A stretch of DNA of 64,000 bases. Origin: Bacillota bacterium (GTDB lineage: Bacteria; Bacillota; UBA994). Location of the stretch: positions 1 to 64,000 of the forward strand of contig JAGXTJ010000003.1 in assembly GCA_018333655.1 (NCBI GenBank). The letters run 5' to 3'. Position 1 is the first letter of the stretch; every line of letters starts with the position of its first letter. A program made the translations under genes and the position numbers. A model generated the notes under the pieces. That model saw nothing but the letters and a program-made list of their open reading frames with translations. It made no database searches and had not been told where the DNA came from. Shown one piece after another: positions 1 through 64,000 of the stretch.

Positions 1-113
1 TCTCGCCTACGCCCCTCGCTCATATATCAAACAGCCCACCTGTCAAGGGCCGCCGCCTGCTATTGCGGCAAACTGGCTCAGGCGACGCGTTTTCTGTGCC
101 TTAACGTGTTTCC

Positions 114-392
114 TTGCCGCAGAAAATGTACACACGAAATACCGCAAAAAACAGAGCTAAAACGAGTTCTAAGGTGTCTAGTTTTTGGGGTTCACCGCAC
201 TTTGATTCCTCGCTGTTCAGTAACATTGACTTCATCTTTGTCCATTCAGGCTATATCTCCCACGCTTTCTACAGCAGAGTGATTAGTTCGCTTCGCTCCT
301 ATCCGCACGTTTCGCTGCACTACCTGCACGACACCAATCCCTTTCGCTCTCTTAAAGACATAGCCGCAGCAATAGACGGCGAAACTTTTTAG
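114..392 (+). CDS. Possible DUF2325-like fragment, function unknown
   Basis: A 92-codon open frame beginning with TTG (an ATG lies four codons in). No convincing ribosome binding site precedes either start, and the frame is closed by a stop about 15 bases upstream. The C-terminal half (a hydrophobic strand IDFIFVHSGYISHAF followed by a predicted helix and a second strand) resembles the Rossmann-like C-terminus of DUF2325 proteins, which have a similar VLTDYISH segment. The N-terminal 35 residues are basic and unlike that family. It may be the surviving 3' end of a longer gene. I do not assign a function. Confidence 0.3.
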   Translation: MPQKMYTRNTAKNRAKTSSKVSSFWGSPHFDSSLFSNIDFIFVHSGYISHAFYSRVISSLRSYPHVSLHYLHDTNPFRSLKDIAAAIDGETF

Positions 393-432
393 GCTCTAGC
401 CCAAAAGGGATCGTGAAAAAGGGGGTTCCAAT

Positions 433-810
433 ATGGAACGCAGGAGTACGTTTGATGTGTTCAAGAGCGAAATTTGCCACCAAGTAAAGGACATGGGAGA
501 TCTCGACTTTATAATTTACACGCTAGAATCAGGGAATATCAGGCACTATTTTGATAAGCATTGGCATCCCGAAAGCCTATACTTGTTGGCGATGGTTGAT
601 TACTTGAGCCGCGAAAACAGCTTGCCTATTTGTCGGGAGTACCATGATATACGGTGCTGCAAGCTAGCTGAACCATTGTTTCCACTAGGTGTTATTATGG
701 CGGATGTTGTTACGAAAGGTACCAAATGGAAAGACAAAAGCATGCGAAATGCTATCCCGGAGTTTTTGCGGTTCAATATAGTGGAGGGGGAGATCAGAAA
801 TGTCATCTGA
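433..810 (+). CDS. Hypothetical protein, first gene of a coupled pair
   Basis: A 125-residue soluble protein with no signal peptide or membrane segment. A G-rich ribosome binding site (GGGGG) sits seven bases before the ATG. Its stop overlaps the ATG of the next small frame by 11 bases, so the two were probably translationally coupled. The composition (many Tyr, Ile, Arg; motif YLLAMVDYLSRENSLP; C-terminal NAIPEFLRFNIVEGE) looks like a real folded protein. From memory, similar small proteins stand directly before DUF6036-type nucleotidyltransferases in Bacillota, and the downstream fragment fits that. Function unknown; a role as partner or antitoxin is a guess. Confidence 0.55.
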   Translation: MERRSTFDVFKSEICHQVKDMGDLDFIIYTLESGNIRHYFDKHWHPESLYLLAMVDYLSRENSLPICREYHDIRCCKLAEPLFPLGVIMADVVTKGTKWKDKSMRNAIPEFLRFNIVEGEIRNVI

Positions 811-964
811 TAGAACTTTCTCGCAGTCAACCCTTGACTCCTATCTCAGAGAACTGGCAAGAGAGATAAGAAGAATAGGGGGAAACGCTACACAATATAT
901 TGCCACTGGCAATAAGTTTTTTCAGACGATCAGAGACAAAGGATATAGGTACGCCTGCTGGTAG
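800..964 (+). pseudogene. Truncated DUF6036-like nucleotidyltransferase remnant
   Basis: A 54-codon frame that starts inside the stop region of the preceding gene. Its first 30 residues (TLDSYLRELAREIRRIGG) resemble the N-terminal helix of DUF6036/AbiEii-like nucleotidyltransferases, where an ILIGG-type catalytic strand should follow. Here the frame runs into GYRYACW and stops, so the catalytic domain is missing. The break lies about 30 bases before the promoter of the type III toxin-antitoxin locus, which suggests that the arrival of that locus removed the rest of the gene. Confidence 0.4.
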
Positions 965-996
965 CACCGCGTTTTGCAAATTTTTTGAGACTTCCG

Positions 997-1025
997 TTGA
1001 CACAGAGCGGCTTTCCCGATAGGAT
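997..1025 (+). promoter_or_regulatory. Promoter of the antitoxin RNA
   Basis: TTGACA at 997-1002, a 17-base spacer, then TAGGAT at 1020-1025: a near-consensus sigma-70-type promoter. Transcription would begin near 1032, about 20 bases before the first 37-bp repeat, as expected for a type III antitoxin RNA. Confidence 0.75.
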
Positions 1026-1050
1026 TAACGTAGATATCAAATTAATCCAC

Positions 1051-1153
1051 GGTGTTTCGCCACCGTTAAGGGCGAGTTGTGGATTCGGGTGTTTCGCCAC
1101 CGTTAAGGGCGAGTTGTGGATTCGGGTGTTTCGCCACCGCAAAGGGCGACTGG
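1051..1153 (+). repeat. 37-bp tandem repeats (2.8 copies) of the antitoxin RNA
   Basis: Copy 1 is 1051-1087, copy 2 is 1088-1124 (identical to copy 1), and copy 3 is 1125-1153 (partial, with substitutions near its middle and end). Each unit starts GGTGTTTCGCCACC. There are no spacers, which separates the array from CRISPR. Confidence 0.9.
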
Positions 1154-1157
1154 TAAT

Positions 1158-1190
1158 ACAGCAGGGCACGGGCTAACCGTGTCCTGCTGT
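1158..1190 (+). terminator. Leaky hairpin between antitoxin RNA and toxin
   Basis: A 14-bp stem (1158-1171 with 1177-1190, one G-U pair) closes a five-base loop. It is followed by CTTC rather than a long T-run, so it is likely an attenuating terminator. A closely similar hairpin with a strong T-run lies at 4876-4911. Confidence 0.75.
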
Positions 1191-1234
1191 CTTCAATAGA
1201 TAGGATTAATCAGTAGAACGCCCAAGGAGGATGT

Positions 1235-1807
1235 ATGGACGAGCTTAAATTTTACGACGTTGATCAACAGTACCTTCGCTATCTGCACCAATGGGACCCC
1301 AGAATACCGCACATTTCCTCAACAAGGAATGAGAAGTTCACCTGCGGCATTGTTCTGGAGGTAAATGGCCATCAATACTTTGCTCCCGTATCATCATTTA
1401 GGGAGCAACAACGGTCAAACATCGTCATTCTTAATAATCAGGGCCGCCCCGTTGGGAGTGTAAGGTTTAGTTTCATGTTCCCGATTCCAAGCGGCCAAGC
1501 AAAGATGAAGGATTTCGCAAAGGAAGACGCTAAATACCGAGAGCTTCTACGGGAAGAGCATGCCTTCTGTAATAAGCACAGAGAGCGTATCAGAAAAAAA
1601 GCGCAAGAAACATACGATGCAGTAGTCAAGCGCAAAGAGCCGCTGATGATCAGCAATTGCTGTGCCTTTTCGCTCCTTGAGGAGAAGGCGCTAGAGTATG
1701 TCTTGGCTATCGAAGAGGTAAGGCTAGCAGCCAAGGAGGTCGCTCCTATCGACCAAAAGGGCATGCGCACACACACCGCAAGGCCCAGCGATGGAAGGGA
1801 TAGGTAG
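1235..1807 (+). CDS. toxN: ToxN/AbiQ-family type III toxin endoribonuclease
   Basis: A 190-residue protein behind a strong AAGGAGG site. The N-terminal half carries the family features: a K-F-Y-x-V opening strand, a CGIVLEVNGHQYFAPVSS block (the Y-F-A-P-L-S-S motif that contains the active-site Ser of ToxN), a GSVRFSFMFPIP strand, then a long basic helical region. ToxN cuts single-stranded RNA, processes its own repeat RNA, and in known systems causes abortive phage infection. Usual family length is about 170 residues; the last 20 residues here (Pro/Thr/Arg-rich) look like an extension. The repeat RNA immediately upstream is strong independent support. It lies between a truncated gene and a recombinase, so it is probably horizontally acquired. 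Confidence 0.85.
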   Translation: MDELKFYDVDQQYLRYLHQWDPRIPHISSTRNEKFTCGIVLEVNGHQYFAPVSSFREQQRSNIVILNNQGRPVGSVRFSFMFPIPSGQAKMKDFAKEDAKYRELLREEHAFCNKHRERIRKKAQETYDAVVKRKEPLMISNCCAFSLLEEKALEYVLAIEEVRLAAKEVAPIDQKGMRTHTARPSDGRDR

Positions 1808-1896
1808 CTTGATCCAGGCACGGCAGTCCCAATAGGGTAGAGGTCATTGGGGGGAGTGTTTTCTGTCCCACAAGACTTCTATTTTTTATTTTGAGC

Positions 1897-1929
1897 CGTC
1901 CCATGTAAAGGCTTGATTTATTTGGGACG
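1897..1929. repeat. Inverted repeat ahead of the serine recombinase
   Basis: CGTCCCA at 1897-1903 and TGGGACG at 1923-1929 are perfect inverted copies separated by 19 AT-rich bases. The total span (33 bp) and the position just upstream of a resolvase/invertase gene fit a recombinase binding or crossover site. A further TGTCCCAC half-site-like sequence lies near 1864. This is inference from spacing only. Confidence 0.35.
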
Positions 1930-1978
1930 CATTTTGTATGATGAAAGCGCATTGTGGAAAGGAGCGAAAATCTGCCAT

Positions 1979-2542
1979 ATGCAAGTTGGATATGTGCGCG
2001 TCAGCACAGCGGAACAAAATACAGCTCGCCAAGAGGTCTTGATGTGCGAGCTTGGCGTGGATAGAGTCTTTATTGATAGAGCGAGTGGGAAAAACGCCGA
2101 CCGACCAGAGCTAAAAAAGCTCCTTGATTTTGTCCGCGAGGGGGATGCCGTAATCGTTGAAAGCATCAGTCGATTTGCTCGGAATACAAGAGAGTTGCTT
2201 CGCCTAGTTGACGTGCTGACAGAAAAACGGGTGGAATTCATTAGCAAGAAAGAAAGTATAGATACAGCCTCCCCAGCCGGGAAATTCATGCTCACCCTTT
2301 TCGGCGCCATGGCCGAGCTTGAGCGTGACTACATACTACAGCGCCAGGCCGAAGGCATTGTGGTTGCGAAACAGCTTGGAAAATATAAGGGGCGAAAGAA
2401 AATTGAGGTCGATAAAAGCAGGTTTCAGGGTGTTTATCTCGAATGGAGAAGAGGAGAAATAACGGCGCTAAAAGCGATGTCGCGTCTGAACCTCACATGG
2501 AATACGTTTTATCGGCGTGTAAAGGAATACAAAGCGGAATAA
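1979..2542 (+). CDS. Serine recombinase (resolvase/invertase family)
   Basis: A 187-residue resolvase-type site-specific recombinase. The N-terminal catalytic domain shows GYVRVSTAEQNTARQ with the nucleophilic Ser in the VST motif, the RASGKNADRPEL segment, the ESISRFARN motif with its active-site Arg residues, and the long E-helix region (GAMAELERDYILQRQAEG). The C-terminal 45 residues form the helix-turn-helix DNA-binding part. Length matches small Tn3-type resolvases and Hin-type invertases (about 180-190), not the large integrases. The start chosen is the ATG directly before QVGYVRVS; GGAG lies further upstream than usual. It probably belongs to a mobile element that also carried the toxin-antitoxin locus. 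Confidence 0.85.
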   Translation: MQVGYVRVSTAEQNTARQEVLMCELGVDRVFIDRASGKNADRPELKKLLDFVREGDAVIVESISRFARNTRELLRLVDVLTEKRVEFISKKESIDTASPAGKFMLTLFGAMAELERDYILQRQAEGIVVAKQLGKYKGRKKIEVDKSRFQGVYLEWRRGEITALKAMSRLNLTWNTFYRRVKEYKAE

Positions 2543-2562
2543 ACCAAACGGGTGGCAATATC

Positions 2563-2756
2563 GCTGCTAGTGCGGCTTAAGCTACCACCGCGAGGGGGTT
2601 GGAGCGTGGAACATCTGATAAAAGTATCTGGGCGCAAACCCAGTAGTTGGGGCGATGGAGTCCCCCTCTGATCTGCGCTATCGTCCGCAGATGCAGTGTA
2701 GTTCGGCTTTAGGCTGAGAAAGAATCCCCCAGCTTTAGCCGTGGGGAAAGCGTCAA
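2563..2756 (+). mobile_element. IS200/IS605-like right-end remnant, possible omega-RNA relic
   Basis: A gene-free, strongly structured stretch that ends in the hairpin TCCCCCA-loop-TGGGGA (2725-2746, loop containing GCTTTAGC) followed by GTCAAG. This is the typical right end of IS200/IS605-type elements. The preceding 150 bases hold several short inverted repeats (for example CTGGGCGCAAACCCAG and the GCGCTATCGTCCGC region), as in the 3' noncoding RNA of tnpB elements. No tnpA or tnpB coding sequence remains. Confidence is moderate for the right end and low for an omega-RNA. Confidence 0.45.
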
Positions 2757-2841
2757 GTTAGCTGATAGGAGTTTTTAGTCAACTATTGTCCATTTTGCGG
2801 GAGATAACGCATAATTTATAAGTATTTTGGGAGGCAATGTA

Positions 2842-3219
2842 ATGAAATTATTAAATCAGGGTGACATGATAAAACAGGGTAGTTTTTTTTACGAGTTTGC
2901 CTTAGCCAATCCTTCCAGTTTGCCCTACAATGCTTGCAGCCAGTCTCGTGATGATGCCATAAAACATAAAAACGAAGATTCTCTCTATTTGGACTGTGAA
3001 GATTTCTGGACATTATCGCCATATTTAGGCATTATCTTTGTGGATTACCCTTATTATGGGCCAAAAAAGATTCATGTACAAGAATGGAATGACTTGAAAG
3101 CAGTGTGCACTCTAGGTAAAGAAGGCTCTCTTCTATTTTCGTCGTTTTTTAAAGAAGTTGATGAGTGGTTATTGCATAAAAATAATGACTGTGATTATTT
3201 TTGGATACTTGGGGTGTAA
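2842..3219 (+). CDS. Hypothetical small protein, possible immunity protein
   Basis: A 125-residue cytosolic protein. The ATG was chosen because GGGAGG stands seven bases before it; an upstream in-frame TTG overlaps that site. It has no signal peptide, is rich in Asp, Phe, Tyr and Trp, and shows no motif that I recognise. It lies 77 bases before a secreted protein with a toxin-like C-terminus, and both genes share a lower GC content than the core genome. Size and composition are in the range of polymorphic-toxin immunity proteins, but immunity genes normally lie downstream of the toxin, so this link is speculative. Confidence 0.5.
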   Translation: MKLLNQGDMIKQGSFFYEFALANPSSLPYNACSQSRDDAIKHKNEDSLYLDCEDFWTLSPYLGIIFVDYPYYGPKKIHVQEWNDLKAVCTLGKEGSLLFSSFFKEVDEWLLHKNNDCDYFWILGV

Positions 3220-3296
3220 TGGGTTTTATTTAATTTAGAGTCATAATATAGATGAATGATTACGTATCTATGATACTTTGCAGGAGGAGGGTCATA

Positions 3297-4079
3297 ATGA
3301 ATAAAATGAGAACATTTCTTAGTTTTTTGATTGCGTTTGCAATGCTATTCACCAGTAATATTGTAGAGGTAAATGCAACTGAAAGATGGACACTGTTACC
3401 CATCGTAACTTCTAGTTTTGTTCAGGAAGTTACGGAAATTCCGAAAGGTACGGAAGTCATTTCGCCACACTTATACAACGCTATTCCTGTTACTATAACC
3501 GCACGGACAGGTGGTACAGGGCTAGACGTAAGAGTTCATAACATTGGTGTTGATACGCTGGATTCGGTTACAGTAAGGGTTACTGCAACAGGATACTCAA
3601 CTCCATTCACGCAAACTGCCTCTGTCCCGCCGATAATTGGGCGCAATTTTGGCTTTAACATCCCTTTTATCAGAACTACTACAAACTACGCTGTTGTTGT
3701 TACTATAAGAGATGGTTCTCAAGTTAGAGTCATAGAGGGCGCTGCTTCACTGGTATTTACGGAAGCGTCTCTGAGTATGGGGGGATGGCATAGGGGTACA
3801 TTTCCAACTCGAGCTGCTAGCCTTCAATATCATTTTGATAAGCACGGAAGTACAGTTGGATCAAACAACCTAGTTGCTTATTTAAATGCAGCATCAGATA
3901 TGCGAACTGACATCATAAATCGTTTAAACAACGGCACACTATCAGCAATGTATACCTATACTAACTCTCTAGGGGCAACCGCTGCAAGGACATATAGGCA
4001 CAGAGCTAACAATAGGTTTATTATTCTAACTAACGCGCCTAACGGTAGTCAGGAAATATTGTCATTTGGACAAAATTAA
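3297..4079 (+). CDS. Secreted protein with CARDB-like domain and toxin-like C-terminus
   Basis: A 260-residue exported protein. An AGGAGGAG site precedes the ATG; residues 1-27 form a clear signal peptide (basic start, hydrophobic core, cleavage near VNA). Residues about 55-150 look like a beta-sandwich of the CARDB type (LDVRVHNIGVDTLDSVTVRV). Residues about 165-260 contain LQYHFDKHGSTVG, a middle helix, then RFIILTNAPNGSQEILSF. That order (HFxKHG, helix, short strands) resembles BECR-fold RNase domains at the ends of polymorphic toxins and phage-type proteins. The nuclease reading is inference; catalytic residues cannot be confirmed by eye. Confidence 0.6.
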   Translation: MNKMRTFLSFLIAFAMLFTSNIVEVNATERWTLLPIVTSSFVQEVTEIPKGTEVISPHLYNAIPVTITARTGGTGLDVRVHNIGVDTLDSVTVRVTATGYSTPFTQTASVPPIIGRNFGFNIPFIRTTTNYAVVVTIRDGSQVRVIEGAASLVFTEASLSMGGWHRGTFPTRAASLQYHFDKHGSTVGSNNLVAYLNAASDMRTDIINRLNNGTLSAMYTYTNSLGATAARTYRHRANNRFIILTNAPNGSQEILSFGQN

Positions 4080-4373
4080 AAAGATCTAGTAGAACATCAC
4101 ATGGGGTGAGGAAACATCAATATTCCCAGCAAGGTAGTAGTGCCAAGGGAATCTTGTAGAGTGTTGAGATCGAGGCAAACTAGATTTTGGGCGCATGACT
4201 TGCGAAGTTCCCGACGGCACATCTTTGACAGCAATTTTGACAGCAACGACGAGGGAATTACGCGTAATGAGCGGATGCGAACAAGTGTTTGTGGGCGCTA
4301 AAACCCTTGTATTTACACGCTCCACGACACTACCCGACACGACCGGACATGAGATGCAGAACGCGGCAGATAA

Positions 4374-4418
4374 CTCTTAATCAGTGGGTCCGGGGTTCGA
4401 ATCCCTGATGGCGCACCA
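4374..4418 (+). pseudogene. 3' half of a tRNA-Lys(CTT) gene, probable att scar
   Basis: The sequence starts at the anticodon loop CTCTTAA and runs through the T-arm (CGGGG, loop TTCGAAT, CCCTG) and the 3' acceptor strand ATGGCGC to A-CCA. The D-arm, the 5' acceptor strand and a proper 5' anticodon stem are missing. Tyrosine recombinases commonly use exactly this anticodon-loop-to-3'-end segment as their att identity block, so this is most likely a leftover attachment site. Confidence 0.6.
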
Positions 4419-4629
4419 GCAATGACAAGGCTCTCTGGGTCAAGCATAGGACCTTAACGGGAGGGTTTTCGTTTCGCCGTAGCGGCAGAGGAGCAACTGT
4501 GTCGAGGTGCCGAAAAGGTGCCGAGGGGTCCAAAATGCGCCTCGGTCACAGGGGGTCTCACTACAAAATAACGTGCAATATCAAGGCTCTATCTATAACT
4601 ACAGGGTACAACCGAACGCTCTTTTCTAT

Positions 4630-4674
4630 TTCGTAATCAGCAGGCCAGGGGTTCAAATCCCCTCATCGGCTCCA
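4630..4674 (+). pseudogene. 3' half of a tRNA-Thr(CGT) gene, probable att scar
   Basis: Begins at the anticodon loop TTCGTAA, continues with TCAGC, the T-arm (AGGGG, loop TTCAAAT, CCCCT), the acceptor strand CATCGGC and T-CCA. No D-arm or 5' acceptor strand (GCCGATG) is found upstream. As with the Lys fragment 210 bases earlier, the break falls at the anticodon loop, which suggests an integrase attachment-site duplicate. Confidence 0.6.
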
Positions 4675-4875
4675 GTGGATTGCTTGGCAACTTTTACAGC
4701 AAAACCAACAAATAAACGCCAGGAACCATTGCAGCACCTTGGTCACTGGCGTTTCTCATATTACATAAAGTTGTAGTGGAACGACTCACATGGGCTATAG
4801 AGTAGCCCTCATACAGGATGGTTAAGGACTACTGCCGGCTACTCCAACTGCCGACAAGGGACGAGCTGTAATGCA

Positions 4876-4911
4876 ACAGGGCACGGGCTACCCCCGTGTC
4901 CTGTTTTTTTT
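4876..4911 (+). terminator. Strong intrinsic terminator
   Basis: A 12-bp stem (4876-4887 with 4893-4904, one G-U) with a five-base loop and eight T's. The stem sequence shares CAGGGCACGGGCTA and CCGTGTCCTG with the hairpin of the type III antitoxin at 1158-1190. No gene directly upstream explains it. Confidence 0.85.
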
Positions 4912-5201
4912 CGACGCAAGTGCCACTAGGGCATCTCTTAGCGGTGCGACATAGATGTGGCAAGCGAAGGTAGTTTCAGTCATGCATGCACCTCATGGGC
5001 TGTTTAGCATGCTAGGAAAGGTGTCGCAGCCAGCCCGCGGCACTTCTACAAGGGCCTCCCAGAATAACTAGGCTGCCAGAGGAAGAGTGCTCTGCAAAAC
5101 TGAGGAAATTAGTCTTACAAGAAGCACATAAGGTAGCCGAGCAGGAATATCACCCAAACCAAGCGAATCCTAGCAGCATCATGCCGATAGGAGTGTTGTC
5201 A

Positions 5202-6086
5202 TTGAACGCTATTGAGCTTAGGCACTTAACCAAGTACTACGGCAAAGTGCGGGGCATCGAGAACTTAAGTTTTGACGTTAAAGAAGGCGAGATTTTCGGC
5301 TTTATCGGGCCTAACGGCGCAGGTAAAACCACAACCATTCGAACTCTCCTTGGGCTAGTGTTCCCTACCAGCGGCAGCGCTTCTATCTTTGGGTTAGACT
5401 GCATCCAGCACGGCCCGAAAATTCGCAAACACATCGGGTATTTGCCCTCAGAAGTCTTTTGCTACGACCAGATGAAGGTTATCGACTTGCTCAAGTACTC
5501 GGCGAGCTTCTTCAAAAAGGACTGCACAGAGCGTATTCATGAGTTGGCCGAAGCGATGGAGCTAAGTCTTGAGCGCAAGATTGAAGACCTCTCATATGGA
5601 AATAAAAAGAAAGTAGGCATTGTGCAGGGGTTGCTGCACGGCCCTAAACTGCTGTTGCTTGATGAGCCGACAAGCGGACTAGACCCGTTGATGCAAAAGA
5701 GGTTTTTTGACATTATCGCTGCCGAAAACAAGCAAGGCGTAACAGTTTTTTTCTCCTCGCACATTCTCTCCGAAGTACAGCAGCTTTGCCATCGCGTGGC
5801 CGTTATGAAAAACGGCAATGTCATCCGGCTCGAAAGCATCGAGACTCTGCGCCAGGAGAATTACAAGAAGGTGGCCCTAAGATCCTACGGGCTCACGGCA
5901 GAGGCTCTGGGGTTAAGCGGGGTCACTAACTTTCACCACGAAAATGGCACTACCCGCTTTTTCTACAAGGGTAGCGCCCAGTCCTTAGTCCAAGCGGTGG
6001 CGAAACATGAGCTGACAGATGTCGTGATCGAAGACCCCTCGTTGGAGGAGATATTCATGCACTACTATGAGCAGGGGCCGGCATGA
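5202..6086 (+). CDS. ABC transporter ATP-binding protein (ABC-2 type exporter)
   Basis: About 294 residues, cytosolic ATPase of an ABC-2 exporter. Walker A GPNGAGKT at residues 36-43, a degenerate signature around LSYGNKKKVG, Walker B LLLLDEPTSGLDP and the H-loop FFSSHILSE are all present. The C-terminal 80 residues are the usual accessory domain of BcrA/CcmA-type ATPases. The start chosen is TTG at 5202, eight bases after AGGAG; an ATG at 5181 in the same frame is possible. It overlaps the first permease by four bases (ATGA) and forms a three-gene operon with two permeases. Substrate unknown; drug, peptide or lipid export is typical. Confidence 0.9.
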   Translation: MNAIELRHLTKYYGKVRGIENLSFDVKEGEIFGFIGPNGAGKTTTIRTLLGLVFPTSGSASIFGLDCIQHGPKIRKHIGYLPSEVFCYDQMKVIDLLKYSASFFKKDCTERIHELAEAMELSLERKIEDLSYGNKKKVGIVQGLLHGPKLLLLDEPTSGLDPLMQKRFFDIIAAENKQGVTVFFSSHILSEVQQLCHRVAVMKNGNVIRLESIETLRQENYKKVALRSYGLTAEALGLSGVTNFHHENGTTRFFYKGSAQSLVQAVAKHELTDVVIEDPSLEEIFMHYYEQGPA

Positions 6087-6889
6087 ATATCTTCATGTTT
6101 GAACTGCGCAAGTACATAGGATCGTTGGCGGTCTGGATAGCGAGCATCGTAGCGCTGCTTGTAATGTTTATGGCATTTTATCCTGTGTTGGCGCAAGATG
6201 CGGCGATGCTCGACTTGTTTCTCGAACACTATCCGGAAGAGTTGCTTAAGGCCTTTGGCATGGGGGGCGAACTAAGCCTCGCCACTGTGGCGGGCTTCTT
6301 TGCCTTCTCCTTTGCGTTTACACAACTGGTGATTGCCGCACAAAGCGCTTACTATGGCTTTCACTTTATGTCGGTAGAAGAACGTGAGATGACGGCAGAC
6401 TTTCTCTATGCCAAACCGGTGAGCCGCCCGCAAATCCTACTCGCCAAGTACGGGGCGGCGGGTGGGGCGCTCCTCATTACTAACGTGGGCGTGTGGTTCG
6501 GTTCGTTCTTGGCGATAAACCTGTTTCGTGGCGCTGCGGATTACGAGCTCTGGCCGCTAGTTTCACTGCTCTTGACCGTGCCCGTGTTTCAACTTTTCTT
6601 CTTTAGCCTTGGGTTTGTCGTCACCGCAGTGAGCAAAAAAACCGTCAGCGTGATAGGCGCGGCGGTAGGGGTGTCTTTCGTCCTGTACATGCTAAACGCT
6701 CTGCGCCGCATTGTCGGGGGAGAACTGCTCGGCTTGCTTTCACCATACTACCACTTCGACCCGAACTATATTTTGCTGGCGGGGGCGTGGCATCCACTGC
6801 TTACGGCCATCAGCGTGAGTTTCATTATCGTGGCTAACTTCGCTGCGGTACGCCTGTATTTGCGGCGCGACCTGCGGTCTGCGACTTAG
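6083..6889 (+). CDS. ABC-2 type transporter permease
   Basis: A 268-residue integral membrane protein with about six hydrophobic segments, starting near residues 12-32 (LAVWIASIVALLVMFMAFY) and ending with one at about 240-258. The motif EEREMTADFLYAKPVSRPQ between segments 2 and 3 is the conserved cytoplasmic loop of ABC-2 permeases that contacts the ATPase. Translation is coupled to the upstream ATPase by a four-base overlap. It resembles the third gene of the operon, so the transporter is probably a heterodimeric permease with an ATPase dimer. Confidence 0.88.
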   Translation: MNIFMFELRKYIGSLAVWIASIVALLVMFMAFYPVLAQDAAMLDLFLEHYPEELLKAFGMGGELSLATVAGFFAFSFAFTQLVIAAQSAYYGFHFMSVEEREMTADFLYAKPVSRPQILLAKYGAAGGALLITNVGVWFGSFLAINLFRGAADYELWPLVSLLLTVPVFQLFFFSLGFVVTAVSKKTVSVIGAAVGVSFVLYMLNALRRIVGGELLGLLSPYYHFDPNYILLAGAWHPLLTAISVSFIIVANFAAVRLYLRRDLRSAT

Positions 6890-6901
6890 GGGGGTGGGTA
6901 G

Positions 6902-7699
6902 ATGATGAACCTTGTGCTGCGCGAGCTCTACGCGAACAAGAAATCGCTCTTAATCTGGGGTGCGAGTATGGCCGCCTTTGTGGCCATGATGCTCGTGGAG
7001 TTTGCTGCCTACTACAAGAATCCCGAAATGCTGGCGGTCATTGATGCTATGCCGCGCGAGCTGCTCGCCGCCTTCGGCATGCTCGATGCTAATCTAACTA
7101 CCGTAAGCGGCTACCTAAGTATGGCGATGGTGTTCATTAACGTAACCTTAGCGGTGTACGCCACGATGCTCGGGCATAACTTGGTGGCCAAAGAAGAGCG
7201 CGACAAAACAGCAGGTTTTCTTATGACGCTCCCCCTCACACGGGCGCGCGTCATTACCGGCAAGCTCTTAGCCGGCGCACTCTGCACGATAATTCTGCTC
7301 GTCATTGTCGCGGCAAGTATTCTGGGCATGCTTTTGCCTCACGAGGCTGAACCCTACTTCCTCGCCTTTTTTTCCCGGGCCATAATTACGACTTGGATAA
7401 TCATGGTCATGTTCTTGGCGTTAGGTACCTTCCTGGGAGCCCTGACTCGGCGCCATAAGCTCGCCTCAGGCCTCGGCATGGGTTTGGTTTTTGCCCTGTA
7501 CATAGCGTCCATCGTGTCCGGACTGACCGAGCAAATGAGGTTCTTGCGCTACATATCGCCCTTTGAGTACTTCGAAGCGGCAGGACTGCTGCGTGACCGG
7601 GCTATTGAGCCGTTTTTCCTAGTGCTCTCGCTCGTTATCGTCATAGTGCTAGTTGTAGGCACTTACGTCTGCTACGGGCGACGGGACTTGTATGTGTGA
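6902..7699 (+). CDS. ABC-2 type transporter permease
   Basis: A 265-residue membrane protein with six predicted helices and the same EERDKTAGFLMTLPLTRARV coupling loop as its upstream neighbour. The two share an N-terminal pattern (short cytosolic start, first helix, then a conserved ELLAAFGM-type extracellular segment), so they probably arose by duplication. ATGATG at 6902 and 6905 give two equivalent starts behind GGGGTGGG. It lies 12 bases after the first permease and ends the operon. Confidence 0.88.
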   Translation: MMNLVLRELYANKKSLLIWGASMAAFVAMMLVEFAAYYKNPEMLAVIDAMPRELLAAFGMLDANLTTVSGYLSMAMVFINVTLAVYATMLGHNLVAKEERDKTAGFLMTLPLTRARVITGKLLAGALCTIILLVIVAASILGMLLPHEAEPYFLAFFSRAIITTWIIMVMFLALGTFLGALTRRHKLASGLGMGLVFALYIASIVSGLTEQMRFLRYISPFEYFEAAGLLRDRAIEPFFLVLSLVIVIVLVVGTYVCYGRRDLYV

Positions 7700-7863
7700 A
7701 TGCGCGAAGGGACGGCAGGCTGTCCGACGACAAAGCCAAGGTCGCGGAATTGACTTTTTGCGCCCAACATGCTTGTTGTGGCGGCCGCAATATTGATATA
7801 AAAATTGTTATAGTGAGGCAACTTGTGTGCTTGCGCTATAACTACTAGTAGGAGGGTGTTTGT

Positions 7864-8469
7864 TTGGCTAACTCATACAATGAATACGTGACAGAAATGC
7901 TGACGCTCATGAAGTCATGGAGGCAGTTGCCAAAATACCAGCTGGAGCGGAGGATAGACGTCCTTCTTGCACCCTTTATAGGTGAGATTATAGCTGGGGT
8001 GTTAGGCGGTGAAGCAGTCTTCGTGATTCCTGAGTTTCCACTCAAGAAGGAAAATAATAACGAAAGCAATAATTCTGACTATCTGGTCTTGCTCAAGTCT
8101 AGTGACAACGCTCATCAGTGGATACTGGTAGTGCTTAAAACTGATCATAGTTCTATCAAGGCAGCGCAGTTAAAATATTATCAGACAGCCCAAAAAGAGG
8201 GCTTCGCGACTTTATATGAGAAGACACAACAGATAGCTACGTCAAAGAACGCTAACCGCAAGCACAGAACCTTACAGTCTCAGCTTGAACATTATCCCAA
8301 AGACGGTTCAGTCAGGGTAGTCTACCTCGCTCCAGAGAAAGCCAGGGAGAAGATAGACAATAACTTCTTGCTTATAACTTTTAGAGAGGCCTGTTCACGA
8401 CCCTCAAAGAAGCACCACGAGGTGTGGCAAGCTTTGGGGCCAGAATTGGCGCAGATGCTCGAAGGGTAG
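7864..8469 (+). CDS. Hypothetical protein, PD-(D/E)XK-like but lacking the catalytic Glu
   Basis: A 201-residue cytosolic protein with a TTG start behind TAGGAGGGTG. Residues 57-105 read like the core of a small PD-(D/E)XK-type protein: a strand ending in FVIPEFPLKK, an acidic turn NNSDYLVLL, then a strand WILVVLKTDHSS followed by a helix with QLKYYQ. In proteins of this kind that I recall, the second motif is E-L-K-T-D. Here the Glu position is Val (V-L-K-T-D), so the protein may be catalytically dead or a binding version. It is a single gene next to the TcmP/DUF5131 pair in an accessory stretch. Function unknown. Confidence 0.55.
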   Translation: MANSYNEYVTEMLTLMKSWRQLPKYQLERRIDVLLAPFIGEIIAGVLGGEAVFVIPEFPLKKENNNESNNSDYLVLLKSSDNAHQWILVVLKTDHSSIKAAQLKYYQTAQKEGFATLYEKTQQIATSKNANRKHRTLQSQLEHYPKDGSVRVVYLAPEKAREKIDNNFLLITFREACSRPSKKHHEVWQALGPELAQMLEG

Positions 8470-8968
8470 CATCGATTAACAGCAGTTACACCTAGGGAGA
8501 AGAGCCGTTAGTTTTTCCTTGGGGGTTGTTAGTCATGTGGTCGTCGAGCTTAGAAGGTCGAGCTTAGAAGAGTGTACTCGTTGATATCTGGAGGATAATG
8601 ATAGTTGGCCGTGGTGTTGCCTCTCGCGTAATTGGGCAGGGAATTTATCACCTCCAAATTACGCGAGAAGTCATGCGCCAATCTGCCAACTTAGTAGCAA
8701 TTCTAACGCCAATCAATACGGCGGCACATGCTAGTCGTTGTGGATAGTGTGGATAATGTGGAAAACCCCTGGGTAGGGGGTCAGGGTTTATGTTGTGTAT
8801 CCGCGCTGCCGGGCAGTGTCCTAGGTTGTGCGCGTTATGAGTTCAGCCTGGACTACTTCTGTGCTAGACCGTTGTCACAGTTGTAGCCAACGATAATGGC
8901 AAACAGCTAGGGAATTTCAATGTTTAATGAAATTCCATATGGCCTTGCGGTATTTCAATTGGGGTGGC
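8470..8968. other. Intergenic region with hairpins and tandem DnaA-box-like 9-mers
   Basis: No gene is seen. It holds a 12-bp perfect inverted repeat (8622-8633 with 8657-8668, TCTCGCGTAATT), three consecutive DnaA-box-like 9-mers at 8739-8765 (TGTGGATAG, TGTGGATAA, TGTGGAAAA; the middle one is a perfect box on the minus strand), and a nine-bp inverted repeat (8911-8919 with 8928-8936) just past the end of the minus-strand operon that may help to end it. Confidence 0.5.
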
Positions 8969-9700
8969 TTAATTGCTTGCAGAGGAGACTATGGGCATGT
9001 TGTCCCAGGTCTGCCCTAAAAGGATTCGCCCTGCTTTTTTCTTATGTGTTCCACCCCATTGTTTGAAGTAAAAGGGCACGACTTGTTGGTCGCATTGCTC
9101 CTTTAGGTTCAACACCCAGTCAGATTCCATAGGTCGAGCTCCTGGTCCACTTTCACCGCCTACAATGCTCCATTGAATGCCAGAGAGGTTCACTGCTCCT
9201 ATATCATTCAGTAGGGGTTCAAAGGATATGAATCTAACTGCAGAAGCAACGGTTCTAAGGGCGTCAACACGGTATTTGTGCTCAGAACTCTCGACAGTTA
9301 CTCCTTGCCAGATGTTCGGAGTCCAATTGAGCTGAGGTGCTAATTCCGCCAGGCGCAGAGCGCGCTTAGTCAAGATCTGAAAAGTGTGCATTGGAGCCTT
9401 GTTCATGACCTCGAAGACTTGTTCAATGAAGCGGAAGGGTATGTCTTCGTGAAATAGGTCAGACATGGAGTTCACAAAAACTAGTCTCGGTTTGCGCCAC
9501 TTTAGCGGCTCATCAAGGGCTGACTCGTGGGTCCTCACGCTGAAGCCATCCTCATACTTCGCGCTTCCCATGTGCATGAGTCTATTGGCCATAGTATAAG
9601 CGTAGCAGTTCTTGCATCCATCGGAGATACGGGTGCAGCCGGTGACAGGGTTCCAAGTATTTTCTGTCCACTCAATTTTAGACTTAGCAGACACTATCAC
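8969..9700 (-). CDS. Phage Gp37/Gp68-like (DUF5131) three-Cys-motif protein
   Basis: A 243-residue cytosolic protein. Its N-terminus (KIEWTENTWNPVTGC) followed by C-x6-C-x2-C (CTRISDGCKNC) is diagnostic of the Gp37/Gp68 (DUF5131) family. The rest is a TIM-barrel-like series (RLVFVNSMSDLFHEDIP, ILTKRALRLAEL, WQGVTVES, RFISFEPLL, WSIVGGESG). The three Cys could bind an iron-sulfur cluster as in radical SAM enzymes, but the spacing differs from CxxxCxxC. It starts with GTG 10 bases after the TcmP gene, behind GGAAGGGGG; a second GTG two codons in is equally good. The family is common in phages and defence-rich regions; its reaction is not known to me. Confidence 0.85.
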   Translation of the reverse strand: MIVSAKSKIEWTENTWNPVTGCTRISDGCKNCYAYTMANRLMHMGSAKYEDGFSVRTHESALDEPLKWRKPRLVFVNSMSDLFHEDIPFRFIEQVFEVMNKAPMHTFQILTKRALRLAELAPQLNWTPNIWQGVTVESSEHKYRVDALRTVASAVRFISFEPLLNDIGAVNLSGIQWSIVGGESGPGARPMESDWVLNLKEQCDQQVVPFYFKQWGGTHKKKAGRILLGQTWDNMPIVSSASN

Positions 9701-9710
9701 TTCCCCCTTC

Positions 9711-10538
9711 CTATGACTTGTACTTAAGGATATGGTCTGCGCCCTTTAAAGACAATTGTATCGCACGGTGACTGGGATTACTAATAGCAAAACAGAGTAA
9801 AAACATCGGAGCATTTTTGGATTGCCGTAACACAGCTGGACTTGGAGAAACCCCCGGGAAGATAGTCCTCAGACGCTTAATCACGTATGCCTTGATATCT
9901 TCTACCTCGACTCGCTCTACCCTTTCATCATCAAATAGGCTGAGTTGTGCTGGTGCATGGTAGCGTTCTTTCTGCCATTCATGTGTCCCGAGGAGTGCAT
10001 TGATCTTCTCTTGCCAGCTATTCGGGATGCGACCTTCTTTGGGCAGGCATCTAATAAGAGCTGATAGGGGAAAGAGATACCAAACATCAAAAGCCTCACT
10101 CTGGGCAATGGTTTTTAGTGACTCCCATCTAAGGTTCATAGCATAAGGGTCTAAAAATATGACTCCGCGCCAGTTGTTTGCACGCCAGTTGTATGTATAG
10201 ATACTCTTAAGCATTTCGTTACAGTCTCCTAGAAAGAAGTCTATGCGCTTTCCAGGGGCTTTCTCGCCGGATTTGTTCGAGAGCTCTGCTAAATATGACT
10301 CATCATGCTCGATAAATATGTATCGATCGAAGGGATAGTCAAGAGCCCTCAGGGCTGAGCCAGTAACGCTTTGCTCTGTCTTCAGGTCTACGTTGCCGCT
10401 TCCTGCAAATGCGTCAATGTAGCACAGATTGAAGTTTTGTTTTTTTAGAGCCGTCGTATAGAATCCTAAGTATCTTTGTAGCATCTCTAGCTTAATAAGG
10501 GTCCATGGGCCACCAAACCCCTGGGTCAAGCTGAGCAC
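9711..10538 (-). CDS. tcmP: Three-Cys-motif partner protein TcmP
   Basis: A 275-residue protein of the TcmP family, named for its co-occurrence with the three-Cys-motif protein encoded next to it. It shows the opening FGGPWTLIKLEMLQRYL, the Rossmann-type strand CYIDAFAGSGNV (resembling the SAM-binding motif of DNA methyltransferases), an acidic FIEHDESYL strand and FLDPYAMNLRWESL, close to a D-P-x-G/A methyltransferase motif IV. It is the first gene of a two-gene minus-strand operon. The family is thought to be methyltransferase-like; substrate and role are unknown. The low-GC, loosely packed neighbourhood suggests acquisition with the partner. Confidence 0.85.
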   Translation of the reverse strand: MLSLTQGFGGPWTLIKLEMLQRYLGFYTTALKKQNFNLCYIDAFAGSGNVDLKTEQSVTGSALRALDYPFDRYIFIEHDESYLAELSNKSGEKAPGKRIDFFLGDCNEMLKSIYTYNWRANNWRGVIFLDPYAMNLRWESLKTIAQSEAFDVWYLFPLSALIRCLPKEGRIPNSWQEKINALLGTHEWQKERYHAPAQLSLFDDERVERVEVEDIKAYVIKRLRTIFPGVSPSPAVLRQSKNAPMFLLCFAISNPSHRAIQLSLKGADHILKYKS

Positions 10539-11061
10539 CCCCTAGCGAACATGCGTTCTTAATAGAATAACAAACTAATAGTATGATATTGGCAATAGGA
10601 AGTTAAGGATTAGCGCTGCTGTAGACAATTTAGTGATGCCAGATTGTTTGACAACAGAGAAGGATTAGGTTCAATGACTGCGGCCTACTCTGTAAGAGAT
10701 GAGGACAACGTTTCGCGTGTTCTTTCTTTAATTAGCAGTAAGGGGACGGGATTCTTCGGGCGGTTGTTTCTGCATAGGTGAATTCAGGACTCTTGTTATC
10801 TAATGCCGAGGGGGGCTTGTTCTGGTAGCATCCGCTAAGCCAGACCCAAGAAAGATCTTTGAGGCTTTCTAGCGTCGTCGGCTTCTCTAGGGCTCTTTCG
10901 CTCAGGGACGAGTCTAGCCCCTGCTAAAGAGTTTTGCCCCTGGCTGATGCGAAGCTTAGCGTAAGTCAGGGGAGGCCCTTACTATTTCCAGCTACCCTGG
11001 CGCAGGTATTTCTGCCGAGGTGGCGAAGTAAGTACGAGAAATACACATTAGGAGTGGACAT
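10539..11061. other. Intergenic region without recognised genes
   Basis: It separates the minus-strand tcmP operon from the ankyrin lipoprotein gene and should hold both promoters. One imperfect hairpin (10937-10945 with 10964-10972, CCCCTGGCT/AGTCAGGGG) lies 90 bases before the ankyrin gene. I see no open frame with a good start, no tRNA and no known riboswitch. Confidence 0.5.
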
Positions 11062-11937
11062 ATGCGTAAGATTATTTCGCTCGCCGCACTTATCATCGCC
11101 CTCAGTATGTTGACGGGTTGTGCCCTGACTGCACGCACGGCCTTGATGCGCCAAGGTGTGGCGTTTAGTGCGGAGAGCTTTTTCGCCGCCATTGAGGCGG
11201 GTCAGCCAGAAATTGTAGAGCTGCTACTACGTGCGGGTATAGACACTGCCGCCGAAAACGACGCAGGTCATACGCCGCTTTTGGCGGCGATCAACAAGGG
11301 GCACAGCGGCATTGTGGAGATGTTGCTATCCGCAGGCGTTTCGCCCAACCAAGTCAGCCAAGAGGGGTGGGCGCCGCTCCATGTGGCAGCGTATAATGTC
11401 CTGCCGGAAATGACTAAGCTTTTGCTGGACAAAGGAGCGGACGTCAACCTTACCCATGAGAACGGCGCCACCGCCCTGCTCCTCGCTGTAGACAGCCAAG
11501 ACATGGTGAGCCTAGGGTACTTGCTAGATAAAGGGGCAGATATTTCCGCCAAGCTGCCCAATGGGGCGACAGCCCTGCATCTAGCTGCACAAGCGGGCCA
11601 TGCGGAGATTGTGGCGCGGCTACTAAGTGCCCAGGCGGCGGCTGACGCTACGATGGAGGGCGACTTTACGCCTCTCATGGTGGCCGTGCAGGAAGGGCAT
11701 GAAGCCCTCGTAGAGGCCCTGCTCAAAGCTGGGGCACAGGTCAATCTCGCCAACACCCAGGGAGCCACAGCGCTCTTAATGGCCGCACAAGACAACCGCT
11801 TAGCCATCGCCGCTTTGCTGCTTGAGTATCAGGCTGATGTAAAAGCAACTGTAGAGGGACATACCGCCATTGCAATGGCACAGCTAGGTGGCCATGCGGC
11901 CATGGTCGACTTGTTGCGCACTTTCGGTGCCCGTTAA
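11062..11937 (+). CDS. Ankyrin-repeat lipoprotein
   Basis: A 291-residue exported lipoprotein. Residues 1-20 form a signal peptide ending in the lipobox LTGC, so Cys20 should be lipidated and the protein held on the outer face of the membrane. Residues about 37-290 are eight ankyrin repeats (GHTPLLAAINKGHSGIVEMLL type), ending within the last one. No other domain is present, so it is probably a protein-binding scaffold. AGGAG precedes the ATG. It stands alone ahead of tRNA-Gly. The repeats match the consensus closely and are probably young duplications. Confidence 0.88.
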   Translation: MRKIISLAALIIALSMLTGCALTARTALMRQGVAFSAESFFAAIEAGQPEIVELLLRAGIDTAAENDAGHTPLLAAINKGHSGIVEMLLSAGVSPNQVSQEGWAPLHVAAYNVLPEMTKLLLDKGADVNLTHENGATALLLAVDSQDMVSLGYLLDKGADISAKLPNGATALHLAAQAGHAEIVARLLSAQAAADATMEGDFTPLMVAVQEGHEALVEALLKAGAQVNLANTQGATALLMAAQDNRLAIAALLLEYQADVKATVEGHTAIAMAQLGGHAAMVDLLRTFGAR

Positions 11938-11938
11938 C

Positions 11939-11968
11939 TTGGCACAGCCTAGTGCTATGTGTTAAAAT
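11939..11968 (+). promoter_or_regulatory. Promoter of tRNA-Gly
   Basis: TTGGCA (11939-11944), an 18-base spacer and TAAAAT (11963-11968) lie 13 bases before the tRNA 5' end. Confidence 0.6.
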
Positions 11969-11981
11969 GAACGGGATGAGC

Positions 11982-12055
11982 GCGGGTGTAGCTCAATGGC
12001 AGAGCACCAGCTTCCCAAGCTGGCTACGAGGGTTCGATTCCCTTCACCCGCTCCA
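11982..12055 (+). tRNA. tRNA-Gly(CCC)
   Basis: A complete cloverleaf: acceptor GCGGGTG/CACCCGC, D-arm GCTC/GAGC, anticodon arm CCAGC-TTCCCAA-GCTGG with anticodon CCC, T-arm loop TTCGATT, and an encoded CCA end (12053-12055). Confidence 0.95.
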
Positions 12056-12064
12056 AAACACGCT

Positions 12065-12086
12065 AACCCCCGCACGGGGGTTTTTT
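12065..12086 (+). terminator. Terminator after tRNA-Gly
   Basis: AACCCCC-GCAC-GGGGGTT stem-loop running into six T's, ten bases after the tRNA. Confidence 0.85.
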
Positions 12087-12334
12087 GTCACTTGCCCTGC
12101 CTAGCGCGCCTTTGTGCCAAGCCGTACTATAGACAAGAAGTTAGAATAGTTATGCATGGAAAGGCTATCTTGCCTTTTTGTTGGGGAGCATGACCATTAG
12201 TTGAGACGAATTATCTTGTTTTAGCAGGAAAACTGCCTAGGACAGCGAAGTACAAAGTAGGCCTGGTATCTGCCCAATGTATGCCGTGCTTTTCATGGCA
12301 CCAGCTTTTTTGCGAAAGGAAAGGTGATGAAAAG

Positions 12335-13690
12335 GTGCAAGGTATCAAAAGGGTAGTGAGCACCTCTACCCAGTGGTTGAAAAAAAGTAAGTACAAAGCA
12401 ATTGGCGTAGCCCTGTTTGTCGCTCTGTGCAGTATCTTCGCTCTGCAATCTTTGGCGTGGGAGGTCAGTCTAAACGGCGAGTTTGTCGGACTAGTGCGTG
12501 AGCGGCAAGCGCTTGCGGCAGCGATAACTGCCCACACCGAGCAAGTTCGCGAGGAGCGTGGCTGGGATGTGGGGGTATCTAGCCATATCGCCTACGTGCC
12601 GAAGTTCAGCTTATCTAGTGATGAACTGGCCACCGTTAAAGAGGAGATTCTACCTCGCCTAGAGTTCGGCAAAAAAGCCGCGGTAATTGTCATAGATGGC
12701 ATGCCTGTCACTGCCTTGGCCACCCGTAAAGAAGCCGAAGAGCTTCTTGCCGAGGTGAAAAATGCGTTCACCCCTACCCAGCCGAACGCACAACTCGAAA
12801 CGGTCGAATTTCTCCAGGAAACGGAGATTATTGAAGAATACCGCACCATCGAGGAAATACACGAGCCGGCTGCAGCGAAGAACGTTCTCTTGCATGGTAG
12901 CGAACGCATCCTGACTCACACTGTTAAACGAGGCGAGTCGTTTTGGACGATCGCCATGCGGCACCAACTAGGCGTCAGCGTCTTGGCAGCCGCTAACCCG
13001 CATATACGCCCCGAGCGCTTGCAGATAGGCGCAACACTCAACCTTACCATCCAAGAACCCTTCCTAGAGGTACAGACGGTGACAAAGGTCACTTTCAATC
13101 AGGACGTACCTTTTGCCACCACCAATGTGGTGGACAACACGCTCTGGCATTGGGACAGGCGCGTGCGCACCCCCGGCCGGCCGGGCACGCAAGAGGTAGT
13201 AGCACGCGTAACCGCGGTTAATGGTGAAGAAGTAGCTCGCGACATCGTGTCGCGCGTGCAGACTGCGGCTCCCACGGCCCAAGTGGTAGCACGCGGCACT
13301 AAGCTGGCCCCCACGATGAGTACAGGCGCTTTTCTCTGGCCTACCACCGGGCGCGTCACTTCAGCCTTCGGTAGGCGTTGGGACGGCTTTCATGAAGGTG
13401 TAGATATCGGCGCTCCTACGGGTACCGCCATACGCGCCGCAGATAGTGGCATAGTCTCCTTCTCCGGCTGGGGGGGTGGCTATGGCAACATGGTGCGCAT
13501 AGAGCATGGCGACGGCTATGCCACCGTCTATGCCCATGCCTCACGTCTCTTAGTTGCAGTGAACGATGTGGTCGAAAAGGGGCAAGTAATTGCTCATGTA
13601 GGCAATACAGGGCGCAGCTTTGGGCCACACCTGCATTTTGAGATTCATCGTCAAGGCAGACCCCTTGATCCGTTGACCTTTTTTAGATAG
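12335..13690 (+). CDS. Membrane-anchored M23 peptidase with LysM and G5 domains
   Basis: A 451-residue cell-wall endopeptidase of the M23 (lysostaphin/LytM) family. It has a basic cytosolic start, one membrane anchor (about 20-40, AIGVALFVALCSIFALQSLAW), an extracellular stalk with a long helical segment, a LysM domain (about 200-245, HTVKRGESFWTIA), a G5 domain (about 250-330), and a C-terminal M23 domain with the zinc ligands in HEGVDIG and HLHFEIH. It should cut peptidoglycan peptide cross-links or act in sporulation or envelope remodelling. The GTG start follows a GGAAAGGTGA site; an upstream ATG at 12281 has no good site. A terminator follows at once, so it is monocistronic. Confidence 0.88.
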   Translation: MQGIKRVVSTSTQWLKKSKYKAIGVALFVALCSIFALQSLAWEVSLNGEFVGLVRERQALAAAITAHTEQVREERGWDVGVSSHIAYVPKFSLSSDELATVKEEILPRLEFGKKAAVIVIDGMPVTALATRKEAEELLAEVKNAFTPTQPNAQLETVEFLQETEIIEEYRTIEEIHEPAAAKNVLLHGSERILTHTVKRGESFWTIAMRHQLGVSVLAAANPHIRPERLQIGATLNLTIQEPFLEVQTVTKVTFNQDVPFATTNVVDNTLWHWDRRVRTPGRPGTQEVVARVTAVNGEEVARDIVSRVQTAAPTAQVVARGTKLAPTMSTGAFLWPTTGRVTSAFGRRWDGFHEGVDIGAPTGTAIRAADSGIVSFSGWGGGYGNMVRIEHGDGYATVYAHASRLLVAVNDVVEKGQVIAHVGNTGRSFGPHLHFEIHRQGRPLDPLTFFR

Positions 13691-13694
13691 CACA

Positions 13695-13716
13695 GGCGGC
13701 CAAGGCCGCCTTTTTT
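13695..13716 (+). terminator. Terminator after the M23 peptidase gene
   Basis: GGCGGC-CAAG-GCCGCC stem-loop followed by six T's, four bases after the stop codon. Confidence 0.9.
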
Positions 13717-13733
13717 ACTAGGGGGAGGTTCCA

Positions 13734-16052
13734 GTGCAAAAACCAGAACTGCTAGCCCCTGCGGGGAGTTTTGCAGCTTTAAGGGCCGCGGTTAAGTCTG
13801 GGGCAGACGCAGTCTACCTTGGCGGGGTGAAGTTTAGCGCGCGCGAGGGCGCCGAAAACTTTTCTTTAGAGACCTTAGCGCAAGCAGTGCTCTTTGCCCA
13901 TCGCAGCAAGGTCAAGGTTTATGTGGCCGTTAACACCTTGCTTAAAGACGACGAGATGGAAGATGCCCTAGATTTTTTGCGCTGCGCCCACAACATAGGG
14001 GCGGATGCGGCCATAGTGCAAGACCTAGGCTTGGCCGGTCTTCTACGGCAATACTTGCCCGCTTTAGAGCTCCATGCGAGCACCCAAATGACTACAACCT
14101 CGCTTTCTGGCGTCAGGGCACTAGCGGCGCGTGGTTTCCACAGGGTCGTTTTGGCGCGCGAGCTCACCAAGGGGCAAATTAAAGAAATCGTAGAGGCCAA
14201 AGTGCTGCCCTGCGAGGTCTTTATCCACGGGGCGCTTTGCGTCGCCTACTCCGGACAATGCCTCTTTAGCTCTCTCTTGGGTGCTAGAAGTGGTAACCGC
14301 GGTCAGTGTGCGCAGCCTTGTCGATTGCCCTACAGCGAAAATGACGCGTCTTATTCCTACCCCCTGAGCCCTAAAGACCTTTGTCGGCTAGAGCATCTTA
14401 GCGAGGTCATGGCCTTAAATTGCGCTTCCTTAAAAATTGAGGGCCGCCTTAAACGCCCCGAGTATGTGGCCGAAGTAGTCAGTATCTACCGGCGGGCCAT
14501 AGATAATATCTGCGAAAAAGGCTCGCATGCCAGTACTCCCCTCGAGCAAAGGCAGCTTGCACAGTCCTTTAACCGAGGTTTTACCACAGGGTTCTTCTAC
14601 GGCAAGCCTGGTCGCGCCCTCTATAGTGGCGACAGCCCCGGTCATCGGGGGGTCCAAGTGGGGGCGGTGGTGGAGAACAAAGAGGGACAAGCCGTGGTGT
14701 CTTTCTCGGTCGCGGCGCACTCTGGCGACGTGCTGGCCTTCGGGCAGGACGAAACAGTGACGTTAACCATAAACTATCGCGAGAACGCCCTAGGTGTAGT
14801 GGCCACTACCAAGAGGCACAAAATGGGGCAGGTAGTTAACCGCTTAGTTGACGCCCGCCGCAACCAAGAGCTCATGGACGAAGTGCTGAAGTTTTCGTCC
14901 CCCACTCCACCTGCTAGCTGGCAGGTTTCGGGCAGAGAGGGCGGGCTGCTTACGGTTTCTCTCTCTTGCCTCGGGCATACCGTTACAGTCTGGGGGGACG
15001 AACCACTAGAGAGGTCTAAGGGTCAGATCGCTCCCCTGCCCCTTTTAGAGCGTCAGCTCTCTAAGCTAGGGGGAACGCCCTTTGTCATGGGCGAGGTGCG
15101 GGCAGAGGTGGACCCCTTTGTCTTCTTGTCTATCAGCGAAATCAATAGTTGTCGTAGGCGCGCTGTGGAACTATTGAGCCAGGAGCTCTGGGGTAATCCC
15201 TGTCCGGTAGAGCCCGTAGCACCTGTGTACCTGTTGCCCGAAAAAACAAAAGCCCGCTCCCTCCCCCTGCTGGTAGTATCCGTGGCGGATGCCAGCGAGG
15301 CCTTTGTCGCCGCCCGCGCTGGCGCGCGAGAGCTCATTCTCGGCAAAGAATGGGCAGAAGAAGGGCCAAGTGAGCAGTTAGAGGGGTATAAAGCCCTTAA
15401 AGAAATCGTGGCCATACCCGTGGCGCTGCGTCTGCCGCGCATTATGCATACCGAAGAAGAAGCCGCCTGGCAAAAAAATATCCACAAGGACATAGTGTAC
15501 TACGCCTCCTCTCTTGGCGGCGTGGAGCTAATCTTGCAGCAGGGTGGTCGAGTGCGCGGTGATGTGGGGCTCAATGTACTGAACAGCTACGCAGCAGAGG
15601 CCCTGCCGGGGCTCTTGTCGGTCACCGCCTCGCTAGAGCTTTCGCAAGCCGAATTGCGGCGCATGAATCGGCAAACCAATAGAGAAGTAGAGGTAGTGGT
15701 GCATAGCCGACAGCTACTTATGGTTCTTGAGAATAGCGGCTATGCCGCCTTTCTGCGTGATCGCAAAGGCATGCGCTTTTCGCTGGCAGAAGACATGGTA
15801 GGCCGCGCCTACTTACTTAACTCGCAAGTACAAAGTCACATCGATGTTCTGTACGCCTTGCTAGGCATGCCCATCTCTCGTTTGCGGCTCGACATTGCCG
15901 GGGTAGGAGCGGAACTTGTAGAGCGAACTGTACGTCTATACACTCAGGCCCTCGAAGCTAGAGAAGATAAAGAGCGCGCCAAGATACTGCGCGGCAACCT
16001 CATGGCCGACTGGGGATTATTGACACGTGGGCATTGGCAGAGAGGCGTCTGA
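13734..16052 (+). CDS. U32 family peptidase / RlhA-like RNA hydroxylation protein
   Basis: A 772-residue cytosolic protein of the large U32 type. Residues 1-300 are the U32 domain (PELLAPAGSFAALRAAVKSGADAVYLGG, ELHASTQM, EVFIHGALCVAYSGQCL, RGQCAQPCR with conserved Cys, SLKIEGRLKRPEYVA). The remainder matches the DUF3656 region seen in long members. Members such as RlhA and TrhP hydroxylate 23S rRNA or tRNA using prephenate-derived chemistry, and the conserved Cys residues hold an iron-sulfur cluster; the older collagenase label is doubtful. GTG start behind GGGGGAGG. It precedes walR by 67 bases and may share its transcript. Confidence 0.88.
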   Translation: MQKPELLAPAGSFAALRAAVKSGADAVYLGGVKFSAREGAENFSLETLAQAVLFAHRSKVKVYVAVNTLLKDDEMEDALDFLRCAHNIGADAAIVQDLGLAGLLRQYLPALELHASTQMTTTSLSGVRALAARGFHRVVLARELTKGQIKEIVEAKVLPCEVFIHGALCVAYSGQCLFSSLLGARSGNRGQCAQPCRLPYSENDASYSYPLSPKDLCRLEHLSEVMALNCASLKIEGRLKRPEYVAEVVSIYRRAIDNICEKGSHASTPLEQRQLAQSFNRGFTTGFFYGKPGRALYSGDSPGHRGVQVGAVVENKEGQAVVSFSVAAHSGDVLAFGQDETVTLTINYRENALGVVATTKRHKMGQVVNRLVDARRNQELMDEVLKFSSPTPPASWQVSGREGGLLTVSLSCLGHTVTVWGDEPLERSKGQIAPLPLLERQLSKLGGTPFVMGEVRAEVDPFVFLSISEINSCRRRAVELLSQELWGNPCPVEPVAPVYLLPEKTKARSLPLLVVSVADASEAFVAARAGARELILGKEWAEEGPSEQLEGYKALKEIVAIPVALRLPRIMHTEEEAAWQKNIHKDIVYYASSLGGVELILQQGGRVRGDVGLNVLNSYAAEALPGLLSVTASLELSQAELRRMNRQTNREVEVVVHSRQLLMVLENSGYAAFLRDRKGMRFSLAEDMVGRAYLLNSQVQSHIDVLYALLGMPISRLRLDIAGVGAELVERTVRLYTQALEAREDKERAKILRGNLMADWGLLTRGHWQRGV

Positions 16053-16119
16053 TTTCTGCAGGAGAACTGCCCCTGATGGCGAAAGTTCACATAGTGTTCT
16101 TATAAAGGGAGGGGCTAGT

Positions 16120-16830
16120 TTGAGTCCAAAAATACTAGTTGTGGAAGACGAAAAGCCCATTGCCGAGATTGTGAAGTACAATCTCGAGCGCGAGGGTTTT
16201 TCTGTAGACCTCGCCTTTAATGGTCGCGACGCCCTCGACATGGCCATTAGACAAATCCCCGACCTTATACTGTTAGATGTTATGCTGCCTAAGCTCGACG
16301 GCTTTCAAGTCCTAGCAGAGCTCAGGCGCACCACAGACAACCCCATACTTATGTTGACGGCCAAAGAAGGCGAAAGTGACAAGGTTAGAGGCTTAGATTT
16401 AGGGGCAGACGACTATATCACCAAGCCCTTTAGTCCTCGTGAGTTAGTCGCGCGCGTTAAAGCGCATTTACGTCGTGCCCATCTTTTAGTCACCACTGAG
16501 GAAAACGATGTTTCTTCGCTTTGGTGCGACAAGCTCGTCATCGACTTAGTCAAGTACGAAGTGCGCAAAGAGGGCTTGCCTATTGAGTTGACGGTGAGAG
16601 AGTTTGAGCTACTAAAGTACCTAGCGCTACATCGTGGCCGTGTGTTCGACCGCGAGCACCTTCTTAAAGAGGTGTGGGGGTATGATTACTTTGGTGACGG
16701 CAGAACTGTAGACGTGACAGTGCGCCGTTTGCGCGAGAAGATTGAGGATGACCCTAGCGCGGGCAATGCTAAGTATGTCTTGACCCGCCGCGGAGTAGGC
16801 TACTACTTCCGCGAATCGGAAGTGGGATAG
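16120..16830 (+). CDS. walR: Two-component response regulator WalR (YycF)
   Basis: A 236-residue OmpR/PhoB-type regulator. The receiver domain has acidic residues E9/D10, phospho-acceptor D53 (LILLDVMLPKLDG), T in LMLTAKE and K in YITKPFSPRE. The C-terminal winged helix has REFELLKYLALHRGRVF and DVTVRRLREKIE, ending in RRGVGYYF. The TTG start follows AAAGGGAGG; an upstream in-frame ATG overlaps the previous gene and is unlikely. With walK, yycH, yycI, htrA and rlmH it forms the WalRK locus, which controls cell-wall hydrolases and is essential in many Bacillota. It is followed after one base by walK. Confidence 0.95.
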   Translation: MSPKILVVEDEKPIAEIVKYNLEREGFSVDLAFNGRDALDMAIRQIPDLILLDVMLPKLDGFQVLAELRRTTDNPILMLTAKEGESDKVRGLDLGADDYITKPFSPRELVARVKAHLRRAHLLVTTEENDVSSLWCDKLVIDLVKYEVRKEGLPIELTVREFELLKYLALHRGRVFDREHLLKEVWGYDYFGDGRTVDVTVRRLREKIEDDPSAGNAKYVLTRRGVGYYFRESEVG

Positions 16831-16831
16831 C

Positions 16832-18643
16832 ATGTTTCGTAGCATCAGGTGGAGGCTTATACTCCTCTACATACTTCTTATTATGGTCGCCATGCAGTTT
16901 GTCAGCTTCTACCTGTTGCAGCGCATTGAGGAATTGTACCTCGAAGAGGCGCGTACGGTACTACGCACGCGCGGAGCACAGCTCTTAAGAGTGCTTGAAA
17001 TTGAAGCAGAGCGCGGCCCCCTAGCGCGTGACAGAGTAGAGATTATACTAAACGACTTGCGTGCCCGCGAGGAGGACGCCATTGTTTTTTTGCTCACCGC
17101 CGAACAGCGAATCTTGGCCACCTCCCTCAATGCCGAGGCGATGCGTGGTCTGTATGTGCTTGGTGAGTACGCCGTTATTTTAGAGAGCATGCATGTGCAA
17201 ACAGCTCTTGATGCCGTCTGGCAGGATGCCAGCGGGCGCAAGTTCTATACTTTAGCCCAGCCAATCACCCTGACCGTGCGCCATGGCCAAGTCAATACAG
17301 AGGCCGCCAGCATTTTTGTGCGCGAGCCCTTAGACCATACTTACCGTATTTTGCACGAAGTACAGGTGCGTCTCTTAAATGCCACCCTGCTCTCTATTTT
17401 CGTGACCATATTGCTCGGCACTTTCGCGGCCCAAACAATTACGAAGCCCATTCAAGAGATAACCAGCAAGGCCGCAAGTCTCGCGGCGGGCAACTTCGAC
17501 ATCGTCGTTCAAGTTAAGTCTAAAGACGAGATCGGCAAGCTAGGCGAGGTTTTTAACTACCTCACCAGCACGCTACGCGCGACACTAACCGAATTACACA
17601 ACGACAAAACTAAGCTTGAGGCCATCCTCACCCAGATGACGAACGGCGTTATCGCCATGGACACTACCGGCACCATTATTCATGCCAATACTAGGGCGCG
17701 GCATATGTTAGGGCTGACCGAGTATTCGCAGGTAGCCTATATACTCGAACGCCTAAGCTTTGGTGATGTCAAGCGCCTCTTAGAGCGAGAGGCCCCGCAA
17801 GTTACCGAAGTCGTTATCGGTTCTCCCCAATCTATTGCGGTGCGCTCCATAGCAGCCCCGTTTCACTCCGCCGAGGGTGCGGTTACCGGGGTCATCATTG
17901 TTATGCAAGATATAACCGAAGAATCGCGGCTCGAAACCATGCGGCAAGAGTTTGTGGCCAATGTCTCGCATGAGTTAAAGACGCCCCTCACCACCATCAA
18001 AAGCTATGCCGAGACTCTTCTTACCGGAGCGCTGGAGTCAAGAGAGCTCGCCGGCAACTTTATTACGGTCATTTCAGAAGAGGCCGACAGGATGGATCGC
18101 CTAGTTAAAGACCTGCTTACTTTGTCCCAACTCGATTACCAGCGGCATAACCTGCAGTGCCGCCCCGTCCTCCTCGATGAGCTAGTGATAGACGTCTTAG
18201 AGAAGCTTTCTTTCTCCGCCTGTCAGCGCGGGGTGCGTTTTGGCACTGACTTCTGTGAAGAAATACCCATTGTTATGGCTAACCCCGACAAAGTTGAGCA
18301 AGTGTTAGTCAACATCATTGCCAATGCCATAAAGTACGCCCACGAAAACGGAGAAGTCGTTATTTCTCTACAGGTGAGCGAGAGCATGGTGCGTGTCGGC
18401 ATCAAGGACGATGGGCCAGGCATTCCAAGCGATGACCAATCGCGTATTTTTGAGCGTTTCTACCGGGTTGACAAGGCTCGCTCCCGTGAGCTCGGCGGTA
18501 CGGGCCTGGGGCTGGCCATTGCCAAGCAGTTGGTAGAAGCCCACGGCGGAACGATAGGAATTGAAAGTGAAGTAGGTAAGGGTACTGAGGTGTATTTCTC
18601 ACTGCCTCGCCACAAGCCGAATCCCCCTGGGCAGGTGAAGTAA
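16832..18643 (+). CDS. walK: Sensor histidine kinase WalK (YycG)
   Basis: A 603-residue membrane kinase: transmembrane segment 1 (about 8-30), an extracellular sensor domain of about 155 residues, transmembrane segment 2 (about 185-205), HAMP domain, PAS domain (about 255-360), HisKA with His380 in NVSHELKTPL, and HATPase with NIIANAIKYAHENG, DDGPGIP and GGTGLGLAIAKQ. This order is the WalK layout of Gram-positive bacteria. It autophosphorylates and passes the phosphate to WalR. It sits one base after walR and one base before yycH, so the four genes should be one operon. Confidence 0.95.
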   Translation: MFRSIRWRLILLYILLIMVAMQFVSFYLLQRIEELYLEEARTVLRTRGAQLLRVLEIEAERGPLARDRVEIILNDLRAREEDAIVFLLTAEQRILATSLNAEAMRGLYVLGEYAVILESMHVQTALDAVWQDASGRKFYTLAQPITLTVRHGQVNTEAASIFVREPLDHTYRILHEVQVRLLNATLLSIFVTILLGTFAAQTITKPIQEITSKAASLAAGNFDIVVQVKSKDEIGKLGEVFNYLTSTLRATLTELHNDKTKLEAILTQMTNGVIAMDTTGTIIHANTRARHMLGLTEYSQVAYILERLSFGDVKRLLEREAPQVTEVVIGSPQSIAVRSIAAPFHSAEGAVTGVIIVMQDITEESRLETMRQEFVANVSHELKTPLTTIKSYAETLLTGALESRELAGNFITVISEEADRMDRLVKDLLTLSQLDYQRHNLQCRPVLLDELVIDVLEKLSFSACQRGVRFGTDFCEEIPIVMANPDKVEQVLVNIIANAIKYAHENGEVVISLQVSESMVRVGIKDDGPGIPSDDQSRIFERFYRVDKARSRELGGTGLGLAIAKQLVEAHGGTIGIESEVGKGTEVYFSLPRHKPNPPGQVK

Positions 18644-18644
18644 C

Positions 18645-19997
18645 ATGTGGGAGAAGCTAAAAAGCGCGACGCTAGTGGTGCTGATTTTAACTAGCGTCTA
18701 CATGACCGGGCAGTTATGGCTTGTCCATTACGCGCCGCCCGGGGCTACGGCTCTGCGCGGCGACTTCCCCGAGCCCATGCCCCTAGAGCTGATGGCCCCT
18801 ATCGCTATAAACTTGCATTTGACAGAGGAGTCTCGCGGCCTTAGCCCGGGGCAGCCTGGCTTTGCGGAGACGTGGGAGTTCTTTCGGGGCCTCATCAGCG
18901 GAGGGCACATGGTTTCTGTGCGCTCTATCACCGAGCAAGAATGGCAGCGCGCCTATGCTGGCAACAGCATAGAAGTTAAGCTGGCAGGCAGAGTGCAAAT
19001 GCGCATGTGGCTAGAAGCACAGAGCGTGCAACCCTCAGGACTTGGCACCGAACATGTGATGGATAGAGTGCTGATGAGCACCCATTCTAATCACGTCTAT
19101 TTTTGGGACACCGAGCGCGGCGTGTACCTAGCTTGGGAAAATGCCGCGCGCCCGGACCAGCCCTCGCGAGTTAGAGAGCAGACAGCGCTTCATTTGGCGA
19201 CAGCACAGCAAAGCTGGCAGGGAGAGCCAATTAGACGGCTCACGCCGCGATTACGTGCTCGAGCGGCACCCTGGGTCTATGTCCCTGCCGAGCCAGGGCT
19301 TTGGCCGCAACTTTTAGCCCGCCACGAGCGGGCCCAGAACAGCCAACTCATAGCGGGTTTCTTCCCTGACTGGTCGTTAGTGCGAAGAGTGAGTGAGCGC
19401 GACGGCAGAATGTCTTTCACCGATGGCTTGCGGCATGTGTACCTGCACCCTAGCAGCGCCGTACAGTATGTATCGACAACTTGGTTTCGCCCCACTTACG
19501 ACATTAACGCCCGTGCCAGCCTCATTCTCGCTATGGCACTCAATTTTGTGGCTCGTCATGGGGGCTGGCCAGATGATGTGCGGCTTAGTTACATGGAGGT
19601 CTCGGCCCCTACTTCCGGGCTTCCACAGATAGCCTTTCGCTTTGTCCCCTATACACATATTAATCTCAACGGGCGTGTCGCCTTTGTGCCACTTGTTTCT
19701 CCGCGTACGCAAATCGCGCTCACCGTAAATGAGCGCCATGTCTCAGATTACGAGCGCTTAGTATACCACCCGATCGACACGGGGGCATCGCCTACCCGCA
19801 TTATAACGCCCGAAGCGGCCATTCAAGCAGTGGAGAAGAACCTGCTGCAAGACAAGCTCATTACTGATGTTTATGTGGGTTTCTACCAGCGACACCTCGA
19901 TGAAGCGGCCGAGTTTCTTTACCCCGTATGGGTTATCGAACAAGGGCAAGAGCTGTTCTTAGTTAATGCCTTTACTGGCGACGTAGTGCCCCGTTAA
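18645..19997 (+). CDS. yycH: WalRK regulatory protein YycH
   Basis: A 450-residue protein with one N-terminal membrane segment (about 8-28, ATLVVLILTSVYMTGQLWL) and a large extracellular domain with mixed strands and helices that ends in a YycH/PepSY-like repeat (PEAAIQAVEKNLL, YPVWVIEQGQELFLVNAFTGDVV). In Bacillus, YycH and YycI contact WalK from outside the membrane and dampen it; in Staphylococcus they activate it. Identity rests on the start (MWEKLKS), topology and the walK-yycH-yycI order rather than on strong motifs, as the family diverges fast. Confidence 0.85.
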   Translation: MWEKLKSATLVVLILTSVYMTGQLWLVHYAPPGATALRGDFPEPMPLELMAPIAINLHLTEESRGLSPGQPGFAETWEFFRGLISGGHMVSVRSITEQEWQRAYAGNSIEVKLAGRVQMRMWLEAQSVQPSGLGTEHVMDRVLMSTHSNHVYFWDTERGVYLAWENAARPDQPSRVREQTALHLATAQQSWQGEPIRRLTPRLRARAAPWVYVPAEPGLWPQLLARHERAQNSQLIAGFFPDWSLVRRVSERDGRMSFTDGLRHVYLHPSSAVQYVSTTWFRPTYDINARASLILAMALNFVARHGGWPDDVRLSYMEVSAPTSGLPQIAFRFVPYTHINLNGRVAFVPLVSPRTQIALTVNERHVSDYERLVYHPIDTGASPTRIITPEAAIQAVEKNLLQDKLITDVYVGFYQRHLDEAAEFLYPVWVIEQGQELFLVNAFTGDVVPR

Positions 19998-20029
19998 TGG
20001 CGCGCAAAGGGAGAGAGGAGGATGCGTAG

Positions 20030-20938
20030 ATGGACTGGGGACGAGTAAAAACGCTCCTCATCGTAAGCTTTCTCATATTAAATATATTGCTCGCGGGGCG
20101 ACTCTACTTTGTGCCAGAGCTAGAAATGTACCTAGGCCTAACGGACCGCGCCTCCAGCGAGGCCGTGCTGCGCGCCTTGCAGGCTCACGAGGTGGTGCTT
20201 ACTGGCACACTACCAACTGTTGCGCTAAGGGCACCTTTTGCGCAGGTTTCTTTGCGGCGTCTAAATCATAACGACATTGACCTGCTGCGCAGGCAAATTT
20301 TGGGCGACGAGGCGGTACATTCTACTATTGCCACTACTGATGACCGTCCCTTGGTGGAGCAACCCACTAGCTTCGTCTTGGGGCATGAGGACTTAGTCAT
20401 AACAACTCAGGGGTACATTTCGTACCATAATCGCGCGGTGGCCAAGACAGAGGCGCCCCTCGACGCTGAACAAGCGGTGCAGGTAGCGGAAGAATTCTTT
20501 CGTCATAGAATGGACGGACCCAGAGACTTTGTCTTTGACAGCGTTATCCCCCTCGAGGAGGGGAGCTACCGCGTTGAATACGTGCAAACCTTTAGGGGCA
20601 ACCGCATCTTTCCTGGCTACATCATCATGGTCATCAAAGGTGGCGAAGTGGCAGCTATGTGGATGAGCCGCCTGAATGTGGCCCTCGAGGCTGGCGGCGC
20701 AAAGCCGGTGCTGCCGGCAAGTGGGGCCGTGCTTAGCTTGCTCAATCACCGTCTCAACAGAGGTGAGACTGGCGCCATGGAGGTACTTGAGGTCTTGTTC
20801 GGCTACCACAGCCCTATCTACGATGCTATTGATCCGTCCTGGCGCGGGGTGCCCGTATGGAGAATACGCACCAACGCGGGAGTATATTTTATTAACGCGC
20901 ATTCGGGCGTGCCCGAAAGCTGGCCACTGGCCAACTAA
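20030..20938 (+). CDS. yycI: WalRK regulatory protein YycI
   Basis: A 302-residue protein with the family start MDWGRVKTLLIVSFLILNILL (one membrane anchor at about 8-25) and an extracellular domain whose C-terminus (VPVWRIRTNAGVYFINAHSGVPE) resembles the end of YycH. It is expected to pair with YycH and regulate WalK. A GAGAGGAGG site lies 9 bases before the ATG. It is the last gene of the wal operon before two tRNA genes; yycJ, usually next in Bacillus, is absent here. Confidence 0.88.
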   Translation: MDWGRVKTLLIVSFLILNILLAGRLYFVPELEMYLGLTDRASSEAVLRALQAHEVVLTGTLPTVALRAPFAQVSLRRLNHNDIDLLRRQILGDEAVHSTIATTDDRPLVEQPTSFVLGHEDLVITTQGYISYHNRAVAKTEAPLDAEQAVQVAEEFFRHRMDGPRDFVFDSVIPLEEGSYRVEYVQTFRGNRIFPGYIIMVIKGGEVAAMWMSRLNVALEAGGAKPVLPASGAVLSLLNHRLNRGETGAMEVLEVLFGYHSPIYDAIDPSWRGVPVWRIRTNAGVYFINAHSGVPESWPLAN

Positions 20939-21100
20939 ATTGCCGCGAAAAGGCGCATATTTTGTTAATTCTTGCTCATAAATTGTTCATAAATAAGCCA
21001 CACCTTGCTGCTATCATTTTAGAGAGCGCGCTGCTATGATAGAATTAGCGAAGGAAGGTGATGATGGCGACGTCTCCCATCTTGTGCCAATGAGGTTTTC

Positions 21101-21129
21101 TTGACGGTGTTTTTTTAAGGTGCTATAAT
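21101..21129 (+). promoter_or_regulatory. Strong promoter of the tRNA-Gln/tRNA-Glu pair
   Basis: TTGACG (21101-21106), a 17-base spacer and a perfect TATAAT (21124-21129). The tRNA-Gln 5' end follows after 15 bases. Confidence 0.85.
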
Positions 21130-21144
21130 TTTCTCTGTCAGCAT

Positions 21145-21218
21145 GGGGGATTGGTCTAACGGTAGGACGACTGACTCTGGATCAGTTTGTGGAGGTTCAA
21201 ATCCTTCATCCCCTGCCA
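21145..21218 (+). tRNA. tRNA-Gln(CTG)
   Basis: Acceptor GGGGGAT pairs with ATCCCCT; anticodon arm ACTGA-CTCTGGA-TCAGT with anticodon CTG; T-arm GGAGG-TTCAAAT-CCTTC; encoded CCA at 21216-21218. The D-stem is short (GTC/GAC). Confidence 0.93.
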
Positions 21219-21225
21219 ATTACGT

Positions 21226-21300
21226 GGCGCGTTAGTCTAGTGGTTAGGACGCCGCCCTCTCAAGGCGGAATCACGGGTTCGAGTCCCGTACGCGCTACCA
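21226..21300 (+). tRNA. tRNA-Glu(CTC)
   Basis: Acceptor GGCGCGT/ACGCGCT (one G-U), anticodon arm CCGCC-CTCTCAA-GGCGG with anticodon CTC, T-arm CGGGT-TCGAGT type loop, encoded CCA at 21298-21300. It lies eight bases after tRNA-Gln, so the two are co-transcribed. Confidence 0.93.
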
Positions 21301-21310
21301 AGCAGAGTTT

Positions 21311-21334
21311 AAAGCACCCATAGTGGTGCTTTTT
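21311..21334 (+). terminator. Terminator after the tRNA pair
   Basis: AAAGCACC-CATAGT-GGTGCTTT stem-loop ending in five T's. It separates the tRNA transcript from htrA. Confidence 0.82.
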
Positions 21335-21376
21335 GTGCACAATTCTGTAATGTCCTTAATGAAAGGAGAAAGCAAG

Positions 21377-22555
21377 ATGAGTGAGTTTCCTGAGTTTACG
21401 GGTAGGCCGCGCTACTATCGACGCCGATTCCCTTTCTTTCTCATGATGACCGTGGCCATAGTGGCCTCTATCCTAGGCGGGGTGGTGGGCTCATATGTCG
21501 CGCCACGCTACATTTTCGGGGGCCTTTTGCCCCATCCCAGCAATACGCCTAATTTCGCTAACTCGACTGCGCCGCCCCTGACCGGGCAGAATACTTTGTT
21601 TGATATGGTAGCGCGCGGGGCGGTGGTCGATGTGGCCGAACGGGTGGGCCCGACGATAGTAGGTATCGTTAACCTCGGTCGTGCCACGCGCGGGGTCACC
21701 ACACTGCGCCAGCAAGGCACAGGCTCCGGCATTATTTTTGACAAAGCGGGACTAATCGTCACCAACCAGCATGTTATAGATAACGCGGCGGAAGTCCGCG
21801 TCGTCTTCCCCGAGGGCGTAGAAGTCAGAGCAGAGGTTGTCGGGGCAGATTTCATTACCGACTTGGCGGTGTTGCGCATCAACCTAGCCGACCTGCCCGA
21901 AGGCAAGCGCGACTTGCCCGTGGCCGAGTTTGGCGACTCCGCGGCGCTACTGGTCGGCGAACTGGCCGTAGCCATTGGCAACCCCCTCGGGCTTGAGTTC
22001 CAGCGCACCGTTACGGCGGGCATCATTAGCGCCGTGGAGAGAACGCTGACCATGGATGACATCTCCTTCACCGTAATCCAGACTGATGCCGCCATTAACT
22101 CCGGTAACTCAGGCGGGGCTTTGGCCAATGCACGAGGGCAGATCATCGGCATTAATCAGGCTAAAATAACGGCTGCCGGTGTCGAAGGCATGGGCTTTGC
22201 CATACCCATCAATGTCGCCCGACCCATTATCGAGGACCTAGTACGTTATGGCAAGGTCATTCGCCCCTGGCTAGGTATCCGTGGTATCGCCCTTTCTCCG
22301 GCCATCGCCACCCAGTACGGGATCACAGTCACCGAGGGCATCTTTATAGACACCGTTATCGCTCGTAGCCCAGCCCATGTGGCGGGGCTCCGCCGTGGCG
22401 ACGTTATCGTCAGGTGGAACGGCGAACTGCTGACAGACTTTGAGCGCATGCGCAATCTAATCGCCGCTACCGGCGTCAATGGCGTAGTGCGGCTTGAAAT
22501 TCGCCGCAGCACTACCCTGTTCACAGTCGAAGTTAGGCTCGAGGCCGCACCTTAA
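21377..22555 (+). CDS. htrA: HtrA/DegP-like serine protease with PDZ domain
   Basis: A 392-residue membrane-anchored protease of envelope quality control. A basic start is followed by one membrane segment (about 22-44), a low-complexity linker, a trypsin-like domain with catalytic triad His132 (TNQHVID), Asp162 (TDLAVLRI) and Ser245 (NSGNSGGAL), and a C-terminal PDZ domain (IFIDTVIARSPAHVAGLRRGDVIVRWNGE). AAAGGAG lies before the chosen ATG; upstream in-frame starts fall in the terminator. Its place after walRKHI matches the yycK/htrC gene of Bacillus. It degrades misfolded exported proteins. The stop is two bases from rlmH. Confidence 0.93.
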   Translation: MSEFPEFTGRPRYYRRRFPFFLMMTVAIVASILGGVVGSYVAPRYIFGGLLPHPSNTPNFANSTAPPLTGQNTLFDMVARGAVVDVAERVGPTIVGIVNLGRATRGVTTLRQQGTGSGIIFDKAGLIVTNQHVIDNAAEVRVVFPEGVEVRAEVVGADFITDLAVLRINLADLPEGKRDLPVAEFGDSAALLVGELAVAIGNPLGLEFQRTVTAGIISAVERTLTMDDISFTVIQTDAAINSGNSGGALANARGQIIGINQAKITAAGVEGMGFAIPINVARPIIEDLVRYGKVIRPWLGIRGIALSPAIATQYGITVTEGIFIDTVIARSPAHVAGLRRGDVIVRWNGELLTDFERMRNLIAATGVNGVVRLEIRRSTTLFTVEVRLEAAP

Positions 22556-22557
22556 GC

Positions 22558-23037
22558 ATGAAGATCACCCTGCTCGCTGTCGGCTCCCTCAAAGAAGAGT
22601 ATTTTCGCCGGGCGGCAGAGGAGTACATGATGCGGCTCGCCCCCTATGCAGAGGTAAAGATAATTGAGATTCCAGAATATAAGACTACGCCGAGCGCATC
22701 GATCGCTAACCTAGAACAAGCCCTTGACAGAGAAGGAGCGGCCATAATTAAGTCCATACCAAAGGGGAGTGTGCCCATAGCCTTAGCTATCGAGGCCACT
22801 CCCCAATCTTCATTGCAGTTCGCATCCTACCTAGGCCGCCTGCGAGACAGTGGTCAAGGACAGGTGTGCTTCATTATCGGCGGGTCACATGGCCTGTCTG
22901 ACGCCGCAAAAAGAGCCTGCACAGACAAACTCTCTTTCGGCCCCCTCACCCTGCCCCATCAACTCGCCCGCATTATCCTGCTAGAGCAAATCTACCGCGC
23001 CTTTAAGATTATGCGGAATGAACCGTATCACAAATAA
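22558..23037 (+). CDS. rlmH: 23S rRNA (pseudouridine-1915-N3)-methyltransferase RlmH
   Basis: A 159-residue SPOUT methyltransferase of full length. The N-terminus MKITLLAVGSLKEEYFRRAAEEYMMRL, the knot motif FIIGGSHGLSDA (SAM loop) and the C-terminal LSFGPLTLPHQLARIILLEQIYRAFKIMRNEPYHK are diagnostic. It methylates N3 of pseudouridine 1915 in helix 69 of 23S rRNA, acting on assembled 70S ribosomes. It lies two bases after htrA and marks the end of the conserved wal locus; a damaged tRNA-Ser and an accessory island follow. Confidence 0.97.
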   Translation: MKITLLAVGSLKEEYFRRAAEEYMMRLAPYAEVKIIEIPEYKTTPSASIANLEQALDREGAAIIKSIPKGSVPIALAIEATPQSSLQFASYLGRLRDSGQGQVCFIIGGSHGLSDAAKRACTDKLSFGPLTLPHQLARIILLEQIYRAFKIMRNEPYHK

Positions 23038-23038
23038 T

Positions 23039-23162
23039 GGAGAGTTTCCTTGTTATTGGCTCTCTGTAGTCCTGCCCCACACCGCTAAGAGGTACCCTAG
23101 CACGATTGGAACTCGTGTCAGGTTAACCCTTGACGAGGGTTCGAATCCCTCTCTCTCCGCCA
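23039..23162 (+). pseudogene. Interrupted tRNA-Ser(GGA)
   Basis: From 23084 on there is a nearly complete class II tRNA: a D-arm-like CTA...TAG, anticodon arm CACGA-TTGGAAC-TCGTG (anticodon GGA), a variable arm TCAGGTTAACCCTTGA, T-arm GAGGG-TTCGAAT-CCCTC and acceptor TCTCTCC-G-CCA. The matching 5' acceptor strand is not next to the D-arm. GGAGAGT, able to pair six of seven positions, lies at 23039-23045 with 38 extra bases between. The gene is either broken or an unusual insertion product. It stands at the edge of a defence island, as expected for an integration site. Confidence 0.65.
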
Positions 23163-23178
23163 TTTATGTAGAAGCCAT

Positions 23179-23211
23179 AGGCTCTTGAGGAAGTACCTCA
23201 AGAGCCTTTTT
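23179..23211 (+). terminator. Terminator after the rlmH/tRNA-Ser region
   Basis: A perfect 12-bp stem (AGGCTCTTGAGG with CCTCAAGAGCCT), five-base loop AAGTA, then five T's. Confidence 0.92.
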
Positions 23212-23697
23212 GCATGGAAACTGTGAAAGTGGTCGTCTCGTCGCCGTGGCGACGACGGAATAAGTGAGAGTGGGCAGGTGCGTTGCTGGTTGACACTAGC
23301 TGTCAACCTTTGGCAACTGAACAGAAGGAAAACAGAGTGATTCGTGTGAAGTGTACGTGTGGACGAGAAGGCGCACGGTACATTTAGGAGTGGATGTCTG
23401 AGGGTGTGAATCTAAAGGCATTCATCTTGCTTAGTTTTGAGGCAATATCACTCTCAGTATAAGCAGTGGTGGGGCTCAATCCCCTGAGCCTTGCCTCATA
23501 TCTTCTGCTATCACTAGGGCTTCTGACCGTGTATGCAAGCCCTTGGGGCGTCACAGGTGCCTCCATAAAGAAGGAGTTACCAGTTATTTGTCGAAGGGTT
23601 ATGCGGATCAGTAATATGCAGTTTCGTAAGAATACTTACGTGTAAGACCTAGAATCTCCTACCAAAGACTCTTTCCCAGTGTCGCCCAGAGGCGTAG
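23212..23697. other. Intergenic region at the left edge of the defence island
   Basis: About 490 bases without a convincing gene. A 60-codon minus-strand frame at 23384-23566 has no ribosome binding site and no recognisable family. The stretch probably contains decayed sequence from the missing 5' half of the helicase gene that follows, and perhaps the junction of the island with the tRNA. Confidence 0.4.
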
Positions 23698-24863
23698 CCT
23701 GATCGGTATGTTCTCCACAAGAAGAAAAAGCTGTTCTTGGCGCACACCAATCCCGCTGTAGATAACCTAAAACGGCGCGTAAAAGCATCGGAGTGCAAGT
23801 TTTCAACAATCACAAAGTTCCTTAAAACAGGCGGGGTAGGTCAGGATTGCGAAATCTTGGTGGTTGATGAGTGCAGTACAGTTAGCAACAGCAATATGAG
23901 GGCAATTCTTGAAAGCCCGTGCTTTTCCATGGATACAGTAGGACATAAGCTATTGGTGCTGGTTAGAGATACGTACCAGATTGATTCCATTGAGTTCGGA
24001 AACTGGTTTGATATCGCGAGAAGATTTGTCCCTGATGCTTCGGTCTGTGAATTGACGACGCCATGGCGTAGTCGCGACAAGGGCTTGCCAAAACTGTGGC
24101 AGAGGGTTCGCGGAGTGGACGGCAAGGAACCAAACGCCGTGCTTGAATCGTTAACGCGCCAAGGCTATACGACAAATCTAGATAATTCTATTCTTACCGC
24201 CACTAAGAATGACGAAATTATACTCTGTCTCAATTATGACGGGCTGTATGGAATAAACAATATAAGCCGTTTTCTGCAGGAGAGTAATCCGCGACTTGCT
24301 GTAACTTGGGGCATTCAGCAGTATAAAGTCAATGACCCGATCCTGTTTAATGACTCAGACCGTTTTTTCCCCATAATCTACAACAACATGAAGGGGAGAA
24401 TTGGGGCATAGCGATATTTGATAGGGGCTTGGTAACGGAGCGAATACAGTTTGACATAGAGCTGGATAGGATACTAATGGGGACGGACGCCTTTGGGCAG
24501 GGCTTTCAATTGCTGCCCAATGCGCCAAGTGGGTACTCTGTAACTAAAAGCAAGAGCGCTGACGAGGATAATCCAAGAGGTCGTTCCTCGAAAGATGATG
24601 TTGCTCCGTTCCAGGTCGCTTATGCAGTCTCTATCCATAAATCTCAGGGTTTAGAGTACGATTCGGTCAAAATCGTCACCACCGATGAGGTTGACGAACT
24701 GATAACACACAATAATTTCTGCACGGCAATTACCCGGACTAGAGGTAAGCTGAAAATCTACTGGACACCGGAAGTGGAAAAGAAAGTGCTTGAAAGCATA
24801 AGGCCGAAAAACATTGGCAGAGATGTTTTATTGCTTCGTAACGACCTTTGCGACCAAGGATGA
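23698..24863 (+). pseudogene. Superfamily 1 helicase (RecD/UvrD-like), truncated and frameshifted
   Basis: Two frames together encode the C-terminal part of a DNA/RNA helicase. The first, from about 23698, reads LFLAHTNPAVDNLKRRV, CEILVVDECSTVSN (motif II DEC) and LVLVRDTYQIDSIEFGNW, then ends at 24411. The second (about 24390-24863) contains VAYAVSIHKSQGLEYDSVKIV and NFCTAITRTRGKLKIYW, the C-terminal helicase motifs V and VI. Similarity between the two frames switches near 24395-24410 (KGRI, then IAIFDRG), so a small indel has broken the gene. The Walker A motif and the start are missing. It stands directly before the Gabija genes and may once have been part of that defence cluster. Confidence 0.8.
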
Positions 24864-25021
24864 TTACACGGGCCCAAAGCGTTACGACGCAAGCGTCAAG
24901 TAGTTCACACATACATGGGATATTTTGGACATAAGTGACCTACGCGAACGGGCGCAGAGCCTACTTTCCTGTTCCCGACGGTGTTCGAAGGAGATTTTAC
25001 AGCAATAGAAAGGATAATCGA

Positions 25022-27010
25022 ATGAAAACACAACCCTACATCTGTCGTGTGCATATCGAAAATTTCAGGAACTTTCATGCCGTGGATTTCCGGCTTAGTG
25101 AAAAGCAGGTGCTCATCGGAGAAAACGCTGTAGGGAAGAGCAACCTACTTTATGCATTGCAGCTCATCCTTGACCCGACGCTTTCGGAAAAGGATCGAAT
25201 GCTTGAGGAGTCTGACTTTTGGGAATGCTTGCCAGACCCAATGGGTACCGGCGAGCAAATCCTGATTGAGGTCTACTTCGCAAATTACGCAGATAACCAG
25301 AATGTGCTTGCTCAATTGACTGACGCGACGGTGATGCTCGACGGCAAGGAAACGCTAAAGCTCACATATAAATTCTTCAAAAAACACGGGGATAAGCCGG
25401 ACTATAGCTATGCGATTTTCAAGGGCGACGATGAAACGAGAGCATTTACCTACGAAGACCGGAAAATCCTGAACATCCGCGTGATAAAGGCTATCCGGGA
25501 CGTTGAGTTGGAAATGCGTAACTCCAGAACATCGCCACTGACGCAGATCATCAGGCAGAAATACACTGTCAGCAAGGATGTACTTGCCGAGATATCAAAA
25601 GCACTCGAAGAGAAAGGTGCGGATACCCTTCAGATTGGTCAAGTTGGTGATCTGGAACAGCGCATCCGTACCCTGATGAACGCGATGGTATCATTCAGCG
25701 CTGACGAGTTTGGCGTTTCTTTGAAAACCATGAACATTGACGCGACTAGGCTCCTCTATACATTGCGCCCATTGATCAACAACCGTGAAGCCGGGAACAC
25801 AAGTCTTGGCGTGAATAACATCCTCTACATTGCCCTAATCCTTCTCTTGATTGAGGACGACACAATTAAGACCTATTTACCCAGCGATCTCTACGCCGAG
25901 TTAGTAGAGAAGGATAAACACAACCTAATTCAACGTTGTTACAACAAGCTCGAAACGGTGGATGGGTATGCTCTCAACCTCGCCGCGCTCAAAGATACAG
26001 CCATGCGTGACGGTCTTTATTCGTTTCTGTCTCAAACAATTCCGAGTGCTCACGGCTCAACGATTCTAGCAGTTGAAGAGCCGGAAGCCCATTTGCATCC
26101 GATATACCAAAGGCTGCTATATAAGCATGTGATGAACAAGACCAACACGTCGGTCATAATAACAACCCATTCTACGCACATATCTTCGGTTGCGCCAATA
26201 ACATCGCTCGTTCACCTGATTGCTAAGCCAGACGGAACATGCGTTAATACCACAGCAGGGCTCCAGCTTCCCAGCGAAGAATACGCGGATTTAGCGAGAT
26301 ACATTGATGTCAAGCGCGGAGAGCTTTACACAGCGAAAGGTATCATATTTGTCGAGGGAATTGCCGAGGAGTACTTAGTGACGAGTTTTTCAGAATGCTT
26401 GGGATTCGAACTGGATCGGCTTGGGTTAGTTATTTGCGATATCAACTCAACGAACTTCAAACCGTACTGTCGTTTTGCTGATGTACTCGGGATTCCATAT
26501 GTCGTTATCACAGATGGCGACTATTACCATGATGTCGACGGTAAAAAGCACTTCGGAGATCTAGCTTCTGATGATGACAACGCCAATGGTTATGACGGGC
26601 TCGACCGCGCCTCGCGCATTTATGGGGACACCATCAAATTGCTATACGGCGAGGCATTCGAAGAACTTGATTTTGACCAGCAGCGCGAAGCCTTTGCGGG
26701 ACTGGATGTGTTCATTGGGGAATATACCTTCGAGGTGGAGATATTCAGGGCCGCCAGTGCAACCGACAAAGCAGTTATCTATTCTGTTTTCGACCAATTG
26801 ACAAGCGGTGGTGACCAGCAGAGACGGAACTTTTCAGCCAACCTGACATCCGGCGATTACTACAAGTGCCTACGCCAAATTGAATCCTCGCACAGCGGCA
26901 TTGGGAAAGGGCGGTTCGCACAGCGGCTTGCTGAAAAGGTCACCCCAACAATGATTCCTGGTTACATATCAAACGCGATAAATAGGATTGTGCAAAAGGT
27001 TAGGGGTTAG
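25022..27010 (+). CDS. gajA: Gabija-type OLD-family ATPase/TOPRIM nuclease GajA
   Basis: A 662-residue OLD-family protein. The N-terminal ABC-type ATPase has Walker A GENAVGKS (33-40), Walker B ILAVEEPEAHLHP (E352/E353) and the H-loop IITTHSTHISS. The C-terminal TOPRIM domain has the first acidic motif IIFVEGIAEEYL (E445) and the D-x-D-like pair in VITDGDYYHD (D498, D500). In Gabija, GajA is a nucleotide-regulated DNA-nicking nuclease that acts with the helicase GajB against phages. The ATG follows AAAGGA; an upstream in-frame extension lacks a site. Family length is about 580-660. The downstream UvrD-like gene starts four bases after its stop, which is the Gabija operon order. Confidence 0.9.
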   Translation: MKTQPYICRVHIENFRNFHAVDFRLSEKQVLIGENAVGKSNLLYALQLILDPTLSEKDRMLEESDFWECLPDPMGTGEQILIEVYFANYADNQNVLAQLTDATVMLDGKETLKLTYKFFKKHGDKPDYSYAIFKGDDETRAFTYEDRKILNIRVIKAIRDVELEMRNSRTSPLTQIIRQKYTVSKDVLAEISKALEEKGADTLQIGQVGDLEQRIRTLMNAMVSFSADEFGVSLKTMNIDATRLLYTLRPLINNREAGNTSLGVNNILYIALILLLIEDDTIKTYLPSDLYAELVEKDKHNLIQRCYNKLETVDGYALNLAALKDTAMRDGLYSFLSQTIPSAHGSTILAVEEPEAHLHPIYQRLLYKHVMNKTNTSVIITTHSTHISSVAPITSLVHLIAKPDGTCVNTTAGLQLPSEEYADLARYIDVKRGELYTAKGIIFVEGIAEEYLVTSFSECLGFELDRLGLVICDINSTNFKPYCRFADVLGIPYVVITDGDYYHDVDGKKHFGDLASDDDNANGYDGLDRASRIYGDTIKLLYGEAFEELDFDQQREAFAGLDVFIGEYTFEVEIFRAASATDKAVIYSVFDQLTSGGDQQRRNFSANLTSGDYYKCLRQIESSHSGIGKGRFAQRLAEKVTPTMIPGYISNAINRIVQKVRG

Positions 27011-27014
27011 GCAA

Positions 27015-28811
27015 TTGACAAAGTACTTTCAGAGGAAACTTCAAGAAATCCGCAATGACCCAGAGCAACTTGCGGCATATGACGCATATGGCAATGCGGT
27101 TGTCGTGGCAGGACCAGGAAGTGGAAAAACAACCGTTTTGACGCTCAAAGTTATGCGTCTCTTAAACGAAGCCATTTGTCCCCCAAGAGGGTTGGCTTGC
27201 TTGACTTACAGCACAGAAGCCGCCCGCGAGTTCAAGAATCGGTTTGCAAAACTCGGGCTAACCAAGCGTGAAAATGTGTTCCTCGGCACCGTCCACAGCT
27301 TTTGCCTTGCGGAAGTTATAACCCCATTCGCTCACTTATACCCCAAATATAGAATCCCCCAACCCATACGGATCATATCGGAGTCGCAAAAAGAAAAGCT
27401 TTTCGATTCACAAGGATATGACGGGCAGCCACGGATGATCGATGTCGACAAGGAACGCACACGAAACATACGCGGTATCAGCCGTGTCGCTCTTGAAAGT
27501 TACGAAGTTGCGCTCAAGGCGGCCATTTCTTTTGAAGATTTACTGGTAGAGCGCGGCTATATTGACTTCATCAGCATGATAAAATTCTCCGTGGAGCTTA
27601 TTCAGAATGAGCCATATGTACGAAAGGCTCTCGAAGCAAAGTTTCCTTGGGTGGTCATTGACGAGTATCAGGATTTGGGGAGGCCACTGCATGAAATCGT
27701 CCTTGCTCTGCTCAATCTGGCAAACATCAAGGTATTCGCCGTAGGAGATGCCGACCAGTCCATTTACGATTTCCAAGGCGCAGCTCCAGATTATCTGACC
27801 GAGTTAAGCCGAAGGACCGACGTCCAATGTATCCGTTTGAGAAACAACTATCGCAGTTCTCAGGTCATCGTTGACGCATCCGAGCATGTGCTAGAATGTA
27901 AAAGAGGATATATAGCTTCAGGGCAGCTGCGCAATTACCAAGCATCGATCGAGTTCTGCGAATGTGCTTATGGAATGGAAGAACAGTATTCTGCCGCTGT
28001 GAAGTTGATCAGAAGATTCCATGGAGAAGGCATCCCCTTCCATGAGATTGCTGTCTTGATGGGCAACAACAATCAGGTCAAAGAGCTGTATGCCGAATGC
28101 ACAGCAAAAGGCATTCCTGCCTATATTGCCCGGCAGAGCTTCAGGAACACCGATCCAATTCTCTGGCTTCAAAACTGCGTCTGCTGGCTCCAAGACAAGA
28201 GCACTGGGTCGTTTGATGAGATATGCTCTGCCTGGAAGGGCTTCCTGTCGCTCAAGAGGGACAACGCAATCGATGAGAATGAGTATCTGGGCATCAAGAG
28301 AAACCTAATTCGCGTATTGACTGCCAGCCGCATTCATAAAGATAATCTCTATGAATGGCTTCGCTTCATTTTTACAGAATTGGATATCTGTGCGTTGTTC
28401 TCCGGGTCAGACCGGTTTCCAGATGAAATCGAGAATTTTAAGAAGCTGGTTCAGGTCTCAAGGGAAACGGAGCCGACTTTAACAATCGACTTTATGGCTC
28501 GTCTCGGTGTCCCTGATAATCAGGTAGTCTTGTCCACGAGGCACAGCGCAAAAGGCCTAGAGTTTGATTGTGTAATCATGCTTGGCATGGAAAAAGATAG
28601 CTTTCCCAGCTACTATGACACCACTGTCAGACAAATTGAAGAAGCTCGCCGGCTCTGCTTTGTCGCTGTTAGCAGAGCAAGGAAGGCCTGTGTATTGGTT
28701 CGATCAAAACAACTACCTAATAGATATGGTCGGTGGTTTCCTAAGGAACCATCTCCGTTTTGGATTACCATTAAGGGGTTTCTAGATGAACGTTTGGGCA
28801 GTACCTGCTGA
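27015..28811 (+). CDS. gajB: Gabija-type UvrD/Rep-like helicase GajB
   Basis: A 598-residue superfamily 1A helicase. The motifs in order are Q-motif region NDPEQLAAYDAYGNAVVVAGPGSGKTT (motif I), ACLTYSTEAAREFKNR (Ia), WVVIDEYQDLG (II), VFAVGDADQSIYDFQGA (III), RLRNNYRSS (IV), LSTRHSAKGLEFDCVIM (V) and RRLCFVAVSRARKACVL (VI). The start is taken as TTG at 27015, four bases after gajA and behind GGGGTTAGG; a GTG at 26988 overlapping gajA is possible. GajB is thought to sense DNA ends and supply the signal that licenses GajA. All motifs look intact, so the pair should be functional. Confidence 0.9.
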   Translation: MTKYFQRKLQEIRNDPEQLAAYDAYGNAVVVAGPGSGKTTVLTLKVMRLLNEAICPPRGLACLTYSTEAAREFKNRFAKLGLTKRENVFLGTVHSFCLAEVITPFAHLYPKYRIPQPIRIISESQKEKLFDSQGYDGQPRMIDVDKERTRNIRGISRVALESYEVALKAAISFEDLLVERGYIDFISMIKFSVELIQNEPYVRKALEAKFPWVVIDEYQDLGRPLHEIVLALLNLANIKVFAVGDADQSIYDFQGAAPDYLTELSRRTDVQCIRLRNNYRSSQVIVDASEHVLECKRGYIASGQLRNYQASIEFCECAYGMEEQYSAAVKLIRRFHGEGIPFHEIAVLMGNNNQVKELYAECTAKGIPAYIARQSFRNTDPILWLQNCVCWLQDKSTGSFDEICSAWKGFLSLKRDNAIDENEYLGIKRNLIRVLTASRIHKDNLYEWLRFIFTELDICALFSGSDRFPDEIENFKKLVQVSRETEPTLTIDFMARLGVPDNQVVLSTRHSAKGLEFDCVIMLGMEKDSFPSYYDTTVRQIEEARRLCFVAVSRARKACVLVRSKQLPNRYGRWFPKEPSPFWITIKGFLDERLGSTC

Positions 28812-28917
28812 GATTTTCGTCCTATGCGACAAGAGAGGATGGCAGACTGTGTTGAAGTAGTTGACATTTTTTTACAAACGGTATATAGTAGCGTTAGTAC
28901 GGAAAGAAGCGGTATTG

Positions 28918-29287
28918 ACCATGAGCAACTTAGTGGGTTTAGACCGCCATTGCTATATCTAGTACCCTCTCTAGAAGATTCGATTAAGTCAGGATAACCA
29001 GGTGCGAATACATTTGTGGACATTCTATACCTAGTTAAGCTAGGCTTCATTGGCGCGGTACCGTCTTTAATGGGTCGTCCTTCCTATTCGGCTAATGACT
29101 TGCTTAAACTGTACCTGTAACTGTTACCTACAAGGGATTCGCTCTTATAGGCAGCTTGAGGCTGAGCTCAGTAGAAATACTGAGTTTACTTGGTTACTAA
29201 GGGGGCTGCTCCCTGACCATAGAACTTATGACTGGTATCTAAAAGAGGAAGCGTGCGCCTTTCTACGGAAACTAGAGAATGTGACTT
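28918..29287 (+). pseudogene. IS1182-like transposase N-terminal remnant
   Basis: Conceptual translation across one stop and one frameshift gives the N-terminal (DUF772-type) part of an IS1182/IS5-group transposase. One frame gives VPSLEDSIKSG, a stop, then TFVDILYLVKLGF and GRPSYSANDLLKLYL. The next frame gives LQGIRSYRQLEAELSRNTE and FTWLLRGLLPDHRT. The catalytic DDE domain is missing. The element is therefore an old, inactive fragment between gajB and the acetyltransferase gene. No terminal inverted repeats were found. Confidence 0.7.
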
Positions 29288-29329
29288 GGTTGCTTTTTCA
29301 GAGACGAGCTTTGGAAAGGGGGATTTGGT

Positions 29330-29803
29330 GTGGGAAAAGATACTAACGTGATAATTAGCAGAGCAGGCGAAGCTGACATCTCTGCCCTCTGTGACTTTGA
29401 ACTTCAGGCCAGACTTACGGAGCCGGGTGTTCTGGTCGCAGAGTTTGAGGAGAAACGCTACGCGCAATTCCTGGAGTCGTTGCAGCTTAATGGTTCACGT
29501 GATAATGCGATCCTCATAGCGTCCGACGGTTATCGTGTGGTCGGAAGATGTGACGTAGCGATACTTAGAAGCACCATGGATGGAGTAGCCACTGGATACA
29601 TTGATTGGATTTATGTGCTCAAGCCTGATAGGTGCCAAGGAATTGCCTCAAGGCTGCTTCTAGCTGCGGAGCAGTTTTTTAGGGACTCAGGGGTTAAGCG
29701 CTACTATTTATTTACAGCCGCTAACGAGGAAGCTCAGGCTTTCTATCACAGGAATACCAGCTTGAGCTTTACAAGGCGTGAGGTTGCGGAGAAGGATTTA
29801 TAA
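29330..29803 (+). CDS. GNAT family N-acetyltransferase
   Basis: A 157-residue acetyltransferase. GNAT features are present: first strand [18 protein letters not shown], a central strand [23 protein letters not shown], where the motif A acetyl-CoA loop reads R-C-Q-G-I-A in place of the usual R/Q-x-x-G-x-G/A, and the C-terminal [19 protein letters not shown]. Substrate unknown; an aminoglycoside- or peptide-type amine is typical. GTG start behind GGAAAGGGGG. The last 66 bases, together with 12 bases past the stop, are duplicated about 1 kb downstream (30749-30826). It overlaps the fossil transposase region and belongs to the accessory island. Confidence 0.82.
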
Positions 29804-29815
29804 CCAAGCGACAAA
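29738..29815 (+). repeat. 78-bp direct repeat, left copy
   Basis: The 3' end of the GNAT gene plus 12 following bases. A copy differing at only a few positions lies at 30749-30826, exactly 1011 bases away. Together they bracket a module with a nucleotidyltransferase gene, its broken HEPN partner and a truncated gene. Confidence 0.85.
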
Positions 29816-29906
29816 GGGGTTGGCGCCGCTTGCTGTTACCTTTTTCCGTGTCCATGCGTACAATTGGGATAAAGAGGCTGATTTGTCTGCTAAGGGGGTG
29901 GGAATC

Positions 29907-30197
29907 TTGAGCACGTTAGAAAGAATACAGGAGCAGCGTGAGGAAGTACTCACTATTGCCAGGCGCTACGGGGCCACGAAGGTTCGTATCATCGGGTCTG
30001 TGGCACGTGGAGAAGATGATGAGGAAAGTGACATAGATTTTCTTGTGGACCTGGCCCCCGGTAGAAGCCTATTTGACTTGGGCGGCATGCTCATGGATTT
30101 GAACCTTCTGTTCGGGAAACACGTGGACATCACCACTGAGAAGGGATTAAAGAGACGTATCCGCGACCGTGTTCTCAGCGAGGCGGTGAGCTTGTGA
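29907..30197 (+). CDS. mntA: MNT-type nucleotidyltransferase antitoxin
   Basis: A 96-residue minimal nucleotidyltransferase. The active-site block [21 protein letters not shown] (GS-x10-13-D-x-D, here D-I-D) and a third acidic position in [17 protein letters not shown] are present. In HEPN/MNT (type VII) systems this enzyme adds AMP to the HEPN RNase toxin and silences it. The TTG start follows AAGGGGGTGG. It overlaps the next frame by four bases (GTGA), the standard operon arrangement with a DUF86 HEPN gene, but here that partner is broken. A lone antitoxin with an inactive toxin suggests that selection on the pair has been lost. Confidence 0.82.
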
Positions 30198-30340
30198 GAG
30201 ATAGACACGACTACTTCGATGTTGACGTTGACCTGGTATTGGGCTGTGGCGGAAAAGGAGTTGCTGACACCCAAGCCGCAGCTCAAAGAGCTATAGAAAC
30301 TCGCCGGTTACCCCGTTACGGAGAACCTTACCATAAATAA
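30194..30340 (+). pseudogene. hepT: HEPN (DUF86) toxin remnant
   Basis: A GTG start overlaps the antitoxin stop. The frame from the start reads VRDRHDYF, then a DVDVDLV segment. The similarity then moves to another frame (WYWAVAEKELLTPKPQLKEL), which resembles the C-terminal helix of DUF86 HEPN proteins. The middle of the gene, including the R-x4-6-H catalytic motif, is deleted and the end is out of frame. The toxin is therefore dead. Confidence 0.6.
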
Positions 30341-30386
30341 TGGCAAATTTGCTTATTAGTAGCTGCGAGGCAGGCGCAGAGAATCC

Positions 30387-30776
30387 ATGGTGCACGAAAC
30401 CTTGAATGCTGCAGAGTCCTTTCTCCTGCAATGTTGCGATGGGACTGCCACTAATGCTTTAGCTGCTTGGGAGCGATATGCGGCTCACTACCCAGAGCTC
30501 CAGAGGAAATGCTGTGAGAACCAGGGGGAACAGTGGAGAGAGATGTTTGTCGCGTATGTTTTGCCCAGGCTCTGCGAAGACAGGGATAAAATGAGGCAAG
30601 CTAATGGGAACCTTCTGGACATTCTTCCACCGCTAATGGAAAGATGTACGGGACTATTTGAGACGAAAGACACCATCAACATGGTCATCTACGTCGGCCT
30701 TGGAAACGGTGCCGGCTGGTTGGCATGGTGCCAGGCTAATCACCACAAGCTTTCTATCACAGGAATACCAGCTTGA
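30387..30776 (+). pseudogene. N-terminal fragment of an unknown (DUF2268-like?) protein
   Basis: A 129-codon frame. Its first 118 residues look like a genuine helical protein ending in NMVIYVGLGNGAGWLA. A similar VGLGNGAGW strand precedes the catalytic region in DUF2268-type putative zinc proteases, as far as I recall. At about 30749 the frame runs into the right copy of the 78-bp repeat (sequence of the GNAT gene end) and stops within 10 codons. The downstream part, including any HExxH motif, is gone. I treat it as truncated by the rearrangement that created the repeat. Confidence 0.5.
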
Positions 30777-30826
30777 GCTTTACAAGGCGTGAGGTTGCGG
30801 AGAAGATCTTGTAACCAAGCGACAAG
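30749..30826 (+). repeat. 78-bp direct repeat, right copy
   Basis: Second copy of the GNAT gene 3' end (left copy 29738-29815). Differences are small (for example GGATTTATAA against GATCTTGTAA). It truncates the preceding frame. Confidence 0.85.
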
Positions 30827-30936
30827 GGAGTAAGAAAAACCTCTCCCAATTTAGCAGCATGGGAGAGGGCAGCATATAGCCATGAAGGGACCGATGGTAC
30901 AGTATGCCGCCCCCGGTGCCGCAGAGGCACGATTTC

Positions 30937-31043
30937 AACCACAGAGTACACAGAGGCGTGGAAAAGAGAGGAAGATGGAACGACCACGACTACGCATCTA
31001 AACTCCTTGTTCCTCTCTTTCATACTCTGTGTACTCTGTGGTT
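30937..31043. mobile_element. MITE-like 107-bp palindromic element
   Basis: A perfect 19-bp terminal inverted repeat (AACCACAGAGTACACAGAG at 30937-30955, its complement at 31025-31043) with an inner inverted repeat (AAAAGAGAGGAA against TTCCTCTCTTTC) flanks a short core. No coding capacity. The ACAGAGTACACAGAG ends are like those of small dispersed palindromes seen in many bacterial genomes. The flanks (30827-30936 and 31044-31211) hold no gene. Confidence 0.7.
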
Positions 31044-31158
31044 AATAAACGATACTTCTCTCTTCTCTTTTGCCGCTTGCTTCTTCCTTCAGATAGGTAA
31101 GTGCGCGTGAGGTTATTCTCTAGTTGGGCGAGCTGGAGCGAAACTTAGCGCGTCTATT

Positions 31159-31186
31159 TTGCGTATAGTTACCTAGCATGTAAAAT
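31159..31186 (+). promoter_or_regulatory. Likely promoter of the NatAB-like operon
   Basis: TTGCGT (31159-31164), a 16-base spacer and TAAAAT (31181-31186), 25 bases before the start codon of the ATPase gene. Confidence 0.5.
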
Positions 31187-31211
31187 TAAGTGGCCATGAG
31201 GGGGTAATTCT

Positions 31212-32126
31212 ATGAGTACGGCACTCCAGCTACAAAACATTAACAAGACTTTTGGCGGGACACAAGTTGTAAGCGACGTATCATTTGCTGTCAAGGCGGG
31301 AGAAATATTTGGGCTGCTAGGGCCAAACGGTGCTGGCAAGACTACGACTATACGCTGCATCCTCGGCATTATGTACCCCGACAGTGGGCGCATAATTTTT
31401 AGCTTTGGCAGCGACAGGCATGTTGCCCGCTCTGCTATCGGCTACCTGCCGGAGGAGAGGGGCCTGTATAAAGACGTGCGGGTGCTCGATCTACTCTTGT
31501 ACCTGGCGAATCTTCGTGGGTACTCACTGTCTAAGGCACGGTTAAGGGCCATGACCTACCTAGCGAAGTTTGGGCTAGAGGGTAGAGAGAAGGCCAAGAT
31601 CGAGGAGCTATCTAAGGGCATGGCGCAGAAGGTGCAGTTCATTGCCTCTATTCTGCATGAGCCGAAGCTGCTTATCCTTGACGAGCCTTTTTCGGGTCTT
31701 GACCCGGTTAGTCAAAACATCGTCAAGCAAGAATTGCGCGAGCTGTCGTCACAGGGTACGGCGCTCCTCTTGTCGGGGCATCAAATGAATGTGCTAGAAG
31801 AACTATGCGACAGAATCTTTCTCATGAACAAGGGGCGACAGGTGCTCTACGGGCCCATCGATCAAATCAAAGAACAGTATGCCGACCACAAGTGCACCAT
31901 CTATGGCGATAACGAGGGCGTGGCCTTTGAGCGTCTGCCGGGAATCAAGCAGGTGACCAGGGACAAAATGCGCACCACGATTTTTCTCGCCAAAAGTGTC
32001 GAGGTACAGCAGTTCTTGCATTCGCTGCCGCAGGGGGTCGACATCAAGGAGCTCTCTGTAGACCGTATTTCGCTGCACGATATCTTTGTCAGTGTGGCCC
32101 AAGGGGGTGTTCCGCATGAAGGATAG
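31212..32126 (+). CDS. ABC transporter ATP-binding protein, NatA/YhaQ-like
   Basis: A 304-residue ATPase: Walker A GPNGAGKT near residue 38, Q-loop region, signature ELSKGMAQKVQ, Walker B LLILDEPFSGLDP and H-loop LLSGHQM, followed by a C-terminal regulatory domain (VDRISLHDIFVSVA). The degenerate KGM signature and the linked permease with a large extracellular loop are typical of the NatAB/YhaQP exporters (sodium or antibiotic efflux). Its stop overlaps the permease start by 11 bases. A terminal-repeat element ends 170 bases upstream. Confidence 0.9.
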   Translation: MSTALQLQNINKTFGGTQVVSDVSFAVKAGEIFGLLGPNGAGKTTTIRCILGIMYPDSGRIIFSFGSDRHVARSAIGYLPEERGLYKDVRVLDLLLYLANLRGYSLSKARLRAMTYLAKFGLEGREKAKIEELSKGMAQKVQFIASILHEPKLLILDEPFSGLDPVSQNIVKQELRELSSQGTALLLSGHQMNVLEELCDRIFLMNKGRQVLYGPIDQIKEQYADHKCTIYGDNEGVAFERLPGIKQVTRDKMRTTIFLAKSVEVQQFLHSLPQGVDIKELSVDRISLHDIFVSVAQGGVPHEG

Positions 32127-33306
32127 TCTGAAAGTAGCAGCTTGGGAAATTAGTAAAATGCTTAAGAACAAGTCCTTTCTCATCTCAATCTTACTCGCTC
32201 CCATCATCATGGGGGTGTTTAGCGCTTTGCCCGCCCTTATGGCGCGAGTCGAGGAAGACAGGGGCTTGCATCTCTACATAGTAGACGAGCTTGGTATTTA
32301 CGAAGCGCTAGCTGCCCACGCCCCAGCGCTCAATATTGTGCTAGAGCGTCACACCGGCGACTTAGCCGCTTTGCAGGACCAAATTAGCGGTAAGCCCGGC
32401 AGCGCCTACCTCGTACTAGATGAAAAAGTGCTAGCAGAGCGGCGGGCGACCATAATGCTTGGGGGAGACGGCCTGCCTACCCTCACCGCTTTGAACGCGC
32501 TACTAGAGAGCCTGCTACGCCAACTAGCCTTGCAGCGTGAAGGTTTGCCTAACGAGGCCATCATTTCGGCTCTGACGCCATTTAGCATTGACAGCGCCTC
32601 CCTTACCCAGGCGGGCGATAGCATGGCGCGGGTTGTGCCCGCCGTTTTTAGCGCCATCATTCTCTTTGGTGTCTACATTACGGGCATGATGATTTTGCAG
32701 AGTGCCATGGCCGAGAAGAAAGACCGCATGGCCGAGGTGATTCTTTCTTCGGTCAGCGCCGAAAGCCTGATGCAAGGCAAGCTCTTGGGTTACTCGGTGC
32801 TTGGCTTGCTACAGATACTCTCGTGGTTGGTCTTTGGCGCGGTGGTGGCTCAGTACCGATTAAACATTCCTGTTTTCACTTACCTGTGGAGGCCTGAGCT
32901 AGCTCTATCTCTCTTCTTTGCTATCGCGGGCTACTTTCTTTATGCCTCCATCTTGGTAGCCATCGGCTCGACCATCGATGACCTCGCTACCACGACGAAT
33001 TTTCAAAGCACCATTATGATGATACCCATCCTGCCATTACTCTTTGTTCAGCCCGTTATAGTTAACCCGAATGGCATCGTGGCTACCTTCGGCAGCTACT
33101 TTCCGTTGACAGCCGCGGGGGTAATGTTGCTCCGGCTGGGGCTCTCGACGACCATGACCTGGCTTGATATTCTCCTGCCATCAGTATTCTTGCTTCTGAC
33201 GCTAGTCTTAGTCGTCAAGCTTGCCGGTAGGATTTTTCGCGCGGGCATGCTCATGTACGGAAAAAACGCCACCCCCAGCGAAATGTGGAGGTGGCTTAGC
33301 CGCTAG
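32116..33306 (+). CDS. ABC transporter permease, NatB/YhaP-like
   Basis: A 396-residue membrane protein. One N-terminal helix (about 18-38) is followed by a large extracellular domain (about 40-170) and five or six further helices, the ABC2_membrane_3 layout of NatB-type permeases. The EKKDRMAEVILSSVSAESLMQGK coupling loop lies between helices 2 and 3. The ATG inside the ATPase gene is chosen because MKDSLKVAAWEISKMLKNKS is the usual family start. The gene ends four bases into the convergent minus-strand gene. Confidence 0.9.
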   Translation: MKDSLKVAAWEISKMLKNKSFLISILLAPIIMGVFSALPALMARVEEDRGLHLYIVDELGIYEALAAHAPALNIVLERHTGDLAALQDQISGKPGSAYLVLDEKVLAERRATIMLGGDGLPTLTALNALLESLLRQLALQREGLPNEAIISALTPFSIDSASLTQAGDSMARVVPAVFSAIILFGVYITGMMILQSAMAEKKDRMAEVILSSVSAESLMQGKLLGYSVLGLLQILSWLVFGAVVAQYRLNIPVFTYLWRPELALSLFFAIAGYFLYASILVAIGSTIDDLATTTNFQSTIMMIPILPLLFVQPVIVNPNGIVATFGSYFPLTAAGVMLLRLGLSTTMTWLDILLPSVFLLLTLVLVVKLAGRIFRAGMLMYGKNATPSEMWRWLSR

Positions 33307-34928
33307 TCTTCCCTTGTGCGGGGGGCAAGAGGCTTATCGCTGCCTATGCCCCACTCGATCGTTTTGTCCCACCCGCCTTGCGCTAGTATGCGCCGCAGGG
33401 CGGCGTTTTCGAGCGTGTCGAAGGCCCTGCCGGAGGTAGATAAGGCGTTCCTGTGGGCTTGGTTGAGGTAGGCGGCTAGATTGTGCCGCAAGTCCTTCTC
33501 TGCGGTCTCGCTATAGACGAGGAGCGCGGCCTCTACTCCGGCCGGGCCGGCTCTTAGTACGGTGACGATATCAAAACTGCTCAAGGTGCCCTCGAGGTAG
33601 CGTTGGGCATTGTAATTAGCTACGTATCCGTCAAGGTTGACTAGGGTGAGCAGTGAGAAGGCTAGTGCGCCGACAATGGCCGTTAAACGCATAATAGAGA
33701 ACTGCCATTTTTGCAGAGCAATGATGGCGCAGCAGATGACTGACAAGAGGAGCATAAATATGAGCGGCAGCAGCCGCCACATGGTAAGGCCAAAGGCGTC
33801 GACATAGAGCATCATCTTGCTAAAGGCTGTCGCTATAAGTAGCAGCGTCAGCACGGCGAGTAGGATGTTTAGCAGACGCAGGGCGAAACTGCGACTACGT
33901 AGGGTTCGGCTGCTTAAATTGCCTATAGTAAGAACGGCTAGATTGATCACGGCAATGGCACAAAGCTCAAAGAACCCGCGTCTGGCAAAATCGGCATAGG
34001 TGAGGTAGTGGCTTGGTAGCTCGCCGACAAAGGACGAGAAGAAGTAACTCAATTGGCCAGCGATAAACACCAGGTAGACCGTGGTTAGCATGCCCATTAC
34101 GGTGAGAACAGTAGGTAGTGGCAGAATGCGCAGTGTGGCGAGCGAGCTTTTGGCCGCGCTTAATCGATTGCCCTGGCCCTTAGCCTCGTGAACGGAGCCG
34201 GCAATTAACCCGAAGAGGTAAGAAGCGGTAGGAATCGTCAGGATGAGCTTTATGGTAAGCTCTTCATTCTGCCACATCAGATTCCGCCAGGCGGCGGCAA
34301 AGTCGCCAACGAGGATAGTAAAATCGCCACTGTCAGCTGTTAGTAGCAGGGGCAGAACTAAGCTCAGAAGCATGATGCTGAGCACTGCCCCGAGCAGAAT
34401 AGGCCATGCTTTTGCCATAAAAAGGATTTTGTTCTGGCGTAAAGCGAAGAGACTCTTGTAATGACTGCCGAAGTGGCGAAGTGCTACACCCAGCAAGCCA
34501 TTAAGGAAATCGAGCGGCAGCCAGTCACTGGTCTTCCCGAGCAGGGTCATCTTGGTGGTTGCCAGAACCCAGTAGACAGCAAAGCAGAAGAGAAATAAAG
34601 CGCGCCACCCCGCTAAGCCCTCGTTCCTCCACAGGGCGAAGCTCAGCCCTGTAAGTTGCAGCATGGCGAGCCAAAAATAGCTCTCGCGCGACATAGGGAT
34701 ACCCTTGCTCTTAAAATACAAGACGGAAAGCGTGCCGAAGAGAGCGGTGAAGAGCGTTACTTGCAGGCCCTGCCAAGTGAAAAAGACCCAGTGCCAGAAG
34801 AGAAATCCGAGCGCGAAAACGAAAACAGCGAGCAGCCCATCCTCACTGGTGGGGGTAAAGGGATGGCGTGGCGGTACAGGCTTTGGCAGAACAACTTCGT
34901 CGCGAGTTGGTAGCACTTGCTCAGTCAA
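33303..34928 (-). CDS. DUF4153/DUF4173 multi-pass membrane protein
   Basis: A 541-residue integral membrane protein with about 12 hydrophobic segments between residues 35 and 430 and a soluble C-terminal tail of about 90 residues. The layout and segments such as FFSSFVGELPSHYLTYADFARRGFFELC match the DUF4173/DUF4153 family, of unknown function. The TTG start lies directly after the stop of the small regulator gene behind AAAGGAG, so it is the third gene of a minus-strand operon (DUF2975, regulator, this gene). It overlaps the convergent permease gene by four bases. Confidence 0.8.
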   Translation of the reverse strand: MTEQVLPTRDEVVLPKPVPPRHPFTPTSEDGLLAVFVFALGFLFWHWVFFTWQGLQVTLFTALFGTLSVLYFKSKGIPMSRESYFWLAMLQLTGLSFALWRNEGLAGWRALFLFCFAVYWVLATTKMTLLGKTSDWLPLDFLNGLLGVALRHFGSHYKSLFALRQNKILFMAKAWPILLGAVLSIMLLSLVLPLLLTADSGDFTILVGDFAAAWRNLMWQNEELTIKLILTIPTASYLFGLIAGSVHEAKGQGNRLSAAKSSLATLRILPLPTVLTVMGMLTTVYLVFIAGQLSYFFSSFVGELPSHYLTYADFARRGFFELCAIAVINLAVLTIGNLSSRTLRSRSFALRLLNILLAVLTLLLIATAFSKMMLYVDAFGLTMWRLLPLIFMLLLSVICCAIIALQKWQFSIMRLTAIVGALAFSLLTLVNLDGYVANYNAQRYLEGTLSSFDIVTVLRAGPAGVEAALLVYSETAEKDLRHNLAAYLNQAHRNALSTSGRAFDTLENAALRRILAQGGWDKTIEWGIGSDKPLAPRTRED

Positions 34929-34929
34929 T

Positions 34930-35154
34930 TTAGTCTCTCCTTTCGCTTCCCTCTGTCAAAAACTCTAAGATATCGCCGGGCTGACAGTCTAGGGCCTGGC
35001 AGATGGCCTCAAGGGTAGAGAACCTGACCGCCTTGGCCTTGCCCGTCTTTAAGATCGACAGGTTGGCCTGGCTTATGCCTATTTTTTCGGCCAGCTCGCC
35101 CGATGAAACTTTGCGCTTGGCCATCATCACATCTAAATTAACCACAATGGGCAT
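34930..35154 (-). CDS. Small Xre/Cro-like transcriptional regulator
   Basis: A 74-residue DNA-binding protein that is essentially one helix-turn-helix: SGELAEKIGISQANLSILKTGK is helix 2-turn-helix 3, followed by the AVRFSTLEAICQALDCQPGDILE end of the YozG/Cro type. The ATG follows AAGGAGG with normal spacing; a longer frame upstream has no site. It pairs with a DUF2975 membrane protein 13 bases upstream, a common partnership in Bacillota in which the membrane protein may modulate the regulator. Confidence 0.9.
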   Translation of the reverse strand: MPIVVNLDVMMAKRKVSSGELAEKIGISQANLSILKTGKAKAVRFSTLEAICQALDCQPGDILEFLTEGSERRD

Positions 35155-35167
35155 GGCCGCTGCCTCC

Positions 35168-35617
35168 TTACACTGTGTAGTCGACTTCTTGCTTGAGGGA
35201 CACGGCTTCGCTAAATACATTCTGTATGACGCGCAGTATCAGGCTCATAAAGGCAGCCGGTATGGCGAACATAAGCCAGGGGAAGTAGTAGAGCGAGGCG
35301 GCCAAAGCAATACCAGCGCCCACGGCCGCGCACCATGACAGGGTGCGGAGACGCAGAGCATTCTCGGGGATAAAGACCTCGGCCTGCGCGATGCGCTCTA
35401 GCAGGCGGTACAAATTATATAGTAGAATAGCCGCTGGCAGGCTACCGCCGTAGATGGTGACCAAAAAATGCAGCTCAAGCCCCCGTAAGTAGGCGCGCGA
35501 GTAACTTAGCAGCCACCTCACTAAGGCTGGGGCGAAAGCTACTACACCTAAGAGCCCAAAGGCAAAAAATAGGACACAAAGCTTACTAAGAATGATGGAC
35601 TTGTGGTCATTCCACAT
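35168..35617 (-). CDS. DUF2975 membrane protein
   Basis: A 149-residue protein with four predicted membrane helices (about 12-32, 45-70, 92-112 and 115-137), the size and topology of DUF2975 proteins. It is the first gene of a three-gene minus-strand operon with a YozG-like regulator, as is usual for the family. The ATG follows GGGAGG; an upstream in-frame start lacks a site. Function unknown. Confidence 0.82.
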   Translation of the reverse strand: MWNDHKSIILSKLCVLFFAFGLLGVVAFAPALVRWLLSYSRAYLRGLELHFLVTIYGGSLPAAILLYNLYRLLERIAQAEVFIPENALRLRTLSWCAAVGAGIALAASLYYFPWLMFAIPAAFMSLILRVIQNVFSEAVSLKQEVDYTV

Positions 35618-35808
35618 TGGGGTCCTCCCATCAGGCCTGCGGCCCTTACTTTGAGGGAAGTATAGCACGATTATTATCGATAGGCAAGATATTTTTATCG
35701 AATAACAATATCTTGCCCTCCTGCAGGTGGTTTGTCTTGCCGCCTGCAGGAGGTGGCGGAGAAACGTCGAAATATTCTCTAAGACTTTTTAAGAAAGGCG
35801 GTAAGAAA

Positions 35809-36159
35809 ATGATAAAGAAGAGCGATGCTATTGCCGTTAAAGAGGCCCACAACCTCAGGGGGGGTGTAGGCCGAATAGAAATGAAGCACTTCTATGACGA
35901 GGCGGAATTTAACGGTCTAGGCCGCCTCTACGGCCTACTGGTTGTGCCGCCGGGCTGTTCGGTCGGCGACCACAGCCATATCGGGGAGCAAGAGTCCTAC
36001 TATATTTTAGAGGGTGTCGCTACCTACAATGATAACGGCCAGGAGGTAACACTCTACCCCGGCGACATGGCCCTTTGTCCGGACGGCGAATTTCACGGCG
36101 TCAAGAACGAAGGCGAGGTAGACCTAAAGTTTATCGCCTTGATCAGCAACACTAAGTAG
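35809..36159 (+). CDS. Cupin-domain protein
   Basis: A 116-residue single-domain cupin. The two motifs are PPGCSVGDHSHIGEQESYYILEG (metal ligands His, His, Glu) and PGDMALCPDGEFHGVKN (last His ligand), giving a complete 3-His/1-Glu site. It is a cytosolic beta-barrel; small cupins of this type include isomerases, dioxygenases and sensors, and I cannot choose among them. The ATG is preceded by AAAGGCGG. It is monocistronic between a divergent membrane-protein operon and a terminator. Confidence 0.88.
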   Translation: MIKKSDAIAVKEAHNLRGGVGRIEMKHFYDEAEFNGLGRLYGLLVVPPGCSVGDHSHIGEQESYYILEGVATYNDNGQEVTLYPGDMALCPDGEFHGVKNEGEVDLKFIALISNTK

Positions 36160-36188
36160 AGGCTAGCTTGCGGCCAGCATTTTAGCAA

Positions 36189-36234
36189 AAAAAGTACTCG
36201 GCGCCCCGTCCATAGGGGTAACCGAGTACTTTTT
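36189..36234. terminator. Bidirectional terminator
   Basis: AAAAAGTACTCGG pairs with CCGAGTACTTTTT (13 bp) around a 20-base loop; A-rich on one side and T-rich on the other, it can serve both the cupin gene and the convergent pepF. Confidence 0.9.
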
Positions 36235-36256
36235 ATTGCTCTCTTATTGCGCTAAG

Positions 36257-38056
36257 TTAAAAACTCTTGACCACTTCGTCCACGAGGTAGCCCACGTAGT
36301 CGACCGCCTTTTTAATAGCCTGAGGTTCAGTCATATCTACGCCAGCCATCTTGGCCAGCTCGAGCGGCGGCTTGGTGCTGCCGGCTTTAAGCACCTCTAG
36401 CCATTTGTCGATTACCGGCTGCCCCTGGTCGGCAATGTCTTTGGCGACCGCGGTGCCGATGGTAAGACCGGCAGAGTAGCTGTAGGGATAGAGGCCCATG
36501 TAGAAATGCGGCTGCCGCATCCAAGTTAGGCGCGCACCGTCGTCAATCTCAACTTCGCCGCCCCAGAACTCCTCCAGAATTTCACCTTGCACACGGCTTA
36601 AGAGCGTCGCTGTGACAGGCTGGCCCTTTTCGGCCAAGGCAAAGATACGGCGTTGCAGCTCGCCTTCGATGAGGTGGCGCACGAAGTTGTGGTAGTAAGT
36701 CAAGAGGAAGCCCATGTTGAGCCAGCGGCGCATGCGGGGGTCTGTAGTCTCGCTGCCGATGTAGTTGCCGACTAGGAGCTCATTAATAATGGACGGCGCC
36801 TCGGTAAAGAACATCGAGCCACGCACATTAGACAAACGCTGGTAGCGCATAGAAAGTACGCCATGCCCGGCATGACCAAGCTCGTGCGCTAGTACTAGGG
36901 CATTGCGCATGCTGTCGGCCCAAGTGACGAGAATGTAGGGATGGGCATCTGGCACGCCATAGCAGAAGGCGCCGGTCGACTTGCCGATGTTTTCGGCGAG
37001 GTCAATCCACCTGTTCTTTAGCGCGTCCTCCATTATCGTGGAGTATTCTGGGCCAAGCACAGCCAGCGCCTTGAGAATAACATCCGAGGCGTCAGCGTAA
37101 GTAGTGGGGGGGTTGAAATCGGGGTCGAGGGGAGCCTCGATGTCGCAGTAGAGAAGTTTATCTAGGCCAAGTACCTCTTTGCGCAGCTTGGCGTAACGGC
37201 GCATATGGGGCGCAATCTCGGACAATATGACGTCGTGCAGGGTATTGTAGGCAGGTAAGTCCACCTCTTGGCCGTGCAGCAGCATGTGGGTGGCGGACTT
37301 GTAGCCCCTGAGGCGTGCCAGAACGACGTGCTTCTTAACTTCGGTGCCCCAGGTAGCGCCGTAGGTGTTTTGGTAGGCCTTAAGCCCCTTGGTAAAAGAT
37401 GCGAAGGCGTTCCGGCGTAGTACATGGTCGGGGGACTTTTCGTAGGCCTCTTCATAAAGAGCGAACGACATGGGGTGACTCTGGCCGTCTTTATCTGTGA
37501 TGGGGTCAAAGGCCATGTCCGCGGCCTTAGAGCGGGTATAAGTGAGGTACGGCGCGCCTAAAACTTCGCCTAGCGAGGCTAAGGCTACCTCCGTATCGGG
37601 GTGTAGCATATGGGGTTTTTCATCGAGCATGCGCTGCAAAGTGCGGGCAAACTCTTTAAGCTTAGGTTCCTCGCCTAAGTAACGTTCTAGTGTGCCGGCG
37701 GGCAGAGAGAGCGCCTCGGAGCGAATAAAGGAGATGGCGGCGAATACTTCGGAGCCAAGCGCCGAAGCTCTCCCCATCATCGTCTGGTTAGCAGAGTCGG
37801 TACCGTCGCCAGATAGTAAGAGAGAGGCATAAGCGGTAACGCGGATAAGGCGCTTTTGCAGGGTTTCGGCGGCTTCTAGGCAGGCAAAGAGGGTTAAGGG
37901 GTCGCGACCAAGTGTGCCCTTGTACTTGGTTACACTCGGTATATCGGCGGTAATCGCGGCAAGTTCGGCGTCCCATTCCGCAGCAGAGGGGAAGATATCC
38001 CTAAGATCCCAAGTTTGCTCTGCTGGCACTTCCAAGCGGCTAAGTCTCTTTTTCAT
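36257..38056 (-). CDS. pepF: Oligoendopeptidase F (M3 family)
   Basis: A 599-residue cytosolic zinc endopeptidase. The catalytic HExxH lies in LVLAHELGHAGHG, with the third ligand in the following SIINELLVGNY region (family motif E-A-P-S-x-x-N-E). The N-terminal half is the helical substrate channel (EQTWDLRDIFPSAAEWDAEL). PepF cuts peptides of about 7-17 residues and fits an organism that lives on peptides. The second of two ATGs (MNM) is used because AGGAGG directly abuts the first. Length matches the family (about 600). Confidence 0.95.
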   Translation of the reverse strand: MKKRLSRLEVPAEQTWDLRDIFPSAAEWDAELAAITADIPSVTKYKGTLGRDPLTLFACLEAAETLQKRLIRVTAYASLLLSGDGTDSANQTMMGRASALGSEVFAAISFIRSEALSLPAGTLERYLGEEPKLKEFARTLQRMLDEKPHMLHPDTEVALASLGEVLGAPYLTYTRSKAADMAFDPITDKDGQSHPMSFALYEEAYEKSPDHVLRRNAFASFTKGLKAYQNTYGATWGTEVKKHVVLARLRGYKSATHMLLHGQEVDLPAYNTLHDVILSEIAPHMRRYAKLRKEVLGLDKLLYCDIEAPLDPDFNPPTTYADASDVILKALAVLGPEYSTIMEDALKNRWIDLAENIGKSTGAFCYGVPDAHPYILVTWADSMRNALVLAHELGHAGHGVLSMRYQRLSNVRGSMFFTEAPSIINELLVGNYIGSETTDPRMRRWLNMGFLLTYYHNFVRHLIEGELQRRIFALAEKGQPVTATLLSRVQGEILEEFWGGEVEIDDGARLTWMRQPHFYMGLYPYSYSAGLTIGTAVAKDIADQGQPVIDKWLEVLKAGSTKPPLELAKMAGVDMTEPQAIKKAVDYVGYLVDEVVKSF

Positions 38057-38361
38057 GTTCATCCTCCTTAACGTGGGCCCTGCAGGGGCACCCACCATCC
38101 CTATAAGTATTCGCATTTCTTAGTGGTTTTCCTTCTAGTGACGAAATTTTGTCGCCTGTAAGCGAAAAAGTCTAGGCCAGGCCAAGGGCGTAGTCGTGAT
38201 TCTAGGCGTTGTCGCTAGGCCTAAAGTGAAAAAAGTATCATAGCATGCTTTTCTGCCCTTGCGGTAGTAGTAATTAAGGCCCGCAGGCGGTAAAATAGAC
38301 TACGAAAGAGGTTCTGCTAAGACGTGTTCACGGGCGACAGGCAACAGTAAAGGGAGGTTTT
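38057..38361. other. Divergent intergenic region
   Basis: About 300 bases between divergent pepF and the threonine dehydrogenase gene. It must hold both promoters, but no strong -35/-10 pair, riboswitch or long repeat stands out to me. Confidence 0.45.
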
Positions 38362-39321
38362 ATGGTGAAAAAGATCTTAATCACGGGTGCGCTAGGCCAA
38401 ATCGGTACCGAACTGGTGGCGGTGATGCGCGGGCGCTATGGCGAAAACAATGTGGTGGCCAGCGACATTCTGCCAGAAGTCCCCGAGGGTGCGCTAAAGG
38501 GTGGACTGTATGAGGTTGTGGATGTAGTCAAGCCCCAGCAGATTGCCGATGCCGTAAAGAAGCATCAAATCAACGAAATTGTTCATCTCGCTGCCTTACT
38601 CTCCGCTGTGGGCGAAAAGAAGCCCCACCTCGCCTGGGAGGTCAACATGGGGGGCCTCTTTAATGTACTAGAGGTAGCGCGCGAAACAGGTTGCGGGCTC
38701 TTTACACCTAGCTCTATCGCCGCTTTTGGGCCTACTACCCCGCCCGACCACACTCCCCAAAACACCATTCAGCGTCCCACGACCATGTATGGCGTCACCA
38801 AAGTAGCGGGGGAGCTGCTCTGTGATTACTACCACCTTAAGTATGGCGTAGACACGCGCGGCGTGCGTTTCCCTGGCCTTATCTCGTACGAAGCCCTGCC
38901 TGGTGGCGGCACAACCGATTACGCTGTACATATTTATTACGAGGCCCTCAAGCACAAGTGCTACACCTCGTACATCGACAAGGGAACGTACATGGACATG
39001 ATGTACATGCCAGATGCCATCGAGGCCATCATACAGCTTATGGAGGCCGACCCTAAGAAGCTTAAGCATCGCAATGCCTTTAACGTAACAGCCATGAGCT
39101 TTGACCCCGAGCAATTGGCGGCAGAAATCAAAAAGCATATTCCGGAATTCACCCTAAGCTACAATGTGGATCCCGTCCGACAAGGCATCGCTAATTCATG
39201 GCCAAACTCGCTAGATGACAGTGTGGCGCGTGCCGAATGGGGCTGGAACCCCAAATTTGACCTCGCCTCCATGACGGCCGATATGCTCGTTAAGCTGCGC
39301 CTTAAGCTTGGCCTGGTTTAA
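38362..39321 (+). CDS. NAD-dependent epimerase-type L-threonine 3-dehydrogenase
   Basis: A 319-residue extended short-chain dehydrogenase. It has the nucleotide motif ILITGALGQIGTEL, catalytic Ser/Thr in LFTPSSIAAFGP, and Y-x3-K in MYGVTKVAGE. The segment GVRFPGLISYEALPGGGTTDYAVHIYYEAL is the signature of the SDR-type threonine dehydrogenase (as in animals and Flavobacterium) rather than of GalE. It oxidises L-threonine to 2-amino-3-ketobutyrate, which is then cleaved to glycine and acetyl-CoA. A GGGAGG site precedes the ATG. No 2-amino-3-ketobutyrate ligase is adjacent. Confidence 0.88.
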   Translation: MVKKILITGALGQIGTELVAVMRGRYGENNVVASDILPEVPEGALKGGLYEVVDVVKPQQIADAVKKHQINEIVHLAALLSAVGEKKPHLAWEVNMGGLFNVLEVARETGCGLFTPSSIAAFGPTTPPDHTPQNTIQRPTTMYGVTKVAGELLCDYYHLKYGVDTRGVRFPGLISYEALPGGGTTDYAVHIYYEALKHKCYTSYIDKGTYMDMMYMPDAIEAIIQLMEADPKKLKHRNAFNVTAMSFDPEQLAAEIKKHIPEFTLSYNVDPVRQGIANSWPNSLDDSVARAEWGWNPKFDLASMTADMLVKLRLKLGLV

Positions 39322-39334
39322 TCTTTCTTGACAA

Positions 39335-39370
39335 CAAAAAGCTACTCGCACACTTGCGGGTAGCTTTTTG
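39335..39370. terminator. Bidirectional terminator
   Basis: CAAAAAGCTAC-TCGCA and TGCGG-GTAGCTTTTTG form a long stem; it serves the dehydrogenase gene and the convergent minus-strand gene. Confidence 0.9.
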
Positions 39371-39382
39371 TCTAGGCAGAGT

Positions 39383-40018
39383 TTACTGGCCAGGGGTCAC
39401 TTTGCTCCACTTTCTCTCTTTGCGCAGCGCGCGTTGCTCCTGCCTTTTTTCGCGTAGCTCCTCGATTACGGCGAGCCCTTCGCCCTTTTCGATGCGCTCG
39501 CGGATGGCGGCGGCATTAGCGAGTACCTGCGTTGCATGGGCAACTTGGCGCGCGGCAATTTGCTCCGCGTGTTTGGCTATGTGACTAGCAGTTCTTTCTT
39601 GGCGCTCTTTGAGCTGTGCTAGTCTTTTTTCGGCCAGCTCTGGGTTCTTGGCCTCTTTAGCGCGTTCAGTGGCGAGGGCTAAGGCCCGTGCCTGTGCAGC
39701 CGCCAAATCGGTGGCAATTTTTGCTGGCAGGCTGGCCTGGTTGGCTAGTAGCTCCTCAGCTTGCTTGACGAGTGCGTCGTGGCGAGCGAGCAACTTTTCT
39801 TTTAAAGCGGCGGGGTCGTTCTGGGCTAGGGCGGTCAGCTCGGCAAATTTTGTGTCAGCTTGCTTGAGTACACGCTCTGCCCGCACGACATTAGGCGGCG
39901 CTACCGCGTTTCGTCTTTGCATCCCCGGTGGCATCTTTACCCCGCCTGGGCCCGCAGCCACAGCTAGTGGTGCCAAGAGCATTAAGATAGCGGTTAGTGC
40001 TAGTGCTTTCTTAACCAT
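39383..40018 (-). CDS. Exported coiled-coil protein, DUF5667-like
   Basis: A 211-residue exported protein. Residues 1-21 are a signal peptide (MVKKALALTAILMLLAPLAVA, cleavage after AVA-AG); the rest is almost wholly helical and rich in Ala, Glu, Lys and Arg (ADTKFAELTALAQNDPAALKEK; ARALALATERAKEAKNPELAEKR). The helical hairpin pattern resembles DUF5667 domains in surface proteins of Gram-positive bacteria. The ATG follows GGGAG. It has no obvious partner and its function is unknown. It is convergent with the dehydrogenase and divergent from ilvA. Confidence 0.75.
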   Translation of the reverse strand: MVKKALALTAILMLLAPLAVAAGPGGVKMPPGMQRRNAVAPPNVVRAERVLKQADTKFAELTALAQNDPAALKEKLLARHDALVKQAEELLANQASLPAKIATDLAAAQARALALATERAKEAKNPELAEKRLAQLKERQERTASHIAKHAEQIAARQVAHATQVLANAAAIRERIEKGEGLAVIEELREKRQEQRALRKERKWSKVTPGQ

Positions 40019-40200
40019 GCGATCACTCCCTTCTCTGGCTAGCATCAAGGGCTGAAGCTAGCGTTAAGCCAATTGTAACCCGATTATTGAGCAAAAGCAT
40101 GGGGCAAATGTGAAAAAAATGTGAGGTATCGCTAAGGCAGGAATACGCCTCGCGCGAGCGAAAACCTCTTAGAATGTTCTGATATAGGGGAGGCATGGTC

Positions 40201-41160
40201 ATGATAGGTTTAAAAGAAGTCAGGGCGGCGGCAGAGAGAATAAGTGGGCATATCCATCATACCCCGCTCATCTACTCGCGTAGCCTAAGCCAGATGAGCG
40301 GCAACGAAGTCTACCTAAAGTGCGAAAACCTACAGAAGACGGGCTCATTTAAGATTAGGGGGGCCCTGAACGCTGTCTTGCAGCTTACCGCCGAGGAAAG
40401 AACCCGCGGGGTTGTCACCGGCTCCTCTGGCAATCATGGCCAAGCCCTAGCCTACGCCGCTAGGCTCGCCGGAGCGCGCGCTGTCGTGGTGCTGCCAGAG
40501 AACGTCAGTCAGGCGAAGCGTGCGGCTTGCACCGCCTATGGGAGCGAGACGGTGTTGTGCGGGCTTACCGCTGAAGAACGCCTCGCCCATGCCGCACAGC
40601 TTGCCCGCACCGCGGGGCTTACCATGGTGCATTCCTTTGATGATGAACAGGTTATTGCCGGTCAAGGAACGGCGAGCTTAGAGATTTTGGCCGACCTACC
40701 TGAGGTCGATTACATCGTAGCACCGGTGGGCGGCGGGGGTTTACTTGCGGGCCTCTCTCTGGCCGCTAAGACTAGCAGCCCAGCGGTAAAGGTTGTCGGG
40801 GTCGAGCCTCTCTGCAGTCCTCGCCTGCGCTATTCGCGGCAGCAAGGCATGGTAAGTGAATTAACGGGGGATGCTTGGCGTCCTTCGGTGGCCGATGGTT
40901 TGCGCAGCAAGCGCCCCGGAGTTTTTACCTTTAGCATTACACAGCGCTACGTGGACGACCTAGTGACCGTTGGTGAGGATGATATCGTGGCAGCGCTTAG
41001 GCTTCTCCTAGAGCGCACTAAGCTCCTTGCCGAACCATCAGGGGCTGTTTCTGTAGCGGGCGCCTTGCAGGCGCCTCTAGCCGGCCTCGGCAAGAAAGTA
41101 GTGTGCCTGGTAAGCGGCGGCAATATGGAGCTAGCACAGTTAGCGCGGCTACTCGCTTAG
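40201..41160 (+). CDS. Threonine dehydratase, catabolic type
   Basis: A 319-residue PLP-dependent enzyme of the tryptophan-synthase-beta fold. The Schiff-base lysine is K51 in KTGSFKIRGA; SGNHGQALAYAA, PVGGGGLLAGL (phosphate loop) and CLVSGGNM are present. It deaminates L-threonine (and serine) to 2-oxobutyrate (or pyruvate). The C-terminal ACT-like regulatory domain of biosynthetic IlvA is absent, so it is the short catabolic (TdcB-like) form. The second ATG is used because GGGGAGG abuts the first. It overlaps the convergent tcdA by four bases. Confidence 0.9.
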   Translation: MIGLKEVRAAAERISGHIHHTPLIYSRSLSQMSGNEVYLKCENLQKTGSFKIRGALNAVLQLTAEERTRGVVTGSSGNHGQALAYAARLAGARAVVVLPENVSQAKRAACTAYGSETVLCGLTAEERLAHAAQLARTAGLTMVHSFDDEQVIAGQGTASLEILADLPEVDYIVAPVGGGGLLAGLSLAAKTSSPAVKVVGVEPLCSPRLRYSRQQGMVSELTGDAWRPSVADGLRSKRPGVFTFSITQRYVDDLVTVGEDDIVAALRLLLERTKLLAEPSGAVSVAGALQAPLAGLGKKVVCLVSGGNMELAQLARLLA

Positions 41161-41906
41161 TCTAGCAAGTCGCGCACTACCACACTGGCGGCCATAAGCC
41201 CGGCCACCGCAGGCACGAAGGAGATGCTGCCGGGTATTTGCCGTTTGCGCGTGCAGTTGCCCATACCCCCGGGGCATATGCAATTGGCCGTGCAGTCAGC
41301 CGTTGGGGTCAGAGGAGTACGGGCCGGTTCGGGCGAGTATACGACTTTAATACCCCGACTAATGCCCCGCTTGCGCAGTTCCTTGCGCACAATGCGGGCC
41401 AGTGGGCAGGTAGCGGTCTTGGCGATGTCAGTTACGGTAAATTGCGTGGGGTCAAGTTTGTTGCCCGCACCCATGCACGAAATGACAGGTAGGCCTAGAG
41501 CGTGGCAGCCCGTAATGATGCCGAGCTTGGCAGTTACGGTATCTACAGCGTCAATCACATAGCTTAGTGAGGGCGACAAGATCTCTGCCGCATTCTCGCG
41601 CGAAAAAAAAGCGTTACGGGCCTCCACTTTTATGGTAGGGTCGATTTGGCTAATGCGCGCGGCCATGGCTTCGACCTTACTTTGGCCCACCGTTGACGTC
41701 AGGGCGTGGATTTGCCTATTAATATTGGTCAGGCAGACTTCGTCGTGATCGACGAGGAGCAGGCGCCCCACACCCGCCCGGGCCAAGGCTTCGGCGGCAA
41801 AAGAGCCGACGCCGCCAATGCCAATGACGGCGACATAGGCAGAGCGCAGTTTTTCGAGGCCCGCGGCCCCGATTAGAAGTTCTGTGCGCGAGAATCTGTG
41901 CAACAT
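41157..41906 (-). CDS. tcdA: tRNA threonylcarbamoyladenosine dehydratase TcdA
   Basis: A 249-residue E1-like enzyme of the ThiF/MoeB/HesA family. It has the nucleotide loop VAVIGIGGVGSFAAEALARAGVG, LLLVDHDEVCLTNINRQIHA and DAVDTVTAKLGII; the C-terminus (PTADCTANCICPGGMGNCTRKRQIPGS) matches TcdA, with the usual linker lengthened by extra Cys. It uses ATP to cyclise t6A at tRNA position 37 to ct6A. The Cys-rich insertion C-x3-C-x-C-x5-C could bind a metal and is unusual. Length is normal (about 250). Confidence 0.92.
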   Translation of the reverse strand: MLHRFSRTELLIGAAGLEKLRSAYVAVIGIGGVGSFAAEALARAGVGRLLLVDHDEVCLTNINRQIHALTSTVGQSKVEAMAARISQIDPTIKVEARNAFFSRENAAEILSPSLSYVIDAVDTVTAKLGIITGCHALGLPVISCMGAGNKLDPTQFTVTDIAKTATCPLARIVRKELRKRGISRGIKVVYSPEPARTPLTPTADCTANCICPGGMGNCTRKRQIPGSISFVPAVAGLMAASVVVRDLLD

Positions 41907-41960
41907 TTTCGTCCTCCTAGCGATTACGCCACATTTTAAAAAATGTAGGCAATTATTGTA

Positions 41961-41989
41961 TTGCCAAAGTGGCAGAACTCTGCTATAGT
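41961..41989 (+). promoter_or_regulatory. Promoter of the zinc-ribbon gene
   Basis: TTGCCA (41961-41966), a 17-base spacer, TATAGT (41984-41989). A 90-base leader follows before the start codon. Confidence 0.75.
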
Positions 41990-42081
41990 AAGTGTGAACT
42001 TGCGCAAATCTGGTTTCACCTCTTCCAAAAGGCTAACCCAGGGGAGCCCATGTATCTAATTTATCGGGGGGATTTTCTCTA

Positions 42082-42369
42082 ATGATGCAGGACAAGAACC
42101 TAAACTGTAAAGACTGCGGAGCCGAATTTGCTTTCACCACTCGTGAGCAAGAATTTTACGCAGAGCGTGGTTTCCAGAACGAGCCCAGCCGTTGCAAGAC
42201 CTGTCGCGACAGCCGCAAGCGCAGCAACGAAGGCTCCGCTCCTATGAACAACCGCGAACTCCACAACGTTTCTTGCGATGAGTGCGGTGCAAACACCCAA
42301 GTTCCGTTTAAGCCCACAGCTGGCCGTCCAGTTTACTGCCGCGATTGCTTCTCCAGCAAGAGAAGATAA
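42082..42369 (+). CDS. Small double zinc-ribbon protein
   Basis: A 95-residue basic cytosolic protein with four C-x2-C pairs (NCKDCGAEF, RCKTCRDS, SCDECGAN, YCRDCFSS). These make two zinc ribbons, the first of the kind in bacterial proteins annotated as zinc-ribbon domain proteins. The linker carries KRSNEGSAP, and the C-terminus is SSKRR. It has its own promoter and terminator and is probably well expressed. Binding to nucleic acid is plausible; the function is not established. Confidence 0.85.
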   Translation: MMQDKNLNCKDCGAEFAFTTREQEFYAERGFQNEPSRCKTCRDSRKRSNEGSAPMNNRELHNVSCDECGANTQVPFKPTAGRPVYCRDCFSSKRR

Positions 42370-42379
42370 GCAATTAAGG

Positions 42380-42406
42380 AGCAACCTAGAACTTAGGTTG
42401 CTTTTT
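42380..42406 (+). terminator. Terminator after the zinc-ribbon gene
   Basis: AGCAACCTA-GAACT-TAGGTTGCT stem-loop followed by T-rich sequence, ten bases after the stop. Confidence 0.9.
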
Positions 42407-42441
42407 CTTTTTACCTTTTTCCAAGACGGGGAGGCATGGTC

Positions 42442-43104
42442 ATGGAGGCAGCACTACTACGCAAGTTTCCCTTGTTTAGCTCGCTCTCAGCAGACGATTT
42501 GCAGGCTGTCGCGGCCATTGTTAGGCTGCGGCGTGTAGAGAAGGGCGATGTGCTCTTTGCCGAGGGAGAGCCGGGTCTCGCGGTGTGGTTAGTCTGTAGC
42601 GGTGCGGTCAAACTTGTGAAAACAGATTCCACAGGCCGAGAGCAGCTACTTAAAACGGTAGAGCCGCAAGAGTTCTTTGCTGAGGTGGTCTTATTTGACG
42701 GTGGCAGCTACCCAGCCACCGCTGTGGCGGCCAGTGAGGGCGAAGTAGGCATCCTCTACAATGCCGATGCCTGTAAGCTTGTGCACGCCCACCCTAATTT
42801 GGCGTGGCACTTTCTCAAGGTGCTCAGCGCGAGACTTCGCCGCGCTCAAGGGCGCATCCAGATTTTATGCCAAGGCGATGCAGCTGTAAAAATTGCTGCC
42901 ACCTTGCTCTACCTAGCCCAAGAAAAGGGCACGGACCACCTCGCCATCGGGCAGCAAGACTTAGCCGACATGGCGGGCATCGCCCGCGAAACAGTGTCTC
43001 GCGTGCTTGCCAAGTTATCTAGCGAGGGCCTTATTGTAGCCCTACGAAAAAAGATTACCCTCATCGACAAAGAGGGACTAGCAGCGCTAGCACCGCAGGT
43101 CTAG
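42442..43104 (+). CDS. Crp/Fnr family transcriptional regulator
   Basis: A 220-residue regulator: cyclic-nucleotide-binding-type beta-barrel at residues 1-115 (VEKGDVLFAEGEPGLAVWLVCSGAVKLV), a long dimerisation helix (about 118-140) and a winged helix with DLADMAGIARETVSRVLAKLSSEGLI. There is no Fnr-type N-terminal Cys cluster. The barrel lacks an obvious RxS cAMP site, so the ligand is unknown. The second ATG is used because GGGGAGG abuts the first. It is convergent with the carbonic-anhydrase gene, so its targets cannot be read from context. Confidence 0.9.
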   Translation: MEAALLRKFPLFSSLSADDLQAVAAIVRLRRVEKGDVLFAEGEPGLAVWLVCSGAVKLVKTDSTGREQLLKTVEPQEFFAEVVLFDGGSYPATAVAASEGEVGILYNADACKLVHAHPNLAWHFLKVLSARLRRAQGRIQILCQGDAAVKIAATLLYLAQEKGTDHLAIGQQDLADMAGIARETVSRVLAKLSSEGLIVALRKKITLIDKEGLAALAPQV

Positions 43105-43115
43105 GATATCAGTCA

Positions 43116-43658
43116 TCACCGCACCGGCACTTCTGCTTGTTGCCTGGCTAGGGGCTCGGCATAGAATTCTTCCCACAGCTTAACATAGTTTTCAGCATGT
43201 GTGCGCAGGCCCAAGACGGCTTTATCGTCGAGGGTTTTTACTATTTTGGCCGGCAAGCCTACCGCTAAAGACCGCGGGGGAATGACCATGCCCTCTTTGA
43301 CGACCGCACCCGCGCCGATAATAGAGCCCTCGCCAATCACCGCGCCATCTAGTACTACGGCCTTCATGCCTATCAGCACATTATCACCGATGGTGCAGCC
43401 ATGTAGCACGGCGCCATGACCGACGGTCACATAGTCGCCGATTTTAAGCGGTTGGTCAAGCGCCACATGGAGCACAGCTCCTTCCTGCACGCTACAGGCT
43501 TCCCCGATCGTTATAGAGTTAATATCGGCCCTGAGCACGGCATTAAACCAGATGCTCGACTTCTGCCCTACGGAGACATTGCCCATTATCGCCGCGCTGT
43601 CGGCCACAAAAGTATCGGGATGAATACGAGGTTCTCCCGATTTCAGCTTCTTAATCAT
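43116..43658 (-). CDS. Gamma-class carbonic anhydrase-like hexapeptide-repeat protein
   Basis: A 180-residue left-handed beta-helix protein (repeats such as VSVGQKSSIWFNAVLRAD, ITIGEACSVQEGAVLHV, KIGDYVTVGHGAVLHGC). The zinc-binding His set is present: H in AVLHVAL and two His in VGHGAVLHGC. This matches the gamma-carbonic anhydrase/YrdA family, which hydrates CO2 in some members. The ATG is preceded by AAGGAGG on the minus strand. It stands alone. Confidence 0.9.
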   Translation of the reverse strand: MIKKLKSGEPRIHPDTFVADSAAIMGNVSVGQKSSIWFNAVLRADINSITIGEACSVQEGAVLHVALDQPLKIGDYVTVGHGAVLHGCTIGDNVLIGMKAVVLDGAVIGEGSIIGAGAVVKEGMVIPPRSLAVGLPAKIVKTLDDKAVLGLRTHAENYVKLWEEFYAEPLARQQAEVPVR

Positions 43659-43825
43659 ATTCTACCTCCTTGTAAAGCTCCTGCCATCAATATTCTACCA
43701 TGATGCAACCATGCTCTCTACGGTTCACAGCAAAAAGTGCTCTCATTGGCGAAGGACTTTCCTTGCCGGTGGAGAAATACTGGGAGACGAACTGTGAAGT
43801 ACAGATAAAAAAAGGAGGTTAAGTC

Positions 43826-44992
43826 ATGCCAAACAAGGAGTTGCTGCTAATACCCGGCCCGACCCCAGTGGTAGACGAAATCTATGCCGCTCTAGGTTCA
43901 GAAACCTATGGGCACACCGATCCCCGTGTGGTGCAGTGTACCTTAGAGTGCCTCGCCCTCACGCGACAGATGTTTAACACCGACGGCGAGATCTTTCTCG
44001 TAGCTGGTTCAGGCACCTTAGCCATGGAGATGGCCCTAGTGAATACTGTGGCGCCAGGGGAGCGCATTCTAGTCCTTAGCCAGGGCTTCTTTGGCGATAG
44101 ATTCATCAAACTCGCCGCGAGTTTTGGCATCGAGGTCGATGTCATTGCCAGCGAGTGGGGCAGACGTGTTGCTCGAGCAGACGTAGAAGCCAAGCTAAAA
44201 ACAACGCGCTACAAGGCGGTAACAATTACTCATGTCGATACTTCTACTGGTGTCGAAGCGGACTTAGCTACCCTCGTGCCACTTTGTAAGAAGTATGGCG
44301 CTTTAGTCATACTTGACGGCGTTTGCGCCACGGCGGCACTGCCCGAAGACATGGGCTATGACTACGGTGATGGCGCACGCCTAGACGTGGTGCTTACCGG
44401 CTCGCAAAAAGCCATCGGCATCCCACCCGGGCTGGCCATAGTTGCCTTTAGCCAAGAGGCCCTCGCCGCACGCAGCGCCTTAGGCAAAGTTAGCGCCTAC
44501 TACGCAGATATTTTTAACTGGTTGCCCATTATGAAAGACCCGAGCAAGTACTTCGCCACGCCCGCGGTAAACATGCTGTACGCCTATCGCCGTGCGCTCG
44601 AGATTATCCACGCGGAGGGGTTAACTGCCCGCTACGCACGGCATCGCCGCCTTGGTATCGCGGTGCGCAAGGCCTTAAGTGCACTTAACCTACAGCCCTT
44701 AGCGGACGAGGCCGTGGCCGCACCCACTCTAAGCTGCCTCTTGTACCCGCAAAATGTAGACGATGTCACCTTTCGCAAGAGCTTGGCAGCCAAAGGGCTG
44801 GTCGTAGCGGGCTCCTTAGCTAGCTTGGCCGGCAAGGCCTTTCGCCTGGGGCACATGGGCAATATTGAGACGAGCGAGCTCCGCCGCGCCATTGGGCTTA
44901 TCGGCAAGGCTCTTGTAAAGCAGGGCCAAGTGCTAGATATCGAGGCGGCCCTGGCTATTTTCGACGATTACACAATCTTTTGTCAGGAGTAG
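43826..44992 (+). CDS. Class V aminotransferase, alanine-glyoxylate/serine-pyruvate type
   Basis: A 388-residue PLP enzyme. It opens with LLIPGPTPVVDEIYAALGSETYGHTDP; the PLP-binding lysine is in VVLTGSQKAIGIPPGLAI, with D in LVILDGVCATAALPEDM contacting the cofactor. This pattern is that of AGT/serine-pyruvate aminotransferases, which move the amino group of alanine or serine to glyoxylate. The stop lies five bases before an aldolase gene that resembles 4-hydroxy-2-oxoglutarate aldolase, which would make glyoxylate. AAAAGGAGG precedes the ATG. Confidence 0.88.
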   Translation: MPNKELLLIPGPTPVVDEIYAALGSETYGHTDPRVVQCTLECLALTRQMFNTDGEIFLVAGSGTLAMEMALVNTVAPGERILVLSQGFFGDRFIKLAASFGIEVDVIASEWGRRVARADVEAKLKTTRYKAVTITHVDTSTGVEADLATLVPLCKKYGALVILDGVCATAALPEDMGYDYGDGARLDVVLTGSQKAIGIPPGLAIVAFSQEALAARSALGKVSAYYADIFNWLPIMKDPSKYFATPAVNMLYAYRRALEIIHAEGLTARYARHRRLGIAVRKALSALNLQPLADEAVAAPTLSCLLYPQNVDDVTFRKSLAAKGLVVAGSLASLAGKAFRLGHMGNIETSELRRAIGLIGKALVKQGQVLDIEAALAIFDDYTIFCQE

Positions 44993-44997
44993 CGCCG

Positions 44998-45873
44998 GTG
45001 CTACGGGGTATATTTGCACCTATTCCCACCCCCTTTGTGGGAGGAAGCATCGCCTACGACAAGCTCAAGGACAATGTCACTAAGTGGGGGCGGACTTCGC
45101 TTAGCGGCTTAGTCGTGCTCGGCTCAAATGGCGAGTTCCCCCTGCTCTCGTTAGACGAAAAAGTAAGGCTAGTAGAGAAAGTGCGGGAGTGGTTGCCCAG
45201 AGAGAAGCTAGTCATTGCCGGTACCGGTTGCGAGGCCACGAGTGAGGCAGTCTCGCTCTCACGGCTCTATGCTAAGGCTGGCGCAGACTATGCGCTCGTA
45301 CTAAATCCCCAGTTTTACAAAGAATCCTACAGCGGCAAAGTCCTGCGGCACTACTTTCAGTCTGTGGCCGAACTTTCGCCCCTGCCCATTGTGCTTTACA
45401 ACATGCCCAAAAACACCGGCCTTAATCTAGCGCCTGACTTAGTGCTAGAGCTGTCGCAACATAAGAATATCTGCGGGCTTAAAGATAGCTCGGGCAATCT
45501 GGTGCAGATAACCGAGATTTGCCGCTCGGCAGGCCCTAGTTTTGCTGTCCTCGCTGGCTCTGCCAGTTTTCTCTTGCCGGCTCTCTCCGTGGGGGCAGTG
45601 GGCGGCACGCTGGCCTTGGCCAATATTATGCCAGAAGAGTGCGTCGCCGTGCTCGAGCTCTTTCATGCCGGGCGAGTGGCAGAAGCGCGCGCCCTACAGT
45701 GGCGACTGCTAGAGCCAAACCACGCCGTCACCAGCCTCTTTGGCATTGCCGGCTTAAAAGCTGCTTTAGACTACCTAGGCTACTTTGGAGGCGACCCCAA
45801 GGAGCCGCTCCTGCCCCTAGAGGTAGGAGAGAGAGAAAAGCTTGTCGCTGTGCTAAAGAGCGCGGGGCTCTAG
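44998..45873 (+). CDS. DapA/N-acetylneuraminate lyase family aldolase, HOGA1-like
   Basis: A 291-residue TIM-barrel class I aldolase. Catalytic Tyr is in IVLYNMPKNTG and the Schiff-base Lys in ICGLKDSSGN. The substrate loop reads GSNGEFPLLSLDEK; dihydrodipicolinate synthases usually have GTTGE here, whereas GSNGEFPxL is typical of 4-hydroxy-2-oxoglutarate aldolase (HOGA1) and related 2-oxoacid aldolases. The GTG start follows CAGGAG. Coupling to a glyoxylate-type aminotransferase supports a 2-oxoacid aldolase that makes pyruvate plus glyoxylate. A DapA role in lysine synthesis is the alternative. Confidence 0.82.
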   Translation: MLRGIFAPIPTPFVGGSIAYDKLKDNVTKWGRTSLSGLVVLGSNGEFPLLSLDEKVRLVEKVREWLPREKLVIAGTGCEATSEAVSLSRLYAKAGADYALVLNPQFYKESYSGKVLRHYFQSVAELSPLPIVLYNMPKNTGLNLAPDLVLELSQHKNICGLKDSSGNLVQITEICRSAGPSFAVLAGSASFLLPALSVGAVGGTLALANIMPEECVAVLELFHAGRVAEARALQWRLLEPNHAVTSLFGIAGLKAALDYLGYFGGDPKEPLLPLEVGEREKLVAVLKSAGL

Positions 45874-46087
45874 TGACCTGAACATCATAGTTCTAACATG
45901 GCTCGTAGCAGCTATGCAAAAGATGACCAAGTGCTCAATTTGTTTTTATAAATAGTCGCAATATTAATCATGTTCAAAATATTAGCCCCTGCAACGTGAT
46001 GCCCGGCAGGAATGAGATGGCAAGCAAAGAATAAGAGAAGTGCAAATATTTTTTGCAGTCTAACATCTCACAAGGGAGGGAAAAGGG

Positions 46088-48283
46088 ATGAAGAAATTTT
46101 TAGCCATTTTTGCGCTAACCGCGGTGATTGCCGTAGGCTGTTTCGCTGGTTTTACAGCGCAGGCCAATGTCGCACCCATCCGGGTAGTCATCAATGGTAG
46201 AGCCATCACAACCGAAGTCCCGCCTGTGGTGCAGAACGGCAGAACACTGGTGCCTTTCCGCGCCATTTTTGAGGCCTTGGGTGCGCAAGTGGAATGGACT
46301 GAGCGCACGAACACTGTTGCCGGGTATAGGGGGCCAAATTTTGTGCTCTTACAGCCCGGCATGACACGTGCCTGGATTACGGGCCGCGAAACACGCCTTG
46401 ACGTGGGCCCTGTCATCGTCAGTGGTCGCACCATGGTGCCCTTGCGTTTTGTGGCAGAAAGCCTAGGGGCGCAAGTCGAATGGGTGGAGGCCACTCGCAC
46501 TGTCACTATTACAGACACCCCCTATCCTGCCGTGCCGACCGTTGGTCGCACCGGGGGCGAGTTTAGAACCCTGTACTCGGCTGAACTCACAACTCTTAAC
46601 TACTTAACAACAGGCACTTTTGCCGTACACACCTTGGTGGCCAATGCTATAGACGGGCTGGTCGAGTTTGATACCTTCGGTGTCTTGCAGCCCTCTCTCG
46701 CCAAGCACTGGACGATTTCGCCCGATGGGTTAGTGTATACTTTCACGCTCAGAGAAGGTGTGCCCTGGTTGACCTGGGATGGAAGGGAATATGCCGAAGT
46801 AGTGGCGCAGGACTTTGTCGATTCAGCTCGCTATGTGCTGACGCGTGCTAATGCCTCAGCCACAGCCAACATTGTTTTCCGTTTTATTCGCGGAGCCGAA
46901 GAGTTTTTTAATGGCACGACGACAGATTTTTCCACGGTCGGCGTACGCGCCCTAGACAGGTACACCGTACAGTACACCCTCAAAGCACCGGCGACCTTCT
47001 TTCTCTCTGCCCTCACTTATGTCTGTTTCTTTCCGGTCAATGGCGCCTTCTTGGCTGAAACGGGTGCCAGGTTCGCGACCGACCATAGAACTTTTCTAAG
47101 TAATGGGGCCTATATTCTCAGAGCCCATGTTCCCCAGAATCGCCGCGAGCTGGTAAAAAACACACGTTACTGGGACAGCGATAACGTCCACATTGATCGC
47201 CTCTTCTTCCAGTTTAACCGTGAAGCCGCGCAACTCGCGCCCGAAATGTTTGTACGCGGGGAGGTCTCTTCTGCCTCTATCCCTACGGCCATCATTGACG
47301 GCTGGCGACTTGACCCCACACGGCGCGACTTGATTAGGCCTGCTCCGGTAGGTGCCTTTGCCTTCTGGCATGGCTTTAATTTCGATCCGCGTTTTGCAGC
47401 GCAGTTTGAGCCGGAAAACTGGCGCCGAGCTGTGCGCAATCTTAATTTCCGCAAGACTATTTTTCATGGGCTTGACCGCGTTGCGGCCATGCTAACCTTT
47501 GACCCCTTCGATCCTACCAGACAGTTAAGCAACACGATCACCCCGGTTAACTTTATTAGCGTCGACGGAGTCGATTATACAGAGTTGCCTGCGCTACGAG
47601 CAGTACAAGAAATGACTGTCTTTAGCCAAGCTTTAGCCCTCACCCACCGCAATAGGGCTCTGTCAGAATTACGCGCCCAGGGCGTGACCTTCCCCATCAA
47701 AGTAAAGATGCCTTTTAGCACCGGCTCACCAGACTGGACAAATCGTGTGCAAGTTATCAAGCAGCAGATGGAGAATCTCCTCGGGCGCGACTTTATTGAG
47801 ATCATTCCCGTGGGCTACCCGCCCACCGGTTTTCTCGATGCTACACGCCGTGCCGGAAACTACGCCTTACAAGAAGTTAACTGGGGCCCCGATTTTCTCG
47901 ACCCCGAAGCTTACACGATGCCTTTTGAGGCCGGCAATCGCAGTTACTCCGATATAGCGCTTGTAGACACCAACTACCAGCGTCTGCTCGACGCCGCTAA
48001 AGCTGAAGTGAGTAACAAGAGGCGACGTTTTGAGCTTTTCGCAGCGGCAGAAGCCTACCTCATCCAAAATGCTTTAGTTATACCTTACAGGGTCGGCGGC
48101 GGGGGATACGTAGCGTCCTTACTGCATCCCTTCCAAGGTCCGTTTGCAGCGGCAGGCCCCTCCACAGGCAAATTCAAATTTCAAAGACTGCTCGAGCGGC
48201 CGATGAACATCGCCCAGTTCAATGAGGCACAGCTGATATGGAATCGCGACAGAGTAGCTGCACTGCGCAAGGCTGGCCAGTAA
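46088..48283 (+). CDS. Oligopeptide ABC transporter binding protein with copper-amine-oxidase-like N-domain
   Basis: A 731-residue exported protein. Residues 1-27 are a signal peptide (no lipobox: GCFAG lacks the LxxC pattern in the right place, though C19 is present). Residues about 30-145 are two copper-amine-oxidase-N-like units (VVINGRAITTEVPPVVQNGR, TLVPFRAIFEALGAQVEW; TMVPLRFVAESLGAQVEWVE). From about 155 on is a family 5 peptide-binding protein (GGEFRTLYSAELTTLNYL, PSLAKHWTISPDGLVYTFTLREGVPW). The domain fusion is unusual and may tether the receptor to the wall. It heads a transporter operon followed by decarboxylase and murein-peptide enzymes. Confidence 0.9.
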   Translation: MKKFLAIFALTAVIAVGCFAGFTAQANVAPIRVVINGRAITTEVPPVVQNGRTLVPFRAIFEALGAQVEWTERTNTVAGYRGPNFVLLQPGMTRAWITGRETRLDVGPVIVSGRTMVPLRFVAESLGAQVEWVEATRTVTITDTPYPAVPTVGRTGGEFRTLYSAELTTLNYLTTGTFAVHTLVANAIDGLVEFDTFGVLQPSLAKHWTISPDGLVYTFTLREGVPWLTWDGREYAEVVAQDFVDSARYVLTRANASATANIVFRFIRGAEEFFNGTTTDFSTVGVRALDRYTVQYTLKAPATFFLSALTYVCFFPVNGAFLAETGARFATDHRTFLSNGAYILRAHVPQNRRELVKNTRYWDSDNVHIDRLFFQFNREAAQLAPEMFVRGEVSSASIPTAIIDGWRLDPTRRDLIRPAPVGAFAFWHGFNFDPRFAAQFEPENWRRAVRNLNFRKTIFHGLDRVAAMLTFDPFDPTRQLSNTITPVNFISVDGVDYTELPALRAVQEMTVFSQALALTHRNRALSELRAQGVTFPIKVKMPFSTGSPDWTNRVQVIKQQMENLLGRDFIEIIPVGYPPTGFLDATRRAGNYALQEVNWGPDFLDPEAYTMPFEAGNRSYSDIALVDTNYQRLLDAAKAEVSNKRRRFELFAAAEAYLIQNALVIPYRVGGGGYVASLLHPFQGPFAAAGPSTGKFKFQRLLERPMNIAQFNEAQLIWNRDRVAALRKAGQ

Positions 48284-48294
48284 ACCCAAGCCGG

Positions 48295-48339
48295 AAGGAG
48301 AACGGTCCGCCGCTGGGCGCCCCGTTCTCCTTGTTTTTT
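48295..48339 (+). terminator. Attenuating terminator between binding protein and permeases
   Basis: AAGGAGAACGG pairs with CCGTTCTCCTT (11 bp) around a GC-rich loop and is followed by G and six T's. It lies inside the transporter operon, so it probably lowers permease expression relative to the binding protein. Confidence 0.85.
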
Positions 48340-48373
48340 ACCATAATGCGAGATAATGATTGGGGGCTCCAGC

Positions 48374-49390
48374 ATGAGTACTCATCTTTCATCCCTAATG
48401 CCCAACCCGACTAGAGGACGGCGCCACCGCCTCCCATCAGGCAGTCTTTGGACTTTCGCGTTACAAAGAGCAATGCAATCGCTCGTCACTGTGTTTATCG
48501 TTTTGACCGTAGTTTTTTTGCTGATGCGCCTACTGCCGATTGAGGGTTATTTTGGCGACGAATATGATCGCCTAACGCCAGAGCAGCGCGAAGCTAGGCT
48601 CGAAGCAATGGGGCTAATGGACCCTATTCACATTCAGCTTAAGAATTTTTATCTCGCGCTGTCGCGCGGCGACTTAGGCACTTCGATTATCTATCGCCCC
48701 CATGTCCCCATCGCCGAGATAATCGAACCCAAAGTACCTTATTCGCTTAAATTCGGCCTAGCGTCTCTAGTACTGTCACTGACCATAGGTCTTCTGCTCG
48801 GTATTTTTCAAGCCCGCGAAAAAGACAAATGGCTTGATAGACTGGGCACTGCCTATGTCGTGTTTATCAATGCTGTGCCCGCCGCTGTCTACTTCCTATT
48901 TGTGCAGCTCTATGTCACACAGCTGGCGGGGTTGCCCATGCTGTATGACAGCACTAGGCCTATAAGTTGGATATTGCCGGCTGTGTCTATGTCGCTGGGC
49001 GGTATCGCTGGGTATGCGATGTGGATGCGACGTTTTATGGTCGATGAGCTCAATAAAGACTATATTAAGCTAGCTAGAGCAAAAGGCTTGTCTAACACGG
49101 CCGTTATGTTCAAGCACGTTTTACGCAACGCCTTTGTGCCGATGGCCCAACACTTGCCAACCACCATTCTCATGACCATCGCAGGCTCTATTTTTATCGA
49201 GTCACTATACTCTATCCCCGGCATGGGCGGTCTTTTGATAGAAGCTATCACGCGCCAAGACAATCCCCTAGTGCAGACGTTAGTGCTCATCTACTCGACC
49301 ATCGGCATTTTCGGGCTTTTCCTGGGGGACCTCTTGATGGCCATTATCGACCCCCGTATCAAATTAGAGAAGAAGGGAGGGGCAAGGTAG
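48374..49390 (+). CDS. Oligopeptide ABC transporter permease, OppB/DppB type
   Basis: A 338-residue inner-membrane permease with six helices (first at about 34-55, SLVTVFIVLTVVFLLMRLLP). The EAA loop DELNKDYIKLARAKGLSNTAVMFKHVLRNA contacts the ATPases; the C-terminal IDPRIKLEKKG is typical. The ATG is chosen behind GGGGGCTCC; an in-frame ATG six codons earlier has no site. It follows the binding-protein gene and a leaky terminator, and its stop overlaps the next start by one base. Confidence 0.92.
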   Translation: MSTHLSSLMPNPTRGRRHRLPSGSLWTFALQRAMQSLVTVFIVLTVVFLLMRLLPIEGYFGDEYDRLTPEQREARLEAMGLMDPIHIQLKNFYLALSRGDLGTSIIYRPHVPIAEIIEPKVPYSLKFGLASLVLSLTIGLLLGIFQAREKDKWLDRLGTAYVVFINAVPAAVYFLFVQLYVTQLAGLPMLYDSTRPISWILPAVSMSLGGIAGYAMWMRRFMVDELNKDYIKLARAKGLSNTAVMFKHVLRNAFVPMAQHLPTTILMTIAGSIFIESLYSIPGMGGLLIEAITRQDNPLVQTLVLIYSTIGIFGLFLGDLLMAIIDPRIKLEKKGGAR

Positions 49391-50349
49391 TGATTGTCAA
49401 GAAAATGACTGACCTGGAGCAACAAGACCTCTTTACCTTGGCCAGCTACGATGCCTCTCGCAGCGAGAGGATAGGTTACTCGAGCTATTCTTACTGGAGC
49501 TCTACCGTGCGTGTTTTTCTTAGGAATGGGGCTGCTGTCGCTTGCTTGGCTATTCTAGCCGTGCTCTTAGTCTTTACCTTTGTGCAACCATATCTCCCAG
49601 CGCAAAGAGACCCCAATGAAATTAGCATCAGCCCCGAGACTTCGCGCCAATTGCGTAACGTCCCGCCCGGGCAGGAATTCTGGTTTGGCACTAACTCCAT
49701 TGGGCAAGATTTATGGTCGCGTATTTGGAGTGGCACCAGGACTTCGCTCGGCATTGGTATTGCTGTGGCCACCTGGAACATAATTATCGGCATTATTGTC
49801 GGTGCTACTTGGGGCTACGTGAGAAGTCTCGATCGCTTGTTCACAGAGATCTACAACGTGCTCGACAATATCCCCACCACCATTGTCATGACGCTGATGG
49901 CCTACATGCTTCGCCCAAGCATCAGCACTTTAGTCATCGCCATGGGCATCACTGGCTGGGTGCCTGTTGCCCGTTTTATCCGCACCCAGGTCGTCATTAT
50001 TCGTGATCGCGAGTACAACTTGGCCTCGCGTTGCCTCGGAACACCAGCTGGACGCATTATAACGCGCAACCTCTTGCCCTACCTAGTATCGGTAATTATG
50101 CTTCGCTTTGCCTTAGCCATTCCTGGGGCTATCGGCTCGGAAGTCTTCTTAACGTATATTGGCTTGGGGTTGCCTTTGAACATCCCTTCCTTAGGCAATT
50201 TAATCAATGAAGGACGTCAGTTGATGATGATCCCTGCCATGCGTTACCAGCTTATCTTTCCCTCTGTTGTCCTCTCTCTCATCACGATCTCGTTCTATGT
50301 TATGGGAAATGCCTTTTCCGATGCAGCAGACCCACGCAATCATGTTTAG
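49390..50349 (+). CDS. Oligopeptide ABC transporter permease, OppC/DppC type
   Basis: A 319-residue permease with the OppC layout: a cytosolic N-terminus with YSSYSYWSS, first helix at about 45-65, an extracellular segment, FGTNSIGQDLWSRIWSGTRTSLGIG, then the EAA loop REYNLASRCLGTPAGRIITRNLLPYL, and the typical end FSDAADPRNHV. GTG start overlapping the oppB-like stop (TAGTG); an ATG five codons in is an alternative. Pairs with the OppB-type protein as the heterodimeric channel. Confidence 0.92.
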   Translation: MIVKKMTDLEQQDLFTLASYDASRSERIGYSSYSYWSSTVRVFLRNGAAVACLAILAVLLVFTFVQPYLPAQRDPNEISISPETSRQLRNVPPGQEFWFGTNSIGQDLWSRIWSGTRTSLGIGIAVATWNIIIGIIVGATWGYVRSLDRLFTEIYNVLDNIPTTIVMTLMAYMLRPSISTLVIAMGITGWVPVARFIRTQVVIIRDREYNLASRCLGTPAGRIITRNLLPYLVSVIMLRFALAIPGAIGSEVFLTYIGLGLPLNIPSLGNLINEGRQLMMIPAMRYQLIFPSVVLSLITISFYVMGNAFSDAADPRNHV

Positions 50350-50360
50350 GAGGCGAAAAG

Positions 50361-51401
50361 ATGGCGCAACCAATATTGGCGGCCAAGAACGTAACCATTA
50401 AATTTAATCTGCGCGGGCGCATCTTGACGGCTATCCGCGGGGCCTCTTTAGATCTTTACGAAGGACAAACCTTGGCCATAGTGGGCGAGTCAGGCTCTGG
50501 CAAGTCAGTGTTTACTAAATCATTTATAGGCATGTTGGACGGCAACGGCTGGGTAGAGTCGGGAGAGATTTTGTTCGAGGGACAAGATCTGGCAAAGTTT
50601 AAGCACGACAAAGAATGGGCGGCCATTCGTGGGCGGAAAATCGCTATGGTGTTTCAGGACCCCATGACAGCTCTCAATCCGCTGCGCTCTATTGGGCTTC
50701 AGATAAAAGAAGCTGTCGAGCTGCACAGTGATGCCCGTGGAGCAGCCGCCAAAGCGCGCACGCTTGAGCTACTGGCCGATGTCGGCATAGACGACCCTGC
50801 ACATCGCTACAGTCAATTTCCCCACGAGTTTTCGGGGGGCATGCGGCAGCGCGTCGTCATTGCCATCGCCATGGCCTGCTCACCACGCATTCTAATTTGC
50901 GATGAACCCACAACGGCATTAGACGTGACGATTCAGGCACAAATCCTCGAACTCATTCGTACACTACAATTGCGCTATAATTTGACCGTCATTTATATTA
51001 CCCATGATCTAGGGGTAGTGGCCAATGTGGCCACGGCGGTGGCCGTCATGTATGCGGGCGACATTATCGAATACGGCATGAGCAGTGATATTTTTTACAA
51101 TGCCCAACATCCTTACACCTGGGCCCTCCTGTCGTCGTTGCCGCAGCTGGGCATCAAAGGACAACCCCTCTATTCAATTAAGGGAACGCCGCCTAACCTC
51201 TTTACGGAGATTGTCGGCGATGCTTTCGCCCCGCGCAACCCCTTGGCCTTGAAAATAGATTTTGTGGAGCGGCCCCCTTACTTTCAGGTCAGCCCCACTC
51301 ACTACGCGAGAACATGGTTGCTTGACCCGCGGGCGCCAAAAATTGACCCTCCCGCGACGATTAAGCACTTGCGCGAGAAATTTGCGGGGGTAAGTGTATG
51401 A
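50361..51401 (+). CDS. Oligopeptide ABC transporter ATPase, OppD/DppD type
   Basis: A 346-residue ATPase with Walker [10 protein letters not shown]-loop [12 protein letters not shown], signature [13 protein letters not shown], Walker [15 protein letters not shown] and H-loop [10 protein letters not shown]. The C-terminal oligopeptide extension ([27 protein letters not shown]) usually carries an iron-sulfur site with four Cys; those Cys are not present here. AGGAGGCG precedes the ATG. It overlaps the OppF-type gene by four bases. Confidence 0.93.
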
Positions 51402-52336
51402 GTAACGCGAGAGAAGTCCTCTTAGACGTCAGGAACCTCAAGGTGGAGTTTAAAGGCAAGGCTCGGGAGCCCTTTGTCGCCGTTAATGATGTCAGTTTTC
51501 ATATCTATCGCGGGGAGACCTTTGGGTTGGTCGGAGAATCTGGCTCTGGCAAGACGACCATTGGGCGAGCCATCGTGCGCATCAATGAGACAGCGGGCGG
51601 TGAGATATATTTTAAGGGGCGCCAGATTAATGGCCGCATACCTAAGGAGCTTGACTACGAAATCACACAAAAAATCCAGATGATATTTCAAGACCCCATG
51701 GCTTCTCTCAATGAGCGTGCCAAAGTCGACTATATCGTGTCCGAGGGACTGTACAATACCAAGGCCTACAAGGACGAGAGTGAGAGAAAGGCCAAGGTGG
51801 AGGCGGCGCTCTTAGCAGTAGGGCTGCTGCCAGAATTTGCGTCTCGCTTTCCTCATGAGTTCTCTGGCGGCCAGAGACAGCGCATCGGCGTTGCGCGGGC
51901 CTTTGTTATGCAGCCAGAGTTTATTATTGCTGACGAACCCATTTCTTCCCTCGATGTGTCGATTCGTGCACAGGTGCTCAATTTACTCGCCGATTTACAG
52001 CGCGCGAGCGGGCTAACGTATATGTTTATCGCCCATGATCTTTCGGTAGTGCGCTTTATCACTGACCGTGTCGCTGTTATTAACAAAGGGCAGATAGTGG
52101 AGCTGGCAGAGACAGAAGAGTTATTCGCTAACCCCTTGCACCCCTATACCCGCTCCCTACTATCTGCGGTGCCAGTGCCTGACCCCATTGAGGAGAAGAA
52201 AAAGAAAGTCATAGTCTATGACCCTAGGCAGCACGATTATTCTAAGCATAAACCACTCTGGACAGAAGTGACGCCCGGCCATTTTGTCCTTGGCAACGCT
52301 GACGAGGTAGCGCAATACCGCAAACTACTTGCCTAG
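51398..52336 (+). CDS. Oligopeptide ABC transporter ATPase, OppF/DppF type
   Basis: A 312-residue ATPase: Walker [16 protein letters not shown]-loop [24 protein letters not shown], signature [15 protein letters not shown], Walker [15 protein letters not shown] and H-loop [10 protein letters not shown]. The C-terminus ([16 protein letters not shown]) is the peptide-transporter extension. ATGA overlap with the OppD-type gene. With its partner it forms the ATPase heterodimer of the importer. It is followed after 35 bases by the decarboxylase gene. Confidence 0.93.
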
Positions 52337-52371
52337 CGGCAGAACTTCATCTTAGAGTGGAGGCACAGAGA

Positions 52372-53709
52372 GTGAGCAATACAGTAGATGAAAAGAGCCT
52401 TACCGGGACGTCTCGCATTAACGAGTTCGGGCATCTAGAGATAGGTGGTTGCGACGTTGTCGATCTCGCGGCAGAATATGGCACGCCCTTAATAGTTTAT
52501 GATGAGGCTCTGCTTAGAGAAAATTGTCGCCGCTACAAACGCAGTTTTGTAGAGCACGGTCATCGCGTGGCTTATGCCGGCAAGGCCTTTCTCAGCGTGG
52601 CCATGTGTCAACTTATTGAGAGCGAGGGCCTTTTTCTCGATGTCGTTTCGGGGGGCGAATTGCACACTGCCCTTACGGCAGGGTTTCCCGCTCGGCGCAT
52701 TTACTTTCATGGCAACAACAAGTCGCTAGGTGAGCTGAAACTGGCGCTACGAGCAGGTGTTGGTCACATCATCGTCGACAATCGTTACGAATATTCCCTT
52801 CTCAAGGGCTTGTTGAACGATGTTGAACGGCCGGTATCCATCCTGCTACGGGTAGCGCTGGGGGTGGATGCCGCGACTCATCAGTACATTAGAACCGGAC
52901 AACATGACTCTAAGTTTGGCTTTGCCCTAGACGGAGACGATCTTGAAGCCGTCTTTGCCGATGCCATGACGGTCAATAATCTTGTTCTCGCCGGGTTTCA
53001 CAGTCATATTGGCTCGCAGATTACGAGCCTAGCGACTTTTCGCCAGGCGATGGATATTATGGTCGAGCTAATCAGATCTTACTGCGATCGATATCCTTGG
53101 CTACCCGTAGAGATTAATCTGGGGGGAGGGCTCGGCGTTAATTACCTCCCGGGGGATGAGGCTGCTAGCATCGAAGACCTAACCCGTCTGATGAGAGAGA
53201 CAGCCGAGGCCTACATGGCCGCCTCGGGATTTAACCTTCGACTTGTACTAGAGCCTGGGCGGTCGATCGTGGCCGCTGCAGGGACCACGCTTTACACAGT
53301 CGGTTCGATGAAGGATGTACCTGGGGGACGGCGTTACATCGCCGTCGACGGTGGCATGACCGACAACCCGCGTACAGCGCTGTACCAAGCTAAGTATTCT
53401 TGTCTACTTGCTAACCGTGCTACGGAGGCCCCGGCTGGAGTGTACTCCATCGCCGGCAAAGCCTGTGAATCCGGCGATATGCTTATTTGGGAGCACTCAT
53501 TGCCAGCTGTCAATCATGGCGATATTCTCGCCATCTTTGTCACGGGGGCCTACACTTACAGCATGGCCAGTAACTACAACCGTCTACCTAGGCCAGCTAT
53601 TGTATTCGTCAACGAAGGCGTAGCGCGTACCATCATTGAGCGCGAAACGTACGCCGATGTAGTGCGTCTAGATAAGAGCCTGACTTCAGCAATAAAATCA
53701 AAAACATAG
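52372..53709 (+). CDS. lysA: Diaminopimelate decarboxylase
   Basis: A 445-residue fold III PLP decarboxylase. The PLP lysine is K71 in YAGKAFLS; HSHIGSQI, the glycine-rich ENLGGGLGVNY-type loop (here INLGGGLGVNY), EPGRSIVA and the active-site CESGD are all present. It converts meso-diaminopimelate to L-lysine. The GTG start follows GGAGG; the upstream in-frame GTG overlaps that site. Its place in a peptide-import and murein-peptide operon, rather than with dap genes, suggests a catabolic role that feeds lysine from imported wall peptides into fermentation. Confidence 0.93.
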   Translation: MSNTVDEKSLTGTSRINEFGHLEIGGCDVVDLAAEYGTPLIVYDEALLRENCRRYKRSFVEHGHRVAYAGKAFLSVAMCQLIESEGLFLDVVSGGELHTALTAGFPARRIYFHGNNKSLGELKLALRAGVGHIIVDNRYEYSLLKGLLNDVERPVSILLRVALGVDAATHQYIRTGQHDSKFGFALDGDDLEAVFADAMTVNNLVLAGFHSHIGSQITSLATFRQAMDIMVELIRSYCDRYPWLPVEINLGGGLGVNYLPGDEAASIEDLTRLMRETAEAYMAASGFNLRLVLEPGRSIVAAAGTTLYTVGSMKDVPGGRRYIAVDGGMTDNPRTALYQAKYSCLLANRATEAPAGVYSIAGKACESGDMLIWEHSLPAVNHGDILAIFVTGAYTYSMASNYNRLPRPAIVFVNEGVARTIIERETYADVVRLDKSLTSAIKSKT

Positions 53710-53739
53710 GGACAAGAGAACTGAGGGGAGAAATAGTCA

Positions 53740-54600
53740 ATGGCGATAGCGTACGGATTTGTGGCAAGGGAATACGTCAATCTAGGTGAGGCTCCCTACA
53801 GAAATGTGGCCAAAACTATGGTGACCCAGGCTAGACTTGCAGAGCCTGTCGTGATATGGCAGCAACAGCGTGGGTGGTATGAAGTTGAAATGTCTGATGC
53901 CTATCGTGGGTGGGTTGCGCCGATGGACTTGTGGCTAGTCGACCGAGCGGCATGGGAGCAGTATCAACAGGCTCCACAGGTGCTAATAACCGCTCCTTTC
54001 ACGACTATATATAGAGACAGCGACTTCACTCTGAGTATGAAAGACGCAAAATCTCTGCAAACAGCTGCCACCATGTGCACACAACTACGACTAATTGCGG
54101 AGACCCCCGACAACTACCAAGTATTGCTGCCGGACGGGCACGCTGGTTACATTTCCAAGACGGACGGCGAGGTAATTCCTGGTTTTAACCAACTAACTCT
54201 TGGCTCCCGCGAAAAGGTCGTGGCGCTAGCAAAAGATTTTCTCGGGCTGCCGTATTTCTGGGGCGGCACCACCCCTTACGGCTACGACTGCTCAGGTTTT
54301 GTACAGACTGTTCTTAAAATGAACGGCGTCCATGTGCAGAGAGATGCCCACCAGCAGTACGAAATGGGGAGCAGTGTGGCGAGAGAAGAACTGCAAAGGG
54401 GAGACCTTGTTTTCTTTAGCACCTACAAGGCCGGAGCATCGCACGTGGGGTTCTACATAGCACAGGGGCAGTACATCCATGCCGGTTCATCGCGGGGCGT
54501 CGCCATTAACAGCCTGCACCCTGGGGATGAAGACTACAGCGAAGAGCTCGACAAGAAGTACCTAGGCGCAAAGCGCCTTCTTCCCGAGGTGCAGCGATGA
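53740..54600 (+). CDS. NlpC/P60 gamma-D-Glu-diamino-acid endopeptidase, YkfC-like
   Basis: A 286-residue cysteine peptidase without a signal peptide. Residues 1-150 are two SH3b-like domains (YGFVAREYVNLGEAPYRNV and the VLITAPFTTIYRDSDF region). Residues about 160-280 are NlpC/P60 with catalytic Cys in YGYDCSGFVQT, His in ASHVGFYIA and third polar His in YIHAGSS. This SH3b-SH3b-NlpC layout is that of YkfC, which cleaves the D-Glu-mDAP bond of L-Ala-D-Glu-mDAP in the cytosol. It overlaps the next gene, an Ala-Glu epimerase, by four bases, as in the Bacillus ykf operon. Confidence 0.9.
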   Translation: MAIAYGFVAREYVNLGEAPYRNVAKTMVTQARLAEPVVIWQQQRGWYEVEMSDAYRGWVAPMDLWLVDRAAWEQYQQAPQVLITAPFTTIYRDSDFTLSMKDAKSLQTAATMCTQLRLIAETPDNYQVLLPDGHAGYISKTDGEVIPGFNQLTLGSREKVVALAKDFLGLPYFWGGTTPYGYDCSGFVQTVLKMNGVHVQRDAHQQYEMGSSVAREELQRGDLVFFSTYKAGASHVGFYIAQGQYIHAGSSRGVAINSLHPGDEDYSEELDKKYLGAKRLLPEVQR

Positions 54601-55697
54601 AAATTAGGTTGGTCGAAATCGGCAAACTCACAGTCCCTTTGCACAAGCCTTTTAAAACAGCCCTACGGACCTTAGTTACTTCTGAGACCCTCGTCATCAA
54701 GGTGCACCTCGATAACGGCATGACTGGTTGGGGCGCGGCTTCCCCGACAGCCGTCATCACCGGTGATACTCTAGGCTCTATCAGAGGCGCGCTAACCGAG
54801 GTGTTTATTCCACAGTTAATTGGTCTCGATATCTCCAACTACGAGTTTATTCTCGCCAAGATCAATGGTGGCATAGTGAGAAATTCCAGCTCGAAAGCTG
54901 CGTTAGACATGGCGATTTACGACCTGGTGGGCCAGCTTTACCACGCTCCCCTGTACAAGCTGCTCGGTGGCTACAGGAGTTCTTTCGAGACAGACATTAC
55001 TGTCAGCGTTAACAGCCCAGAAGAAATGGCTAAAGACGCCATGTGTTTCGTTCAGGACGGCTTCACCGTGCTCAAGCTCAAGGTAGGGACTGATGCCAAG
55101 GCCGACATAGCACGAGTTAAGCAAATTAGAGAGGCCGTAGGGTCACACATCAAATTGCGCCTAGACGCCAATCAGGGGTGGACGGCAAAAGAAGCCATAC
55201 GTACGATCACGATCATGGAGGATATGGGTCTCGACCTTGAGCTGATCGAACAGCCCGTAAAGGCCGGCGATTTGGAGGGGCTGAAGCAGGTTACTGACAG
55301 CGTAGACACGTTAATCTTGGCTGACGAAAGTGTCTTTTCTCCCGCGGATGCCTTGCGGGTGCTACACATGCGCGGAGCCGACCTTATCAACATCAAGCTC
55401 ATGAAAGCAGGCGGCATCCATAACGCCCTAAAAATTAACGCCCTAGCGGAAAGCTGCGGGGTAGAATGCATGATTGGCTGCATGATTGAGAACAAGATTG
55501 GCATTACCGCAGCCGCACATCTCGCCGCAGGTAAGAAGAACATCACCCGCATGGACCTCGACGCGCCCTTTCTCCTCGCTAAGGAATTTGTGGCAGGAGG
55601 AGTATCATTCGACGGACCAAGGATAGTGCTCCCTGATGCTCCAGGGCTTGGAGTTGTTGGTGTGGCCAATTTAGAAATCCTCCCTCACACGCTCTAA
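54597..55697 (+). CDS. L-Ala-D/L-Glu epimerase, YkfB-like
   Basis: A 366-residue enolase-superfamily enzyme of the muconate lactonising subgroup. The acid/base lysines are in FTVLKLKVGTD (K-x-K); metal ligands D, E and D are in KLRLDANQGW, LELIEQPV and LILADESVF; and the second Lys lies in DLINIKLMKAGG. It epimerises L-Ala-D-Glu to L-Ala-L-Glu so that ordinary peptidases can cut it. Translationally coupled to the YkfC-like peptidase by ATGA. It completes the murein-tripeptide module; a dedicated LdcA is absent from the window. Confidence 0.93.
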   Translation: MKIRLVEIGKLTVPLHKPFKTALRTLVTSETLVIKVHLDNGMTGWGAASPTAVITGDTLGSIRGALTEVFIPQLIGLDISNYEFILAKINGGIVRNSSSKAALDMAIYDLVGQLYHAPLYKLLGGYRSSFETDITVSVNSPEEMAKDAMCFVQDGFTVLKLKVGTDAKADIARVKQIREAVGSHIKLRLDANQGWTAKEAIRTITIMEDMGLDLELIEQPVKAGDLEGLKQVTDSVDTLILADESVFSPADALRVLHMRGADLINIKLMKAGGIHNALKINALAESCGVECMIGCMIENKIGITAAAHLAAGKKNITRMDLDAPFLLAKEFVAGGVSFDGPRIVLPDAPGLGVVGVANLEILPHTL

Positions 55698-55720
55698 TGG
55701 TCAGAGCATGTGAGGGAGGA
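55678..55720. terminator. Long hairpin at the end of the murein-peptide operon
   Basis: TCCTCCCTCACACGCTCT pairs with AGAGCATGTGAGGGAGGA (18 positions, one mismatch). No T-run follows, so it is either a weak terminator or a transcript-stabilising 3' hairpin. The stem overlaps the last codons of the epimerase gene. Confidence 0.6.
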
Positions 55721-55771
55721 TCAAATGCGGGGGGTGCAGTAACTAGCACCCTTCGTTTTTTGGTGTGACTC

Positions 55772-56275
55772 TTAGCCCATTACTGGCGGGGTAAAAGTGC
55801 GGGTCGCGAGCTCTTTGTCTAGGTGGTAGAGGGCTTCGCCGCCGAAGCGTTTCACTTGTTGCAGTATATGGCCGAAGGATTTTTCTTCTTCGCGCTGCTC
55901 ATCCACAAACCACTTTAGAAAGCTAATAGTGGCGTGCTCTTTCTCACTTTGGGCAATGTCCATGAGGTGGTAGAAGCGTTGGCTAACAAATTGCTCATGG
56001 TGGAGCGACTTTTCGTACACATCAACGACCGAGGCGTACTCGTTTTCGGGCTCTGCTAAGGCCTGCATCTTTACGCGGCCACCCATGTCGGCGATGAAGT
56101 CGAAAATGAGCATGGCATGAAATTTTTCTTCCTCGGCCTGTATTTTAAACCAGTGGGCGAAGCCGTCTAGTTGCTGGTCGGTACAGTAAGCGGCCATGGC
56201 TAAGTAGAGATGGGCGCTGTAGAGTTCGTACATGACTTGCAGGTTGAGTTCTGCGGTGAGCTTCTGAGAAAGCAT
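55772..56275 (-). CDS. Ferritin (non-haem)
   Basis: A 167-residue four-helix-bundle ferritin. Ferroxidase ligands are visible: E in YELYSAHLYL, E and H in QAEEEKFHAM, E in YEKSLHHEQF and E in FVDEQREEE. It resembles FtnA-type bacterial ferritins of this length and should store iron as a 24-mer. It lies 33 bases after the agmatinase-like gene on the minus strand and probably shares its transcript. A GGGAGG site lies before the ATG. Confidence 0.93.
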   Translation of the reverse strand: MLSQKLTAELNLQVMYELYSAHLYLAMAAYCTDQQLDGFAHWFKIQAEEEKFHAMLIFDFIADMGGRVKMQALAEPENEYASVVDVYEKSLHHEQFVSQRFYHLMDIAQSEKEHATISFLKWFVDEQREEEKSFGHILQQVKRFGGEALYHLDKELATRTFTPPVMG

Positions 56276-56308
56276 GTTTATTGACCTCCCTTGTTTAGTT
56301 ATTTGCGC

Positions 56309-57187
56309 CTAGGCGGGCATAAATGAGAGAATAGCTTCGCGCAAAATCTTGGCGCCGAGCACGGCGGTAATTTGCGCGAGATCGAGGCCGGGCGATATTT
56401 CTACCATGTCAAAGCCGACCACTCGGCATCCGGCTAAGAGATGGATAGCCTGAATAATCTCCCATGAAGTGCAGCCGCCTGGCTCGGGGGTGCCGGTGCC
56501 GGGGGCAAAGGCTGGGTCGACCACATCAATGTCGAGCGATATGTAGACGGGGCGTTTGCGTAGCTCGGGCATGACTTGGCTTAAAGCGGGGTGGATTTGG
56601 TTGAAGAAAGTGTTAGTGTGCCCTTCGGCAAACTGCCGCTCTTCACGGGTGCCCGAGCGTATGCCGAACTGGTAGAGGTTCTTCGGCCCAATAAGCTCGG
56701 CTACGCGGCGCATTACGGTGGCATGTGAGTACTTTTCGCCTAGGTAGTCGTCGCGCAGGTCGGCATGAGCATCGAAGTGCACCACTGCTAAGTTTGGGTA
56801 TTTAGCGGCCATGGCCTGCATAATAGGCCACGAAACTAAGTGTTCGCCTCCCAGGCAGAAAGGTGTCTTGCCGGTATCTAGTATGGCGGTGATGGCCTTT
56901 TTTATCATCTCTAGGCTGGCGGCGACATTGCCGACCGGCAAAGCTAGGTCGCCTGCGTCGTAGTAGGAGCGCTCTAAAAGGGACTTGTCGAGGTAGAAGC
57001 TGTACTCCTCGATGCCGTACGAAACCTCGCGAATGCGCTGTGGTCCTAGGCGACTGCCGGGGCGAAAACTGACGGTGTAGTCCATAGGCAAGCCCAGAAT
57101 AACTGCCCGAGCCGCGGCAAAGTCCGGCGAGTTGGCCAAAAATCCCGTACTTGGTTCAATCAAAGCCTGCAATTCTTGTTCGCTCAT
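56309..57187 (-). CDS. speB: Agmatinase / ureohydrolase family enzyme
   Basis: A 292-residue binuclear manganese ureohydrolase. Metal ligands are in GGEHLVSWP, VVHFDAHADLRDDYLGEKYSHA and ISLDIDVVDPAFAPGTGTPEPGG, matching agmatinase (arginase usually has a longer insertion). It converts agmatine to putrescine and urea. No arginine decarboxylase or spermidine synthase lies beside it in this window. The ATG is preceded by GGGGAGCGG. It is divergent from the sigma-54 activator gene and upstream of ferritin. Confidence 0.9.
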   Translation of the reverse strand: MSEQELQALIEPSTGFLANSPDFAAARAVILGLPMDYTVSFRPGSRLGPQRIREVSYGIEEYSFYLDKSLLERSYYDAGDLALPVGNVAASLEMIKKAITAILDTGKTPFCLGGEHLVSWPIMQAMAAKYPNLAVVHFDAHADLRDDYLGEKYSHATVMRRVAELIGPKNLYQFGIRSGTREERQFAEGHTNTFFNQIHPALSQVMPELRKRPVYISLDIDVVDPAFAPGTGTPEPGGCTSWEIIQAIHLLAGCRVVGFDMVEISPGLDLAQITAVLGAKILREAILSFMPA

Positions 57188-57238
57188 ATACCGCTCCCCT
57201 AAATGTGGTCTTGAGTAAATTGTACCACGTCTACTGCC

Positions 57239-58768
57239 TTGTCCCTAGCAGGAATACGCATATTGTATAGAGAAATATGCTTAAAGTTCGGCGCGAGCGC
57301 CAGAAAGTTGGCGGTGAAGAAGTTGGCACGTACAGACAGTGCACCGTGGTTGCGACAAACCCTGCTCACCCTGCTCTACGCTATTGATGAAGGCGTGCAT
57401 GTAGTTGATGAGACAGGGGTTACTATCTACTACAATGCCCAAGCCGGAGAGCTAGAAGGCTTAGAGCCAGAGAGCGTGCTAGGCAAGCATGTGCTCGACG
57501 TCTACCCCTCCCTGAGTGCGGAGAGCAGCACCCTGCTCTCCGTCTGTCGCCTCAAGCGACCCATTTTATCTAAGCAACAGTCCTTTACCAATTTTAAGGG
57601 CAAAAAAGTGACCACAGTCAACACCACCCTCCCGATTATATTAGAGCATCGCCTGGTGGGGGCGGTAGAGGTGAGCCGCAATATTACTACTGTGCGCGAG
57701 CTGTCGGAGAAGCTGGCCGATTTGCAGGCTAGGATGCATGAGGCGCAGGGCGAGCCTAGTTTCGAGGCGCGCCCGGGGGCACGCTACACTTTTGCCGACA
57801 TTGTCGGTCAGTCCCCTAGCCTGGTAGAGCAGAAGACGCTTGCTTTGCGTAGCGCCGCGACCAGCTCCTCTGTGCTGGTGCTAGGGGAGACGGGCACAGG
57901 CAAGGAGCTAGTGGTGCAAGCCCTGCACAATGCTAGTAGTCGCCGCTACAAACCTTTTATAGCGCAAAACTGCGCGGCCCTGCCCGAGACCCTGCTCGAA
58001 TCCATCCTCTTTGGCAGCGTAAAAGGTAGCTTTACCGGCGCCGAAAATCGCCCGGGGCTTTTTGAGGTGGCGAGTGGAGGTACCCTATTTCTTGATGAGA
58101 TTAATGCCATGCCCCTCTCTTTGCAGGCCAAGCTTTTGCGCGTCTTGCAAGACGGCTATGTGCGTCGCATTGGCGATGCTAAGGTGCGCGCGGTAGACGT
58201 ACGCATCGTCACCGCGATGAACGACGAGCCCTATTCCGCCATACGCAAGGGAACTCTGCGCGAAGACCTCTTTTACCGCATCAATGTAGTCACCTTGCGC
58301 CTGCCCCCGCTTAGGGAGCGACGCCAAGACATTTCGCTTTTAGCGATGCACTTTATTCGACTCTACAATGGCACTTTTGGCTTGGGGGTTCTCGGCTTGT
58401 CGGCAGAAACCGCGGAGATATTTCAGAGCTATCACTGGCCAGGCAATGTGCGCGAGCTACAACATGCCATCGAAGGCGCCATGAATGTCATCACGGGCGA
58501 CCATATTTTGCCATCTCACCTGCCCCCCCATGTAGTAGAAGGCGCCGGGCAGGCCGGCGCACGAACTTCTACCGCTATGCTCGCCCCTAGTTTCACCTTG
58601 CAGACGGGGCAAACTCTGCACGATGCCCTGCAAGAAGTAGAGAGCCGCTTTTTGCAGCAAGCTATGCAGCAGGCGCGCGGCAATGTCACCTTAGCCGCCG
58701 AGATACTGCGTATTCCGCGCCAGACTATGCAGTACAAGCTGCGCGCCCAGCAACCGTTTTCGCCCTGA
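57239..58768 (+). CDS. Sigma-54-dependent activator of the lysine fermentation operon
   Basis: A 509-residue enhancer-binding protein. It has a PAS sensor domain at about 40-150 (LLYAIDEGVHVVDETGVTIYYNAQA), a sigma-54 AAA+ domain at about 180-420 with Walker A GETGTGKE, the sigma-54 contact loop GSFTGA (usually GAFTGA), Walker B TLFLDEINAM and R-fingers in LREDLFYRINV; and a C-terminal Fis-type helix-turn-helix (GNVTLAAEILRIPRQTMQYKL). The TTG start at 57239 is uncertain; several TTG/GTG codons follow before the conserved region. It precedes a -24/-12 promoter and the kam genes, so it very likely activates them, perhaps in response to lysine. Confidence 0.9.
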   Translation: MSLAGIRILYREICLKFGASARKLAVKKLARTDSAPWLRQTLLTLLYAIDEGVHVVDETGVTIYYNAQAGELEGLEPESVLGKHVLDVYPSLSAESSTLLSVCRLKRPILSKQQSFTNFKGKKVTTVNTTLPIILEHRLVGAVEVSRNITTVRELSEKLADLQARMHEAQGEPSFEARPGARYTFADIVGQSPSLVEQKTLALRSAATSSSVLVLGETGTGKELVVQALHNASSRRYKPFIAQNCAALPETLLESILFGSVKGSFTGAENRPGLFEVASGGTLFLDEINAMPLSLQAKLLRVLQDGYVRRIGDAKVRAVDVRIVTAMNDEPYSAIRKGTLREDLFYRINVVTLRLPPLRERRQDISLLAMHFIRLYNGTFGLGVLGLSAETAEIFQSYHWPGNVRELQHAIEGAMNVITGDHILPSHLPPHVVEGAGQAGARTSTAMLAPSFTLQTGQTLHDALQEVESRFLQQAMQQARGNVTLAAEILRIPRQTMQYKLRAQQPFSP

Positions 58769-58778
58769 GTTGTGCAAC

Positions 58779-58794
58779 TGGCATAAATCTTGCA
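58779..58794 (+). promoter_or_regulatory. Sigma-54 (-24/-12) promoter of the kam operon
   Basis: TGGCATAAATCTTGCA: GG at 58780-58781 and GC at 58792-58793 are ten bases apart, the obligatory sigma-54 spacing, and the match to TGGCAC-N5-TTGCA is one base off. It lies 11 bases after the activator gene and 55 before the kdd start codon. Confidence 0.88.
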
Positions 58795-58848
58795 TACTAA
58801 AGAGGAGTAGAGCATGAACTAAAATATTGATGTGGGAGGTAGTAAGCA

Positions 58849-59892
58849 ATGCAGAAACAGGGCTGTCCCTATGGCACGCACCGTGTCATATCCCCCCTCG
58901 GGGTATTGCCCCAGCCAGCGTGGAAGATTGACAACAGCATGACCCTTTACGATAACGAGATTCTCGTCGATGTGCTACGTTTAAACATCGATTCGGCCAG
59001 TTTTACCGAAATTAAGAAGCGTGCGAATTACGACGATGCGGCAATTCGCCGCATTATACTCGACCTCGTGGCCGATCGCGGCAAGCACCACAACCCTAAC
59101 ACCGGCAGTGGCGGCATGTTTATCGGTGAAGTCAGCGCCATCGGGGAGAAGCTACAGGGGAAGATAGACCTCGCTCCCGGTGACCGCATTGCCTCTCTCG
59201 TCTCGCTTTCGCTAACCCCCCTGGCCATCACTGAAATTATTGAGGTGAGGCAAGAGATAGACCAAGTCGCGATTAAGGGACAAGCCATTCTTTTTGCCTC
59301 GGGCATTTACGCTAAACTCCCCGACGATATGTCAGATGCCCTAGCCCTCGCCGTGCTCGATGTAGCAGGCGCCCCAGCGCAAACGGCCAAGCTCGTGCGC
59401 CCCGGCAACAGGGTACTAGTTATTGGCGGCGGCGGTAAGTCCGGGCTTTTGTGCCTGCACGAAGCCAAAAAGCGCGCCGGGGTCACCGGGCAGGTTATTT
59501 CGCTTAACCCGAGTGCGACCGCCTGTGAGCGCGTGCGCGAGCTAGGCCTCGCCGACGTCATCTTGCAAGCTGATGCGACTAATGCTCTAGCCGTGCTTGA
59601 AGCGGTAGACAAGGCGACCGGTGGCAAGATGTGCGACTTAGTCATCAACTGTGTCAATGTGCCGGGCACCGAAATGAGCGCTATACTGGCGACCCGTGAC
59701 GGTGGGACAATTTACTTCTTTAGCATGGCGACTTCTTTTACGGCTGCCGCCCTCGGCGCCGAAGGCGTGGGCAAGGATGTAGAGATGATCGTCGGCAACG
59801 GCTACACCAAGGACCACGCCGCCATATCTTTGCAGGTACTAAGAGAAAACGATAAATTGCGCGAGTTGTTCACACAACTGTACGCCCGATAG
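58849..59892 (+). CDS. kdd: L-erythro-3,5-diaminohexanoate dehydrogenase
   Basis: A 347-residue NAD-dependent dehydrogenase. The first 110 residues carry [24 protein letters not shown] and [16 protein letters not shown], the family signature, and the Rossmann domain shows [13 protein letters not shown]. It converts (3S,5S)-3,5-diaminohexanoate to 5-amino-3-oxohexanoate with NAD and release of ammonia, the third step of anaerobic lysine fermentation. It is the first gene after the sigma-54 promoter. Length agrees with Kdd from Clostridium and Fusobacterium (about 345). Confidence 0.95.
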
Positions 59893-59905
59893 GAAGGTGA
59901 ATTTT

Positions 59906-61162
59906 TTGCCCGCTTACAAAGAAATTTCTCTCTGGCAACAAGTTACGGAGGACGAGTGGCAAGACTGGCGCTGGCAACTGCGCAATCGCATTCAAGACGT
60001 AGACTCCCTCTCCAAAGTAGTAACGCTGCGCTCCCAAGAGGTAGAAGCAGTCTCTGAGGCCCTCTTGTCTTTGCGCATGGCCATTACCCCCTACTACGCC
60101 TCACTCATAGACGCCGAAGACCCCTGCTGTCCGATTAGAAAGCAGGCCATTCCCACGCGGCCGGAGCTTATTTCTGCGCCAGAAGACATGGCCGACCCCC
60201 TGCACGAAGACAGTGACTCGCCCGTGCCCGGCCTTACCCACCGGTATCCCGATCGCGTACTATTTCTCGTCACCGATCAGTGTGCCGTGTACTGTCGGCA
60301 CTGCACCCGCCGTCGCTTTGCCGGGCAGCATGACCAGTCCGCAGGCAAGGAGCAGATCGACAACTGTATCGAGTACATTCGTGAGAACAAAATAGTGCGC
60401 GATGTACTGCTTTCGGGGGGCGACCCGCTCGCGCAGACCGACGAAAGGCTAGAGTACATCATTAAGCGCCTGCGCGAAATCCCCCATGTGGAGATTATCC
60501 GCATTGGCACCCGCATGCCCGTGGTTATGCCGATGCGCATTACCAGCGCCCTCTGCAACATGTTAAAGAAGTACCATCCCATCTGGGTGAATGTGCATTT
60601 TAACCACCCCAAAGAAATTACACCCGAAGCAAAAGCGGCCTGTGCCATGCTGGCCGATGCGGGCATACCCCTTGGCAATCAGTCCGTGCTCTTGCGGGGC
60701 GTCAATGACTGCCCCCACATCATGAAGAAGCTTGTGCATGAGCTAGTGAAGATGCGCGTGCGCCCCTACTATATTTACCAGTGCGATTTGTCGCAAGGCA
60801 TTTCTCATATGCGCACTTCGGTAGCGAGGGGCATTGAAATAATCGAGAGCCTGCGTGGCCATACCTCGGGTTTTGCCGTGCCTACCTTTGTTGTGGATGC
60901 CCCGGGCGGTGGCGGCAAAATACCTGTTATGCCGCAGTACCTTATCTCGATGTCAGACCGCCAAGTCATCCTGCGTAACTTTGAAGGCGTTATCTCGGCC
61001 TACACCGAGCCCGCCGACAAACACAGCCCCTGTCTCGAGTGTGGAGTATGTGAAAAGCACGACCATATCGGCGTTACCGCTCTCTTTGGCGGCGACAAAG
61101 TATCTATTGAGCCCGAGGGCCTCAAAGAGATGCGCCAACGCTTCCGCAAGCCCCGCGCCTAG
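59906..61162 (+). CDS. kamA: Lysine 2,3-aminomutase
   Basis: A 418-residue radical SAM, PLP-dependent mutase. The 4Fe-4S motif is C126-x3-C130-x2-C133 (CAVYCRHC), followed by [32 protein letters not shown] and [13 protein letters not shown] are present, and the C-terminal [16 protein letters not shown] contains the PLP-binding Lys. The C-terminus also has CLECGVC, the Cys zinc site of true KamA. It moves the alpha-amino group of L-lysine to C3. TTG start behind AGGAAGGTG; a GTG three codons earlier overlaps the site. Confidence 0.97.
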
Positions 61163-61163
61163 C

Positions 61164-62213
61164 ATGCGGCTACTCGAACTCCTAGATAGCGCCAAGGTGT
61201 GCTCTGTCTCGGTGGTGGGGCTCGCTAAAAATGCCGGTAAAACGGTGGCCTTAAACAGCCTCATTAGACAAGCTGCCCAAGCGGGTGTTGCCCTTGGCCT
61301 GTCTTCCATTGGCTACGATGGCGAAAAAATCGACCTCGTGAGCCGTCTCCCTAAGCCCCGTATCGAGGTGGTAGAGGGTACAATTTTAGCCACAGCCAGC
61401 GGCACACTAGAGCGCTCCACAGCCGCGCTCGAAATTCTGGCGGCCACGGGTTTTGTCACCGCCTTAGGCGAGGTCTTGCTCGTGCGGACGCGTGAAAGCG
61501 GTTATGTCGAGATAGCCGGTCCCGACAGCTACGGCGAAATGCAGAAATGCATCGGCCGGATGCTTAAACTTGGCTGCCAACTAGCCTTAATTGACGGCGC
61601 CTTAGATCGAGTTGGTTCGGCCTCCCCGGCGGTGACAGAGGCCGCCATACTAGCAACAGGGGCCGTAGCGGGGGGCAGTATGCGCCAGATACTAATGCGC
61701 ACCCTCCACTTTGTTTCGCTCTGCTCCCTGCCCAAGCTGTCGGAGGGGGCAAGGCGCGCCGCGGCCGTGCGTGCCACCCTAGCGGGGCAGTTACTGCTCT
61801 CTACCTCGCAGGGCGAGCGGGTGCTGCCCTTTGCTTCTGCCCTAGGGCATGCCGCGGCCATAGCTGACTGCCTACCTCGTGACGAAGAGTTTGCCCTGGT
61901 GGTGCCTGGCGCGGTAAACGAGTCGCTACTTGGCGAAATAATGCAGAGGCCGCGTCTCGCGCGGCAGGCCTTACTTATCTCTGCCGACCCCACCCATATT
62001 TTCGCCACGCCAGAAGTATGGCAGAAATACCGTGCCTTAGGCGGACGCGTGGCCGTCTTAGAGCAAATTCGCCTGCTGGCTGCTACCGTTAATCCCACCG
62101 CACCTAGCGGCAAAGCTTATGAACCACGGCAGTTTGCCGCCGAAATCGCCGCTAGCTTAGCGCCACTTCCGGTCTACGATCTCTTTGACTCTGACCAAGC
62201 GGTGTGTCTCTAA
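61164..62213 (+). CDS. kamB: KamB, P-loop protein of the lysine fermentation cluster
   Basis: A 349-residue cytosolic protein with an N-terminal Walker A motif (SVVGLAKNAGKTVALN) and no other known domain. Proteins of this kind stand next to a MutS-like gene (kamC) between kamA and kamD in lysine-fermenting Clostridia and Fusobacteria. By position they are suspected to act as chaperone or reactivase of the B12-dependent 5,6-aminomutase, but I know of no direct proof. The ATG lies one base after the kamA stop. It overlaps the frame before kamC by ten bases. Confidence 0.85.
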   Translation: MRLLELLDSAKVCSVSVVGLAKNAGKTVALNSLIRQAAQAGVALGLSSIGYDGEKIDLVSRLPKPRIEVVEGTILATASGTLERSTAALEILAATGFVTALGEVLLVRTRESGYVEIAGPDSYGEMQKCIGRMLKLGCQLALIDGALDRVGSASPAVTEAAILATGAVAGGSMRQILMRTLHFVSLCSLPKLSEGARRAAAVRATLAGQLLLSTSQGERVLPFASALGHAAAIADCLPRDEEFALVVPGAVNESLLGEIMQRPRLARQALLISADPTHIFATPEVWQKYRALGGRVAVLEQIRLLAATVNPTAPSGKAYEPRQFAAEIAASLAPLPVYDLFDSDQAVCL

Positions 62214-62239
62214 ACATGTACCAGAAAGGGGATGTACCT

Positions 62240-63883
62240 GTGGGCGAAAGCTGTGACGTGCTCGGTTTGCCCTATTTTTTCGCCTGCTTAGCCCCGGCTT
62301 CCCCCTATGGTAAGTCACAAGCGGCGCGGCTCGTCCCCTTTAAGCCCGGCGAAGAACAGGCCCTCGAAGCAGAGCTTAACGCTCTAGGCTTGGTACTAGC
62401 TCAGCTTGCCGAGCCGGCAGGTGAAGGGCGACTACTAAAGATACGCCACTACCTCGGCCAGCTGCCCGATTGGCGAGAACATCTATACCGTGTCGCGGCC
62501 GGGGGGGTGCTACTTGATGCGGAATTTTTTATGCTCAAGCAAAGCCTCTTTTTCTTTGACGCCATAAGACAGCTGCTCGCGAGCGATAAAGAGCTAGCCA
62601 GCGATTTTTCCCCGCCCTGCTTACTAGGCCTTTGGCAGCTACTCGACCCCGAAGAGACAGGTTCCCCCTCGTTCTACCTCGGAGACGCCTATTCTCCGCG
62701 TCTTGGTGAAGTGCGCGCTCTGCTGCGCGAGACGCGCAAAAAACTGGCTGGCCTCGCCGCCCTAGGGCAGCAGGAGGCCGAAAAAATCTTCGCGCTAAAG
62801 TTTAATCTCGCGGGCGAAGTTGCCGTGCCGCGCCACGCCGCCGCCCTACGCGAACAGCTAGAAAACAGTGGTCGTTTCCTGCCAAGCCGCGAAACCTACA
62901 CCGAGCTTTACTATACGCGCAAAGCAGCCCCTAGCGAGGCCCTGCTGACAGTGGAGCTTGCGCAGTTAAAGAAACTTGAAAATGAAGAAGAGGACAAAGT
63001 GCGCCACTTCTTGTCGCATGAACTGAAGCAAAGTGTGGCCGCCCTCAGCCTCGCCATCGAGCGCCTGGCGCGCCTAGACCTTGTCCTCAGTAAAGCCCTG
63101 CTCGCACGTCGCTGGCAGGCCACTCGGCCACATATCGCCCCCCATGATGAGCCTTTGCATTTTACTATGCATTTGGCGCGCCACCCGCAAGTCGCAGACG
63201 ATCTCTTGGCGCGAGGGCTTGGCTTTACCCCCACCAGCTTGGAACTAAGCCCCGGGGTGGCTATTATTACGGGGGCCAATATGGGCGGCAAAACGGTGGC
63301 TCTGCGCACCGTAGGGCTCTTGGCCTCACTAGCTGCGCTCGGCATGTATGTGCCGGCCGCCTACTGCCGCACTTCACTTTTTTCGTCGACCACCATGTTG
63401 GCAGGTGAATACCGCGCTAGCCTCACCGGGCTTAGCCGCTTTGGCCACGAGATCGTAAACTTAAGCCAGGCCTTGCCGCAGTTTGGTGACCGCGCCCTAC
63501 TGCTAATTGACGAGTTGGCGTCCTCGACTAATCCGCGCGAGGGCAGCGCCATAGCGCAGGCCGTAGTGCTACACCTGCAGTGCGCCCCAAGCATCACCCT
63601 CCTCACAACGCACTACGACCGCCTAGCCCACCAAGAAGGGGTAACTCACTGGCAAGTGGTAGGTCTCTGCTTGGTAACAGAGGAGGCGCTGCGCGAAGCC
63701 CTATCCCAAGCTAGGCCCGAGTCGCTCAGTCAGTTAAGTCAGTTGATGGATTACAGGCTCCACCGAGTCGCGGCAGCCGAGGCTCATTCCCAAGAGGCCA
63801 TACGTGTAGCTAGGTTTCTCGGCTTGCCCGAAAGCATTGTCGCGCGGGCCTTGTCCTTACTTGAGATGAAGGGAGAGGAGTAG
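62240..63883 (+). CDS. kamC: KamC, MutS-related ATPase of the lysine fermentation cluster
   Basis: A 547-residue protein whose C-terminal third is a MutS-type ATPase: Walker A VAIITGANMGGKTVALRTVG, Walker B ALLLIDELASSTNPREGSA, and the H-motif ITLLTTHYDRLA. The N-terminal two-thirds is helical and unlike the mismatch-binding domains of MutS. It has no nuclease (Smr) domain. As with KamB its role in lysine fermentation is inferred from gene context only. The GTG start at 62240 follows AAAGGGG; an ATG eight codons earlier lacks a site. It ends four bases before kamD. Confidence 0.85.
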   Translation: MGESCDVLGLPYFFACLAPASPYGKSQAARLVPFKPGEEQALEAELNALGLVLAQLAEPAGEGRLLKIRHYLGQLPDWREHLYRVAAGGVLLDAEFFMLKQSLFFFDAIRQLLASDKELASDFSPPCLLGLWQLLDPEETGSPSFYLGDAYSPRLGEVRALLRETRKKLAGLAALGQQEAEKIFALKFNLAGEVAVPRHAAALREQLENSGRFLPSRETYTELYYTRKAAPSEALLTVELAQLKKLENEEEDKVRHFLSHELKQSVAALSLAIERLARLDLVLSKALLARRWQATRPHIAPHDEPLHFTMHLARHPQVADDLLARGLGFTPTSLELSPGVAIITGANMGGKTVALRTVGLLASLAALGMYVPAAYCRTSLFSSTTMLAGEYRASLTGLSRFGHEIVNLSQALPQFGDRALLLIDELASSTNPREGSAIAQAVVLHLQCAPSITLLTTHYDRLAHQEGVTHWQVVGLCLVTEEALREALSQARPESLSQLSQLMDYRLHRVAAAEAHSQEAIRVARFLGLPESIVARALSLLEMKGEE

Positions 63884-63887
63884 TCAG

Positions 63888-64000
63888 ATGAGCAAATTAA
63901 ACTTGGATTTAGAGAAAGTAACTAGGGCGCGCCAAGCAGCCGCCCATGTTGCCGCTAGCCTGCAGGAGTTTATTGCCGGGCACACCACCGTGGCTGTAGA
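63888..64000 (+). CDS. kamD: Lysine 5,6-aminomutase alpha subunit, partial
   Basis: Only the first 37 codons are inside the window. The N-terminus (SKLNLDLEKVTRARQAAAH, then LQEFIAGHTTVAV) matches the start of the KamD family. It follows kamC with GGGAGAGGAG as ribosome binding site. The enzyme is adenosylcobalamin- and PLP-dependent and turns beta-lysine into 3,5-diaminohexanoate, the substrate of Kdd encoded in the same operon. The reading frame continues past the window edge. Confidence 0.9.
   Translation, partial: MSKLNLDLEKVTRARQAAAHVAASLQEFIAGHTTVAV

Follow-up and report, generated by a model that had tools for sequence, protein, structure and literature searches.

Described systems close to the locus analysed here are the ToxIN systems of Pectobacterium atrosepticum and Escherichia coli (2XD0/2XDB/2XDD, 7D8O; PMC8860590), the AbiQ/antiQ system of Lactococcus lactis (4GLK) and ToxIN of Bacillus thuringiensis (4ATO). 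The P. atrosepticum and E. coli antitoxins have about 5 repeat units, antiQ about 2.8 repeats of 35 nt, and the B. thuringiensis antitoxin 2.9 repeats of 34 nt (PMC5086642 for the latter two). Characterised ToxN proteins cut RNA at AA^AU, GAA^AU or AAA^AA (PMC8860590), the last being the site of B. thuringiensis ToxN. In E. coli ToxI, U12 and U22 pair non-canonically within a U:U:G triplet.

The window, by which we mean the whole 64,000-nt stretch analysed, opens contig C3 of a draft genome of 2.2 Mb. We put the probability that it contains a type III toxin–antitoxin module of the ToxIN family at about 94%, and the assignment made by an earlier sequence-only reading is borne out by sequence, fold, repeat architecture and pseudoknot covariation. 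The locus is an intact new member of a well-known kind, with an antitoxin that is new as a sequence. It shares toxin family, toxin fold and the order of repeats, hairpin and toxin with the P. atrosepticum and E. coli systems, but has three units. L. lactis AbiQ belongs to the same ToxN/AbiQ family; antiQ units are similar in length to those of the window but differ in sequence. The features are as follows.

997..1025, + strand: predicted sigma-70-like promoter, TTGACA-17-TAGGAT (consensus scan, 10/12 matches)
1051..1087, + strand: ToxI unit 1, pseudoknot core 1051-1076 plus linker TTGTGGATTCG (TRF, repeat finder, register, stem-2 covariation)
1088..1124, + strand: ToxI unit 2, same sequence as unit 1 (TRF, repeat finder, register, stem-2 covariation)
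1125..1161, + strand: ToxI unit 3, 3' tail CTGGTAATAC (73% to unit 1; stems intact)
1158..1190, + strand: 14-bp hairpin between antitoxin and toxin (-28.1 kcal/mol, z -7.3)
1224..1230, + strand: ribosome-binding site AAGGAGG (sequence)
1235..1807, + strand: toxN, 190-aa ToxN/AbiQ-family endoribonuclease toxin (Pfam PF13958, PADLOC AbiQ, PDB sequence search, AlphaFold/Foldseek)

The toxin and its expression signals

The toxN reading frame is intact, and its 190 codons span the whole Pfam ToxN model (ToxN_toxin, PF13958; 2.8e-35). PADLOC calls the product AbiQ (1.5e-34), and a sequence search of the PDB matched 4ATO, 2XD0, 7D8O and 4GLK. An AlphaFold model built with two sequences reached a pLDDT of 49.5 and was set aside for a seven-sequence model (pLDDT 82.8). 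For the latter, the best Foldseek match was 4ATO (5.1e-13), and only 4ATO, 7D8O, 2XD0 and 4GLK fell below E = 1e-3; the comparison of a predicted structure with ToxN, which the sequence-only reading had proposed, came out in favour of the ToxN/AbiQ-like gene that it had described behind AAGGAGG. B. thuringiensis ToxN is the best solved match by both sequence and fold, and the window protein is less similar to 4GLK than to 4ATO. Weak matches to MazF/Kid ranked after the ToxN/AbiQ structures, as expected from the nature of the ToxN fold. CptN (4RMO) was absent among the significant Foldseek matches, and with respect to the CptIN and TenpIN families, the Pfam, PADLOC and PDB family matches of the toxin were to ToxN/AbiQ only.

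In E. coli ToxN, replacement of Thr52, Lys55, Trp57 or Gln117 by Ala, Val or Phe abolishes toxicity (PMC8860590). By the same numbering, the window protein keeps Lys33, Ser53, Phe88 and Tyr110 and carries Ser, Arg, Gln and Glu at positions 52, 55, 57 and 117; at the places of the known catalytic residues Lys33, Thr52, Ser53 and Lys55 it reads K, S, S, R. The P. atrosepticum and E. coli toxins have Q117, K55 and W57 where the window protein has E, R and Q, whereas B. thuringiensis ToxN has Q117, N88 and R33 in place of E, F and K and, like the window protein, lacks Lys55. Several of positions 52, 55, 57 and 117 also vary among other natural ToxN relatives.

The promoter and the 14-bp hairpin with a weak T-run, both noted earlier from the letters, are present, the former as a consensus match rather than as proof of function. 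The hairpin is probably a partial terminator; a terminator scan did not list it, and its weak T-run makes an attenuating role less certain. Separately, an exact 11-bp repeat, GATAGGATTAA, lies over the promoter -10 element (1018-1028) and again past the hairpin, ahead of the ribosome-binding site (1199-1209). The 2.2-Mb genome holds no further copy, and when the flanks were shuffled 5,000 times, any such 11-bp repeat arose in 6 cases. The pair could possibly be an operator or a duplication scar.

Three ToxI pseudoknots in the antitoxin array

Directly upstream of toxN, three 37-nt units stand head-to-tail (1051-1161). TRF reports a period-37 tandem array at 1051-1149 with 2.7 copies and a score of 184, in keeping with the spacer-free 37-bp array described earlier, for which 2.8 copies had been counted. 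The third copy does diverge in its middle, as that description held, by two loop bases (GTTAAG to GCAAAG), and it also has a different 3' linker; both of its stems are the same as in units 1 and 2, and the array is therefore better called three complete pseudoknot cores.

The window unit fits the common H-type pseudoknot register of ToxI, including that of the P. atrosepticum and E. coli antitoxins, and has G5, A19, A20 and G21 (E. coli ToxI numbering). To compare arrays, we collected ToxN genes of the same phylum as well as those of plasmids, phages and viral contigs, and read their upstream arrays. Because picking stem 2 by complementarity would be circular, we used a fixed-register rule that takes the three bases after AG+N as the 3' strand of stem 2 and is blind to stem-2 complementarity; it misses 6 of 36 cores. 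By this rule stem 2 covaries across ToxN-linked arrays, with 87 of 90 cells paired against a mean of 58 and a maximum of 71 in 20,000 shuffles. Against the repeats being a chance or unrelated tandem array beside a ToxN-like gene stands independent evidence from protein, fold, repeats and covariation, and among shuffled 37-mers of the same composition only 76 of 20,000 (0.4%) satisfy the strict ToxI pseudoknot pattern. We found no point in support of such an array and give it a negligible probability.

Two computational nulls bear on the same RNA. Nearest-neighbour folding of the whole array gave no unusual stability (z -0.03), with a program that cannot form pseudoknots. Rfam returned no ToxI match in the window, a result that is uninformative because the same search was equally empty at 16 related loci. 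In the window, the leader AATCCAC can pair with GTGGATT of the linker, a pairing absent in a second species of the genus (the congener below).

Most ToxN relatives share the architecture of tandem repeats upstream of the toxin gene. Unit lengths in the surveyed arrays are mostly 34-40 nt, so that 37 nt is typical and not, as had been supposed, longer than usual. Five arrays (L004, L058, L059, L065 and L066) have units of 51-58 nt, beyond the usual ToxI range. Neither a scan of viral contigs with the single window protein nor one with the exact RNA core gave a match; an alignment query recovered 8 relatives.

The closest counterpart is the toxIN locus of the congener (G001; L003/L032), whose ToxN is 58% identical to that of the window and whose 26-nt pseudoknot core is identical. 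It has a 37-nt period and 2.7 copies, and differs in its linker, TGTAGATGCA. The suggestion that the antitoxin RNA is new holds for its sequence but not for its structure, given the ToxI register and the core shared with the congener. In both loci, U12-U22 of E. coli ToxI is replaced by C-G, giving a continuous C-G pair, and the window unit has U for the A6 of the P. atrosepticum and E. coli antitoxins.

Genomic context

Among the sampled genomes, 2 of 3 from the genus carry toxN, as do 15 of 399 from the phylum, so that its distribution is sporadic. Unlike the window copy, the toxIN of the congener lies in a conjugation module, between genes for TrbL-, PrgI- and VirB4-like proteins; the module also has a gene for a T4SS coupling protein. 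A dispersed repeat occupies window positions 1-199 and recurs on contigs C21, C30 and C10 (74-199 identical on C30 and C10; 1-199 89% on C21). Exactly where this repeat ends begins a truncated gene (about 198-392), of which the 3' end alone is present, and a full 490-aa relative of it lies on the toxIN contig of the congener, about 8-9 kb from toxIN (55% identity over 62 aa). The dispersed repeat and truncated gene fit a damaged mobile element. A small serine recombinase (1979-2539) is single copy in the window genome; in the rest of the genus its matches are only weak and partial, and there is none near the toxIN locus of the congener. The earlier proposal of recent mobility receives partial support from the truncated upstream gene, the dispersed repeat and the conjugation module of the congener, which does not extend to "recent" or to a link between recombinase and toxIN.

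Such surroundings raise the question of whether the locus is itself what is left of a mobile element in decay, its toxin or antitoxin no longer functional. The truncated neighbour adjoining a dispersed repeat, the divergence of unit 3 and the two substituted active-site residues would all fit decay. However, the toxN frame is intact, the full family model is covered and the fold is confident; units 1 and 2 are identical and unit 3 keeps all its stems; and the congener retains exactly the same core though the toxins differ by 42%. We consider decay very improbable.

Other defence-related genes occur in the window. Gabija lies at 24935-28811 (GajA, 9e-199; GajB, 1e-203), and just upstream of it a 224-aa fragment (23737-24411), probably a broken gene, matches the candidate defence protein PDC-S53 (900 aa) over positions 542-751 only. 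A candidate defence pair, PDC-M41A/M41B, lies on the minus strand at 8969-10538, its second gene being DUF5131.

Linkers without AA and the mode of action

By analogy with the general ToxIN steps (PMC5772629, PMC5086642, PMC8860590), the single promoter would give an RNA carrying three ToxI pseudoknots, and the hairpin ahead of toxN would pass only some transcripts into the toxin gene, which would keep the antitoxin in excess. ToxN would cut the precursor between pseudoknots, and the freed 37-nt units would bind ToxN head-to-tail, most likely in a 3:3 ring that blocks the active site and neutralises the toxin. Loss of the short-lived RNA, for instance after a phage has shut off host transcription, would leave ToxN free to cleave cellular and phage RNA. 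The outcome may be abortive infection, and with it phage defence, or stabilisation of the mobile element that carries toxIN.

At the cutting step the locus may depart from described systems. The internal linkers of the window, of the congener and of a third species from another family of the same phylum (L071) contain no AA. An A-rich cut site with AA between repeats, a trait of the studied members rather than one that defines the family, is thus not found in the window. By alignment, the window unit shares the 5' overhang AUUC with the E. coli unit, and the cut in the window linker would be GG^AUUC, compared with AA^AUUC in the P. atrosepticum and E. coli antitoxins. One surveyed array (L017) contains both TTTGATGC and TTTAATGC linkers and is apparently an intermediate in the loss of the AA site.

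Since the linkers no longer hold an AA cleavage site, the ToxN of this sub-lineage might leave the array uncut, the three-pseudoknot antitoxin acting whole or being cut by a host RNase. All characterised toxins cut between As (PMC8860590), which the internal linkers of these three loci do not allow, and in Pectobacterium the ToxI precursor, too, is able to neutralise the toxin (PMC5086642). Nonetheless, the AUUC overhang is retained and the linker is strictly repeated, and because within the L017 array AUGC is preceded by either G or A, G before the cut looks tolerated. We regard an uncut array as unlikely.

Cleavage at altered sites offers another account of these linkers. In the toxin tree, the window, congener and L071 proteins group together (support 81; window plus congener 99), nested in an 18-member clade with Glu at position 117 (support 99). 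Among 36 arrays with readable linkers, a run of at least four As occurs in all 18 that accompany Q117 and in none of the 18 that accompany E117. Residue 117, which holds RNA, may help to set specificity. However, this split comprises no more than 1-4 independent contrasts in the tree, too few to separate the association from descent, and the P. atrosepticum and E. coli toxins of the literature (Q117, A-run of three) are exceptions to the cut-off of four; we therefore treat the association as a lead and not a result. With even odds, we propose that window, congener and L071 represent a ToxN sub-clade that cuts AA-less linkers (GG^AUUC, AG^AUGC and perhaps U^AUGC), specificities that would lie outside the A-rich rule of characterised type III toxins, and that in the window and congener are accompanied by C-G in place of the U-U of the U:U:G triplet.

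In summary, what is less ordinary at this otherwise ordinary locus is the C-G pair at U12-U22 and the AA-less linkers. The locus documents a lineage whose inter-pseudoknot RNA has lost the A-rich cut site, and comparison with close relatives that keep UA^AU provides a natural series for the joint change of ToxN specificity and its antitoxin.

Follow-up and report, generated by a model that had tools for sequence, protein, structure and literature searches.

What places an intact-looking Gabija defense pair directly beside a broken helicase gene? In the window, the 64,000-nucleotide stretch of a Bacillota draft genome (contig JAGXTJ010000003.1) analyzed here, the helicase remnant ends 158 bp before gajA on the same strand. 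An earlier note on this DNA offered two explanations: the helicase may have been part of an older, larger defense module, or it may have been an independent system that was lost after Gabija arrived. In B. cereus VD045, Gabija is a complex of an ATPase-TOPRIM nuclease and a UvrD-like helicase that cuts invading DNA (PMC10781630, PMC8136825), and the pair in the window has the same gene order, domains, ATPase and TOPRIM acidic residues, and helicase motifs. The features on which our analysis relies are collected in Table 1.

Table 1 Features of the rlmH-to-pepF region of the window
Feature	Positions	Strand	Description and basis
rlmH, insertion target	22558-23037	+	ORF; homologs in 13 of 15 searched genomes, this one counted; pattern and alignment
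Left direct repeat (attL-like)	23020-23061	+	Starts GAACCGTATCACAAATAATGG; 32/42 bases identical to 30323-30364
tRNA-Ser(GGA) relic	23100-23260	+	3' half, downstream terminator and flank; just inside left border
Helicase pseudogene, first piece	23713-24411	+	PDC-S53 positions 534-751; 5' part missing
Helicase pseudogene, second piece	24414-24863	+	PDC-S53 positions 757-893, beyond frameshift
gajA	25022-27010	+	662 aa; class 2 OLD nuclease (ABC ATPase plus TOPRIM); Pfam, PADLOC, alignments
gajB	27015-28811	+	UvrD/Rep-like helicase; TTG start four bases past gajA stop; Pfam, PADLOC, relatives
GNAT acetyltransferase cargo gene	29330-29803	+	Pfam PF00583
MntA-like nucleotidyltransferase	29907-30197	+	96 aa; Pfam PF01909
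Right direct repeat (attR-like)	30323-30364	+	Second rlmH 3' end copy; preceded by CCCGTTACGGA, as are distal repeats of other genomes
pepF-like gene, convergent	36257-38116	-	Adjoins rlmH in two sibling species; right edge of 13.2 kb

GajA matches the PADLOC profile PDLC00070 over positions 1-595 of 596 (E 7.6e-199), and Pfam finds AAA_15, AAA_21, and OLD-like_TOPRIM domains in it. Its ATPase and TOPRIM stretches align with those of B. cereus GajA and with the TOPRIM domain of BpOLD, and Glu445, Asp498, and Asp500 correspond to the catalytic Glu and DxD of the TOPRIM active site, whose residues in GajA have been named previously (PMC10781630). In an alignment with four relatives, the P-loop GENAVGKS (Lys39), EEPEAHLHP (Glu352/Glu353), TTHS (His383), the TOPRIM residues Glu445 and Glu449, Asp498-x-Asp500, and Lys629 are invariant across all five sequences. 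Compared with the VD045 protein, the window GajA belongs to a distant clade: it has 662 residues as opposed to 578, and a serine (NSTNF) stands where B. cereus GajA has the TOPRIM glycine Gly409. Because serine also occupies this position in three of the four relatives, whose genes are intact, the substitution looks like a clade trait rather than damage or decay. The one close chromosomal relative that a species-level genome scan returned, from a complete Anaerocolumna genome, is the closest at 70% identity; at that locus (L015, positions 8001-10000) gajA is itself broken by a frameshift and a stop, with gajB intact. No GajA relatives were found in plasmids at E <= 1e-40 or in phages at E <= 1e-20.

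GajB covers positions 4-600 of the 604 in PADLOC PDLC00117 (E 1e-203), contains UvrD helicase domains by Pfam, and carries the helicase motifs GPGSGKT and DEYQD, which are invariant in the alignment with its relatives. Since those relatives begin at the corresponding residue, the true start is probably the TTG at 27015 and not position 26988. Both genes are full length and uninterrupted by any stop or frameshift. Differences from relatives concentrate at third codon positions in each gene (0.36/0.22/0.66 for gajA and 0.25/0.15/0.64 for gajB, by codon position), the codon pattern of selection, which supports an intact-looking operon. The earlier note had judged from the acidic residues and helicase motifs that the pair looks functional; the end-to-end profile matches, the conserved catalytic positions, and the codon statistics all agree with that view. 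As judged from these comparisons, the two genes probably constitute a live, if putative, defense system, and GajA and GajB would most likely work like their counterparts elsewhere, an ATPase-held TOPRIM nuclease being coupled to a UvrD-like helicase (cf. PMC10781630, PMC8136825). Gabija is further marked by a 4:4 GajA-GajB complex, nuclease activity, and protection against phages, which the window pair would be predicted to share.

The gene upstream is in a different condition. Its first piece matches the PADLOC candidate PDC-S53 (PDLC05035), a stand-alone helicase, at profile positions 542-751 (E 4e-98), or 534-751 when the genome is searched; the stretch 24429-24863 continues the match, in a different frame, over positions 758-893 of 900 (E 6e-48). 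The frame switches between about 24402 and 24414, and the last 40% of the protein is kept, with profile positions 1-533 and the Walker A motif missing. Intact S53 relatives have 920-934 residues, with a P-loop helicase core from about residue 520, and the full-length PDC-S53 protein (~900 residues, P-loop helicase core) is not present in the window remnant. Because tblastn of two intact S53 relatives against 23038-25100 gave nothing significant upstream of 23722, the 5' end with its Walker A motif has been lost rather than shifted into another frame. The earlier description of a truncated, frameshifted, dead helicase is thus borne out: neither tblastn nor the profile search found an intact 5' end, and the truncation, which removes ~530 N-terminal positions, stands independently of the frame change near 24402. 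With the 5' loss and the frameshift, this is no longer a PDC-S53 system. The first piece is 60% identical to an intact S53, two intact S53 proteins are also 60% identical to each other over the same part, and the codon-position pattern is the same; since it has diverged no further than the intact proteins have from one another, the gene broke recently. A search of the literature consulted returned no publication on PDC-S53.

It is somewhat unlikely that an error of sequencing or assembly accounts for the frameshift, which would leave a helicase that is merely 5' truncated and possibly still expressed. The frame change does fall near a short G run in a draft assembly without attached reads, and the remainder of the reading frame carries no extra decay; even with the frameshift set aside, however, the protein lacks Walker A and about 530 N-terminal positions, so that ATPase function would be lost. 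Far less probable still is the proposal that the helicase was the third subunit of a helicase-gajA-gajB module that has since shrunk to the Gabija pair. Strand and position, directly upstream of gajA across a 158-bp gap, are what such a module would have, but gene neighborhoods elsewhere speak against it. All six S53 relatives, on three other chromosomes and three plasmids, are lone genes that never adjoin gajAB, and their neighbors are type I restriction or McrBC-like genes, or plasmid genes. No S53 gene lies beside gajA in the Gabija loci examined, whose GajA proteins are 47-70% identical to that of the window. Of 399 phylum genomes, 4 contain a strong S53 match and 20 a strong GajA match, and the window genome is the only one with both. 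The order helicase-gajA-gajB, which the earlier note had proposed to compare across relatives, was therefore not seen at any other examined S53 or Gabija locus; on these neighborhoods we rejected the three-gene module, and the older, larger system is not supported. Of the two options, the independent one fares better. Independence and loss are supported, and Gabija may have arrived before or after the loss. The best reading of these sequences is that the helicase was an independent defense gene, recently broken. One of the chromosomal S53 loci is itself interrupted, and a search for further S53 loci in the families of two genomes (G036 and G252) found none beyond those already known.

Why two unrelated genes should lie side by side is answered by a context that the earlier reading had not seen, insertion at the 3' end of rlmH. 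In two sibling species, only a few bases separate rlmH from the end of the convergent pepF-like gene; in the window the distance between them is 13.2 kb, and both siblings lack the insert. The last codons of rlmH at 23020-23037, GAACCGTATCACAAATAA, which encode EPYHK and the stop, recur at 30323-30340 as GAACCTTACCATAAATAA with three changes, all synonymous, so that both copies end in the same peptide. Over the whole repeat, 32 of 42 bases agree (76%), as against a best of 27 among 300 dinucleotide shuffles. The 7.3-kb segment between the repeats, which contains the helicase remnant, gajAB, the GNAT gene, and the MntA-like gene, has a G+C content of 0.476, compared with 0.548 and 0.545 in the flanking chromosome. 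Insertion at the rlmH 3' end, evident from the empty arrangement in the siblings, and direct repeats bearing the rlmH end at both borders also characterize SCC and ECC elements. Both defense systems appear to be cargo of a single insert that was acquired horizontally at rlmH.

A survey of 399 phylum genomes with a degenerate rlmH-end pattern, counting at least two copies on one strand within 20 kb, found such repeats in at least 14, the window genome and at least 13 others; in 11 of these 13, rlmH was confirmed as the gene whose end opens the run. The tetranucleotide TACG occurs at a fixed place directly upstream of 9 of 14 distal (non-rlmH) copies, as opposed to none of 12 rlmH-borne copies. 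The distal copy of the window has it, inside a nine-base word, CCCGTTACG, common to three other sites. Cargo between the repeats elsewhere includes type I restriction, a Thoeris pair, and DarT with a macro-domain partner (DarTG), and one other genome carries a large serine recombinase at the far end between its repeats. In one genome, two rlmH copies, one of them frameshifted, flank a segment with DarT and a macro-domain protein, after which another rlmH-end repeat follows.

Traces of rearrangement lie in and beside the segment. Contig 57 of this genome carries an intact tRNA-Ser(GGA), and the relic is 83% identical to its 3' half and flank, although the 23100-23260 stretch itself is not called as a tRNA; a related genome has similar tRNA-relic-like stretches (L160, L161), likewise without a callable tRNA. 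The GNAT gene's 3' end occurs twice (29735-29820 and 30746-30831, 92% identical, 1011 bases apart), the two copies flanking the right repeat. In 30194-30340, no HepT partner gene is seen behind the MntA-like gene. That interval contains a 48-codon frame that opens on the stop of mntA and closes with the EPYHK-stop of the att-like repeat; the residues at its start, VRDRHDYF, could be what is left of a deleted HepT gene. To the right, 30345-36256 adds a further 5.9 kb that is absent here in the two siblings and encodes an ABC transporter pair, an XRE-like regulator, and a cupin-like gene. Because this part is partly host-like in G+C (0.500 to 0.530), is missing from the siblings, and showed no att-like repeat when one was sought at its right edge, the insertion history is composite, the 13.2 kb having been built by at least two events.

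What the sequences show directly is that two siblings lack the insertion, that the end of rlmH is repeated, that G+C content is low, that the Gabija genes are intact, and that the helicase is broken. Beyond this, we consider it likely that 23041-30340 is an SCC/pseudo-SCC-type cassette at the rlmH 3' end that has lost its recombinase and holds an intact gajA-gajB pair and a recently broken, independent PDC-S53 gene. Against this stand the lack of a PF07508-family recombinase, repeats that are only 76% identical, and the additional 5.9 kb without a right att-like repeat. A rather improbable alternative is an ordinary defense island, assembled by illegitimate or homologous recombination and devoid of cassette mobility, in which the repeat is a by-product of imported rlmH sequence. 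The genome has no large serine recombinase, and the partial tRNA relic and duplicated GNAT end do suggest messy rearrangement. Evidence against such an island is the recurrence of the repeat at rlmH in 13 or more further genomes, whose cargo varies, and the TACG that precedes 9 of 14 distal copies and none of the 12 rlmH-borne ones, and that the window's distal copy has. For the cassette, we infer that a Ccr-like large serine recombinase inserted it at the end of rlmH, with the defense genes either carried in or collected later; the recombinase and part of the S53 gene would then have been lost and gajAB kept intact. Deletion and frameshift inside the cassette would have removed the helicase and left Gabija unharmed, presumably because the two had never worked together.

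This architecture has published counterparts. The Enterococcus cassette chromosome (ECC) and staphylococcal SCC likewise insert at the rlmH 3' end, are bordered by repeats with the last rlmH codons, and carry defense cargo, including restriction systems (PMC6222049). The window cassette differs from them in its core, TATCACAA / TACCATAA instead of TATCATAA, and in lacking a ccr-type recombinase: a search of the whole draft genome for the PF07508 family gave no match. It is for this reason best called pseudo-SCC-like rather than SCC, and, with no large serine recombinase found in the genome, it is probably stranded, its mobility being past or in trans. Across Bacillota, rlmH islands have been located by matching the last ~12 bp of rlmH, and they include tandem and pseudo-SCC forms (PMC10061031). 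Those islands, often tandem, have a downstream rlmH-end copy, as here, and carry genetic-conflict genes. They were traced by way of Pol-SSB primase pairs and the recombinases with them; nothing of this kind was noticed in the window, whose cargo is Gabija.

The rlmH end is thus already known as a slot for defense genes, and the window provides a well-documented new example without introducing a new type of system. Through it, a lineage represented only by draft genomes joins those with rlmH cassettes, Gabija joins their recorded cargo, and side-by-side unrelated defense genes are explained by a shared landing site rather than a shared mechanism. Searching downstream of rlmH offers a simple route to more cassettes, as at least 14 of 399 genomes have the repeats and several of these have defense genes between them. 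More tentatively, and on balance doubtfully, the rlmH end may be a phylum-wide slot that rotates complete defense systems, older ones being deleted as newer ones enter; this locus would then show such turnover under way: next to a live Gabija pair, S53 would have disappeared only recently, and the cassette could be moved only by recombinases acting in trans.

Searches of 22500-36500 for RNA families returned none at the gathering score, and a scan for promoters and terminators gave counts in line with chance. A perfect inverted repeat at 30937-31043 has 19-bp arms, AACCACAGAGTACACAGAG, that lie 69 bases apart, and it looks like a dispersed palindromic repeat.
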